Source: Bugula neritina (lineage: Eukaryota > Bryozoa > Gymnolaemata > Cheilostomatida > Bugulidae). From it: a stretch of 64,000 bases of DNA. Positions 1 through 64,000 of the stretch are shown piece by piece. The position numbers and the translations under genes were made by a program. The notes under the pieces were generated by a model. It did no database searches. It was not told the DNA's origin and saw nothing but the letters and a program-made list of their open reading frames with translations. The DNA lies in NCBI GenBank assembly GCA_964035545.1, contig OZ037769.1, forward strand, positions 7,003,429-7,067,428, read 5' to 3'. The stretch's first letter is position 1. Every line of letters begins with the position of its first letter.

Positions 1-310
1 TGAGGTGACTGAGTATTTGTAAACACTCCTAACCCCAACTCCAGACTCAAAACTCCCCCAAAACAATGTGCGTAGTGACCACCAACTGGTGCTGTTTCAA
101 GCGATTTTAGTTATGTACAGGCAAGGAAAAGCGACATAATAATTATTGTGAAAAATTACAACCACTTTCTCATTCTAAGGGACAGCGAAATTGCTTATTG
201 AATAACTTTGCAGGTTTTCTCCTATTTTTCAAATAGAACTACGTATTGAAACATTAGTTCTGCATACAACTCTGCTAGAGAACTAATGACTGTTTATGTT
301 GAACTTTCAG

Positions 311-3300
311 TGTTCCAGAGAACGAAGGCAGAGTCAACGTAAGAGACAGAATCTCACAATTCACAGAAACCCAAACACAACACACCAGACTCAGTGGGAC
401 ACCCCCTTCATCTAGTCATGTGACCTCCGCCAGTAATATGCAGAGAAAGGTGAGTAATGGGTTGGGTTAGAATATCGCTAGCATAGTGAGTAGTAAAGTG
501 AATGAGTGAGTAGTACAGTGAGTAGTATAGTGAGTAGTAGAGTGAGTAGCACAGTGAGTAGTATAGTGAGTAGTATAGTGAGTAGTACAGTGAGTGAGCT
601 ACTCCCGATCAGTGATTGTCTGAGAGTGACCGACAGTTGCGAAGTTGAGGCTAAGAGTCACCCCAAACCAGTTAGTAGTTCAATGTAAGACCTACTTGGT
701 CAAACATTTAATTTTCCAAGAAATATTTGAGTGGACAGCATTGTAATGAATTACAACACTCAATCGTAGCCACTGTGTAAAGTTTAAGAAATTATTCCTT
801 TACTAAATAGGGCAGTGACCCAAATACAGGACACCACAGTCACGTAGAAGCAGGCCCACTACCTGTAGCCACCAAACCACATGTAGCACAACATCACTTA
901 CAAGAAAACACAAGGTGGGTTGGTACAAGTAATATTTTACACAATATATTATATTAAAGAACTTTAAATTGTGAATTATTAACACTTAATTCAGTAATTG
1001 AATAGTTTTAAATTGATGAGCTAAAAGTAAACTCAGTTCAAAGCGTGAACATTATGTAAAGTTAGTATGCTTCAGCATATTTATGTTAACATATATAGAA
1101 TGTACGTGTTATATTATATTGAGAATAGCATGCAATAAACTATACTAACTATACTCTATAGCACGCTAGGCAATAAGCATGCAATAGTATAACTAGCATG
1201 ACATATATTGTATAACACCATCACAGTACATGCTTAGGTGACAATTGTCTATATTATAGTGTAACTAGAAACTAGTATTAGTGTTGCACATGTCTATAAT
1301 TACTATGTTTATAATAACATAACATATATAATTGAAGTCAATAACATTTTAAATTAGTATACTGCATAATAGAGAAGTTATATCATATATACTAGATGTT
1401 AGAAGCTAGAGAATCCATCATTTGAACCATATTTTCAAAAAATACCGAACTTATGCATATAAAAACCAAATACAAGTCTAAATGGCTTTTCTCTGGATGA
1501 TATGCACATTAATAAGGTGCAGTAGAGGAGAAATTTCAATACCCCAAGTTTTTCTTAATTTTCTTGATAAATTATGGTGAAACTTCTGAGAATTTAATAT
1601 ACAAAGAGCTACATTTTCAAACTAGTCTACTGTGTGTAAAGCTAATACATTCATATCCACAATAACTCTGCAGGGGATCAGATGATTTTCCTGGTAATTC
1701 TTCAAAAGACTGGGAAGCGGAGAACTCCCCCTTACCACCAGTAGACTATGACAACAGGAAACAGGCTACAAGGATGAACACCTTGGAGTACTTAGACCAG
1801 GTGCCAAGAGAACAAGCCCTACTAAAAGGGGTGAGTGAGGTGACACCGTCATTAGAAGATAATAGTAGCAGCAGAATCATACTAGTCTATTGGGAAAAGT
1901 TGCTTCCCTTCGATAAAACACACAAAGAAATCAGTTAGAATAAAGAAAAGTTTAAAATGGACACATTTGCTTTAGTTTCACTCCATTTACTCATTATATA
2001 ATTATTATCTCATACGATGACTTGAAGCACAACAAATCTCACAGTGCATTTAATAACTTGTATAATATTTTTTGTTTTAGTTTGAAAAAGCAAAACCTGC
2101 AGCAAGGAACAAAAAGGTAAACAACTCTTGAGAATATATCTGCGAAGATAATGGTCTATACTTTATAGTCTATAGTACAGAGTGTCTATACTAAATAAGA
2201 TAGGGAAATAAACTCAAAGAGAGTGTCTAAAGTTAACATGTGGAATAATTTTGCAGCATAGAAACGACGTTTCTGTGAATTACAGGGTGTATCTCCACAG
2301 AACAGATTTCACAAGCCCAAGCACCTGAGGGACGAGCAGCTGCGACCTCAGAGCATGTTTGAACCGTCCCTCTACTCCAGTGACCTTGACCTGTCTAAAG
2401 AACTAGAGACAGAACAGCTGGCCTCTATTAACAACAGAACTGGACAGAAATACGCGTGAGTACTGAGTACTGCAGTGAAATGCAGACTAGAGTATAACAG
2501 ATTAATACGTCACGTAACTGTATATATACTTGACTGGCTGATGGAGAAATATTACTATCTTTTACAGAATTGACGACACGGCGTATGAGACACTCTCCAG
2601 GAAGAAGAAAATAGCTGGGCAAAGACTACCGTAAGTAAAAATTACACAAACAGTAGCATCAATAGAGAAGTAGGGTTTTGAGAGAACAAAATAAATGGAA
2701 GGGAAAATTGTTAGTTGTGAATGTGTATGGTAAGAGTTTCTAACTCTTATAAGGCTGTCCACATTTCACGCCTTAGCTTTGTGTGACTTTCACGCAGTTT
2801 CTGTATTCTGATGTGATTTCTTTAGAATCGGTGAAGTAGATGAACAAACAGAGAGCAACTTTTTGAAGTGTGAGTATACACTGTGTTATTTATTATACAG
2901 TAGAGTAATGTAATATTATACAGTATAGTAATATAATATTATACAGTATAGTAATGTAATATTATACAGTATAGTAATGTAATGTCATACAGTAGAGTAA
3001 TGTAATATTATATAGTATAGTAATGTAATATTATACAGTAGAGTAATGTAATATTATACAGTATAGTCATGTAATATTATACAGTATAGTAATGTAATGT
3101 CATACAGTATAGTAATGTAAAGTTATACAGTATAGTAATGTAATATTATACAGTATAATAATGTAATATTATACAGTATATTAATGTAATATTATACAGT
3201 ATAGTAATGTAATATTATACAGTATAGTAATGTAATATTACACAGTATAGTAATGTAATATTATACAGTATAGTAATGTAATGTCATACAGTAGAGTAAT

Positions 3301-3651
3301 GTAATATTATACAGTATAGTAATGTAATGTCATACAGTAGAGTAATGTAATATTATACAGTATAGTAATGTAATATTACACAGTATAGTAATGTAATATT
3401 ATACAGTATAGTAATGTAATATTATACAGTATAGTAATGTACTATTATACAATATAGCAATGTAATGCCATACAGTATAGTAATGTAACAACAAATATCA
3501 ACTAGTAAAGTAGCCTAGCTTCATCATCAGTGTGAAACTATTGACAGCATTAAAGAGGAACATCAAACTGAGACAAGCCAAGCAGCAGAAGAATGTTGAT
3601 AGGACGGATGCAGGAGGATTTCAAGATAGACTGGGAGATGTAGTATTCTAG
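311..3651 (+). CDS. 3' part of an unrecognised multi-exon gene (runs in from the left edge)
   Basis: I do not recognise this protein. Predicted exons are 311-449, 599-684 (weak acceptor inside a repeat), 1674-1830, 2081-2116, 2286-2455, 2568-2630, 2826-2869 and 3548-3651, ending in TAG. All joins keep frame: for instance the AT left by 599-684 plus the first G of the next exon makes ATG. The visible C-terminal part is hydrophilic, rich in Lys, Arg, Gln and Ser, with no signal peptide, membrane segment or Cys cluster. It ends in a basic, Gln-rich stretch (KLRQAKQQKNVDRTDAGGF) that could be helical. The start codon and N-terminus lie left of the window. It converges with ASH2L on the other strand. 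Confidence 0.55.
480..600 (+). repeat. Short tandem repeat built on GTGAGTAGTAYA
   Basis: About nine imperfect copies of a 10-12 base unit, GTGAGTAGTA(T/C)A. The array lies 30 bases downstream of the splice donor GTGAGTAATGG at 450 and resembles that donor. It ends at the proposed acceptor of the next exon. Confidence 0.7.
2880..3486 (+). repeat. 23-bp minisatellite in the last intron of the left gene
   Basis: About 25 tandem copies of a roughly 23 base unit, TATAGTAATGTAATATTATACAG with small variants (GTCATACAG, AGAGTAATG). It fills nearly the whole intron between exons 2826-2869 and 3548-3651. Each unit ends in an acceptor-like ACAG and contains a donor-like AATGTAAT. Confidence 0.9.
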
Positions 3652-4447
3652 ACCAGCACACGGTTAGGCAGAATTCCTAGGAATATAAGCAGGGAACCAA
3701 GGCTACCCGACTACGACCAGGAATATAGAGGGCAGGAAATGAAATGCATATCATATTCAAGTTGAAACCTCAATGAGTCACCATGTTGGACATGTGTAGT
3801 ATCCCAGCGTCACATTTTGCCAATTATAGAATTAATTGTGAGTTTTTGTGAGTTTATAATCACATTAAAACTATGTTTCTTTAATTTTACTTACAGTATA
3901 TTACATCACACCACAATACTCAGACACTGTAGTGTTATAACATTACCAGTATGCAAGTATAATTATATACTTCATCATATCCTATTGCTACATTATTATT
4001 AATACATGTATATTTATTCATATTGCACAACACTATTTTGTGTGTTTATATATTTTCTTATAATCTAGTCTCATAACACTGCTGTGAAATTCCTTCAAAT
4101 ACATCTGTTATAATTAGTTTAGCTACAGTTTATTTACAATACATCTATCAAATGAAAATCATGCTGCTATGCTGTGAAACATATCAAAGGGTTTGCTTGA
4201 TGTAATTCTATATCTGGAATAGTGAAAGCTTAGTTAGGCTGTCACCTTTCTCTAACCTTGACCCCTAACTACCTTCAGTGAGCATAGCTATCTTCTACCA
4301 CATACAATCGCATACAACACGTTCCCCAACACACTTATGCAAACACACTAGCAGGCTCTCACACTCTTGCACATACATACGTATGATCTTATGATGAAAA
4401 TACTACTATTGTGCCTGAAGACATGATTAGAATCCTGTTAGACTTAC
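3652..4447. other. Intergenic stretch between converging genes; no exon seen
   Basis: AT-rich sequence after the stop of the left gene and before the last recognised ASH2L exon. I searched the minus strand for the missing C-terminal ASH2L SPRY segments and found none, and no other coding signal on either strand. Confidence 0.5.
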
Positions 4448-7400
4448 TTTGTCCTTATAAGATGGAGGAATGAGACGGTCAGTCTCCGCGGGGGTTGGCA
4501 GGTGGATGTAAAACCCAACTATGTCCCCCTTCTTGTACCCCTCCTCAGCAAAATGCTTGCCTCGACTTTCGTGGAACTTTGTACCCTTCAGTGACCTCCA
4601 AGAGTACCCAAACTTGTCATAACCTAGAGGTGCTTGCAGGTTTCCTAGCAACAGAGAAACATATACAGGAATAAATTACACTCGCCCAACCACTACCTGT
4701 GATAAAAAACATTGTTCCATCAAAAACAAGTGTACTATCAAAATCAGTACTAATGCAAATAATAACTTTACATTAACCGTTTCCTTAGAATATCAATCAG
4801 AAGTTGGTAGAGATATGTATATCTGCCGCAGGTAGAATATAGAATGAATTTTCTAGGAGAGCAGAATATGCAAGTGAGCAATGCTCTAGAGTGCATTTAA
4901 TGTGAGCTAGTAGATTCTACGGGTAACAATATCGGAACAAAAGCTTTTACAAGTTTTACCAGTAAGGGCTTCATTGCCGAAAATTTAGTATTCGGTTTAG
5001 TAGCTCCAACCTGCAAGCACTGACTTATTGAATGCATAATGGAAAAATATATTATTGCACTTAGGTAACTGCATAACATAATTTAAGAAATTAGGAGACA
5101 CCACATTTAACTTCTCTACTTGGCATCACAAGTTGAGTGAGTTATAGTCACGGTCTACTTGTATTACTGTAAACTGGGAGAGGAGTGTTAACAGGGGTTA
5201 CCTAAATGTTGAGACCAGCCAATCCTAGTAGCTGAGTCTACAGGCATGTCGTCTATATTCACTTCAAAATACCAGCTGCCTCTGTTCACCCCTACAACAT
5301 AATCACAGGCAGTAAGTCAGGAAACATGCAGGACTATTTCTGGGATAACTCCTAAATTGTAATTCCTTACGTATATTTCGAACCCTTGCCCTCAATTGAC
5401 TTGCTAGCTTCGCTGACTGCACTGATAAACAAGCACTATTGCTGACGAGATGCCGTCTAACAAGTTTATTAGTCGACGACAGTTGATGCTTTCAGTTCTG
5501 GTGTTTGCATAATTTTCAAAGCAAAAAGTACATTTGAAGATGAGTCATATTTATGCGGCACTAGTTGCTTTAATATTCACTTTTTCTATTCAGTATATGA
5601 TTGATTTGTAAAGGCACTTTTTATTTTAGTAAATTATTACACTAGAACATAGTTGAATCTAATCACCATCAATTTGAGTCTCAACTAAACCTGGTGACCA
5701 GAAGTAGCAGTGAAGAAGTTGCGGTATACTACTGTAGATCATAGCTGAGTCATTGTCTACATCGGGGCTGCCTAACAGGCAGCCCCAAGGCCAAATGCAG
5801 CCCTAAGCCTACATTTATGTGGCCCTCAAAGGTATGAAAAATAAAATTCTTTTACACACATATATGAATTAGAGTGGAAAAACTATCTTTTAAATTTCTT
5901 ATTAATATACATGCTAAAAAACATGCAGCCTGCAGTAACTATTGGGACTTCATTGTGTAATGATTCATAGGAATTTGGAATAAAGTAGTTTGAAAAATAC
6001 TGATGCTATTGCTCCCAGACCAAGCTAAATTTTTCAATGAGGCCCTCGCCAAGGAATGTTGCACTTCAGTGGCCTTCGCTCTGGAAAGGTTGGACACCCC
6101 TGATGTATTTGTCATAAGAAAACTTTTAAATGTTATTGTTGATACTCTGATAGCAAATATTCCAACTACTAACTAGTAGGTACATTGAAGATTGGTATTA
6201 GTAAGTGGGTTGAGTTATTTCATTCACAGCCTGCATCTTCGGAAGATGCCAATAACTAGTCTGTTTGTTAAACATCAAAGAGTATTAAGCAATAATAACC
6301 AGCATATATATAAGTTTTCTTCTGTGACCACTACTCTGTTCTAACTGGTAGCAAAGACTATAAACCTAAACCAATGTGCAAGTATGGCAACATTCTGCTT
6401 GGATAGACAACTCCGAAGACGTGAGAGAGCTGTAGCTAAAAAAGGTCTGTATATTTTCCTATCAACTATGTTTAGCTTAAAACACCGGCAAGGCAACTCC
6501 ATCTTATCAGATATATCTGAGAATTACAATTTAAAGGCCTGGCCTCACGCTCGTGAGAATCACACGAAATCGTCTGTTTGACACGAAAATACAAACGTAC
6601 GATCAAATTTGAAAGAATTCAAACGAAATCGTCTTCGTTGGGTGCACCCAAAGAAAATAATAGACGAAAAATCGCAATTAACAATAAGCACCATTTGATT
6701 GGTCAATAGAATTTTAACAACAGTAACTATTTCATTTCTACCACGTTTCTCTGTTTGGCAATTTTCTGCTGTTTGTATCTTGTGCAAGACTCATTCACGG
6801 ACTATTTATTATGTGGTTCGTTCGACGAGTGTGTGGCTGGTCATAACGAGAGGATAACTCACGAAAATCGTCACACGAGTTTCGTGTAATTCTCACGAGC
6901 GTGAGGCCAGGCCTTAAAACTAAAACCGTACGTAATGAGATTACAAAACAATATTTTAATAATATACTACGTCACCAAGTGATCACCTAATCACCACGTA
7001 GCAACTAGTCACCATATGACACATTGCGTCATTTTTTCATATCTTGTTTAGAAAATTTCATCAACTGGCAATAGAGTTGAGTTGGTATAAACACTACAGA
7101 ACTTCTTAGAGTCGAGTGAACACCCACCCAGACAGACAGACGAGTGATATACTATCTTACCATGAGTGGCCCGCACCAACGAGTAACCCTTGTCACCGAC
7201 CACAGACATCCTGTCCTCACTGATCTTCAGCTGACTCGCTAGAAACAGGAAATAGACGACTTGCAGCAGATAGGATACACAGCAGCGCATTTGAATATTA
7301 TAAGAGTGTCAAGACCTGATGGGTCGGTGTGAAGATTTGGTTTTTAAATTTAAAATTTCAAGCAAGCTCCATAATTAGGTTATGCATTGTATGATTGTAG

Positions 7401-10400
7401 CAGCTAGGAACAGCATGGAATTTAAATCAACAATAGTTACTATTATTTTTATAGAAATTCAAAGTAAACTCAAGATGTGTGCACAAAATTTATTATAAAA
7501 CACAAGTGTTTAGGCACACAGCCCTTAAACAGTCTGTAGATATTAGCCAAGATATCCGTAGCTACATATTTTAATAATGCATAAATTCAACATGTCAGGG
7601 ATTATTTAATACATATTAGTGCTAGTGCTAGTGTTTTGAAGAAACTACAGTTTACTATCACATGGCAACTTTTCCCATCATTCAATACTCTAAGTACAAG
7701 AGAGACAATGTGTAATGCATAGTACCTCTGTCTTGCACAGCCAACATTACATGGTTACATATAAAAAGGCGGTAGAATCGTGCTGGGACCATCATTGGTT
7801 TATTCAGCTGAGATTCCATTGATTCTTCAAAGGCCTGTCTGCCAGGTGTGTGGGGGTCAGACTCAACTAGGATGTACCTGTAGCCGTCTTTGTTGTATGG
7901 GTGGTCTAGGGGCATACCACTGGGTACAAACCTACTTGTAGCCAGGGGGTCTCTGCCAATACAAAGAACAAGGTCGCTAGCTGCAGGTCACCATGAATCA
8001 CACAACATCAATACGATTCAGTCTCACAAGTTTCAAGTGAAACAAAGTGTAAGTTGTGAACGCATCGCTAGCCATTACAAATGTTTATATAGGCAAATAA
8101 TCTTATTGTGAAAAAGATACTAGACAGCAGGAATATGATCCTTTGTCCAAAGTAAAGATTGCATGACGTATTCATTTAATCAAAGCCTCTTACACATAAA
8201 ATGGAATAGAAAACATTAGAGTATAACTATCACAGTATAACTATCACAGTAAAACTATCACAGTAAAACTATCACAGTATGATTGTCACATTGACAGTCA
8301 CTTAGCAAGCAACTCTTAACCAGATGTAACACAGCAGGGAGTGTGATGAGCCTAATTAGTGGTCAGTGAGAGAAGATGCACCAACTATTCATGCAGCAAG
8401 ACAAGCAGCTGGAATCAAACATACACATCACCCATATTGATGTACATTCACTCATTAGACTTAGGTGAGATGCACTCACGATGGGATGCGGGAAGGGGCG
8501 CTAATCATCACAGACTGCCTAAATGCTGATTTACAAAATTCTTAAAAAGTGTAAACGGAGGGTTCAAAATATTGGAGCTACGTTCTCATGTCAAGTGAGC
8601 ATGCAACTCCAAAAATAAAAATCAATGTAGAGATGAACATAAAATTATATAACATAGCTAGCAACATGGAGCTACCTGACTGTTTCATGACACCTGCAAA
8701 TGTATCAAATGTAATGTTAGCATATAATAGAACATGCATTCCTTTGTTATCACAATAACAAAAAGGTGTGATTAACACATTAATAAATATAATACTGTTA
8801 GCACAGGAGTTTGAAATCAGGTTAGATCAGGCATGCCCAAATGTTTTGAACTATGGGCTAAAATCTGACGCCTAAAGAAGGCCACAAAATATACTTTAAA
8901 ACAATTAGGAGAGTAATGAATTGATGGTCGATAACAGAATTCATCAACCCTCTAGTAATATTGAGTAAAGTCCCAGGAAAAAGGAATCCAAAACATGGAT
9001 TTAAATTCTATATACAACTACAATTCATTGAGCGTGAAAGGTTACACTCCTGGGTGGGCAACTACTTGGGCACCCCTGCTTTAAATTATATTACAAAACT
9101 CCAGCAACTTGAAAGGTCAAGGTGAAAAGTGTCACTCACTTGCTACGAGATTTGCCAACAGGGGGCGTCAACTCAGACTGTTTCTCATTAACTGCTTTTC
9201 TCTTACTAACTCTGCTAGGGGGAGGCTGTGCTTGCATGTCGGCAAGCTTAAAGTCCTTGTAGTTGGGGCCAATCACAGAGAGGTCCTAAAGAGAAACTCT
9301 GTTCATATTACACAATACACATTACATATAACTTATACTATTAAATACACATTACACAATATCAATATAACCTATACTATTTAATTCATATTATACAATA
9401 TACATATAACTTATACTATTAAATACATATTACACAATATACATATATCTTATACCATTCAACTCCTATTATACAATATACATATAACTTATACTATCTA
9501 ACTAATATTACACAATATACATATACATTTATTTTTCACTAGCGCAAAAAATAAGAAGAAAATAAAAGCCCTAATTAGATAGGAAATGGAAAAAAATGCA
9601 CCTTATTTCTCAGAATATAGCACTTATTTCTCAGACTATAATAGTACCTTATTTCTCCAACTATAATAGTACCTTATTTCTCAGACTATAATACCACCAT
9701 ATTTCTCAGACTATAATAGTACCTTATTTCTCAGACTATAATAGTACCTTATTTCTCAGACTATAGCACGGGTCTGAAGCCAACTCTTCGATGTGTAAGA
9801 AAAGCTCAGACTCCTTAGACATGGTCTTCATAACTGTGTTGTGCCACGCCGTCTTGGTTTTCCTGGGGGTGGCGGTGAGGGACTCCCAGTGTTTGTCAAT
9901 AAACGGTACAATGTCCTAAAATAGTGACTTCTCATAGAAATACAGTGCACCTCATGGATCCCTTTCACATGAAATTCCATGTCATGAGGAGGGCTTGGGC
10001 TCTGTTTTGTGGCTTATGTATGTGTGTATAGAGACAGAATGGTCAAATTTAACAGATCCATGAGTTAAATCTGGTATTCTACTTTGTCACAAATTGAGGT
10101 TTTGGACCCATAGCTTAGTGAGATACGGAGGGAGCACTGCAGTTAGGAAACCTGTTTCATCAACTGGAGTTGTCTGCCATACATGCCATGAGAATGAGAA
10201 ATCTGCCACAAAAGGCTAGCATTGTGGAATCACACAAACACGTCAATTTGATCATTATTATGAAAATGGCCACAATAAGCTTCCCCTGACTATTGTTGGC
10301 CATGAAAGTAACTGTTATGCATACATCTGTTACCGGATATTACAACCCAGACAGCTGAATATTTAGTGCCAGCCTAAAACAGTCTTTACTGGCTTTATTA

Positions 10401-11435
10401 CAGTCACACAAATGATTCCTATTACTGCATAAACTTCAACAAAATGACAAAAATAAACACTAAGCATAGTTATTATAATGGCAACAAGATGTGAAGAAAG
10501 ATAACTCTAAGTTGTAAGAGAAGACAACACCAAGTGTAATTAATCTTGTGGAACTATAGTTCAAACTTTACCTTGTCCTTGGAGAAAAGCCTTTTCTCAG
10601 GGTACAGAATGGAAAGATTTGCTACAGCTGTTAGGCACATCTGTGTGAAGGCTGCAAAACACAAGCTAAACACTTCAACCGCCTGTAACTGTTGGAACTC
10701 ATAACAATAAGAGTGCAGAAGGAATAATTTTTAGAAATCAAATTGAAAACTTTGACTGTTGCTACATAGAGTGGTGGTGATAAATGCATAATGAGAAAGA
10801 AGTGCAGATTGTGTTAGCAAACTTACTAGCTGGTTTCTTCATGAAGCTCTCAATACCAGAGGGATGGCAGTTCTTACAGACAAAGGCATAACTTGTCATG
10901 CAGGCCAGACAACTCCTAAACAAGATAAACTGACAGAGTGAGACCTTACAACTTTGAATGATATTTTTACACACATATAAGCACAAGTTAACTCATCAGC
11001 AGATTGTCAGTTTATAACTCATAGTATAGAAGTGAATATACCCGAGGTAACAGCTGACACATCTCTCATGGAACCATCCATTACATAGACCACACTGTAG
11101 CTCTACCTTCTCTGGATTCCTTGGTTTACCACTAGAATGATTGGAGAATACTAAGTGTGACTATCAGATATGACAACTAGATTTGCATTGTATTACATAA
11201 TTTTTGTCACATCTAGATTAAAAAAAATCGACCTACAACAATTGCACAGAGTTGACATTCAAAATAAACTAGTGTTTTCAAAGTTTGACAAAAGATAGAG
11301 AATTGTGTACTTTCTCTACAACTGGACTATACAGCAGTCACATATCTTATATATATAATATAATACACACACGTATATAAGAGACTTTGCCTTAACTTAC
11401 CAATAACAAGTGGGATTAGTTGTGGTCTTTTCCAT
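4448..11435 (-). CDS. ASH2L: ASH2L homologue, COMPASS/MLL H3K4 methyltransferase core subunit (C-terminal exons missing)
   Basis: ASH2L is the nuclear WRAD-module subunit that, with RBBP5, activates SET1/MLL enzymes. Predicted exons in gene order: 11435-11401, 11131-11042, 10915-10827, 10651-10572, 9915-9748, 9285-9140, 7952-7726, 7238-7161, 5291-5202, 4644-4448, totalling 1200 bases (400 aa) in continuous frame. The start is the ATG at 11435. The N-terminal zinc-finger/winged-helix region has the expected [18 protein letters not shown] and CKNCH cysteines. A linker ([12 protein letters not shown]) is followed by the SPRY domain, with [35 protein letters not shown] and [10 protein letters not shown]. 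The model stops after YKDK, at the point where about 110 residues of SPRY and the DPY30-binding helix should follow. The donor of exon 5 lies in a repeat and is the least certain join. Confidence 0.93.
5762..6103. mobile_element. Short hAT-like nonautonomous element, copy 1 (ASH2L intron)
   Basis: About 340 bases ending in GGTTGGACACCCCTGA, whose reverse complement resembles the left end CGGGGCTGCCTAAC. The interior matches the copy at 51072-51380 (shared blocks such as TTTATGTGGCCCTCAAAGG and GACTTCATTGTGTAATGATT). No coding capacity. The hAT assignment rests on the CAGGGGTGTCCAAC-type ends; an 8-base target duplication is not clear. Confidence 0.6.
6535..6913. mobile_element. TTAA-flanked MITE with 34-bp terminal inverted repeats
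   Basis: The left end at 6536 (GGCCTGGCCTCACGCTCGTG and 14 more bases) and the reverse complement of the right end match over 34 bases with one mismatch. TTAA flanks both sides (6531-6534 and 6914-6917). The 379-base interior is noncoding and rich in CG-containing ACGA/TCGT words. It lies in ASH2L intron 8. TTAA suggests a piggyBac-type insertion, but a TWA target (PIF/Harbinger) is also possible given the GGCC ends. Confidence 0.8.
8220..8290. repeat. 16-bp tandem repeat (AACTATCACAGTATAA type)
   Basis: Four to five copies of a 15-16 base unit containing AACTATCACAGTA, inside an ASH2L intron. Confidence 0.7.
8828..9078. mobile_element. hAT-like MITE with CAGG(G/C)(G/A)TGCCCAA ends
   Basis: The left end CAGGCATGCCCAA and the reverse complement of the right end, CAGGGGTGCCCAAG, form terminal inverted repeats about 250 bases apart. 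The flanks GGTTAGAT and CTTTAAAT could be a decayed 8-base target duplication (5 of 8). No coding capacity. Confidence 0.6.
9300..9525. repeat. AT-rich minisatellite of about 40-50 bp units
   Basis: Four to five imperfect units containing ATTACACAATATACATATAA and CTTATACTATT, in the ASH2L intron between exons 9285-9140 and 9915-9748. Confidence 0.75.
9597..9768 (-). repeat. About 25-bp minisatellite spanning an ASH2L exon end and splice donor
   Basis: Six to seven copies of a unit that reads on the minus strand TATAGTCTGAGAAATAAGGT followed by ACTAT. The copy at 9768-9748 forms the predicted exon 5 end (AGAAATAAG, then GTACTA). Most other units repeat both an acceptor-like TATAG and the same donor, so several equivalent splice choices exist. 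Confidence 0.75.
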
Positions 11436-11949
11436 GCTTTAAAAAGTAAATTAAATATTGAGCTAAAATATTAGGAAAAGAGATATTGCTCTAAACATAA
11501 AATAATAAGCAGTGGTAGGGCAGTACAAATTGTTCAAGGTAGTCAAACCTTCTTAGGTCTTGTTACAGTTATTAGAATAACAGTCCCTGTTTACTCATAA
11601 AATTTAAAAACCAATTATTAGTTAATTTTATTGTGTATTAAATGAATAGATATAAAAAATGTAGATTAAGTAATGGAAAGATCTTTTTACCTATTGAACA
11701 AAACATACCGCTTTATTAAAATGCAAGGATATATATTTAGAAACTTGCAAGAAAACATCTAGAAAAATAAAAATTGAATGACAATAAAACCATCAAACTA
11801 CATGAGCACAGATATCGGCATCTTAAAATAAACTCAATTAAAGTGAATGATAACTAAAAGTGCTCATATTGATTATCTAGCAATAGAGAAACTCCAACAT
11901 GTTGCAACAACAAAGGACCATCTGCATGAATGAATACATGTATTCTTTC

Positions 11950-12620
11950 TGATCTGATTACAGAAAGTATTTGGTGCCAATAAATCTAAAAGGCTACCTA
12001 GCTGGAGTACCAGATGTCAACCCTATTCTACTTCTAGTATTAATAATCTCTCAGGTAAGACTCTTTGCAGATTACACCAACCAGCCTATCTCAGATGACC
12101 AAGACACAGTAGAGGAATGGAGCATCAAAACCCAATATGGAGTTTAATATCAAAAATAATAGGATTCGAATTCTTGATAAGCGAGATTTGCTATTACATC
12201 ACACACTAAATAAAACAGTGATAAAACAAATAAGTAAATTCAACATACTTCTCAGCGACCTTATAATATAAGCCTAAGTTTGACCATCATATTAAGAATA
12301 ACATATCACAAGAAAACCGATAATGATCAAAAGGGCTCTGCATTATGCAACAGCAAAAGCAAGACCTATAGCCTGCACGTCCACGTTCCTTCCTCACTTG
12401 GGCTATGCATCTGCTACACAAAACTCATATATCACAAAAGAAGTAATTACCATTAAAGAAGTAAAAACATGGATAAGAAAAGCTATAGCTAAAATCGAGC
12501 GAAAGAAATACCAGGGCACATTGTTGATATAAAACAAGAACTTAAGGGCCAAAACTTCTTTCGAGGATACTCCAAAATGAAGAAAATTATCCAGCACTTG
12601 AAAGTGTATGATGGTCTAAT
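11950..12620 (+). pseudogene. Decayed non-LTR (LINE) reverse transcriptase fragment
   Basis: Translation in shifting frames gives GVPDVNPILLLVLIISQ then VRLFADYTNQ, matching the usual GVPQGSVLGP..LF..YINDL and LFADDT region of LINE reverse transcriptases, with the catalytic FADD decayed to FADY. About 250 bases on, from 12323, RPIACTSTFLPHLGYAS continues to ITKEVITIKEV, like the RPHLEYAS.VW.P..KKDI..IEKVQ segment of CR1/jockey-type elements. Stops and frameshifts interrupt it, so it is dead. The clade cannot be fixed by eye. Confidence 0.7.
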
Positions 12621-12890
12621 GTAAAATTACTCTCAACTATGGTTCAGGAACTTTAAAAAATAATGACACTCAATACCATGGTAGCTTTTATTTTGAACAA
12701 TCAGACACCTTAAAAGAAAACCATTCTCACAAGACAAACTTCAACACAGACTCAACCTAGCACAGACAGGTCAAGTGAACACAACTGCTAAACAACCACT
12801 CACTGTAATCAATTTATGGACCATTGTATTTAACCATAAACATATGATGCACATCCCTCCCATTATCTAATAATCGAATCCGCAAATATT

Positions 12891-13262
12891 CGAAAATGTC
12901 AATTGGTAAACAATTATTTGGAAAACAAACAAATCACCAGTAGACAACTTGAAAATTGACAATTAGCAAATGGGCAATTGGAAAATAAGCATTTGGAAAA
13001 TAGACATTTGAGAAATGAAGAGTATTCAACATGGGCCTAGTCCAAAGTGAGCTGTTCAGATTCTGGTCGGGTACAAACTATTTTGAACCCGGCTAGATTC
13101 CGAACAGCCCACTGCGAACTAGGCGATGTTGAATATTCTTCATTTTCCAAATGTCTATTTTCCAAGTGCGATTTGCTAATTGTCTATTTTCAAGTTGTCT
13201 ATTGGTAACTTGTCCCTTTTTTTCCAAATAGGTGTTTTTCAATTGCCATTCTCGAAATGTCG
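12891..13262. mobile_element. 372-bp foldback palindrome
   Basis: The left half (from CGAAAATGTCAATTGG) and the reverse complement of the right half (ending CGAAATGTCG) correspond along nearly their whole length, with the centre near 13077 in TACAAACTATTTTGAACC. Each arm repeats short direct words such as TTGGAAAATAGACATTTG and GACAATTAGCAAAT. No ORF. This is probably a foldback or MITE-like element, but a private inverted duplication is not excluded. Confidence 0.8.
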
Positions 13263-13269
13263 TGTCACC

Positions 13270-14345
13270 CTAGTAGTCTAGTATGCACACAGCAGTAGTA
13301 CTACTAATATTACTAATATTATAATAGTATTACCAGTAGTACTAACCTCGTTACCCAAACAGGACAAAGCGGAGATAGGTGAGGTGAGAATTACTAGTAG
13401 TACTAATAGCAGAAGTGTTCCACTATAGAAACGAGCTCTAGTACAATCGTGAGCACTACTACTAGTGAGTCTAGTGGGAACTCTTAATAGTTATACTGCT
13501 AATACCACTAGTACCACTAGATGTAGTCACACTTATAGTAATACTAATACTAATCGTAATAGCTAATGTTAGATTTCAAGTTCAACTTATATATAGCTAA
13601 TGTTATGTTATAGGTAATATCTACATTATAGTATTACTATTAGTTATACTATAACTAATACTTATAATTATGCTATAAGTATTAGTATAATATTAAGAAC
13701 AACAACTATAACTATAAGCTAAACTTAAACTTAAAGTTAAAGCAAGTTATACTAAAAGTAAATATTAATATAATACTTACACTTAGACTTTTAACTATCA
13801 CTAAGTTTTAGTTAGAGTTAATAGTTAAACTTATAGTTACACTTAATCTTATAGTTATAATATCAATATGACTTTTTTCTATCAGCATGACTATTAGTAT
13901 TAGCATCACTATGACTGTATGAGTATGAATAATTATAATAGAGTAAATGTAATAGTTTAATACTAATACTTAATCTTTACTCATAGTCATAGTGATAGTA
14001 TTAGTTATAGTCATAGTGTGAGTCATTATTATACTTATAGTTATAGTTATACTTATAGTTATAGTAATCATGTAACTCAAAGTGTATTGACTATTGAATC
14101 AAATTCAATAAAGTTATAAACACAATCAGTATCAGTATCACTCAAAGCCTAATACTCAGAATAGTAATACTAATAGTAATAGTAATAGTAATGGTAATCA
14201 CTAACTCTAAGTCTAATCAACTAAGTCTAATGCTAAGCCTAATGGCTAATGGCAATAAATATAATGATAATCACTAATCAGTAAAACTAAATCTAAATCA
14301 GTAAATGACTAAATCACAATGACAATGATTGAATGAATATATTAC
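13270..14345. repeat. Low-complexity ACTAATAGTAATA-type tract
   Basis: About 1.1 kb of degenerate short repeats built from ACTA, AGTA, TTATAGT and AACTTAA words on both strands, without coding signal. It separates the LINE relic and foldback element from the dystroglycan gene. Confidence 0.75.
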
Positions 14346-15593
14346 ATTCCTGCAATGGTGTACTACATAGAAAATTTGGCATAAACATAAACTAAAACTG
14401 TAAAGCTACATGTATGGTCTAACTAGGGAGAGATGGTAAAATTTATGAACTAGTGGATCTTATTCAAAATTAATGTGTTATTTTGTTACAAATATTTGAA
14501 TGAAAAAAATTGGTGATCTAGTTTTCGCGATTCCAATATCGGTTGGTTTCAAAAAACATACTTGCACGATATGTAATATAATTATTTGCAGCAATATGCA
14601 TTAGCCCTAGAACCTAGATTGTTCATGGCACTCTCTTCTTTCTGAAATTCGAAAGATGTTGCCTAGGACGCTTTCTGGACCAAAGACGGAGGGAAAAGTG
14701 ATTGAAATAACGATTTAGCACGATCAACCTCAATATGATAGTGATAGTTGTCAGCCTGATATTTTAACCACAAAAACCTTATGGTGAGTCTATGATAATA
14801 TTTTAGAGAAAATTTTACTTTAATGAATAACATTAAGTTTAACTGTTCAATTTTTACTTCAAAACTCAGATTGAGTTTGTTAATGTTACAGAACAGAAAT
14901 AAGTTAAACTTAAACTTAAAGTTGCTATATTATTAATATTAATAATATATTCGTATAAATATATAGTAATTATTTTATTTTTAATAGTATTAAGGTATAA
15001 TATTGACAATAAAATTATTAATATGGAGTATTACACATTTTTTGGGTTATAATAATGTTGATTTTGATTTTATATGATCACATGACGATGTTTTGTAAGT
15101 GTTATAAATCTAAGTGTTGGGACATAAGATAAAGATTCAGATTGAAAATAAGCCTATCAGTATCATTATCATTAGCGATAGGTGATAAACTTTACGCTTT
15201 AATGATCATTTGTGGATCACTCTTAACATAAAACTAGATGTAACAATGATGCTTTAGTTAATTTTTGCTTACCATTGTGATTGTCATTCTGATTATAGTG
15301 ATTATAGTCAATGTTATGTTTCAAATTTAAGCTAATTTTGTCATTTTAAAGCTTGTTATAGAAAATTTTTGTATTGAGTCAGTTGTTACAGTTGATATTT
15401 AAATTTAAAAGTACAATTTAATTTTGTTTCAATTATAGGTTTCTTAAATTTCAATTTTTATTTACAATTTGTTAAATTTGAGCATTTATTTGAGTATACA
15501 TACATAGTAATTTGATATTTTTCTATATCTTTTAGGTTCAACTAAAAGATGCTAAGGTATTGAGTATGATGTGCTAGATATGACATCTTAAGT
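14346..15593. other. Noncoding upstream region of the dystroglycan gene
   Basis: AT-rich, with no ORF or known element recognised. Since the first dystroglycan ATG is at 15594, its promoter and 5' untranslated region presumably lie here, possibly including an acceptor near 15536, but no core promoter motif is convincing. Confidence 0.4.
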
Positions 15594-18500
15594 ATGGCGC
15601 TAGGTCTTCTTACCCTTACAGCTATTGCCTTATTCTGTGGACTTGTTTCTGGTGCTTTATTTACCAATATTAGCATTGTGCCTGGAAAGTATTTCCAATA
15701 CACTCTATTGGCCAATGAAAAGGTTAGTCAACTATGAGGTCCTATTTTTTGTGAGGTATTTTTTTATAGCATTTTGAGTGTACTCAAATTTTTGCACTTT
15801 AAAGTTTTTTGGAAAGTTTATTTCATTTTTAATTAGAAAAGTTACTAAATTATCAGTTCTCATGAAAACTATACACACCATTTGATATTTTTTTTCATTC
15901 TATTCTTGGTTTGTTAGTAAAACATTGTTGTACAAATCCGTAAACAAGAAATTAGTTATGTAATCAGAGAATTTTTGCACTTGTCCCAAACAATCTCAGT
16001 CTTTATTTGGTTTTTATAATTAACTCAGTTGCCTGTTGAATTATGTTCACTTTACTAAAAATAAAAAGATGCTAACGAAAAAGCCATTGTAACTGATATA
16101 AGTTTTACCTTTGATAATATTATGGTTTGTTTTGTTTTATCTTCTTAGCTATTACACTGCAACATAGTTTGGCAAAAATATTATCGTGGCAACCATCAGT
16201 AGATGGCTAAACCTATTTCACTTTTTTTGCTTTTATTGAAGCACTGAATATTATGTGTTGAGTATTTGTCAAACTGAGTTAATAAATTGCTTAAATTTTG
16301 CTGTAGCAAAAAAATGGCGATATTTCAACTGCATTCATTGGTTGAATGGTTTAACTTTAGGCTAATATTTTTGATTGTAGCTTGCAGACGTTTCTAGTGA
16401 TGTTCAAGATCCGTGGATATATTATGATGGAGAGTGTCACTGTGTTTCTGGTGTACCACTACAAGGACAAACCTCTCTGGTTAGTAGAATCAGTTACTTC
16501 AGTTCTGAAAATGTTTGACCAATGTATTTAGCTTGATACTCAAGTATGTTTTATCGGAGTGTGTTGAATGCATGGGTGTCTGGTGTGTTTTTGGTGTGTG
16601 TCTGCTAATGTCTGCTTCGACTACATCAAGGATGGGGCCATTATTGGAGCAAAGTTTGCTCAAATTTTCTCTACAGTAGAAGTATTTTAGTCCTACATGA
16701 GGATTATGATTATAGTATACCCTTTGTAAAAAGTAAAGCTGGTTACTTTAGCAGTTTATACAAATTTGCATATATAACAAAAAGTTTAGTTTTTGAAATA
16801 TTGTGAATGTACCTTTTTCTACTGTTCAAATTTTATTACTCAATAGCTGTTTGCTTGTAAACACAAGCCTTAATGAGCCATGAAATGTAAAGTACTATTT
16901 ATTAGCTTCTATAGGAAATGCTGAATGACGTGTGTTTAAGTTTGGCACCTTCTAACTGATGGCCATTGTATTTACTGCTTTCATAAACTCAAAGAATTTT
17001 TTATTCAAACCGTTGAATGAAATTGCATCAAAATATTTGCTTAGTGGTTTATACAGTTCTAGACTTCCTTTGAGCTAGTTTCTTTGACATGAGATATGCA
17101 GCTGAGGCCTGTATAAATATTAGGCATAGCTTGATAAATTAGGTGCTGCAACAGCGAATTTTCAATAGCAGAAGTTATTGAATGTTTTATGAGTTTTGTT
17201 TTTCCCAGTTTCCTGTTGCTGCACCCACCTCTGCTTAACACATGCCTTTACACTTCACACTAAAGATTTTGTTGTGTGTTTTAGATTAGTATTTTAGACA
17301 CAACATGCCACCTCTGCCCTCCTCATAGACTGGAGATTGCTGTGTCACAGGCTAACAATAGCCTGAGGAATCACGGGCTTACAGCCATGTACACGAAGTG
17401 CAGGGAGTTGGACAACCCAGTGTCTGTCATACTAAGATTTGGTTTACGAAAGGCAGGGCTGGACAACAAGGCCAGGGTGAGTGGTTAATCTATATAGATA
17501 GACTGCTATTGAACTTCTTGTAAACTGTGCAAATTACTACACTTTTCTGAGAAAGGGAATTCTTTTTCTCCCTCCCCCTCTCTCACTCCCCTCTCTCTAC
17601 ACTCTCCCCTCTTTCTACATTCCCCCTCTCTACACTCCCCCCTTTTTCTCTCTATCTATCTATCTATCTATCTATCTCTTTACAAAATGGCTGTAAAGGT
17701 CTAAAAGTATTATGCAGACTAAGCACTCACTACCAAACAGTGAACTCATTTCGGCTTTTCTTTTTATACTATTACAAAATCATTATAATATGTATTGCGA
17801 GTGATATCTCCACTGAAGATTGAACCCTCTTGATGCCAACTCAGTTGTCTGTATAGCCTGAACTTCTACTTGTTGAACTGTCATGAGCAGCAGCTTGCGC
17901 ATTGTTCATTCTACTGTGTGTAGCTTCATATCTGACTTCTGACCTGTAATAACTGAGGGAATTCTAGTTCCCCTCAGTACAGCATATCTATATAATACAG
18001 TTTTATCCGAGTTGATAAGGACCTCTTCACATAATCATTTTTGCACATAATGTATAAACAAGTAAAATAGAGAAGCAGCAAAATGAAATGATCATTCCGA
18101 TATAATGTAACAGAAGAATTGGAACTTATAATTTGAAAAAATATTTGTGTGCAATAAAGTCTTTGTATCATGTACAGTAAAATATGTTTGGGTGAAAGCA
18201 AGTCATTTCAACTGAGATATGAGTTGTCTCACCAATGCCTATTACTGTTCCCTCTGATTGGCTAGCTGCCTGTCCCAATATGGTTATTGCATCAAAATGA
18301 GCCTTGGCCTTCTGTGATGTAACTGTTCACAAAAATACATGAATCAAAATATGTTAGTACACTCTTTATGATTATTTAATTTTGTTACTAATTTTCTGCA
18401 ACTACTATATAATAAGTTGTTTGTTATATGCAATATGCCTAGAGATAGTAATTATTATAAATCCCCGTTTAGCTGAAGCAGTGGAGAAATTGTAGCACCG

Positions 18501-19173
18501 TACAATCCTCAACTTTTCTTTAACAAATCTTGGTTTGAGGCGTTGGTCGAAATTATCATGATGACAACTTATTTCGCCACATTTCAAATCTAGAACACAG
18601 GCTTTACTCAATTTCTCCATTACTGCATCTACCTCTTGGTGATGAAGTGTTCTAACTTGTTGAAAATAGCAATAGCTTTGTTTGGTTGGTTTGCACTATA
18701 CGAAGTGGTTCATTATTTGTCATGTAGTACAGCAGGTTTAAGTTAAGATTTTCTAAAACTTGGGTTCAAAGCGAACCGACATTTAAACTATCTCAATGCA
18801 GTAATCACAATGGGAAACATGTGCGTATTCACATTCATTATAGTGTTTGCAATTTAACTTTATAACAATCTAAACTTTCTGGTTCTAAAATAAATTTGTG
18901 TGTGTGTAAAACTTAACCAAATATAATATAAACATCATTCCTAGTTGTTGCAATGCACTTAGATTGTATCTATTGGTAAATTAGCACTTCTGTTTTGGAT
19001 TGCTTTAGGTTCTCCTTCTGAATGATTTGTCAAAGGAACTGAACGTTGACGTTAGCCTTTTGACTATGAGCAAAAGAGTGTCTTATATGAATATTTTACA
19101 AGCATGGTCAGGGGAGGTAACTACTGAAGTTGATGACAGCATAGACGTTTTCTGGGACTTATCATGTCAAAAT
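15594..19173 (+). other. DAG1: Dystroglycan exons 1-4: signal peptide and alpha-dystroglycan N-terminal domain
   Basis: Residues 1-195. The ATG starts a hydrophobic signal (LLTLTAIALFCGLVSG). VPGKYFQYTL and DPWIYYDGECHCVSGVPL correspond to the VGRSFRVTIP and PSWLHWDSQSHTLEGLPL stretches of the vertebrate Ig-like subdomain. VSVILRFGLRKAGLDNKAR to VFWDLSCQN corresponds to the S6-like subdomain ending LSWKLGCSLNQN. In vertebrates this domain is removed by furin and is needed to recruit the glycosyltransferase LARGE. This Ig-like part is shorter than the vertebrate one. All four exons end in phase 0. Confidence 0.85.
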
Positions 19174-22100
19174 GTAAGTCAATATTTTTTGAACCTATTA
19201 GGTACCTTAATGTATATATTAGAAACACTTTTGTTGTAGGCAATTTACTTTCCTAGATATGAATCAGAAGATGTTTGATTTTTGTCAGTCCGATTTCTTT
19301 TAAGTGCTTTTAGGAACCTGCAACAAGCACTATGGTAATGTTTCAATATGAGTCTTAGATCTTGTCTAATGAAGATAATAAAACATTTTTAGGACATTAA
19401 AACAAGCAAATGAAATACTAGATTGATCCAAAATGGTGCAATGTATTTTCTAGCTATATTAAAATGTTTTCCAAGAAATCTTTGTATTGTTTAGGAAATA
19501 AAAACAAATATCTACAAATACAATAATTTAAAAATATTTTCTGCCTAATGTAGTACTAATAAAATTTCTTTTGCGGTACAAGATTTTGTGCAGCATGATT
19601 TAATGTGCTGTAGTCACAAAACAGCATTAAAGTTAGTAAAAGAATGGTTCTGATGTGTGTTGAAGTACTCTTCAAGTTGATGAACTCCATCCACCTCCTT
19701 GAGTTTTCTGTAGATGGGTTAATTATAGTCTACAATACAGTAAATTATGATGATAGAACTTTATAAAAACAATAGATTTTCTTTACGGCCAGTACATCAT
19801 ATCATATACTGAAATAATCAATTATTTAGTAATTTGAATTAAAAAGTATTCAAATTGGTACATAATGTAATTACTTATTTATTTATGTTCTATTTCTTTA
19901 CCAATTTGTAATAAAACCTAAATTCATATGGAGGGTTTTCAAGCAGACTAAAGACTGCACCTTCTACCATGCTGGCAACATATAGTTTTTGAGTTTTTTG
20001 TCTAAAGTAAAGATGAATTACGACTGCCGATTCCCCTCTTGACATTGCCAGTGGCCATGCAGGGCTACGAACTCGGCTAGCATTCTAATCTGTGGACTAC
20101 TGCCGCTTCCAATGTTAATATTGTTGAATAATAGAATAGTTATTTATTAGCTTTGCTGATTGCAGCTAAGTATACTAACATGTAGTTGTCTGTCCCCATC
20201 CACCAGGAGCTGTAGTGGTTGGCTGGTAATGACCAGAACCTCCTTTAGGACCTCTATCTCCTTTAGGACCTGTATTTCCTTTGGGTCCACGTGGGCCCTG
20301 CTTACCTCTTTTTCCCCATGCACCTGAACATAGATCATAAATTATTCTAGTGTAGGACTAAAGACAACCATATAGTGTTAGCTTTATCAAATTCTTAATT
20401 TGCTTTTAGTGAAATTTCTAGACTCTTTCTTGCTGTGCTTAAAATGACTCAGAAAAATGAGCCAAGCACTTGATTTTTACATTATCGTCATAATATCTGG
20501 TTATACTATGCAGCATATAACAGACCAATTTCTAAAAGATTTTATGCCTGCAGTAGTTTAAGTGATTAAAAAGAGATAATCATTTATATTCTAAAATTAA
20601 GCTATTTCTGGAAACACACCTGTAGGACCTGTAAAGCCAATCGTTCCTGTTGGCCCTGTTGGGCCTGTGTTTCCAATACGTCCCTTTTCTCCTTTTGATC
20701 CGCTATTTCCCTTTGAACCTGTGTCACCTTTGATTCCTTTTTCAGTGCTTCCCTTGTCACCTGCAAAACATTGAGAAATAATTTTATTTTGCAAGATTCC
20801 ATTTGAAGTTATCAAAAATTTATTTTCTAGTAATAACTATTTGAAGTGCATTTATAATAAGTTTTGAAGTAAATATAAACATTATAATATAAATAATTTC
20901 TTATAATAAATGAATTTTATAATGAATATGATTATGAGATATTATGTATTGGTTATAAGTACACTGTGTAAGTGTTAACTTGTTAGCATAATTTTCTTAC
21001 CAGTATCTCCTTTATGTCCTTTGCTGCCTTTAGAGCCAGTACCACCAATGTTGCCTTTATCTCCTTTTGGTGCATCTTCCCCTCCAATACCTTTATTACC
21101 CTTGAGCCCCTGGCCACCCTTAGTACCTCGAAATCCTTTTTCGCCTTCTCCACCCTTGAATCCTTTTTCTCCTGTTGTACCTTTTGCTCCGTCAACACCT
21201 TTATGACCATCAACCCCTTTAGAGCCAGATTCACCCTTTGTGCCCATGATTCCTTTGAGGCCTTTAAAACCCTTATCACCTTGGGCACCTTTTGGTCCAA
21301 TAATACCCTTTTCTCCCATATCACCTTTACTTCCTTTGGTACCAAATTCTCCTTTAGCTCCCTTTTCACCTTGGTTGCCGTTGATTCCTTTATTACCATT
21401 CTGACCTTTGTGACCTTTTTCTCCTTTATTTCCGCCATCTCCTTTAATACCTCCAATTCCTTTATTTCCTTCAATACCTTTGTCACCTTTAACTCCTTTG
21501 TTGCCATTCTCTCCTTTGACTCCCTTATCACCTCCTTCTCCTTTGACGCCTTTAAATCCACTACTTCCTTTCTTCCCTTCACTTCCTTTAACTCCCTGCT
21601 CACCTTTTTGGCCAGTAGTGCCTTTGTCTCCTTTGTTACCTGCATTTCCTTTGACTCCCTTATTTCCAAATTCACCTTTAACTCCTTTCTCACCTTCACT
21701 CCCTTTGAAACCTTGGTCACCAAATTCACCTTTGTTACCTTTTGCTCCTTTAAGGCCTTCTTCACCTTTTTGGCCAGTATTACCCTCTTCTCCTTTGTCA
21801 CCAACCTCACCTTTAGTCCCTTTATTACCAGCAATGCCTTTGGCTCCTTTGCTACCTTGCATGCCTTTAATACCTTTACTGCCGGTTTCTCCTTTGTTGC
21901 CCATTGTTCCTTTGAGTCCCTTTTCACCTTTAAATCCACCCATGCCTTTATTTCCTTTAGCACCATTCTCACCTTTTCCCCCTTTAATCCCCACTTCACC
22001 TTTGGTTCCCTTGTCACCTTGATTGCCTTTAATACCTTTGTTACCAGTTTCTCCTTTATGCCCTTGGTTTCCTTTAACTCCCTTGTCACCTTGAAGACCA

Positions 22101-25100
22101 TTTTCTCCCTTCTCTCCTTTTTGACCTTCAATACCTTTAGCTCCTTTATCACCAACTTCACCTTTATCTCCCACATTACCTTCATCTCCTTTGACTCCTT
22201 TAAATCCACTACTTCCTTTATTCCCTTCACTTCCTTTAACTCCCTGTTCACCTTTTTGGCCAGTAGTGCCTTTGTCCCCTTTGTGACCAGTATCTCCTTT
22301 AACTCCCCTATTTCCAATTTCACCTTTGACTCCTTTCTCACCTTCACTCCCTTTATTACCTTTTTCACCAAATTCACCCTTGGTCCCTTTGGTACCTTTA
22401 AAGCCCGTTTCACCTTTAAACCCAATGGAGCCTTTATTTCCTTCACCACCTTTATTTCCTTTAGTACCTGTATTTCCTGTTTCACCTTTTTGTCCTTTGC
22501 TACCTTGCATGCCGTTGGTGCCTTTACTGCCAGTTTCACCTTTGTCACCCATCGTTCCTTTGCTACCCTTTTCACCTTTAAAGCCACCCATTCCCTTATT
22601 ACCATTTTCCCCTTTTTCTCCTTTAAAGCCCATTTCACCTTTTTGTCCGTCAAGACCTTTATTGCCTTGTTCACCTTTATTGCCCTTTTGTCCATTGGTA
22701 CCTTTACTACCTTCAATTCCTTTTTCTCCATCACTTCCTTTACTTCCCTTTCCACCTTTAACACCATCCATCCCAGTGTTTCCTTTATTGCCTTTGACCC
22801 CTTCAATACCTTGTTCACCTTTATCACCTTCAACTCCTTTAAAACCTTGAATACCTTTGGACCCTTTCTCACCAGTATCTCCTTTATGCCCTTTACTTCC
22901 TTTAAGTCCTTTTTCACCATTTGAACCTTTACTTCCTTGTTCTCCCTTTTGACCTTTTTCTGCTTTAACACCTTTCTCTCCGGTGTCACCTTTAACTCCT
23001 TTAGCACCCTGTTTACCCATAAAACCTTTGTTACCATTTTCTCCTTTAAATCCCATGTTTCCTTTAATGCCTGTTTCACCTTTATTTCCGTTGTCACCTT
23101 TTTGTCCTTTCTGGCCTGTCTCACCCTTAAACCCTTTATTGCCAATTTCTCCTTTAATTCCTTTATCTCCTTGATTTCCTTTATTCCCATTTTCACCAAT
23201 TTCACCTTTGTGCCCCTTTTCTCCTTTATCGCCTTTCTGGCCTTTGAAACCTTCAAATCCTTTGCTGCCTTTGAGACCCGTTTCACCTTTGCCTCCTTTA
23301 TTTCCACTCTCACCTTTGATGCCTTTATTACCATCATCACCTGTAAAGCCTTTAAAGCCAATTTCTCCTTTATATCCTTGGGTTCCTTTAAATCCTGTCT
23401 CTCCTTTCTGGCCATCACTGCCCTTTTCTCCCTTATCACCCTTTTCTCCATTGATTCCTTTATTGCCATTTGTTCCTTTAATTCCTTTATCTCCTTGACT
23501 GCCTTTAATTCCTTTGTTTCCTTTATTACCTTCCTGTCCTTTGACTCCCTTATTACCTGCTTCACCTTTGAGTCCATTCTCACCTTGTCCACCCTTGTGT
23601 CCTTTTTCACCCTTGGCACCTGTGTCACCTTTTTTCCCCATGACTCCTTTGTTGCCGTTGCTTCCCTTAGCCCCTTTGTTGCCATCATCTCCCTTATTAC
23701 CAACCATTCCTTTATTTCCTTTTTCTCCCTTAGACCCATCTTCACCTTTACTACCAAACATTCCTTTAACGCCTTTAGTTCCTTGCTCTCCTTTTGTTCC
23801 TTTGTTACCACCATCACCCTTATTGCCTTTGTTCCCATCTTCTCCTTTAAATCCATTTTCTCCTTTACCACCTTTGAGTCCTTTTTGCCCTGTTTCTCCT
23901 TTATTTCCTTTGAACCCTTCTTCCCCTTTATTGCCTTTAAACCCTGTATTTCCTTTGAGGCCCTTTTCTCCTTTAATGCCTTTGCTGCCAGAAAATCCTT
24001 TATCTCCTCTCGGACCTTTTTGACCACTTTCTGCTTTGATTCCTTTAAATCCTTGAGTGCCTTTTTCACCTTTGGGCCCAATACTGCCTTTGATTCCTTT
24101 ATCACCCATTTGACCTTTACTACCTTTATTTCCTTGCTCTCCTTTAAATCCTTTTTGTCCATCAGTTCCTTTGGTACCCGTTTCTCCTTTATGACCTTTA
24201 GTTCCTTTTTCTCCTTCTTCACCTTTTGTGCCTTTCTCCCCATTATTTCCTTTATCACCGTTGATACCTTTATCACCAGCGTGACCCTTGATACCCTTTG
24301 GACCAACAGCTCCATCTTTACCTTTTGCACCACTCTCTCCTTTGTCACCTGCCATCCCTTTGTTTCCTTTTTGACCTGTGACACCCTCATCACCTTTGAA
24401 TCCTTTATCACCAAATTGCCCTTTAATTCCCATGTGACCTTTAATACCTTTAGCTCCCTTTTCACCTTTTTCACCAGTTTTGCCTTTAATGCCTTGATTG
24501 CCTTTAATCCCTTGCACACCCTTTTGACCAACTTCACCTTTAAGTCCCCTAGCTCCTTTTTCTCCTTTACATCCTTTGAGACCCCTTTCTCCTTTTTCGC
24601 CCACATTCCCTTTATTTCCTAGCATTCCTTTCTGCCCTTTAATACCTTTTATACCTTTCAAACCTGTTGCTCCAGTAGCGCCAACTTCTCCTTTAACACC
24701 TGTGCTTCCAGTAGGACCTAAAATACTTTAAGTTGTTAATTAAATAAAAAGCGCATTTTGTGCATAATATTTTATATAATATTATAATGTGCACTATGTC
24801 CTTTATACTAAAGTTACATACCTGTAAATCCTAGGCCACCTGAAAACATATAAATAAATATATAATATATATATTGCATATATATGAAACATTGAATGCA
24901 TAATGTGCAAGTTGTAAGTGGTGTGTATAAATTGTAAATGCGATAACTCATTATCAACTGCCATCATGCAGATATAATACATAAAATGGTTGCAAACTAG
25001 TGATTACTAATAAACAATCATAAAAAGAAAGTCATTTTTATTCTAAATTTATTATTGTATTTACTAGTTGAGATATCAACTCAAGGGTATTATCCAAAAT

Positions 25101-28100
25101 AAAGATAATTAAATTGAAGCTATTACTAATTGCATATATGGTTGCTACTAATTTTTATTGGGTTAGCTTCCATGTTGGTGAAATTGTTTTTCCTTATATG
25201 GATAACCTGGATGTCTTCTGAAAGTCATTATGTAATAGTTTTTAGTATAAATACATGTAACATGAGTTTAAAAATGGAGATAGCTAAGTCTAACGAACCA
25301 ATGTTTCAAAAACTCAACACTGCCTAAGTGGTGACTTCATTTATTTTGAGCTCTGTGCAGTTCTGATTCGCTTATTTTCTATTAATTACATGCAGCTAGC
25401 ATTTGATTTGATAAGGATTTTTAATATATACACTGGATTAGAGTTATATCAATAACCATGTGTTTAGCTGATGGTCAACAAATTAAGTTAGCCATGCAGT
25501 CTTTCTCTATGTTTGTCTGTTTTTGCTTTATGCTTTTCTTTGACTATTAAATATTTTATACATGCAGGCTTTGAAAATAATTTTGGCTATTATAGGGTTT
25601 GAACTTTACTTCCCAAATTGATTGGCAGTATATCAAACCCTATACTCGAAACATACACACTTACAAATTTCCATATATTAATTTATTCATGTGCATCATC
25701 TTTCTTTCTTGAGGCTGAACCTACTATTAGCTTTCTACCTAAAATTAGGTAAAAATTTATTTTTATACATTAGCCTAAAACTTTTCATCCTGATTCAATA
25801 ATTTAATTAAATGTAACCCCAACCTTTAGGTCCAGTAGCTCCGATTTCTCCTTTGACTCCCCATCCAGCGGGTCCTCTAAGACCTCGTACTCCCCGAGGT
25901 CCACGATCACCTTTTGGCCCAGGAGGGCCTGGCGGACCAGCAGGTCCTGGTTTACAGTAGCAAGGGTTCTCAGTGGTCTTTGCAGTTCCTCCCCAACCAG
26001 TAGGAGGGGTTGTATACGTCTCCGCTCTTTTCTCTCTTCTTAGCTGAAATAGGAATAAACCAAGTTAATTGTTTTAGTTTTAATTTTCTTTCAAAGTAAT
26101 TTTATTTTGCTTGGAAGTGTTACAAATCTCACCTCAACGCCAGTAAATGCCTTGGCTATTTGTTGGTTCAGGTTGTTTGTCTTATTCTCGACATGACCTA
26201 CTCTGTTGATTATCTCCACTTTCTGAGCCTCTGATATTTCAAGTTTGACTTGCAACTCATAGACTGTCTTTAAAAGTTGGACATAAAACACCCCAAGAGT
26301 GGCCACTGCTCCCAGGACGAACAGACATAAAGTAAATTTTAGTATGGCAGTAGTGTTCTTGCTTTTCCCTGGCTTGAGGCTTGGTTCTACAAACCCTTTC
26401 TCCATGTTGTCTGTTGAAACCTAAAGCATAAGTTGGTTAGCTGTATACAGTGTTTTCTCTCTCTTCAAAATTCTGCAAGACCTTAGAGTTTAGTTCCATG
26501 TGACCTTCTGATCTATTTACTGCAGCTGACTGCCATTTTGAAAAGTTTTAATTTTCTGAACAGAAAGGACGTAGTTTTATTTATAATTATTAGGCTCAAT
26601 ATTATCTTACTATCGTGGTAGGTTACAGTTTCCTGTTGTAACACACATTACATTAAATATGCTAGCAGTTGTTTGAGTGTATTGAAGCGTAATATAGTCA
26701 TTTTATATTGCAATGCTGTATTCTATGTCCAACTTCAATATGTATTCTGATAAGAAGTGAACTGGGTTTACTCTGTTATTTGAAAAAGTCAAGGCGGTTG
26801 GAGATAATCAACAGAAACAGCACACCATTGATTATTAGAATAAACTCCATTAAACCCTAAATACTACAATAACAAACTAATAACAAAAGTTAAAATTTTA
26901 ATTTCCTAATTTTGTGAACTTATAATTTTTATTGACATATTTTTATAAGATCACCGTAAGAATAAAATAAGAAATTATTAATCCTAGGTTTTAAACTGTA
27001 GCATAGAAAATTAATAAGTGTGCCAGAATGTCACATTACACAAGTACTACAACATACCTGTTTGCTGGTGTCAGTGCAGAGTGTCTAACTTCCAGCTGCC
27101 TGTCACACTAAATATACAGTGGTGGATTTTTATAATGTTTTATAGGTCCATTATTTCAATTTGTCCTCGAATGCATTGCTGGTGTTTATAGCCTACCAAT
27201 GTGAAATTATCACGAAGGAAAGTTTGGTTATAGACAGCTTATGGTAGTTATTACACATTAAACATGATAATGTTGTTCAGCGTGCTATTAATAGTTTATT
27301 AGCAGCCTATGTTATTATATTATATTCATAGTTTGAGATGAATCAATTTTTTCAAGTCAAGATGCATATAGTTTAGAAATATGTTTTCAATTTAGTTTTG
27401 TTGACTACGTATCAATGTTTGACATTTAATCAAATGCAAACCAAGAGATTTGATTGACTTGGTTTTCTTGTTTGTCTGTGGAGATAAATATATCAAATTT
27501 TAGGGTTTCTTTCATTGACATGCAGCTTCATATCTCCCTTATGTAGCTCAACCTTTACACACACGCACACACGCATATCACTTTCATTCAGAAGATTAAT
27601 TGTATATTAACTTGTAGGGTGGTGAAATAGTGTTGCTCATGTAGCTGCATTTCAACGTAGCTGTTATATTTTACAGACAGACTTTGTGTCTGAGATGGTT
27701 GCCTTAATCTCTCAAGGCGTTCAGAGCTCTCAGTTCTCTCGTGCAGCTGGACATCCTGTCATCAGTTGGTTTCTTAAAACAAGAAGACCCATTGCAACAT
27801 CTAAACGTAGATTGAGAAGAGCTGTGTTATCTACAGCATTGCCCACCACTCTATCAACACCAAGTGTGTCCACAGTGTCTACAAATAGCACAGCTACTAC
27901 AACCAGCCCAGCTACAACAAATGGTACAATGTCTATAAATAGCACAGCTACTACAACCAGCCCAGTAACTACAGATAGTACAATGTCTATAAATAGCACA
28001 GCTACTACAACCAGCACAGCTACTACAGATAGTACAGTGTCTATAAATAGTACAGCTACTACAACCAGCACAGCCACTACAAATAGTACAGTGTCTATAA

Positions 28101-31100
28101 ATAGTACAGCTACTACAACCAGCCCAGTAACTACAAATGGTACAGTGTCTATAAATAGTACAGCTACTACGACCAGCACAGCTACTACAGATGTTACAGT
28201 GTCTATAAATAGCACAGCTACTACAACCGGCCCAGCTACTACAGATGGTACAGTGTCTACAAATAGCACAACTACTACAACCAGCCCAGTAACTACAAAT
28301 GGTACAGTGTCTATAAATAGTACAGCCACTACAACCAGCACAGCTACTACAGATGTTACAGTGTCTATAAATAGCACAGCTACTACAACCGGCCCAGCTA
28401 CTACAGATGGTACAGTGTCTACAAATAGCACAACTACTACAACCAGCCCAGCTACAACAAATGGTACAATGTCTATAAATAGCACAGCTACTACAACCAG
28501 CCCAGTAACTACAGATAGTACAATGTCTATAAATAGCACAGCTACTACAACCAGCACAGCTACTACAGATAGTACAGTGTCTATAAATAGTACAGCTACT
28601 ACAACCAGCACAGCCACTACAAATAGTACAGTGTCTATAAATAGTACAGCTACTACAACCAGCCCAGTAACTACAAATGGTACAGTGTCTATAAATAGTA
28701 CAGCTACTACGACCAGCACAGCTACTACAGATGTTACAGTGTCTATAAATAGCACAGCTACTACAACCGGCCCAGCTACTACAGATGGTACAGTGTCTAC
28801 AAATAGCACAACTACTACAACCAGCCCAGTAACTACAAATGGTACAGTGTCTATAAATAGTACAGCCACTACAACCAGCACAGCTACTACAGATGTTACA
28901 GTGTCTATAAATAGCACAGCTACTACAACCGGCCCAGCTACTACAGATGGTACAGTGTCTACAAATAGCACAACTACTACAACCAGCCCAGTAACTACAA
29001 ATGGTACAGTGTCTATAAATAGTACAGCTACTCCAACCAGCCCTGTAACTACAAATGGTACAGTGTCTATAAATAGCACAGCTACTACAACCAGCCCACC
29101 TACTACAGATAGTACAATGTCTACAAATAGCACAGCTACTACAACCAGCCCAGTAACTACAAATGGTACAGTGTCTATAAATAGTACAGCTACTACAACC
29201 AGCACAGCCACTACAAATAGTACAGTGTCTATAAATAGTACAGCTACTCTAACCAGCCCAGCTACTACAGATAGTACAGTGTCTATAAATAGTACAGCTA
29301 CTACAACCAACACAGAAACAACAAATAGTACAGTGTCTACAAATAGCACAGCTACTACAACCAGCACAGCTACTACAGATGTTACAGTGTCTATAAATAG
29401 TACAGCTACTCCAACCAGCCCAGCTACAACAGATAGTACAATGTCTATAAATAGCACAGCTACTACAACCAACCCAGCTACTACAGAAACTACAAATGGT
29501 ACAGTGTCTACGAATAGCACAGCTACTACAACCAGCCCAGTAACTACAAATGGTACAGTGTCCATAAATAGTACAGCTACTACAACCAGCACAGCTACTA
29601 CAGATAGTACAGTGTCTATAAATAGCACAGCTACTACAACCAGCCCAGTAACTACAAATGGTACAGTGTCTATAAATAGTACAGCTACTACAACCAGCAC
29701 AGCTACTACAGATGGTACAGTGTCTACAAATAGCACAACTACTACAACCAGCCCAGTAACTACAAATGGTACAGTGTCTATAAATAGTACAGCTACTACA
29801 ACCAGCACAGCTACTACAGATAGTACAGTGTCTATAAATAGCACAGCTACTACAACCAGCCCAGTAACTACAAATGGTACAATGTCTATAAATAGTACAG
29901 CTACTACAACCAGCACAGCCACTACAAATAGTACAGTGTCTATAAATAGCACAGCTACTACAACCAGCACAGCTACTACAGATAGTACAATGTCTATAAA
30001 TAGCACAGCTACTACAACCAACCCAGCTACTACAGAAACTACAAATGGTACAGTGTCTACGAATAGCACAGCTACTACAACCAGCCCAGTAACTACAAAT
30101 GGTACAGTGTCCATAAATAGTACAGCTACTACAACCAGCACAGCTACTACAGATAGTACAGTGTCTATAAATGGTACAGCTACTACAACCAGCACAGCTA
30201 CTACAGACGGTACAGTGTCTACAAATAGCACAACTACTACAACCAGCCCAGTAACTACAAATGGTACAGTGTCTATAAATAGTACAGCTACTACAACCAA
30301 CCCAGCTACTACAGAAACTACAAATGGTACAGTGTCTACGAATAGCACAGCTACTACAACCAGCCCAGTAACTACAAATGGTACAGTGTCTATAAATAGT
30401 ACAGCTACTACAACCAGCACAGCTACTACAGATGGTACAGTGTCTACAAATAGCACAACTACTACAACCAGCCCAGTAACTACAAATGGTACAGTGTCTA
30501 TAAATAGTACAGCTACTACAACCAGCACAGCTACTACAGATGGTGCAGTGTCTACAAATAGCACAACTACTACAACCAGCCCCGTAACTACAAATGGTAC
30601 AGTGTCTATAAATAGTACAGCTACTACAACCAGCACAGCTACTACAGATGTTACAGTGTCTATAAATAGTACAGCTACTCCAACCAGCCCAGCTACAACA
30701 GATAGTACAATGTCTATAAATAGCACAGCTACTACAACCAACCCAGCTACTACAGAAACTACAAATGGTACAGTGTCTACGAATAGCACAGCTACTACAA
30801 CCGGCCCAGCTACTACAGATGGTACAGTGTCTACAAATAGCACAACTACTACAACCAGCCCAGTAACTACAAATGGTACAGTGTCTATAAATAGTACAGC
30901 TACTACAACCAACCCAGTAACTACAAATGGTACAGTGTCTATAAATAGTACAGCTACTCCAACCAGCCCAGCTACAACAGATAGTACAATGTCTATAAAT
31001 AGCACAGCTACTACAACCAACCCAGCTACTACAGAAACTACGAATGGTACAGTGTCTACGAATAGCACAGCTACTACAACCGGCCCAGCTACTACAGATG

Positions 31101-34100
31101 GTACAGTGTCTACAAATAGCACAACTACTACAACCAACCCAGTAACTACAAATGGTACAGTGTCTATAAATAGTACAGCTACTACAACCAGCACAGCTAC
31201 TACAGATAGTACAGTGGCTACAAATAGCACAACTACTACAACCAGCACAGCTACTACAGATAGTACAGTGTCTATAAATAGCACAGCTACTACAACCAGC
31301 CCAGAAACTACAAATGGTACAGTGTCTATAAATAGTACAGCTACTACAACCAGCACAGCTACTACAGATAGTACAGTGTCTATAAATAGCACAGCTACTA
31401 CAACCAGCACAGAAACAACAAATGGTACAGTGTCTACAAATAGTACAGCTACTACAACCAGCCCAGAAACCACAAATGGTACAGTGTCTATAAATAGTAC
31501 AGCTACTACAACCAGCACAGCTACTACAGATAGTACAGTGTCTATAAATAGTACAGCTACTACAACCAGCATAGCTACTACAGATAGTACAGTGTCTATA
31601 AATAGTACAGCTACTACAACCAGCATAGCTACTACAGATAGTACAGTGTCTATAAATAGTACAGCTACTCCAACCAGCCCTGTAACTACTACTAGAGGAT
31701 TTACATCAACAATTCCTATTACAAGTTCAACATCTAACAGCACACTGTTCACTACTTCTTCAGACTTGGTTTCAAACATCACTCAGTCGTCAACATCTTC
31801 CACATCAAATACTACATCTATAATGTTCAACACTACCACTCTACTGCCAGCTGTTAACGTTACAGTGACGGCACCCACTAGTTCTTTCGCTCCAACATCC
31901 AATACTACAAGGCTATTTACGACAACGTCCAGCACATTGAATACTACGATCAAAACAACCCTTTTCACAACCCCAGATCTGAATAGCACATTGCCTTTTA
32001 ACACTACGCAGTCTTCGACTTCTTTTGCAAACTCCACATTGCCATCAACTACTCCTACAATCTCCGTATCCACCACCACATTACTGTCTAATTCCACAAC
32101 TCCGATAGCAACACCTACCACGCCAGCAAATTCTACTCAGTCAAACACAACGATGCCTTCAACTACTGCAGTACCGATGTTCAACAGCACTCTATCATCA
32201 ACAACTGAAGTATCAGCACCCAATACAACGTTGTCAACTTTAGGTACCACATTGTCTGGTACTACAGATGTAATGCCAAATAGTACACAATCAACAGAAC
32301 TAACAACAGGCTCTACTTCAATGTCAACTAATACTACAATTCAACCATCAAACAACACATCTACTTTGTCAACACTAACTTTTGAGTTAAACACTACAAC
32401 CGCTTCAACATTTACTTCTGATTCAACTGTAACTGTTGTGAAGTCCACTTTAAACACTAGTCTGTCAACTACCACCACTTTAAATACTAGTCTGTCAACT
32501 ACCACCACTTTAAACACGAGTCTCTCAACTACCACCGCTTTAAGCACTAGTCTCTCAACTAATACCACTCTACAACTAAATACTACACAGCTGACAACCT
32601 CAGCAAGCTCAACTCTGAACTCAACCCAGCTACCAACAACTACTACGGCTCCACCAAACAACACAACTCAACAATCAAACACTACCACCACATCCTTACC
32701 AACTAATAATACCTTTAACACCGAAACAGTTCCAACATCAAATGTCACATTGTCACCAAGTACGACATTGACAGCTCTATTAAACACTACACTTTCATCA
32801 TCAGCTGCTAATACAACTATTGTGCCAAACACAACGCTGCCATCAACCCCTAACACTCCTTCAACTCTAAACTCCACCATGCAACCAACAACAGTTATGA
32901 TTTCAACGCCGGACTCAACACTAAACACAACTGTGATTTCACCATCAAACGCAACGACAATGAGTTCTACTACAGATACAATCACCTCAGGTTCAACAGC
33001 GGCCACTATAAATTCAACAACCTCTACAGGTTCAGTTTCGAATACCACAGCACATTCTTCGACAGCTACCACTTTGCCAATTACCAGCTCTTTAAAACCT
33101 CCTACAAGTAAGAAACATTGTATTTGTTTTCAGTGCATTGTATTTTTTGCTCATTTTGTTTGCAGTTTCGTTGACTTCTTAAGTTGTTTATGTTAAAAAT
33201 CTGTTGTTTCAAGGCTGCATATAACTTTCTAGCAGGAAACCAACATAGTTACCTTTTATGTAAGTGGTTGTGTTGTTAGTGGTAGTTGCTGAGACTTATG
33301 ATACTGAGGGTAGTTATGAGCACTTATCTAGATGGTTAGTTTTTTCAACTATATTATTTAGCATCAGCTACGACGCCGATGTCAAACCCGATTGTTGTGA
33401 ACTCTGTCCCAGAAGTCCTTGTCAAGTTTGGAGTTCACTTTCTCTATAGAATTCCTAACAATACTTTTTATGATGAGCAAGATGGCTGGACAGGAAATCT
33501 TCAGCTTTCCCTTACAGATGACAATAGAAAGGTTGGTGCTTGTTCTAGAGCTGTGTGTACATGTGTAATAAGCAGTTTCCACTAATATTTTATCTTTATA
33601 ACTAATTTAGTTTTGGTGTAGTGTAAATTATTATTGCATTTGTGCAGGGAACAATCCGGTTTTACTGTACATTTCCATGTGCATTTTATGTTACTTCTAT
33701 GTCACTACGTTTCCATTGTTGGAATGTCTACTCAATCAGATCAGTTGAAAGTCACACATTCCTATATATAGTAGATTAGACTTCTCAAAGAATGACAACT
33801 CTAAGTAAACAGGCCTTTAACTCTGCTGTACATTTGGACAAAAATAGCCAATATTAACTTATTTTGGAGCTATTACTTTGCTGCAAATGTTAAAGATTTC
33901 CATTAATGCTATCAATAGGTTATACCTTGGAACTTTTTAGCTGTTGTATATGAGCCTATTTAGGATACTGTATAACACAACTCACTTACTCAATATAAGT
34001 CTGCATAACTTCAATTAGTTGATGTTACTCTAACATTACCAGCACCTGTGACACTGTTAATTGGGAGATTTGACTGTCTAGCGTTACAAAAATAGAGTTG

Positions 34101-37100
34101 AACGACAGACTAACACGCTACTTGTGGAGATGGCGCTACATTAGCACCAGCTGCATCACCAATTGCTTTATATCCTCTATCGTTTATTATCCTGTCTGAG
34201 TAATATATTATCTGAGTTCCAGTTAATACTTTACTGCTGATGTTCTCTGCTGAGTCAATAACTATGAGTTGAAGTTGAAACCATTGTTGGTAAACATCTT
34301 TAAGTTAGATGGCTTTTTAGATGACAAATTGCAAACTGTTAATCTTGTTTTATTGTAGGCTATTCATTCAGTGCCGTGGCTACAGTTCAATACTAAATCT
34401 CAGACTCTGCAAGGGTTAGCAGTGCCTCCCTTCTACACCCGAGAGTCTGGTGACAGAGTAAACCTCACTCTACGGGCCACAGACAGCACGGGGCAGACAG
34501 CATCTAGTCTTCTCACAATAGTAATATCATCGGATGACCTGTTCAAAATATCTCACGTCTTTGAAATGAATATTCGAACTGACTTTGTGTTGTTCACATC
34601 TGGTATTGAGCATGTCTCGTGGTGGGCTGGTAATATCACTGAATTCTTCAATAACTCTATAGACTCAATTCGAGTCCTAGAAGTTCACAACGCGTCGAAG
34701 ACATCAGTGATAGTCAAATGGTCTAATAACACCATTAATAATATCATACCTCCATATACGTGTCCTTTAGCTGATATCTTGCATGGGCTAAACCAGATGA
34801 GATCTGAGCTGTTCCAATCTGATCTCAATCAATTCATAATACAAGATGTGACTCTGGAGCTCCGTGGTGTGTGTCATGACTTCACCACGGCCCTTCCTTT
34901 GGCTACCTCTACACCTGAACAGATTACAACAGACTCTGCTAGCACCACAACACCTGTATCTATAGTCAGTAGGTTGTCAACTTACTTGAATGTATTTTAG
35001 TCAATGGGATGCTGCCGGTCATTCTTGACTTGTGTTGAATATTTAGTGTTGAGTGCAGAACCAGTGAAATGTGGTGCTCCAAATACAGCTTACAGCGAAC
35101 TGTGTGTATGTGTAATTATTTTTGTTTTACAGCCACTACAGCTAATCCACAGCCAATGGTAACTTCTACACTGGATGTACTTACTGTAGATTCTGGTATT
35201 TACTTTGAATATCAGATTCCAGAAAATACATTCTTAGATCTACAAGATGGAAACACAAGAAATCTCACTCTATCCTTACTAGACACTAACAGACAGGTGA
35301 ATATGTACATACGCCTACTGTTATACATACATGTATAAGTCAAATACTAAACCCATTACTGGGTGCTATTAATTTCACTGGAAGACAGCTGTAATATTAT
35401 ATTATATTAAATAATTCTGTTTACAGCCACTACCTCATGACTCATGGGTACAGTTAGACAGAGTTGAGCAGAAAGTATATGGACTGACAGTGTCACCATT
35501 CTGGTCTGGTATTTCCACTCAGTATAACTACACTGTGAGAGCATCGGATAGTCAGGGTAACCAGGTGCACACAACTCTAGTAGTCAGCATCTCTACCATC
35601 AATTCAGTGAGAGTGTCCCATTCCTTCAGTATGAGAATTCTCACAGACTATAGCCTGTTTACCAGTGAACTATCTCATGCTATATGGTGGGTGGGTAACG
35701 TGACCGCCCACTTCAATGAAAGTCTTAACGATATCACCACACTGAACATTGTGGACAGTGAATCTCCAGGTTTAGTGATATCCTGGTCTAACAACACTAT
35801 AAATAGTATAAATCCACCATACACGTGTCCTCTCTCCCTTATATACTCCACCTATTCTGAGTTAACTAGTGAGTCATTCCAATCAACTCTGAGTCAGTTT
35901 ATCATTGAGTCAGTCGAACTGAAACTTCAAGGTATCTGTGAAGGTTTTGATACGACTACTTCACTAATGACTACACCAACCACTACAGTCACCACACCAA
36001 CCACTACAGTCACAACGTCAACAACCACTTCAACTACAACTACACTGCCTCCCACCACAAGTATGATTTTTATCTTTTCATTATAAAATTATTATACCAA
36101 ACATTTTTATATTCTATTTTCTGTGAAATTTAAAGCATAGTGTATATCAGTTTGTTTTGTTGATTTGTTTTACAGCCACTACAGCTAATCCACAGCCAAT
36201 GGTAACTTCTACACTGGATGTACTTAGTGTAGATTCTGGTATTTACTTTGAATATCTGATACCAGAAAATACATTCTTAGATCTACAAGATGGAAACACA
36301 AGAAATCTCACTCTATCCTTACTAGACAGTAACAAACAGGTGTGTATTACTATATACTAGAGTATAGACACTAACAAACAGGTGTGTATTACTATATACT
36401 AGAGTATAGACACTAACAAACAGGTGTGTATTACTATATACTAGAGTATAGACACTACCAAACAGGTGTGTATTACTATATACTAGAGTATAGACACTAA
36501 CAAGCAGGTGTTTATTACTATATACTAGTATAGACACTACCAAACAGGTGTGTGTTACTATACTGGAGTATATTATAAACGTAGAAAATTCAAGCTCTTG
36601 GAAAAGGTTTGAATTTATTTCGATAAAAATTGAAAACGCGTTTTCAGACTCAAAGAGTGTGCACGATAAATGGTAATCAGCCAAATAAATCAAATCTGCA
36701 CCAATTTTTTCCGCACGCTTTAGCTGTTCAACATTTGGTCCACGTGAAATCATCTGAAATCCGCACACAACAACTCAGTCCGGGAAATCTTTCTAATATG
36801 ACCGGCACTAAACCAAGAGCATATTAGTAGCTACAGTGCAAAACTTTATGTGATGTGGACCAAATCTACAATTACAAGTATTATGCACAGTGTATAAGTA
36901 TAGTGAAGTAATTTTCTTCATACTCATATTACAGCAGAATAAGTTGCAGTGTTTTTTGTAGTTTACACCAACATGTTAAGAATTCCTTCAAAGATATTAA
37001 TAGCTTGAAGTAGTTGAGTATTTTGTAGCTAGAAATTAATATTTCAAGTATGTTATTCTGAAATTCTTAATGATGCTACAAATAATTTCATAACTGTTTT

Positions 37101-40100
37101 TATCAACTCTTGTAAGCAATGCTGGCAACAATCCTTCATGGTTTTAGAAATCAGCGTGTAGCCTTCTACCTGTGCTTCCCACCAAGAGTCATGAATATGA
37201 TATAGGAACTAATGCAACATAGTGATTGCACTTGTATATTTTATGTGTTTTACTCTGCAGTTTATAAAAGCTAATTTTAGTCTCGTAATATTTTGAATTT
37301 ATAAATCAATGGTGGTTCAATACCAGAAACATCTTCAAATTTTATTGTTACATTCAGGTATTCCTGCATGAATTAAGTTTGACTCACTACTTGAACAGTT
37401 GGTAAATAGATTAGTCTGTTTAGATGTGATACTTTTCATTTCAGCCACTACCTCATGACTCATGGGTACAGTTAGACAGAGTTGAGCAGAAAGTATATGG
37501 ACTGACAGTGTCACCATTCTGGTCTGGTATTTCCACTCAGTATAACTACACCGTGAGAGCATCGGATAGTCAGGGTAACCAGGTGCACACAACTCTAATT
37601 GTCAGCATCTCTACCATCAATTTAGTGAGAGTGTCCCATTCCTTCAGCATGAGAATTCTCACAGATTATAGCCTGTTTACCAGTGAACTATCTCATGCTA
37701 TATGGTGGGTGGGTAACGTGACCACCCACTTCAATGAAAGTCTTAACGATATCACCACACTGAACATTGTGAACAGTGAATCTCCAGGTTTGGTGATTTC
37801 CTGGTCTAACAACACTATAAACAGTATAAATCCACCATACACGTGTCCTCTCTCCCTTATATACTCCACTTATTCTGAGTTAACTAGTGAGTCATTCCAA
37901 TCAACTCTGAGTCAGTTTATCATTGAGTCAGTCGAACTGAAACTTCAAGGTATTTGTGAAGGTTTTGATACAACTACTTCACTAATAACTACACCAACCA
38001 CTACAGTCACCACACCAACCACTACAGTCACCACACCAACCACTACAGTGACAACATCAACAACCACTTCAACTACAACTACACTGCCTCCCACCTCAAG
38101 TACGATTTTTATTTTTTCTTTATAAAATTATTATACCAAACATTTTTATATTTTACTTTCTGTGAAATTTAAAGCATAGTGTATATCAATTTGTTTTATT
38201 GATTTGTTTTACAGCCACTACAGCTAATCCACAGCCAATGGTAGCTTCTACACTGGATGTACTTACTGTAGATTCTGGTATTTACTTTGAATATCAGATT
38301 CCAGAAAATACATTCTTAGATCTACAAGATGGAAACACAAGAAATCTCACTTTATCCTTACTAGACAGTAACAAACAGGTGTGTATTACTATATACTAGA
38401 ATATAGACACTACCAAACAGGTGAGTATTACTATATACTAGAATATAGACACTACCAAACAGGTGTGTATTACTATATGCTAGAGTGTAGACACTACCAA
38501 ACAGGTGAGTATTACTATATACTAGACTGCAGTGGTTCCCAACCTTTTTCATAAATGTTGACTATTAATCCCCCCCCTTTCAAATAGCAAAAATATTTTA
38601 TGACTTACGGAATGAGAATATATGATACAATGCAATATATTTTGTTCTATCATATTTGCATATAATATAATTATCATAATAGTAATATTATCATTATTTT
38701 TATGTTATCAAACGCAGAGCAGTTCAATTATTAATGTTATGGCTTCATTTAATACTTTTGTGCTAGCTTGCTTAAGCCTGGCTCCGTGTTTGACCAGGCC
38801 CATCTTAAGTCACTCTGCAGGTTAAGGCAGTTTCTTTTCTCTTTGAGATGGGAATCCTACCTCACACGGATAGGTGGTGCTGGACGGCACCAAAACTCTG
38901 CTTTGTCAGTTATGTGCGGGAAGAGTTTGCTTGTTGAAACCCACAATTATTTGGCACACTGATGTTAAATTTTTTTAAACTCAAACCCCAAACCCTCCAC
39001 ATCAAGCCCCCAACTTTTGAACCCTAAACCCCCACCCCCAAACTCCAGAACTCCAAGTGCAAACCCAAAATCCTTCCCCCAAACCCCTCTTTCAAACTCC
39101 AAATCCCAAACCCCGATATTGAAAACATATGCCATTTTTACTTACTTTTCCATTTGTGCCATTATTACCTGTGCCATTTCTACTGGACACTACCCACAAT
39201 ACATCAACTGGAGAAAATGTCAAATTACCCTTCATTGCTGAATTGTGAACCAATTCAATAAAATCCTCCTGTAACTCCTCTGAAAACTTTTCAACAAAGA
39301 GTTGCAATGGATCACACGTTAAGTTAAGAATCTAGCTCTTTCTTTTTGGGAGGTAGCTCAAAGAAATACTCTTGAAACTCCATTAAAAGTTCAGAGAGAT
39401 GCCTAGAAGTTTTTTTGAAAAATGATCTGGAACAGGTGGTGTCTGGTAAAAATGGCACAGGTAATAATGGCACAAATGGAAAATTAAGTAAAATGGGACG
39501 TTTTCAATATTAACATTGTAGATTTGAGTTAGGGGTTAGACGTTCAGAATGAGGTGTTTGGAGGTTTGGGTTTGGGAAAATTTAACACCAGTGTGCGATT
39601 TTTACTGGTGCCATTTTTACCTAAAATCGGAACAGGTTCTTTTTCTATCAAAGTTCATTGAGTGTAGGGAAAGACACCATGCTTTTGATAGAGATGTCAC
39701 CACTTTAGTGTAACCTTAAAAAAATTGCCGCTGCTATGAAAGGCAATGATATGATTGCACTCCTGCATTTTTAGGTTCAGATTATTCAGTGTAGCAAATA
39801 TATTCACTAGGTATGTAGTATACAGCTCATAGAAATTGACGTGCATGGCTGCTAAAAGTTGACGTGTTGGTTTTTGCATATTTTTTACTTCCATTCGAAG
39901 TAACACAGAGAACAGTTAGGGTAGAGTAATTAATAAACACACATTCATGTAGAAGTAAACTGAGATTGCAGAATATGGTTTAGTTAAACAGATGAACTAA
40001 GATGAAGATTTATAGACATGCATATACATGTAACTTGCAAGAGCTCAAAAACCGTCAACAAATTGCGTGAATTTTTCAAAATCCAAATTCCCCCTTTAAA

Positions 40101-43100
40101 TGTCCAAATTCCCCCCTAGGGGGGAATTCCCCCCAGGTTGGGAACCAGTGTGCTAGAGTATAGACACTACCAAACAAGTACACGTGTATTAGCTTAGGGC
40201 CAAATGTGACAGATTTTCCTCATGCGGGTTCAAATGGATGAAACTCTCTTGCGGGAATGACCTACTACACACAGTGCATAGTCTGCGGGTGCAGAAATTT
40301 ATTAGCTAATGATAATCACGTTGAAATTTACTGCTTGCCTACATGCGTTTGTTTTTATTGTTATGTCATATGCTCTGCAGCGAGAAGATGACTTTAGACA
40401 TTATAAGCGCGGAAAATGCAAACTATTGAAAAAAGTTTTAATTCGTTTAGCTAAAAATTAAAAGTTTGTATTCAAACTCGTAAAGTGTGCTTGATTATAA
40501 ATGGTAGTCAGCCAATTAGATCAAATCTGCTCCTATTTTCCGCACTGGCTGTTCAACAGTTTGCTCACATGAAACCATCTTGAAATCTGCACACACCAGC
40601 TCATTGCAGGAAATCTTTCTAATAGGACCTCACACTAAACCAAGAGCATATTAGTAGCTACGTTACAAAACTTTTTGTGTTGTGGAACAAATATGCAATT
40701 ATATTATGTATTGAGCATAGTGTATAGGTATAGTGAAGTAATTCTTTATATACTTATATTACAGAAGAACAGGTTTGCAGTGTTTCTTGTAGTTTCCTTC
40801 AACAATAATAATAGCTTGAAGTAGTCTTTTGTAGCTAGAAATTAATGTTATTTCAAGTATATTATTTTGAAATGCCTAATAATAACACTAGAAATAATTT
40901 GGTTGCTGCTTTCATCAACTCTTGTAAGTAATGCTGGCAAATTCACAGCTCTAAAGTTTGATAATGCCCATTTCAAACTTGATAATTCATAAATAATTGT
41001 TTTTAAAGTTTTTAAAGTAATCAATTTGGAAAATTTGAATCTGCAAGCGTTACATTATTGTAAAGTTCCAAATTATACCTCCCGTTCAATTACTTCACTT
41101 TTGGGCATGTGTCATTTTGCGAATTTGAACTATCCTTCCTAACTTTAGAAATCAGCGTGTACTACTTGCGCTTCCTAACAAAAGTAATGAATTCGATATA
41201 AGAACTAATGCAACATAGTGATTGCACTTGCATATTTTATGTGTTTTACTCTTCAGTTTATATAAGCGAATTTTGGTCTCGTAACATTTTGAATTTAAAT
41301 CAACGGTGGTTCAACGCAAGAAACATCTGCAAATTTTACTAGCATTACTTACATTGAGGTATTGCTGTATATATAAAATAGGTTTAACTCACTACTTGAG
41401 CAGCTGGTGGATAGATTAGTCTGTTTAGATGTGATACTTTTCATTGCAGCCACTACCTCATGACTCATGGGTACAGTTAGACAGAGTTGAGCAGAAAGTA
41501 TATGGACTGACAGTGTCACCATTCTGGTCTGGTATTTCCACTCAGTATAACTACACTGTGAGAGCATCGGATAGTCAGGGTAACCAGGTGCACACAACTC
41601 TAGTAGTCAGCATCTCTACCATCAATTTAGTGAGAGTGTCCCATTCCTTCAGTATGAGAATTCTCACAGACTATAGCCTGTTTACCAGTGAACTATCTCA
41701 TGCTATATGGTGGGTGGGTAACGTGACCGCCCACTTCAATCAAAGTCTTAACCATATCACCACACTGAACATTGTGGAGGGTGAATCTCCAGGTTTAGTG
41801 ATATCCTGGTCTAACAACACTATTAACAGTATAAATCCACCATACACATGTCCTCTCTCCCTCATATACTCCACCTATTCTGAGTTAACTAGTGAGTCAT
41901 TCCAATCAACTCTGAGTCAGTTTATCATTGAGTCAGTCGAACTGAAACTTCAAGGTATTTGTGAAGGTTTTGATACGACTACTTCACTAATAACTACACC
42001 AACCACTACAGTCACCACACCAACCACTACAGTCACAACGTCAACAACCACTTCAACTACAACTACACTGCCTCCCACCACAAGTACGATTTTTATCTTT
42101 TCATTATAAAATTTTTGTACCAAACAATTTTTATATTCTACTTTCTGTGAAATTTAAAGCATAGTGTTTATCAGTTTGTTTTGTTGATATGTTTTACAGC
42201 CACTACAGCTAATCCACAGCCAATGGTAACTTCTACACTGGATGTACTTACTGTAGATTCTGGTATTTACTTTGAATATCAGATACCAGAAAATACATTC
42301 TTAGATCTACAAGATGGAAACACAAGAAATCTCACTTTATCCTTACTAGACAGTAACAAACAGGTATGTATTACTATATACTAGAGTATAGACACTAACA
42401 AACAGGTATGTATTACTATATACTAGAGTATATACACTAACAAACAGGTGTGTTACTATATACTAAAGTATGGTGCGCGGTAAAAGTGGCATATTAAAAG
42501 TGGCACAGGTAGTTGTGGCAAGTAATAATGGCACAAATGGAAAAGTAAGTAGAAATGGAAAGTTTTCAATATTGGGGGTTTAGCCAAATTTGACATCAAT
42601 GTGCCATTTTACCTGATTTTCCATTTTTGCCATTATTACCTGTACCATTTTTTCCTAAAATCACTAGATTCTAGAATATACATACATACATAGAACATAC
42701 AGGTGTATATTACTATGAAGATGTTAGTAATAATAATTTCTATTTCAGGAAGTTGCGATCAATTCGTGGGTTCAGATTGATAGACCCACACAAACTCTGT
42801 TTGGGTTAGCAGTGGAGCCATTCTGGCAGGGTCAGGGGTCAACTAGCTTTTTCATACTCGCTGCTGATGCCGATGGAAATTCTGTAGCCACGGAGCTCGT
42901 CATAAAGGTAGCGTCCACTAACACTCTCCGCGTGTCGCACACATTCAATATGAAGATTCTCACTGACTACACTCTGTTCACCAGCGAGCTGGAGCACACC
43001 ATTTGGTGGTTGGGGAACGTGACTCGGTACTTTAACTCAGATCTGAGCTCAATTACTCTGACATCTCTCTCTGAGGGTTCCGTGGTAATCAGCTGGTCTA

Positions 43101-44989
43101 ACAATTCCATCAATCAAATAGATCCTCCATACATCTGCCCTGGATCTCAAATATACCAACAGTACAGAATTGTTAATGGCGGGGGCTTAGTCAACAGCCT
43201 TCCTCAATATTTGATACCCTCAATTGATCTAAAGCTACAAGGAATATGCAATGACTATACCACAACTACAGAAGTTCCTACTACCACTTCTACCATTTCC
43301 ACTACATCTACACCTACAACTACTACAGTGTCAACCACTACAACTACACCCACTACCACAAGTAAGTACATGACAACGTTTTCGTCTGTAAGTCAAACCC
43401 GCCATTTAGGAGTAAAACAGGAAGTCTCAGTAAGTGTTTCCTGTCTAGAATGTTCTCTGCTTGCTTGTAGCTACTCAACCCCAGCACCCTGTCGTACTGA
43501 ATACCCTGCCAGAACTTTCTGTACCGGCTGGTATCTTCACTGAGTTTATTATACCAGAAAGCACTTTCTATGACTATCAAGATGGTCCAACTCGCTCTCT
43601 CAATCTGGAACTACTCAATGATGAAGGACAGGTAAAATGTCTCACCAAACACCCTTGTGGTGCAAGACTAAGTCAATGTATCAATCTGTTTATCTGATTT
43701 CTTAGGTGGTAAACTGGCTTTATTGATGAAGTATATATATATTGCAAAGTGAAAATTGTGGTATATAAAAACTATTAGTTAATCAACTTTAACCTTGTAA
43801 TGTAATTTTGATATGATGCATTTTACCATATTTCTACTGTGCTATATTTGGTATGAATCCTGACTAGTTTGAAGGCTATGCACTGTGCATCATACCTTGG
43901 CTCAATAACCTAGCACCTCCAATGTGCAGTATGTATTTTATCTTAATCTATCCAACTATAATTTATAAGTGTATTATATTCTTGCAGGTAGTATCTCCAT
44001 CAAACTGGTTACAGCTCAGTTCTCTCAGGCAGTCAGTATCCGGTGTAGCCTCATATCCATACTTTGACGGGGCTTCTACCAACCAGAACTATTACATTCG
44101 AGCCTCGGACAATGAAGGAAACCACATAAACGCCTCCCTCAATGTTATCATAGATACTGAGAATCTGGCTAGTGTCTCTCATGTGTTTCTCATGACCATC
44201 ACCACAGACTTGTATCTGTTTACTCTAGATAGCAGTCACATTGTATGGTGGGCAGGAAATGTTACCAAGTTTTTTAACTCTGATATCTCCGACATTACAG
44301 TTCTCAATGTGACTGCGCCTTTAGTGACTGTTATGTGGAGTAATAATTCTATCCAATCAGCTTACACGTGTCCAATAGCATCTATCAGAGACCTCTACCA
44401 AATAGTATCCAGCGATCAGTTCATCCAATCACTGCCTCAGTTTTTTATCACATCAATTTCTCTCAAACTGGTGGGTATTTGCTCTGAGTTCAGTGTTGAA
44501 CCGACGGTTGAAACTACTACCACCCCTACTCCCTTTACAAACAGTACTACGAGCACTCTCCCTGCTTCAACCACACTTACTACCACAGTTGTTGCGACAA
44601 AGTTACCTCAGCAAACGCCTGATCCATTTTTAGCTCAGAAAATAGCAATACCAGCTGGAATAATTTTTGTAATACTTCTAGTTATAGTGATATTATTAGC
44701 CGTGCTGAGAAATCGGCGTAAATACCGCGGCAGGTCCCGCTTTGATGCAGACGGTCCTCTGTATGCGCCGAGGTCGCCTAAGCTAATGCCCGAAGAGACC
44801 GATACTACTGAGGACACTAACGGTCAGTTCAATGACCTCTTTGAAAGTGAAGTGATTGACTCACCAAATCAGGAATTCCCAAATGTTGAAAGACCAGCTA
44901 GCAAGGCTGCTCCCCCTGTTTACACGCTACCACCTCCTTTTCCTCACAACAAAACTCGCCAGTCAGATCAGGCTTTTGATTTGCCTTGA
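15594..44989 (+). CDS. DAG1: Dystroglycan with six tandem C-terminal modules and an expanded mucin region
   Basis: Dystroglycan links basement-membrane ligands (laminin G-type domains) to dystrophin and actin. Predicted exons: 15594-15722, 16381-16479, 17285-17476, 19009-19173, 27677-33107, 33362-33531, 34359-34968, 35133-35296, 35427-36060, 36176-36339, 37445-38099, 38215-38378, 41450-42083, 42200-42363, 42749-43361, 43471-43631, 43988-44989. These sum to 11151 bases, 3716 aa, in frame throughout. Order: signal peptide (1-20), alpha-dystroglycan N-terminal domain (to about 240), RRLRR furin-like site (after 243), Ser/Thr mucin (about 244-2005), six cadherin-like plus SEA-like modules (about 2006-3580), membrane helix (about 3602-3623) and a 93-residue tail with PPVY. 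Vertebrate dystroglycan is 895 aa with one C-terminal module. Joining exons 1-4 to the rest across the 8.5 kb intron is supported by phase 0 on both sides and by homology running across the join. Intron 4 holds an antisense collagen gene. Confidence 0.9.
17560..17685 (+). repeat. Pyrimidine tract with (CTAT)n microsatellite
   Basis: CT-rich stretch (repeated CCCCCTCTCT words) running into about seven CTAT units at 17651-17680, in dystroglycan intron 3. Confidence 0.85.
20143..20148 (-). terminator. Poly(A) signal AATAAA of the nested collagen gene
   Basis: AATAAA on the minus strand 26 bases past the TAG at 20175. A short 3' untranslated region is implied. Confidence 0.55.
20175..26405 (-). 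CDS. Type II transmembrane collagen-like protein, nested antisense in the dystroglycan intron
   Basis: Predicted exons in gene order: 26405-26133, 26043-25824, 24839-24822 (18 bases), 24717-21001 (3717 bases, one exon), 20760-20620, 20323-20175. Sum 4518 bases, 1505 aa, in frame. Residues 1-19 are short and polar. 20-45 are a membrane helix (ILKFTLCLFVLGAVATLGVF), with no signal cleavage site, so the C-terminus faces outside. 46-88 look like a trimerising coiled coil. RREKR at 93-97 is a possible furin shedding site, as in membrane collagens XIII, XXIII and XXV. Cys at about 119 and 121 precede the collagen domain, and the protein ends GGWGQTTTC. The Gly-X-Y region is dominated by GxKGxx pairs with almost no proline; the first and last exons contain more normal GPP/GPK triplets. 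Interruptions include two Gly-to-Ala changes (GIKAESG, GVKAEKG) and GEDAPKG. A MACIT-like role in cell-matrix contact is inferred. Confidence 0.88.
24822..24839 (-). other. 18-base micro-exon of the collagen gene
   Basis: TTTTCAG precedes GTGGCCTAGGATTTACAG, followed by GTATGT. It adds exactly two triplets (GGLGFT) and matches the phase of its neighbours (one leftover G in, one out), so skipping keeps frame. Confidence 0.65.
27058..27110 (-). other. Probable 5' untranslated exon of the collagen gene
   Basis: On the minus strand a CAG/GTATGT donor lies at 27058/27057. A matching acceptor (GCTTTAG) lies about 20 bases before the collagen ATG at 26405, which implies an intron in the 5' untranslated region. 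The upstream limit of the exon is a guess. It lies about 570 bases from the dystroglycan mucin exon. Confidence 0.4.
27677..33107 (+). other. DAG1: Dystroglycan exon 5: end of N-terminal domain, furin-like site and giant mucin region
   Basis: 5431 bases in one exon, residues 196-2005. It opens with VSEMVALISQGVQ, GHPVISWFL and KRRLRRAV, parallel to vertebrate VPDIHGVEAP, GYPVVGWHI and PKRVRRQI, so the furin position is conserved. After it the exon is Thr/Ser-rich to its end: an 18-residue repeat array, then non-repetitive Thr/Ser/Asn/Pro sequence with a small 30-base repeat near 32446-32580 (LNTSLSTTTT). The mucin region is about 1760 residues, roughly ten times the vertebrate one. Dense O-glycosylation and many N-sequons are inferred. 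Confidence 0.88.
27880..31700 (+). repeat. 54-bp (18-residue) tandem array encoding the mucin repeats, about 70 units
   Basis: The unit is TVSINSTATTTSPVTTNG with variants (STNS, STATTD, GPATTDG); nearly every unit carries an N-S-T sequon. Some units contain an extra TET insertion and are 63 bases. A higher-order repeat is visible: the stretch starting near 27900 recurs 540 bases later (near 28440), ten units at a time. The array stays open in frame throughout and also, by repetition, on the opposite strand. Confidence 0.95.
33362..34968 (+). other. DAG1: Dystroglycan module 1 (cadherin-like plus SEA-like)
   Basis: Exons 6 and 7. VHFLYRIPNNTFYDEQDG matches vertebrate TYFEVKIPSDTFYDHEDT. VPWLQFNTKSQTLQGL matches KSWVQFNSNSQLMYGL. 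The SEA-like half ends IVKWSNNT...PYTCPLADI and LRGVCHDF, keeping the Cys pair. At the cleavage position it reads KTSVIVKW, so the Gly is absent. It is the most divergent module together with 5 and 6. Confidence 0.85.
35133..36060 (+). other. DAG1: Dystroglycan module 2
   Basis: Exons 8 and 9, near-identical to modules 3 and 4. The cleavage position reads SPGLVISW, without Gly-Ser. A Thr-rich linker (TTPTTTVTT repeats) closes the module. The exon phase pattern (1 in, 0 between, 1 out) is shared by the internal modules, which lets whole modules duplicate without frameshift. Confidence 0.87.
36176..38099 (+). other. DAG1: Dystroglycan module 3
   Basis: Exons 10 and 11, separated by a 1.1 kb intron that begins with a minisatellite of the exon's own splice donor. 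The protein differs from module 2 at only a few positions and has one extra TTTVTTP linker repeat. SPGLVISW stands at the cleavage position. Confidence 0.87.
36340..36570 (+). repeat. Roughly 42-bp minisatellite starting at a dystroglycan splice donor
   Basis: Five to six units of GTGTGTATTACTATATACTA followed by GAGTATAGACACTAACAAACAG. Each unit ends in ACTAACAAACAG/GTGTG, resembling the exon 10 end AGTAACAAACAG/GTGTG. The same array, with fewer units, follows exons 12 and 14. Confidence 0.9.
38379..38528 (+). repeat. Splice-donor minisatellite after dystroglycan exon 12, interrupted by a transposon
   Basis: Three to four units of the roughly 42-base repeat seen at 36340 (ATAGACACTACCAAACAGGT). 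The array breaks at 38528 and one more partial unit resumes at 40152 (GCTAGAGTATAGACACTACC), showing that the transposon landed inside it. Confidence 0.85.
38529..40151. mobile_element. 1.6-kb hAT-like nonautonomous transposon
   Basis: Left end GCAGTGGTTCCCAACC; right end, reverse-complemented, ACACTGGTTCCCAACC. The flanks ACTAGACT (38521-38528) and GCTAGAGT (40152-40159) match at 6 of 8, a plausible 8-base target duplication typical of hAT elements. No transposase recognised. Poly-C/poly-G stretches near both ends extend the inverted repeat. It contains a second foldback element. Confidence 0.8.
38955..39595. mobile_element. Foldback element nested in the hAT-like insertion
   Basis: Inverted arms: the left contains TTGTGCCATTATTACCTGTG and AACCCCAAACCCTCCA; the right contains CACAGGTAATAATGGCACAA and TGGAGGTTTGGGTTTGGG. 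The arms enclose about 250 bases of unrelated sequence. A related copy lies at 42474-42664. No coding capacity. Confidence 0.65.
42364..42473 (+). repeat. Splice-donor minisatellite after dystroglycan exon 14
   Basis: Two to three units of the same roughly 42-base repeat as at 36340, starting with GTATGTATTACTATATACTA. Confidence 0.8.
42474..42664. mobile_element. Short foldback repeat related to 38955-39595
   Basis: GGTAAAAGTGGCA and GTAATAATGGCACAAATGG on the left are answered by the inverted CCATTTTTGCCATTATTACC on the right. It lies in the dystroglycan intron between exons 14 and 15. Confidence 0.65.
43073..43084 (+). other. DAG1: Candidate SEA-type autoproteolysis site (Gly-Ser) in module 5
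   Basis: GAG GGT TCC GTG encodes Glu-Gly-Ser-Val, about residues 3234-3237. SEA and dystroglycan domains cleave themselves between Gly and Ser in G-S-(I/V)-V-V. It aligns with the vertebrate alpha/beta cleavage point by the shared Trp-Ser/Thr-Asn-Asn four to five residues on. Confidence 0.6.
43471..44989 (+). other. DAG1: Dystroglycan module 6, membrane helix and cytoplasmic tail
   Basis: Exons 16 and 17. The module keeps FTEFIIPESTFYDYQDG, NWLQLSSLRQSVSG, the WSNN motif and the Cys pair, but reads APLVTVMW at the cleavage position. A Thr linker leads to the helix AGIIFVILLVIVILLAVL, then the basic RNRRKYRGR stop-transfer. The 93-residue tail has PPVY near its end, corresponding to the dystrophin/utrophin WW-binding PPxY of beta-dystroglycan, followed by LPPPF and ending FDLP. 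The stop is at 44987-44989. Confidence 0.88.
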
Positions 44990-45490
44990 ATGAAACAAAT
45001 TCAGAAAACATGAACCTGTGGACATTTTAAAGATTTTTCAACATTGCAAACAAATACTAGTGATTAGTTTGCCAATCTGCTCTCTGGCCATTTTCATTTT
45101 ATGCAGCGTGTAATATCTCTTTGGTCATTTCTGACACTTCATGCATCATTACATTATTGTATTGTTTTAATTTTCTACACAAATTTGCCGGTTATAATCA
45201 TGTAAGCTTGCATAATATTATATTCTCCGTCCCTTTTAGTAATCTCTCGAGTGTATGTCTCTTTCTATTTACATTATATATATACTTTGCTATTTTTTAA
45301 TTCTATTATTTTTATGCAATTTTTTATATCATACTAAACTTTCTCTAGTCTGTGGTTGGATTTGATATACTTGTACATGATCTTGATATTAGTGTGGTAA
45401 TTTATATATATGTAATATATTAGCTTTTGGTAGTTGTGTTGAAGCTTTTGTATTATCCTGTATTTGTTTTTCTTTTTTTGCTAATGACAT

Positions 45491-45496
45491 AATAAA
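45491..45496 (+). terminator. Poly(A) signal AATAAA for dystroglycan
   Basis: First AATAAA in the dystroglycan 3' region, about 500 bases past the stop. A second plus-strand AATAAA lies at about 45594. Confidence 0.5.
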
Positions 45497-45604
45497 TATG
45501 GCATAATAATTATAGATCAAACACTCATTTGTGTATTAGCACTAACGTGCTAAATGAGTTTTAGAATCTATTATGGTTTTGAAATTAATAAGGCAATAAA
45601 ACAA

Positions 45605-45610
45605 TTTATT
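45605..45610 (-). terminator. Poly(A) signal AATAAA for the acidic-protein gene
   Basis: Minus-strand AATAAA 40 bases beyond the TAA at 45650. Confidence 0.55.
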
Positions 45611-45649
45611 TTCTTACTAGCAAGAAGTAGCTGTTTGTATAAGTTGTTT

Positions 45650-48600
45650 TTATTTATTTTCAACTAATTCATAATACACTTCTTTCTCATCTTCACACTC
45701 GGTGAATTCCTCATTTGAGTCATGAAACATAGAGTTTACATTATTTCTTGTATTACCCAAGTTGTCGTTTTCATACCCACTGCCTTTTTCTTGAGTGATT
45801 TTTATTTGATTGTTTTCTGTGGCCACAGCTCGTCCAAATTCAGCATCTACAATTAAACCCTGAGAATCTTGAAAATCTTGCGCCACCAAGTTTTCACTTG
45901 CCTCTGTTTGACTCTCCTCAGTTTTATCTTTAACAACTTGTGTTTCCCAGTGTCTACTTGAACTCCTGCAGCTTTCAATTATGGTTTCTGGTGCATCAAA
46001 ATACTGCCCAATCGTGTTATCACACATGTCAGATGGCTGGTAAAAATCTGATGCTTCAAGTTGCTCTGCATCTGTAAATGAATTCTCTTTCTGGAGCTCA
46101 TTTTTATACTCTATTTGGTTTGTGTCATCTTTACAAATTGATTCATTTGGAGATTTATCAGCAATTTTGTCTCGGGAGGATTTAACAAAAACAGCATTTT
46201 GGTCACTCTTGAAACACTCTACTAGGTCTGAGATTTCTACTATTAGGTGATTGGTTGCATCACTGTACTCATCATCGCTGCTTTCAAAACTGATCTCTTC
46301 ATCTTCCGTTGATAAGTCCCTTATAGCTTCTGCTATGAAAGAGGCTACTGCATCAGATACCTCCTCGCCTTCCGCGTCTAGTTCTACCATTTCGTTAAAT
46401 TTAAGCAGTTCGTCTGCTTCTTCATAATCTTCTGCAGAAGCCTTCACGCCAACAGGCCAACTTTGTTCCTTTCCATTTTCTGCTACGTTAATCTTTGTGC
46501 CAATTTTAAGATCGTGATTCGATGTTGTACCAACTCTGTTATCTGGAGATATCATTGTTACTTCTTTTTCACTGTCGGCTAAAAATTAGATTTTCATATA
46601 TAAGACTTTAAAGGAAAATTTAAAGTTAAATATCCTAACCAAATAAACTAATGTATAATATCTGGCTTGTCTAAACTAAGTGCAAGTGCAAAAGACTTGC
46701 AAAACTGACATTAAACTATATAAAATTTGAAACCAGGTTTATTTTGCTTAAAAAATTAGATTTAAATGTCTTCTTTTTTGGAACTCAATTTAAATTTGAG
46801 ACTACTTTGTTTTACAGACAAAATATTTGTATGGGTTCATTAATTTTCAACAACACCATAAAAATAATTACATGCAGCTGTTATTAAATGGTATATGTTG
46901 GGTCTAATGAATCACCAGTCCACCTGTTAAATGCAGCCTAACTCTGAAGAGATTCTTCCTGCACTAGCTAAATGTTCATAACTCTAGTGTTAATAATTAT
47001 TACCCAGTAGCCCCTGTAGTGTAATGGTTAATGCGCCAGCTGCAAGCCGGTGGTCTCAGGTTCAAATCTCAGTAGGGCAAAAGTTCACAATAACCATGGT
47101 TTTTAAAAGTTAGCTGTTTTTGCATATTATAGAATTTTTATGCAGCATTGTATAATTTAGAGTTTTTTGGCACTCAAAACCAAGATGCGAAAACATAGGT
47201 GGATCTTCTTATAGGGGAGTCACAGACCAATATTTGTTACTAAGCTGTAAATAAAAGCTCGAACATTTTAAACTTAGCTGTGAATTCTAACCTTTCATTT
47301 GCAAAGTTTCCTGTTCAGAAGCAATTCGTTCTCTAAAGTTCCACATGTGTTCACTGACAACCGGGACAAAAGCAGCTGCAGCTAGAGTTGACCTAAGAGT
47401 AAAATACTGAGATCATGCCTACATCTTATATTACATCTTACTAATAAAGGCTCAACATTTAGATATATTTTCGTTGCATGGCTGGTACAAGAAATTTTCG
47501 CAGAGTATAATTGTATGTCGTGAAATTGTATACATACTCGTTCTTTATGATTGAACTTTGTGCAGTTTAGATATAATGGAGTATATTATATAACATAAAA
47601 GTATACCAAATATAGAGTTAGGTGTAATAATGGAAAAATTAGGAAAAGCCTGTGTTCTAGATTAGAAATGTAGCATAAAAAGCTATGTTCTTGTGAGAAT
47701 TTCAACCCACTTCTCACACCAAAATTTAATAATAAAACTAAAGAAGTTAGGCTATCTCAATTTCCCACTACTGCTTCTAAATGCAAATATACAAAAAAAT
47801 AAATTGATCATTATAAACTCAAATATAGCCATTAAGGCAGTAAAGCTTTTGCAAACCAAATCTTACCAAGAGGAAAGTCACACTTACATGATGGTGATTT
47901 CTTCCAGTGCTACGGTGACGCTTTCAGACTCGGCCACCAGTATTTGATCTCCAGCAAGGTCAGTACTACTCGTTTCCATTAATGCGTTATTTAAATCAAT
48001 TTGTTCGTTTGAAAACTTTCCAGTAATTTCATGCTTAGACTCCACATCTTCCGATATAGAATTCCCCTCAATAGATTGTGGATTAAAATTTGAGTTTACT
48101 TTTGACTGTGAGCTTTTCACTGTATGGCCATCTAAAGCTAATAGGAGGTTACTAGAGTCGCTGTTAATATCTAGCCTTTCAACCAAGTCGTCTTCATTCG
48201 ACTGAGTGCAGTTGGTGCAGCTGCAGCTGGGGTCATCGGCAGTTTCGCAACCTTTAGTACAAATACATTTTAGCAGAGGTGTTGTTGGACCCTTTATATT
48301 TTCTATGGCGTTATTTATTTCAGTTTTAGCAACAAGAGAGGCCTGAGCTTCTGGTAAAGAATCACGCAGTGTCTGACTGCACTCTCCGCTTTCAGCTTTA
48401 CAGTTTGCAGCATCTTGAGGTTGTTTCTGAGAAGTCAGAGGTGTGTTTCCTTCTAGCACTGAATCGGATAGGTTCTCATTCTGAGTAGATAGGTTAACAG
48501 AAATGGAAAAGTTTTCAGCTAGCTTTTTAGCAGCCAGTAGTGTCAGGTCACCAAAATCTTCAGCTAAAAAGAGGGTTAAAGTTATACAAGGGAATCTCTG

Positions 48601-49818
48601 TATGCAACATTAGTTCAATTTATTAGTTCAAAAATGAAATTTAATCAGTATAAATTTGTTGAAATGCATATATATAAAATAGCAACTTTAAAAGGTAGCA
48701 AATATAGTTGAGTACAGAATTCAAATTATCAAGTTTTGACAACTACTGCGGGATATTTAATGAGAGTATTACTATAACAGGAAACAGCAACTGTTTTTCT
48801 GTAAACTGACATTTGTTTGTGTCAGGCTCATCTTGGATGTCAGATAAAGTGGGGAATCTCAGCTGGTCACAAGTTTCATTCCCATTTGATGTAGGAGCCT
48901 TTACGTCTTCAATAAATCAGATATAACTATACATGACTCACAAGTCATAATTATATGCATGACTCATACATTATAGACGAGTCAAAGGCAATTATGTAAC
49001 AACCTAAAAAGATAAAACTATTTATATTTCTATCAGATTGCCTATGATGCATCTAGCATTTGCAATACAAACCTTTGGTTCAAATGATTTATACCTACAA
49101 ATTTTAGTTCCTAGCGTTAATGAGTTTAAACCAATTTATTACCAAGTAAGAGCTTTATGGCACATTAAGCTGTTGAATAGTCAAGTCATATGTGATATCA
49201 TGCTTTATTATAAACTTGTATCAAACATTTTCTGAAATAAAGCTAAAAGTTTCCAATTAATTCATAATAGTATCATAGTAAGGTCTAGGCTAACTGCAAG
49301 TTATAAGATCATGGCATACATATCTAAGTTTTGATATTTAAACTTCTTAAAAGATTTTAATAGGCTAGAAATATTTGTCTATAAAACAGAATTCATTGAA
49401 CACCTTGACAAAATTAAGCTTTTTTCAAAGTGCTTGATTACCACAACTGATAACTAATAATCACATTTAAAATTTATGTAAAAAACATTGTAATATAATA
49501 TAATATAAGTCAGGTTGACAGATATTTAAACAAACGAGTAAAAAAATTTAAAACCAAAGTTCAATTAGAATTATGCAACTCCTAGTGTTCCCAGCAGTTT
49601 CTCAAGTTATTAAGCAGAATGTACCAAGTGTCAAAAACTGTTGAAAAATGCCCCAAACCTTGCCACTTTCCTAATGAACCAGAGACAGATTGTTTCAACA
49701 TGGCATATAATATAACAATAGGTGAAAAGTGAGACATACCAGAAGATTTGAGAGGTTTGATGTCACTACCTTCCACATGAACTGTCTCTGTTGTGTCATC
49801 ATTATCTAGGAAATCCAT
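45650..49818 (-). CDS. Unrecognised acidic protein with a short Cys cluster
   Basis: I do not recognise the family. Predicted exons in gene order: 49818-49740, 48906-48811, 48563-47888, 47392-47292, 46578-45650. Sum 1881 bases, 626 aa, in frame. The ATG at 49818 opens MDFLDNDDTTETVHVEGSD. The protein is rich in Asp, Glu, Ser and Asn and looks largely disordered. Exon 3 has a compact Cys cluster (CICTKGCETADDPSCSCTNC), which could bind metal or form disulfides. Exon 4 gives the only hydrophobic stretch (STLAAAAFVPVVSEHMWNF), too short and broken for a sure membrane helix. Exon 5 is a single highly acidic block (for example STEDEEISFESSDDEYSD). No signal peptide is seen. The donor of exon 2 was chosen by phase and is the weakest join. 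It lies about 0.7 kb downstream of the plakin-repeat gene, same strand. Confidence 0.75.
47010..47078 (+). repeat. tRNA-like sequence, probably a SINE head or tRNA pseudogene
   Basis: GCCCCTGTAGTGTAATGGTT has a tRNA D-arm (box A) and GGTTCAAATC a box B. The anticodon loop CTGCAAG would read GCA (Cys). The anticodon and T stems each have mismatches and only four acceptor pairs hold, so it is not a sound tRNA. It lies in an intron of the acidic-protein gene, on the opposite strand. Confidence 0.55.
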
Positions 49819-50530
49819 TATAAGTAACACTCACGGCATGTATGCCTTTAATAGGCAACTTAATTTCATGTGCTAATAAAATTTTTGAGTTTTTTAAAAC
49901 ATTTTATATATTTAGTACACAGATAGGCAAATGATTTCCTGGTAATAGATATGATTATATTTTTTCATAAGAGAAAACTCTGAATTTTTATTTAAAAATA
50001 TGCCAACAATGAATAGAAATATTTTGTTAACAATGCTAGAACTTTTTATTTTAGAATAATATAGGAATATAACCAAGTCTAAAAACTCACAAGATAAAAA
50101 TATAAATAGAAGATAAGAAGAGTAATTATAATATCATCAAAATATCACCATGTCATACATAATACCATTACTATATTATAATATTACTACGTACTATAAT
50201 ATAAAACTTTTACTATATTACTCATATATTACTACATTTTTAATATATTACTAACTACTATATCATTTATATTATGTTATATATATATGTTATATTATAT
50301 TATTATATTATATTATATCAATATTATGTCGCCTAAAAAGTAAATATTCTATAATAACTGTAAAGCTCAATGCACTCCCAATATTATGATAAGTGGTATA
50401 TATGTACTTCAATCAGTCTAGTAAAGTCTGCATGTGAAGCAGGAAACTTCTGCACAGGAAGTGGTAGCTGGTAAAGGTGATGAGGAGTAGCCATCAGTCG
50501 CTTTTATAAATGTGGGCAAATTTTTCAGCT
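49819..50530. other. Short AT-rich spacer between two minus-strand genes
   Basis: Holds the presumed promoter of the acidic-protein gene and the 3' end of the plakin-repeat gene. It includes low-complexity (TATTA)-type repeats at about 50160-50335. No ORF and no clear core promoter. Confidence 0.5.
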
Positions 50531-53500
50531 TCACACAGAGGTTTTTGGAGTTGCACCACTACCAGCACTAACTGTAGATTTCTCCTTGGAATTCTCATTC
50601 AGTGTTGCTTTAATATAGCCTTGAAAAATATATGAGTATAATATGTATTATACATAATATATATTGTGCTACCAATTTAGTAAATAAACATGTAAGCAAT
50701 CAATTAAAATTTTAAACATACCACCAATTAATACAATATAAATCAAAAGCAATTATATCTTTAGATTATAACTCAATTTTGTCAATTGAAATTGTGTTAC
50801 CAAAGCATAAAAACATTTAAAATCAATTTTTATAGTTTCATAATATTGTTCATTCAACATTCCGAGATAAGAAAATGCATTTTATAGTATTTCTATTTTA
50901 TTGTGATTTAACTGTTGCTACAAAATCTGTTTACTGTTTGGAGAAATTGTAGATGATGTATTTTTAAATTATAGGAGTTGTACAACCACACTGTAGTCCA
51001 CTACACAGTTTGTTCAGCTTGTAGTACAACAATTCATTGAACATCTGACTCATTGATATAAAATGGCGTAGAGAGCCCAGCCTTCATTTATGTGGCCCTC
51101 AAAGGCATAACAAACAAAAGTATTTTGCACACTGTATAGGAATTAGAATGAAAAACCACCTTTTAAATGTCTTTTGCATACACATGCTACAAAACATGCA
51201 GTCTACAGTAATAATTGAGACTTCATTGTGTAATGATTCGTAAAAAATTGGAATAAAGTTATTTAGAAAAAATACTGATGCTGTGGCCGACAGCCCCAGT
51301 CAAATTTTACAAAGTGGCTCTAGCTACTAGAATATTCAATTTCAGTGGCTCTCCCTCTGAAAAGGTTGAACACCTCTGATTTACACCAAGAGTAGAGTTT
51401 TACACAAAAGTTCTTTAATATTATTAAAAAGCTTGAATTTGTTAGCAGCGGTAATACAGAAACCATCTATGTTTAATTTTTTGAAGTATTATAATACCTT
51501 TTGAAAAAACAGATTGCTTAATATAATTTGCGATATCAATTTTTCAGTACAATTAGTGAGACACAAGCTAAACACAGGTCTCTAGTAGTGGAGGTAAGAA
51601 ACACCGACTTTATGAAGTAGCTTCAAGGAGAAATAACTACTAAATCTGACAAAAACACGTCTTTACAACGCTTGACCTAAGGCTACCTTTGTTGATGGCA
51701 ATCTCAGCGGACATCGTCTCCTCTGATGAGGTGTCCACGTAGTCCCCTGTCCTCTGGTCTATTATCCCTTCAGCCACAGCTTCATGGAACTTCAAATTCC
51801 TTCTCTTCCTCTGATCATACACAGCATGTACAGAGTATGTCTTCAGAACTTCTTCATGGATTGTACCTGTAGTGAGAATACTTGGGCTCGAGCATACACT
51901 GTAGTAACTACAGTACACTGTAGTAGCTACAGTACACTGTAGCGGTTACAGTAGACATACATAGTCTAAGTTAAATCAGTCTCACAGACATAAACATGAC
52001 AAGGAAACACAGCTTTATGCCGCATTATATACATTTAAAGGACCCCCTAGTCAATTACATGCCACTACAGAGATGCTACAGAAGGCATAACATACTTTCT
52101 TATTTTGAAACACAATGTATAAACCTCTTAAGCAGATTACTAACTAATAAAAACCACCCCTTTGTAGCTCGCGTTAAACCCCCCCCCCTTACAATTCAGT
52201 TTTGCTCCAACACCATCTGCAATATTAATGGTGCATTAAGTTCAATACATGTATTTAACATGTAAGCTTTAAACAAACATGTTTCCAAATAAATATATGA
52301 ATATGTAATACTTTCTACTATTTCATCAACACTACGCAGCACAGCATTACAACAGCATTGCATCACACTATGTTATAATCATTTACCTTCAGCATTCATA
52401 TCAGACTCTATTTCAACTAGCTCCTTATCCACTGCATCTCCCATCAACATCTTAGTCCCAGAACGTAGGTCTAAGTAAGTGCCATCTGCAATGTTCAGTA
52501 TACCCTTACGAATTGCCTGCTGTCTGTCTAACATTTCACCAGTGTTGGTATCCATAGCACCTGCAAGTTGTAATGGCAGCTGTCATAAAATATAACATCC
52601 TTTATTCTAAACTATCAACACAAGTGAATATAATGGTTCGATCAGAACAACACAAGTAGAGGTACTACGAAGTACCTGTTTACTTCTATTTACTTTTGAC
52701 TTTCACTACTTTTTGATAAAGTGCTTTGCAGTGTGAAAAGTGCAAAAAGCTTTGTAATCAAAAATATAGTAGAGAAATTACACCAAAATGTGCTTTGTGA
52801 TACTTCTACTTTAAATGAATTTATTTAACAAATTGGACACCAGATGTAACTTTAAGCAACCAAATGAGCTGTAAGTATAAAATCATAAATAAAAGAGCAA
52901 AGATTTAGTGCTTAAGTGAAAAGCACTATTAAGGATTTGTTGCCGAGAAAATGCTTTCGAGAACTGTCTCAGCTAAATTTTGCAAGTCCAGACATGCTTA
53001 GACGCCATAGAAAACAGACACATTCTGATTGGCTGAGCAACACATTTCTCTACCAGACACTGTAGGCACAGATTAACACTTGCAACATTTTCTCCGTTTA
53101 TATTAAATACACAAAATTTGCTGGTACAAAAAAACTTCTGACTTCCAAGTATTGCCACCTGACCATGTATGTCAAAATGAATTAAACCCAATCTTTGTGG
53201 CGGCTGGCATCAAGTGTCATGATCTTGACCTCAGTAGATAAGTCGAGAGACTACACCAGAGAGAAAAAATCACATGAAGACAAACTTTGACCTCACTAGA
53301 CACACCAGAGAGGTCAAGCTTGTCAAGAGCACATTGTGCAAAAGTAGCAGACAACTCCGTGTTAGTCAACAGTCTGAAAGACAGAGCATACCTTGCACAG
53401 TGTATGGCATTGTCTCCCTTGTTGTCCTGATGGTTATAATCCCCACGGAGTTTACTTTCTCTTCAGATTTAGACACCTTAGCATGTCCCATCTAAACAGT

Positions 53501-56500
53501 AGGCAATGAAATTATTCCAATGTGATTCAATATATTATTATAACAACATTATAAAATATAACTGTAGCTAAAGCGATACGGTGAAAAACTGTAAAAACTA
53601 TATTGATGAAGTCATTACAAGTTATTCCAAAGTCGACATGAGTTATTTCTTGACTTAGTCACTGTCTTGATTTATCTGAGCGTCAACTTAGCTCTGATGA
53701 ATACATAATAACTAGACACACTAACAATCCTAGGTCACAGTTGACCTTTGTAAGCTGACTTTTGGTCACAGTCAAATCTTTTTGTAAGTTGAATTTTGTA
53801 AATTACCATAAATAATACACGCTGAGGAAATATAATGACTTGACAATTAGTTTCTTAGGACTAGACAAACCTTACATGGCAATTTAACATGAAGAATAAA
53901 ATTATGGCCACAATAGAAAGAAGCTGCTGGACAGCAGGAAAAGCAACAGTGTAGTGTGGAGTTATCACCACTTGGCACCAATGGACTGATGGGACTGAGT
54001 ACTATAGGACCTAAGACTACAAGTTTAGCCTGTAAACTGGAAGGCATAGCTTTCATCTAACAGAAATGTTGCTACTACTAAACGATACTACTAATAGTAT
54101 TCAGGGATAATAAAGGGAGTTTTATAGCGGGAGATTATAGCAGACGTAGTGTCAAGCTTGAGGTATGCAGTTGTTATACTAACACTTTGCTGAAACACAA
54201 AACATTAATTATTAGTGAGCAAAACAAATATTAATAACTTATTACAATAGCTGCATATATTTTAGTGTTTGATAAAATTTACACGAAACAAGAACTTGAC
54301 AATAAAAACCATTCGAGCAAAATAACAAGTCATTACTTTTTTCTTGCTGTGCAGAACATGAGCTAAAGAACTTGTGTAAACTAACTAGGTATATTATTAA
54401 TCACCCTATAGAGTATATCGCATAGACTTAAATTATGAGTGCAGTCCCATAATGCTCCTCAAAAGTTTTTTTTATAGCTAAACTCAACCAACTGTTGTGG
54501 GAAAAGAATCTTAAAATTCATAAAGCTGTGAACTTCTTCAATTAAAACTCAAAGCAGGAAAAGTTGAAAAAAAATCTATTAATATTTATATAACTAATAG
54601 ATAGGGTACCAGAAACCATAGAAGTAGTAATACCTTTACATAGCCTTTGTTCATTGCGTCTACCATGGAAACATATTGCCCGGTTGTACTGTTATAATAC
54701 AGCCCTTGAGCTAAGTCTAAGATGCCGGCAGAGACGGCTTCCTGCATAGACACCACTTCTTCGTCCCATTGGCTATCTGGATTGGTGACCACGCCTACTA
54801 TCATCATAGTAACAGTTTCCTCTACCTGTTACAGTCATGTAGATGCTAAATTCAATCAACTCAAGCCCAGCCTTTTAAAGCAAGAGCTTCAATCTCTAAA
54901 AAAACTTACGAAAGCTTATAGTCACTACCCCTGTGAGAAATCCCTGATGGAAAGGATTTTTTTAAAACAACCAAGGACTTATTCAGATGTGACATTGAAG
55001 GAATTATAACTGGATGCTCTTCCTAACATCACCAATGGCCTTTACTGGAGATCGAACCCAAGACTTCGTTTTTACTAAGCCATGCGCTCCAACCCCTAGA
55101 CTACAGCTGCTCCCTTACAAAAGAGCTCTGTAGCTGCAATCTCTAAGACTATGACTATTAACTTGGGCTAACATTCAAGCAATGTGCTGCTTATGAACAA
55201 GGAAAGACAACTAATAACTTTTTAATAGCTCTCAACTGTGAACTCTAGATACCTCGGTTTCAATGATTTCTTCGGTTTCTGTCATTTGAGTTCTAGAGTA
55301 TTCTATTCCAGTGCTGCTCCCGCTAGATGAGTCCACGGATGCAGTGCTCACTAACTTTTCTAAAATCAAACGGTATTTGAATACCCAAAAGCAAAACAAA
55401 TGGAATATATAATTGATAGACCCCAGCAAATTTCAATGACACATTTTTATTGGAATAGTGAGCAGACGATTTAAACATGTAGTAAGCAATAGTGCACTGA
55501 GTGTTGTTATATTGCTAATGAACTTGATCAGGTCACATACATATGCCAGAATTTTTACAAGCAAGGATTATATGCATGAACAAAACCGACTCGTCACACA
55601 TATTACATGGAAACAGAATTTTTGAAGGAGGAATATTTGCCAAATCAATAGAGCAGAATTTAATTTCCTCCAATATGACTTATGTCTATGTGTGTTGTTG
55701 CAAACAGAGATTTGCCAATTATTATTTCTACTCCATTGTAGTATATCAAATTAGAATATTAGTATGTATAAATAATAAATGATAATTTCGAAATTTGCCA
55801 TATTATGTCAATTTTTAGAGGGCGAGATGAGCATGCAAATTTTGAAAAAAAATCAAATGTTTGAAAAACTGATTATATTATATAGCCAATTTTACAATTA
55901 CTTTAAAGTTTTTTTTAAAGACGACTCTACCACTTAGCAACATTGGTAACCAATTGAATGCAGTTTTAAAATTCACTAGCTATAAGTGCAACAATGCTTA
56001 ATTAGATACAAATTATCCAATGCAAGCAATTCCATTGCTTGTGTTCCAAAGTATAACACAAGAAAGATTGGCTCACTTCAATTACACCAAACTGGCATGA
56101 TAAAGCTTCGATTGACTTAATACAAAACCTATACAGTCTAGTAATTTTAAAATACAGCAACCGGTAGCAGCTGGGGAAGATAATCCCAATTTCGTTGTAA
56201 ACACTCTGGAAAATAACAGCATATTGGAAAACCCTGCAATAAGGCAAAGAAAAGGCATGAAGTTCTCAAATGCATTACCTGAAGGTTCATTTTCAGCAGA
56301 GCCTGATGTACCCTTGATCTAGAAATACAATATCTTGTTGAATACGTTGGATATATATATAAACTCATAGATGTTCTAAGACTGAAATATTATGTGCCTG
56401 ACTGAGGTAACAGAAATGTTCTAAAAGCGTATTCGGTTTGGTGGTGAATGAGTGCAGTAGTTCGGAATTGGGGGACCTAACTCCAAACTTGAGAGTCCCA

Positions 56501-57540
56501 AACTACTGCACTCACTCACCGACAACTCAGAGCTGCTTCTAGAACAATTCGAAGTAATGGGGGTGGGGGGGGGCTGGGAGAAATGCCAACACGGCTGGAG
56601 TATTTTACATTGAGCAGAGCACAAGTGATTCTAGCTTGCAGTCTTCTGTAAGTATGAAATATATATGTTTACAGCATACAACACATCGTCTAGCCTGGCA
56701 TGGAATGACGTGCATTTCATACTGTAGATTTGTCTTCTCATAGTTGGCTGAGCTTTTGAGGAGACCCAAGCATTACTAAAATTAACTGTTAATACGAAGT
56801 GGGAGGATTCACAAACTTTCATTCTCAAGCCCAAAGTAAAACTTCTTATTAATGTCTTACACAATAAATTTGTGAATTCCACAATTCATGGTAGTACCAC
56901 TATTAGATTACTGTACCAGAACCAGGAATAGTTAGAGAGCAGCAACCTACTCTATAAACTACTCTATAAACTAAAATCTAATGAATTACATAAGTGGATG
57001 TCTACTACAGAAGCTAACAATATTTCACCTGTTCTGTAGGTGCACCTGGTGTAGTGTGATAGAGTGCTTTTCCACCATCTTTGATTAGGCTGGTCTCATC
57101 AGCTAGATTATCAGTAACAATGTGAGTATTCTTAACTATTTAGTGTCTAGATTCATAGTATAAGTATAAACTCAGCATGCAAGTAAAACAGCAATAGTTC
57201 TATGACAAACTAGACTGTTGACATACAGTCCCAAGCACTTTTTACAGGTTGTCTAATGATTGATTTTGTTTAAAACATCGAAGAATCAAACTTTTTAGAG
57301 GGTTATTAAAAAAATTCTCGTGTTGCTAAAATGCCTGCTCAAACTACAGCTTCTCTGGATTGAACAAAGGAAATCTCTCCATGATTAAGACACTTCTAAC
57401 ATTCATCTGTGATTCAACATACATGCTGATCTAGACTGTTGAACCCATGGGCCAGAGGAAGATGGAACAAGCTGATCAGAAACTGTCTCATTTGTAAGTT
57501 TAGTTCTGGAGTTGCCAAGTGCTGACTCGCCATCCATCAT
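50531..57540 (-). CDS. Small free-standing plakin/plectin-repeat protein
   Basis: Predicted exons in gene order: 57540-57423, 57102-57029, 56318-56279, 55359-55253, 54825-54634, 54056-54021 (uncertain, in frame), 53491-53392, 52560-52387, 51866-51687, 50619-50531. Sum 1110 bases, 369 aa, ending TGA. The first ~110 residues are Ser/Thr-rich and probably disordered. Three plakin-type repeats follow: SMQEAVSAGILDLAQGLYYN then TTGQYVSMVDAMNKGYV; RQQAIRKGILNIADGTYLDL then GTKMLMGDAVDKELV; FHEAVAEGIIDQRTGDYVD then ETMSAEIAINKGYI. The pattern (x-EA-GI(L/I)D..(T/S)G.Y.......(S/A)..(A/D)A..KG.(V/I)) is that of Pfam Plectin repeats, which in plectin, desmoplakin and spectraplakin isoforms bind intermediate filaments or act as linkers. 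No calponin-homology, spectrin or rod domain is present. The start is the first in-frame ATG of exon 1; a further upstream exon is possible. Confidence 0.75.
51072..51380. mobile_element. Short hAT-like nonautonomous element, copy 2
   Basis: About 310 bases matching 5762-6103 along its length (TTTATGTGGCCCTCAAAGG, ACATGCTACAAAACATGCAG), ending GGTTGAACACCTCTGAT. It lies in an intron of the plakin-repeat gene. Confidence 0.65.
51896..51956. repeat. 19-bp tandem repeat, each unit an imperfect palindrome
   Basis: Three copies of ACACTGTAGTAACTACAGT (ACTGTAG...CTACAGT inverted), just upstream of the acceptor of a plakin-gene exon. Confidence 0.8.
54896..55114 (-). mobile_element. tRNA-derived SINE, copy A
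   Basis: Reads on the minus strand GGGAGCAGCTGTAGTCTAGG (box A region), then GGGTTCGATCTCC (box B), then a body with GATGTTAGGAAGAGCATCCA and a T-rich end. It shares the whole arrangement with 61642-61866. It lies in an intron of the plakin-repeat gene. Confidence 0.8.
56440..56522. repeat. Inverted repeat (hairpin) of about 24-bp arms
   Basis: GGTGAATGAGTGCAGTAGTT on the left is answered by the inverse of AACTACTGCACTCACTCACC on the right, enclosing about 35 bases. It lies in a plakin-gene intron. Confidence 0.75.
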
Positions 57541-57545
57541 ATTGC

Positions 57546-58306
57546 CTGCAACACCAGGGATCAGCTTAGATAAGATCTACAGCTACGATTTGCACCAACC
57601 AAGATGAGCAACTCTTTAGCACTGGAATTGGGAAATATTGCAAGGAACTGTATGGAGAAATCATTCAAATACTCACCAATTCTTCTTTAAAAGTAGGAGT
57701 CTTCATAAAGCAATGGTTGAAGCAGAGCACTTTCAGCTCAGGTGATTTCATGACTCATAACAAGCAATGCAATGGCAGCCATCAGCACCCAAACAGTTTT
57801 CTGTTAGGCACAACAGACAGAACATGCCAAGAGGTCTTATTGCATTATTATTAAGCCAGGCAATGCATTGAAGAAGCAACTTTATAATGTTGAGTTTTAG
57901 TGAACTTGGTGCCAGCTAGTAAAACTACCAAAGCAACTAACTACATTAGGGTTGGTTTAACTGTTCTATATAATATATATAGTAATTAAAAGGCAGTTTG
58001 TTAACAGGTTTCACACAGTTTATTGTAAGTAAGGCATTATTACAGTATGAAAAGGAGTTTCATAGACTGTCAAGGCAATACAATACTCTCACGAACAATT
58101 AATAAATGTAAGGCACTGTGCAGGTGTGCTAGTAAAGTAACAGCTTCACTATAAGAAGTACATTAGCCATAAACAGTTCACAAATAGTAGTAGCTTTGTT
58201 GTAGCAGCAGCAGCAGGTGGTGTGGTAGTAGTAGTGGCAGGAGAGGAACTCCTAACATACTGTAGCAACACAAACATACAGAGCTGTGAGTGTAACCAGT
58301 TAATAT
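57546..58306. other. Intergenic region between RPL4 and the plakin-repeat gene
   Basis: No gene supported. A minus-strand ATG-containing stretch near 57700 (MKTPTFKEEL followed by GTGAGT) resembles a first exon but its phase does not fit the next exon. The RPL4 3' untranslated region lies at the right end; AATAAA overlaps the RPL4 stop codon. Confidence 0.45.
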
Positions 58307-60550
58307 TTATTTCTTGCCTTTCTTGGGTACTGCAGCCCCTTTCTTGGCAGGTTTCGCCTTTGTTGAAGCTGCTTGTTTACGTTTTGGATTTTCTGGAGCT
58401 GGCAGCTGTAAAAAGACAGGTTATAGGAATGAAGCTTATATAAATACTATCATATATATATTATTAAACTGGATTACACATCAAAGACTGCACACTACAG
58501 AATATTACTAACCCCGCGACGCTCAGCTATTTTTGCTTGACGTTTATAGGCGCCCATTCTACCCTCCAGAATCGCAGTTCTTCGAGTAACATCGGCGTAA
58601 GGGTTGAGGCGGAGCATGATAGCGGTGTTCTTAAGAGGATTTTTCTTCAAGATACGTCTGCCTCTCTGTCTCTTTGGTTGACGGATAGCATTTTGAATCT
58701 CATCAGACTTAAGTAGACGGCCAAGATCACTGTTACTCATTATTTGCTGTGGTAAACTGCAAGGACACCAAACAAACGCTATGGAAACAATGCAACAAAT
58801 AAATGTCATTTAAATTCATAGCATATTAGTTGCAGTTGCAGGATACTACACAACAATATGACAAGTCGGAACTCACTTGAAATTTTTCTTCATCTGGCTG
58901 GGTGTAGTCCATGTACCATAAAGGGCATCGAGCTGTTTGAAAGCTGATTCGGTCCAAATACAGAATCTACCAACATGGCCACCAGGAGCTAGTTTAAGGA
59001 TGTTAAGTCTGCTTACAGGAATAGTGTCAACACCAGGGATGTTTCTAAATGCTTTCACTACACCATTATTCTTATTATAAATTATCAATGGGCCAAGTCG
59101 TTGGGTTCGTCTTCGGTTTCTCATTTTACCTCTTCCAGCGCGCAATGCCTTAGACTTGTATACCTGTCAACAAAATGGAAAACGACATACAGACTGCATA
59201 CTAAGCGCAACGATAAAAATTTAACTTCTCATGTGGCTTGTTTCAGAATGGTCAGGTTCATCTTCACTTCAGTAACACGGACCAGTTTATCATCATTACA
59301 AATATTAATCCGAGCAAGTTAAGTGGATATGGTGGAGGTACCTTATCAATATCAGCCCAAGCACCAGACTTTCTTAGCAGAGTTACAGCTTCCTTGGTCT
59401 TCTTGAACTCTTCAACCTTGTCACTGACAACCAGTGGGACCTCTGGTATTCCTTCGATCCTGTGACCTTTAGCCATGACGAGGGCAGGGACACCAGTGGC
59501 AGCAATACAGGAGGTAATGGCATATCTCTTCTGGGCAGTATTTACTTTCCTGTGCCATCTCCTCCATGTCTTAGTGGGGGCAAACATTCGCCCACCTCTG
59601 CACATGTTTCCGAAGGCACCCTGGCCTGAGCGGTGAGTACCGCCACCTCGTACTCGGGGAATACGGGCTACAGCTCGTCCAGTACCCCAGGATTCAGCAC
59701 TGGTCTGGTGACCTGCAACAAGAAATACATTGATGAAATCTTCTACTTTTAACCTATTACGCACCTAGTATTCATGTTATATACTGGTGAGCTATCAGAA
59801 CGGCATTAGCATCTTTAAATCAGAAACACGGACCGAAATGTCATCATTTCACACTGCAAAACATATTGACAAGTGATAAAATTGGTAGCTACCTGCTTTC
59901 TTTGAGACTGCATAGGGCTGGCGAGTATTCTTTCTTACATTTGTATGGATGAATCTTACAATATCTGGTCTTACTGGTGCTCTAAACACTGCTGGGAGTT
60001 TCACAGTAGTATCAGTTGCTTCAGTTTTCTCGGTGAACACCGAGACCATAGGACGCGCGGCCTAAAATTACAACAGCGGATGCAATAACTTAGTAATTAA
60101 CAGACACAGCAAGTCACTTTGCTAGTTTCTGATTTCGCAAGAATTTAAACTCGCGCCCAAGGCTCAAAACTTATTTTGCAAGAAAATCAAAGAATTTTGA
60201 CATTTTCATTATGCTGAAAATTGCTTTATTCACATTGCTATACTCAAATTTCCAGGAGGTACATTAAATTTAATTATCATAATGAGTCATAATCACTGAT
60301 TCAATTATAATAACTAATGAGCGATATTAATACCTATTATGCTAACAGTAACATTAACAAGTGTCATACTCGGAGTGAGTGATACTGATAGTCATACCCA
60401 TCGTCACTTTGTGATTAAGTTTAACGCAGTGAATTTAAGTTGCAGGTTAAAATTGTATCACAAATAACACAATCATGAGCAGAAAATGTAGCTGCTAAAA
60501 ACTACGGTATAACAATTGAAATAAATTGCAAATTATTGTATAATTACCAT
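58307..60550 (-). CDS. RPL4: 60S ribosomal protein L4 (uL4)
   Basis: A large-subunit protein lining the peptide exit tunnel with its long internal loop. Predicted exons in gene order: 60550-60548 (ATG only), 60061-59893, 59712-59342, 59163-58877, 58756-58513, 58405-58307. Sum 1173 bases, 390 aa, in frame. The sequence follows animal uL4 closely: [84 protein letters not shown] and KKNPLKN. The Lys/Ala-rich C-terminal tail is shorter than in vertebrates (about 427 aa). A first exon holding only the start codon is common in ribosomal protein genes. Two introns carry U18-type snoRNAs. Confidence 0.97.
59237..59302 (-). ncRNA. SNORD18: C/D box snoRNA of the U18 (SNORD18) type, copy B
   Basis: In RPL4 intron 3. 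On the minus strand: terminal stem TTTGT, C box ATGATGA (59296-59290), guide GGTCCGTGTT, D' box CTGA, C'-like GATGA, D box CTGA (59246-59243), stem ACAAG. The guide plus D' matches human U18 (GGTCCGTGTTTCTGA) except at the last positions. U18 directs 2'-O-methylation of 28S rRNA. Confidence 0.82.
59786..59853 (-). ncRNA. SNORD18: C/D box snoRNA of the U18 (SNORD18) type, copy A
   Basis: In RPL4 intron 2. On the minus strand: GTGA stem, C box ATGATGA (59847-59841), guide and D' GGTCCGTGTTTCTGA identical to human U18, C'-like AGATG, D box CTGA (59798-59795), TCAC stem. Human U18 genes also sit in RPL4 introns, so both identity and host are conserved. Confidence 0.88.
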
Positions 60551-60664
60551 GTTTTTGGCTTTGAATGAAGCGGAGCGCAGAGAACACGTTAACCTAATGT
60601 GGCTGCCCGGAATCAAAAGGAAGATGAGCGTGGCTCAACCGCTGAACTTCGTATGAACACGTAA

Positions 60665-60672
60665 TCACGTGA
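60665..60672. promoter_or_regulatory. Palindromic E-box TCACGTGA upstream of RPL4
   Basis: A perfect 8-base palindrome with CACGTG core, about 115 bases before the RPL4 ATG. CACGTG is bound by MYC/USF-type bHLH factors, which often regulate ribosomal genes; use here is inferred. A pyrimidine run on the minus strand (TCTTCCTTTT, 60624-60615) could be the 5' TOP start of the mRNA. Confidence 0.35.
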
Positions 60673-60699
60673 TGACCACGAAGATTTTAGGCATAGACT

Positions 60700-61641
60700 T
60701 GACAACTCCCAGCATACTGTAGAGCAACTTAAAAATCCTAATTGTAAAATAATGTATTGGCATCACTAGGCAGTGATGGTGATCGACTCGGTTTTAGTCG
60801 ACTTTACATGCGATGTGAAACACAAGGTCTATTTTAGGCTAAGGTGCATTGTGATTTTATTTTTAATCGACTATTCAATATCAACAGGAAACTGCTAGCT
60901 AGTGTAGGCTATTTGAAACAGGTTAACAATTTACAATTAGTTTGTACCTAATGCATATTATATTCTTATGTCAGATTCGTTAGTAAAATAAGCCATTGAA
61001 ATTTTGAAGCTACCTAATAATCAAAAATTATGAAAATAGTGCTTGCAGTAAAAACGATTGAGACCATGCAGTAAATGAGTGAATACTGTTACATAAAGCA
61101 CTGAGCAGTATCAACCATTATAAATTAAAACTTAACATAGTTTATAGCATAATAACTTTTGAAATGTGACTTGGCTCTATAGCTCCAACAGCTACTTTTC
61201 AGCTTCTTTAACGTAGTCAAAGGATGCAGGTCTGCTATGCTCTTCTAACTATGCTTTCTTGCTATTCAAAGCATTTCATTTTGAGTATTGAAAGTTTATT
61301 TTTGATAGAGGAGATAACTCTTACAAAAATTGTCAACAAAACTTGTTGATAATTAGATTAAGTACAAATTCTGTGTCTGTGTAGCCATTTCTGCATATGC
61401 CTAACTTCCAATCACATTCTTGTAGAAATTAAAAAAATTAACATTTAACAAGAAAGGTTGCAAACCAGACATATATGAGCATTTAATGGATATACCATAT
61501 AAAGTCGTAACATAATAATATTATAAACTAGTAATATATTAATTAACCACTGGTGAATAGTGCACAAATTTGACAGTTGAAGCTATGTATGTTGCTAATT
61601 ATTGCCTAGGTCTGAATTTTTTTGCATATAATCTTATAATA
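60700..61641. other. AT-rich intergenic DNA, nothing recognised
   Basis: No coding exon, repeat array or RNA gene identified on either strand. Confidence 0.5.
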
Positions 61642-61866
61642 GGGAGCAGCCGTGGCCTAGGGATTAGAATGTTCGCTTAGTGAACATGGAGTCGTAAGCT
61701 CAAACCCCAGATAAAGGCCGTTAGTGATGTTAGGAAGAGCATCCAGTCATAATTGCTCCTGTGCCCCATCTGAATAAATCCTTAGCCTGATTTACCAAAA
61801 AACCTTTTCATCATAAGGGTTTCCTCACAGGGATGGCAACTATAATAAATTTGTGCAAGTTTTTTC
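61642..61866 (+). mobile_element. tRNA-derived SINE, copy B
   Basis: GGGAGCAGCCGTGGCCTAGG starts a tRNA-like head with a perfect 5-base anticodon stem (TGTTC/GAACA). The body contains GATGTTAGGAAGAGCATCCA and GGTTTCCTCACAGGGATGGC, and a T-rich tail follows. Same family as 54896-55114. Confidence 0.82.
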
Positions 61867-61950
61867 ATCATCTTTTTATAACTTTACACAAAAAACTACA
61901 AGTGCTTTGCAACTAATATAATCTTTAACAATTTATTTTTGTTTCAACAC

Positions 61951-61954
<4 letters not shown>

Positions 61955-62020
<66 letters not shown>
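61955..62020. repeat. (TA)33 microsatellite
   Basis: 66 bases of uninterrupted TA. The apparent Tyr-Ile ORF across it is not a gene. Confidence 0.97.
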
Positions 62021-62024
<4 letters not shown>

Positions 62025-63096
62025 CAGCTATCTACAAATTATATTCCAATTACTTCACATATATTCATGCATGTATACATTGCATGTTGTGTTTTGGTTG
62101 CATGTATGTAGTAGTATATCAAGTATAAGTTTGGATTGAGTTGTGTAATTAGATTAACGACCAAATGTTATGTTACATCTACTTCACTTGAGCTGTATAC
62201 CTGTATAGGTATGTACACACTGATGGGTAGATCATAATCACTGAGCTACCCAATAAACCAAAAATCAATTTTCGATGTGCAAAAATGTATTGGGTTGGTC
62301 TGAATTTTTATATTTTGAAACTTTCACCTTCTCTAACCAAGAAAAGGAGGGTGGAAGTTTATAATAACATAAGTTAGGCCCAAAGATTTGCTAATCATAG
62401 TTTGTGTAAATATCAGTTATGAAGTCTATTTAGTATAGTACTAAACAAATTTGTAAATAGTTTTTTACATGCTGTAGGCTGTAATTTTTCAAATCAAGTT
62501 ACAATTTAATGCCTAACCATGAATAGGCATCAAGGCTATGAGTATACCATGATGAAAAATAAATATTTCTCTAATCTTGACTGTTCTTTTTTCTAATGCA
62601 AACATGTTGAAAATGACTAATTATATCAAGATCACAAAATGTTTCCAATATAATTCACAGGAGTATATGTGGGGTTGGGATTGTTGGGAGTTATATTTTA
62701 GGTTGCAAGGAGCACGCTTATTAAACACAGCTGTAACTTTGTAAGGCAATAATCTATTGTAGTAGAATACTTTAAAATTTAAACTATATTTATTATTGCC
62801 AATAAATTAATTAAAAACATTAAGGTGATAGAGATGCAGCACCAATTTACAAATGACACATAATGTGTAACAAGGTCTAACAATATGTATGTAATAAGAC
62901 ACAAGTAAAATTTACATGTAGAATAGAGAAATAAATAAATAGACGGGTAAAAGATTTATGAATAAATTCTTGTTTACATAACATGCCATTCCATGATCAT
63001 CTGTGTATTGTGCGGCAAAGACAATCCGCGTTAAAAAAATAAATAAAAGATTTTGAAAAATAATTCGAAAATAAACAGATTCCAATGCGAAAGCAG
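62021..63096. other. AT-rich intergenic DNA, nothing recognised
   Basis: No gene supported; the right end probably includes the 3' untranslated region of the 63097 gene (minus-strand AATAAA-like words occur near 62925-63050). Confidence 0.45.
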
Positions 63097-63833
63097 TCAG
63101 CAGTTGTTGATTTTTACAGCATCCAGCTGTTTGATAGCATTATATAGGAGTCGTGCCTCCTCTAACTTCATGTACTGTTCTTGAATGGATTGCAGGGTAA
63201 CTCCTCTCTCTTTTATATCCATATCATTGTGAGAACTTAGTGACTCAGTATTAGATTCATCTTCTCCTGTCTGTGAAATAGCATAACATAATTTATCAGC
63301 ATAATATAACTAAAGTTTGTGGATTGCTGAAAGCAACGTTTTATAACATTTCAAATCTGAATAGTATTTGAAAGAACACCTTTATAGTTTTACTAGCAAG
63401 TGTAGCATATCTAAACTATGTCAATTAGTGCTATTATTATATACATTTTCTAACATTTTCAGTTACCTCTGTTGATTGTGGTTCTACAAGTTTTTTGTCA
63501 GTTCTTAAGGAAAGCAATTCATTTCGAGTAGGTTTCAACTTTTCTTTAATCCTGGAGGACAGTTGAGTCAACTCAACTCTGTTTGGCTTCTTGCCATCTT
63601 CGAGTATAGGCAAGGCAAGCACATCTTTGAAAGAGGGTGACTGTGACGAGAAACTAGACTCTTGTCTGGGGGAGGTAGTGACTGTAGAAACTGCCGAACT
63701 TGAAGTCGTAGAAGCAGGAGACAAGGAGGCAGATATATTAGGAGATTTTGTGACAAACTCTGAGTCCACAGAACTTGTAGAGGTCATGGCGTGTGTTGAT
63801 GACGGTTCTTCCGTAGAATGTTCTGAACGTCTG
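63097..63833 (-). CDS. 3' part of an unrecognised Ser-rich gene (runs out to the right)
   Basis: Two predicted exons, 63833-63467 and 63270-63097 (TGA), joined in phase 0 at GAG/GTAACT. The first is Ser/Thr-rich and probably disordered (ASLSPASTTSSSAVSTVTTS). A Lys/Arg/Leu-rich segment (LSSRIKEKLKPTRNELLSLR) follows, then a helical C-terminus (LQSIQEQYMKLEEARLLYNA) ending KINNC. I do not recognise the family. Earlier exons lie beyond the window. Confidence 0.6.
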
Positions 63834-64000
63834 CTGGAATAAATTAACATAATTTAGATTCACATTCATAGGGCTTACGACATTTATTTATTAAAAAAAC
63901 TAAATTAAAATAATTAAAACAATTTGAAATGCCTTCTAGAAAAAACTGCCAATTTGCAAAATAATGGTTAGTTCTTTTTTCTTTCTTCTAGTCGCATCGA

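Follow-up and report, generated by a model that had tools for sequence, protein, structure and literature searches.

Dystroglycan is a receptor that ties cells to the matrix. In vertebrates (PDB 8yt8, 8uf4, 9c3c, 4wiq) it has one cadherin-like plus SEA-like module, one membrane-adjacent Gly-Ser site and a PPPY end. Tandem copies of this module (IG2_MAT_NU) were reported by Adams and Brancaccio in 2015; arthropods, Saccoglossus and Trichoplax have two tandem modules and the dystroglycan of Nematostella vectensis has six (PMC4582122). The authors speculate that the repeats stiffen the ectodomain and keep the laminin-binding part further out (PMC4582122). A 2017 gene-structure survey, to which the 2015 work was the prior study, states that the module repeats of dystroglycan are not exon duplications (PMC5216574).

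Here we describe a dystroglycan gene of Bugula neritina in which each of six such modules has its own pair of exons. The window, that is, the whole 64-kb stretch of DNA analysed, corresponds to C5:7003429-7067428 of a 215.8-Mb assembly. The gene model derived from the DNA predicts a protein of 3716 residues, and its features, given in window positions, are listed below.

15594-15722, plus strand: exon 1, with the start codon, a hydrophobic signal-like peptide and the start of an IG1-like domain (gene model)
16381-16479, plus strand: exon 2, continuation of the IG1-like domain (gene model; weak colinear match to alpha-dystroglycan 4wiq)
17285-17476, plus strand: exon 3, the stretch between the IG1-like and S6-like domains (gene model, 4wiq comparison)
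19009-19173, plus strand: exon 4, first part of the S6-like domain (gene model, 4wiq match)
27677-33107, plus strand: exon 5, end of the S6-like domain, furin site and 1765-residue mucin (gene model, 4wiq match, motif scan)
27809-27820, plus strand: furin-type site RLRR at residue 240, ahead of the mucin (motif scan)
27872-31680, plus strand: tandem array of a 54-bp (18-residue) unit within the mucin, about 70 copies (repeat analysis)
33362-33531, plus strand: exon 6, module 1a, first part of the cadherin-like domain (gene model)
34359-34968, plus strand: exon 7, module 1b, cadherin-like remainder, SEA-like domain and linker (gene model, PDB search)
35133-35296, plus strand: exon 8, module 2a (gene model)
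35427-36060, plus strand: exon 9, module 2b (gene model, PDB search)
36176-36339, plus strand: exon 10, module 3a (gene model)
37445-38099, plus strand: exon 11, module 3b (gene model)
38215-38378, plus strand: exon 12, module 4a (gene model)
41450-42083, plus strand: exon 13, module 4b (gene model)
42200-42363, plus strand: exon 14, module 5a (gene model, DNA comparison with 2a-4a)
42749-43361, plus strand: exon 15, module 5b, the sole module with a Gly-Ser cleavage site (alignment, PDB search, structure model)
43076-43081, plus strand: Gly-Ser codons of module 5 (SEGSVVI), aligned with the alpha/beta maturation site of other dystroglycans (alignment)
43471-43631, plus strand: exon 16, module 6a (gene model)
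43988-44989, plus strand: exon 17, module 6b, linker, membrane helix, cytoplasmic tail and stop (gene model, PDB search)
44642-44704, plus strand: membrane helix IAIPAGIIFVILLVIVILLAV, the top hydropathy of the entire protein (hydropathy)
44912-44941, plus strand: tail motif PPVYTLPPPF, a PPxY followed by PPPF where other dystroglycans read PPPY (alignments)

The gene model has 16 introns, every one of them GT-AG; the outer borders of the modules lie in phase 1, and the inner introns are in phase 0 in all six. The frame set by the upstream exon contains no stop in any of the 17 exons, whereas in the six large "b" exons each of the other two frames is interrupted by 12 to 25 stops, a difference far beyond chance. 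A sequence-only reading of this DNA had placed six exon pairs at 33362-44989, with frame-safe phase-1 borders between modules; the pairs are present there, and the splice phases agree with the borders. The gene extends further than that stretch, its start lying upstream at 15594 rather than at 33362. We regard the gene model, predicted as it is from DNA, as real and well supported.

The N-terminal head resembles alpha-dystroglycan. Residues 118-244 (S6-like) matched 4wiq with E 3.3e-5 when the whole N-terminus was the query and with a best E of 0.0084 in another search, and the IG1-like stretch is weakly colinear with it (4.1 bits); neither region gave a Pfam match. Globins and three further kinds of chain that appeared in the N-terminus PDB search (E 0.078 to 0.91) were taken as chance. 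The furin-type site that follows is a feature not kept in every dystroglycan, according to PMC4582122. The mucin is Ser/Thr-rich (58% S+T) along its 1765 residues and carries 143 N-glycosylation sequons.

When modules 1, 2, 5 and 6 were searched singly in the PDB, dystroglycan provided the only matches below E 0.01; modules 3 and 4 were compared with dystroglycan by sequence as part of a profile. Exon 15 scored 28.3 bits with Pfam DAG1, above the curated cut-off of 23.3, and four module pieces in a separate run scored 13.1, none, 20.9 and 22.4 bits, all under the cut-off. Two Cys, corresponding to the pair typical of the beta ectodomain, occur in each of the six modules, and the linkers between modules are Thr-rich. 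The modelled structure of exon 15 (pLDDT 78, from a 13-row alignment) resembles the SEA-like domain of dystroglycan; a fold of the same exon from 8 sequences was set aside (pLDDT 46). Together, the PDB matches, the profile and the exon 15 fold support the earlier claim of a dystroglycan with six cadherin-like plus SEA-like modules, the predicted structure being SEA-like as claimed for the one exon that it covers. A special likeness of module 5 to other dystroglycans was only half supported: against 8yt8 it reached the top phmmer score (58.7 bits, versus 38.4-43.1 bits for modules 1, 2 and 6), but mean identity to nine modules of five other proteins favours modules 2-4 (27.4-27.7%, versus 25.9% for module 5). 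The gene shares with vertebrate dystroglycan the order of domains, the furin site, the pair of Cys, the SEA-like fold and the membrane helix, and differs from it in module number, Gly-Ser position and tail end.

Gly-Ser occupies the maturation position in module 5 alone; the membrane-proximal module 6 reads PL there, as do P0001 and P0130 in the alignment. If module 5 cleaves like vertebrate dystroglycan, the membrane subunit would keep module 6 uncut. One study describes the intact cadherin-SEA unit of dystroglycan as substantially shielded from metalloprotease cleavage (PMC6586460), and for this reason the row of uncut modules may, by analogy, be a protease-resistant stalk; a role of these modules as serial switches would be speculative.

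The single membrane helix that had been predicted after the modules is borne out by hydropathy, the 12 highest windows of the protein all falling within it. The PPxY tail predicted with it fared less evenly: PPVY is present at 44912-44923, but the motif aligned with the canonical dystrophin-binding end is PPPF, so that Phe stands where the binding site has its Tyr. A first alignment put PPVYTLPPPF on the upstream PYQPPPPF of arthropods, and a later one put it on the terminal YRxPPPY. Both placements are possible; the later alignment, together with the PPAYPHN of the paralogues as judged by eye, favours the terminal dystrophin-binding site.

On this evidence, we consider it likely that one gene encodes a giant dystroglycan with an alpha-like head, a furin-type site, a mucin, six exon-paired modules forming a stalk that grew within the lineage and is cut in module 5, a membrane helix and a PPVY/PPPF tail. 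The module array would be a long glycosylated stalk, perhaps a rod as the sequence-only reading had it, which sets the mucin and the matrix-binding head at a greater distance from the membrane. Among the six SEA-like domains, that of module 5 alone would undergo the Gly-Ser maturation cut. The membrane subunit would then retain module 6 uncut as a piece of stalk, and the outer subunit would consist of modules 1-4 and part of module 5, kept in place by non-covalent contacts within that module. Linkage to the dystrophin family would be retained in an altered form, with PPPF for PPPY.

The tail also bears on a different reading, namely that the protein is a membrane mucin derived from dystroglycan that lacks the dystrophin link, its former job being done by two paralogues found by a genome search:

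C5:15412098-15413090, minus strand: dystroglycan-like paralogue (genome search)
C4:18327193-18328140, minus strand: dystroglycan-like paralogue (genome search)

Both paralogues have a dystroglycan-like last module, a helix and a PPxY tail. By eye, Gly-Ser lies in the last module and the tails read PPAYPHN, and the inner introns are at another place than in the six-module gene. Traces of a second module were seen in the C5 paralogue (15.41 Mb; 32.2 bits) and, weakly, in the C4 paralogue (18.33 Mb; 11.3 bits); we attribute a third genome match, on C1 (E 0.39), to chance. The replacement of PPPY by PPPF, the PPAY tails and last-module Gly-Ser of both paralogues, and the DAG1 score of the C5 paralogue, which is higher than that of the six-module gene, all fit a transfer of function. 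However, PPVY is retained, and the paralogues likewise lack the canonical YRxPPPY (by eye). Moreover, nematode and urochordate proteins with Phe at Tyr892, and the Trichoplax protein without the site, still count as dystroglycans (PMC4582122). We consider this reading rather unlikely.

Elsewhere in the genome, EF-hand_3 matched two loci and so did the GT49 glycosyltransferase family. We take the former to stand for dystrophin-type genes and the latter for LARGE/B4GAT1-type genes. A search for sarcoglycan gave no match, and neither did its controls.

Relatives were collected in two ways. A first homology search, restricted to the 8000 candidates with the greatest word overlap, gave three matches, and we think that Thr-rich words swamped it; a query alignment without linkers gave 11, including P0001, of which the last two, P0132 and P0133, were dropped for their bacterial-type names or domains. 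P0001 is a close relative of exon 17 (95% identity), and P0001 and P0130 look like the last exons of two similar genes in close relatives. By profile search, the arthropod proteins P0002 and P0003 have two strong modules each, as does P0124; P0125, P0126 and P0127 (1827-1863 residues) have six each, and five were found in P0128. P0125-P0128 appear to be single open frames whose N-terminal ends resemble read-through from an intron, and none of their 23 modules has Gly-Ser at the aligned maturation position.

The known protein most like ours is that of Nematostella. Both have six tandem modules before one membrane helix, and in both the membrane-proximal module lacks Gly-Ser (GP in Nematostella, PL in Bugula). 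However, all repeats of the Nematostella gene lie in a large 3' exon and its mucin is short (PMC4582122, PMC5216574), whereas Bugula has 12 module exons; with P0125-P0127 standing in for the Nematostella sequence, the Bugula gene further differs in its 1765-residue mucin and in keeping Gly-Ser in module 5. The arthropod, Saccoglossus and Trichoplax proteins are alike in having tandem IG2_MAT_NU modules, but two against the six found here (PMC4582122).

Could the six-module state have been inherited in common with the sea-anemone type, introns having been inserted later and gene conversion having homogenised the modules? The number six recurs in P0125, P0126, P0127 and published Nematostella dystroglycan (PMC4582122), and homogenisation is visible in exons 2a and 2b, which are 97-98% identical to other copies around an unrelated intron. 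However, a tree built from 40 module sequences unites the six Bugula modules with the last modules of two relatives (100/98), and the modules of P0125-P0128 pair with one another by position. Forced positional pairing with the P0125-P0128 counterparts was rejected for module 6 (AU p 0.0009) and module 1 (AU p 5e-7), the only two tested, chosen after the tree had been seen, in a tree with long branches; with these stand-ins, module-by-module descent shared with the Nematostella type is contradicted for modules 1 and 6. The six-module group stayed intact (100/99) in a 31-row tree to which the last modules of the paralogues were added and from which P0127 and P0128 were left out, and a constraint that joins module 6 and its relatives to the paralogues was rejected (p 0.009). 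In addition, modules 1, 5 and 6 group together although only 37-40% identical, and duplication accounts more easily than six insertions for an intron position that all six modules share. Common inheritance, with ancient conversion behind the likeness of the modules, is thus improbable, and the six-module repeat probably arose independently of the other six-module proteins.

The sequence-only reading had called the architecture non-standard. Six tandem modules were already published for Nematostella in 2015 (PMC4582122), so the multi-module architecture is known in kind; what is new is the exon-pair encoding, the probable independent origin and the displaced cleavage site. Modules with an exon pair each are a counter-example to the rule of the 2017 survey (PMC5216574). 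No other exon-duplicated dystroglycan modules were found in searches of the CC-licensed PMC literature or in passages of PMC8478517 and PMC10293626. Tentatively, and with less than even confidence, we suggest that six-module dystroglycan evolved at least twice, once within one exon and once through the duplication of exon pairs, and that cleavage moved to the penultimate module here, leaving an extra uncut unit on the membrane subunit and an outer row of uncleaved SEA-like domains as possible serial proteolytic or force switches. This raises the testable question of whether selection acts on stalk length or on cleavage position.

Under the preferred reading, the array would have expanded in this lineage through unequal exchange via introns. 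Protein identity among the six modules spans 37-97%. Modules 2, 3 and 4 are 96-97% identical (dS 0.04-0.08) and are recent copies as judged from sequence; module 5 is 60-62%, module 1 41-42% and module 6 45% identical to them. In the 10 of 15 module pairs for which it was computable (dS is saturated in several), dN/dS was 0.19-0.39. The exon DNA of 5a is 98-99% identical to 2a-4a, compared with 54% for 5b against 2b-4b, and a block common to the module 4/5 and 3/4 borders stops about 106 bases into the inner intron, within a 42-bp minisatellite. Since this block ends inside the inner phase-0 intron, the last exchanges had one end there, within the cadherin-like domain, a breakpoint as frame-safe as the phase-1 borders. 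Frame-safe duplication at phase-1 borders, as previously proposed, agrees with the phases, but the newest amplification did not run through those borders alone.

Two further observations concern these exons. Exons 2a (35121-35299) and 2b (35420-36060) match other copies at 97-98% almost exactly over the exon width, around an unrelated intron, which looks like exon-limited conversion. The 42-bp minisatellites begin inside exons 3a, 4a and 5a (36323-36562, 38362-38526 and 42347-42471), repeating the 5' splice site 3 to 6 times; the repeated sites were rejected by eye as a source of in-frame isoforms, as the frame required gives VCITIY followed by TAG within the repeat.

The closeness of modules 2-4 (96-97% in protein, dS 0.04-0.08) might suggest an assembly artefact or allelic duplication of a true four-module gene, but this is very improbable. 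Their inner introns are 130, 1105 and 3071 bp long; that of module 2 has nothing in common with the other two, which are themselves no more than 77% identical over one 574-column stretch. Synonymous differences are present in all three pairs, and the differing introns, together with the 17.7-Mb contig, argue against simple assembly duplication or collapse. Even in that case, four exon-paired modules would be left. It is just as hard to credit that the exon pairs are split among several genes or partly left out of splicing: skipping any whole module would be frame-safe and the model is predicted from DNA, but a single open frame, uninterrupted by stops, runs across all 17 exons, whose GT-AG borders agree in phase.

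Other genes share the window. For its ribosomal protein L4, nine of the 120 best of 7704 matches reach 81-91% identity, and those among the 120 that carry an organism name reach at most 75% (over 90-91% of the query) or 73% (over 96%). Intron 4 of the dystroglycan gene harbours, in antisense orientation (20147-26420, minus strand), another gene; by eye it starts with a membrane helix at the N-terminus and has a furin-type RREKR as well as an extended collagen-like Gly-X-Y region in a 1250-residue open frame. SPRY-like open frames at about 4427-7987 (minus strand) presumably resemble ASH2L, and plectin-repeat-like open frames at about 51640-55432 (minus strand) are, we assume, possibly the end of a spectraplakin-like gene. 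A ribosomal protein L4 gene occupies about 58495-60061 on the minus strand.
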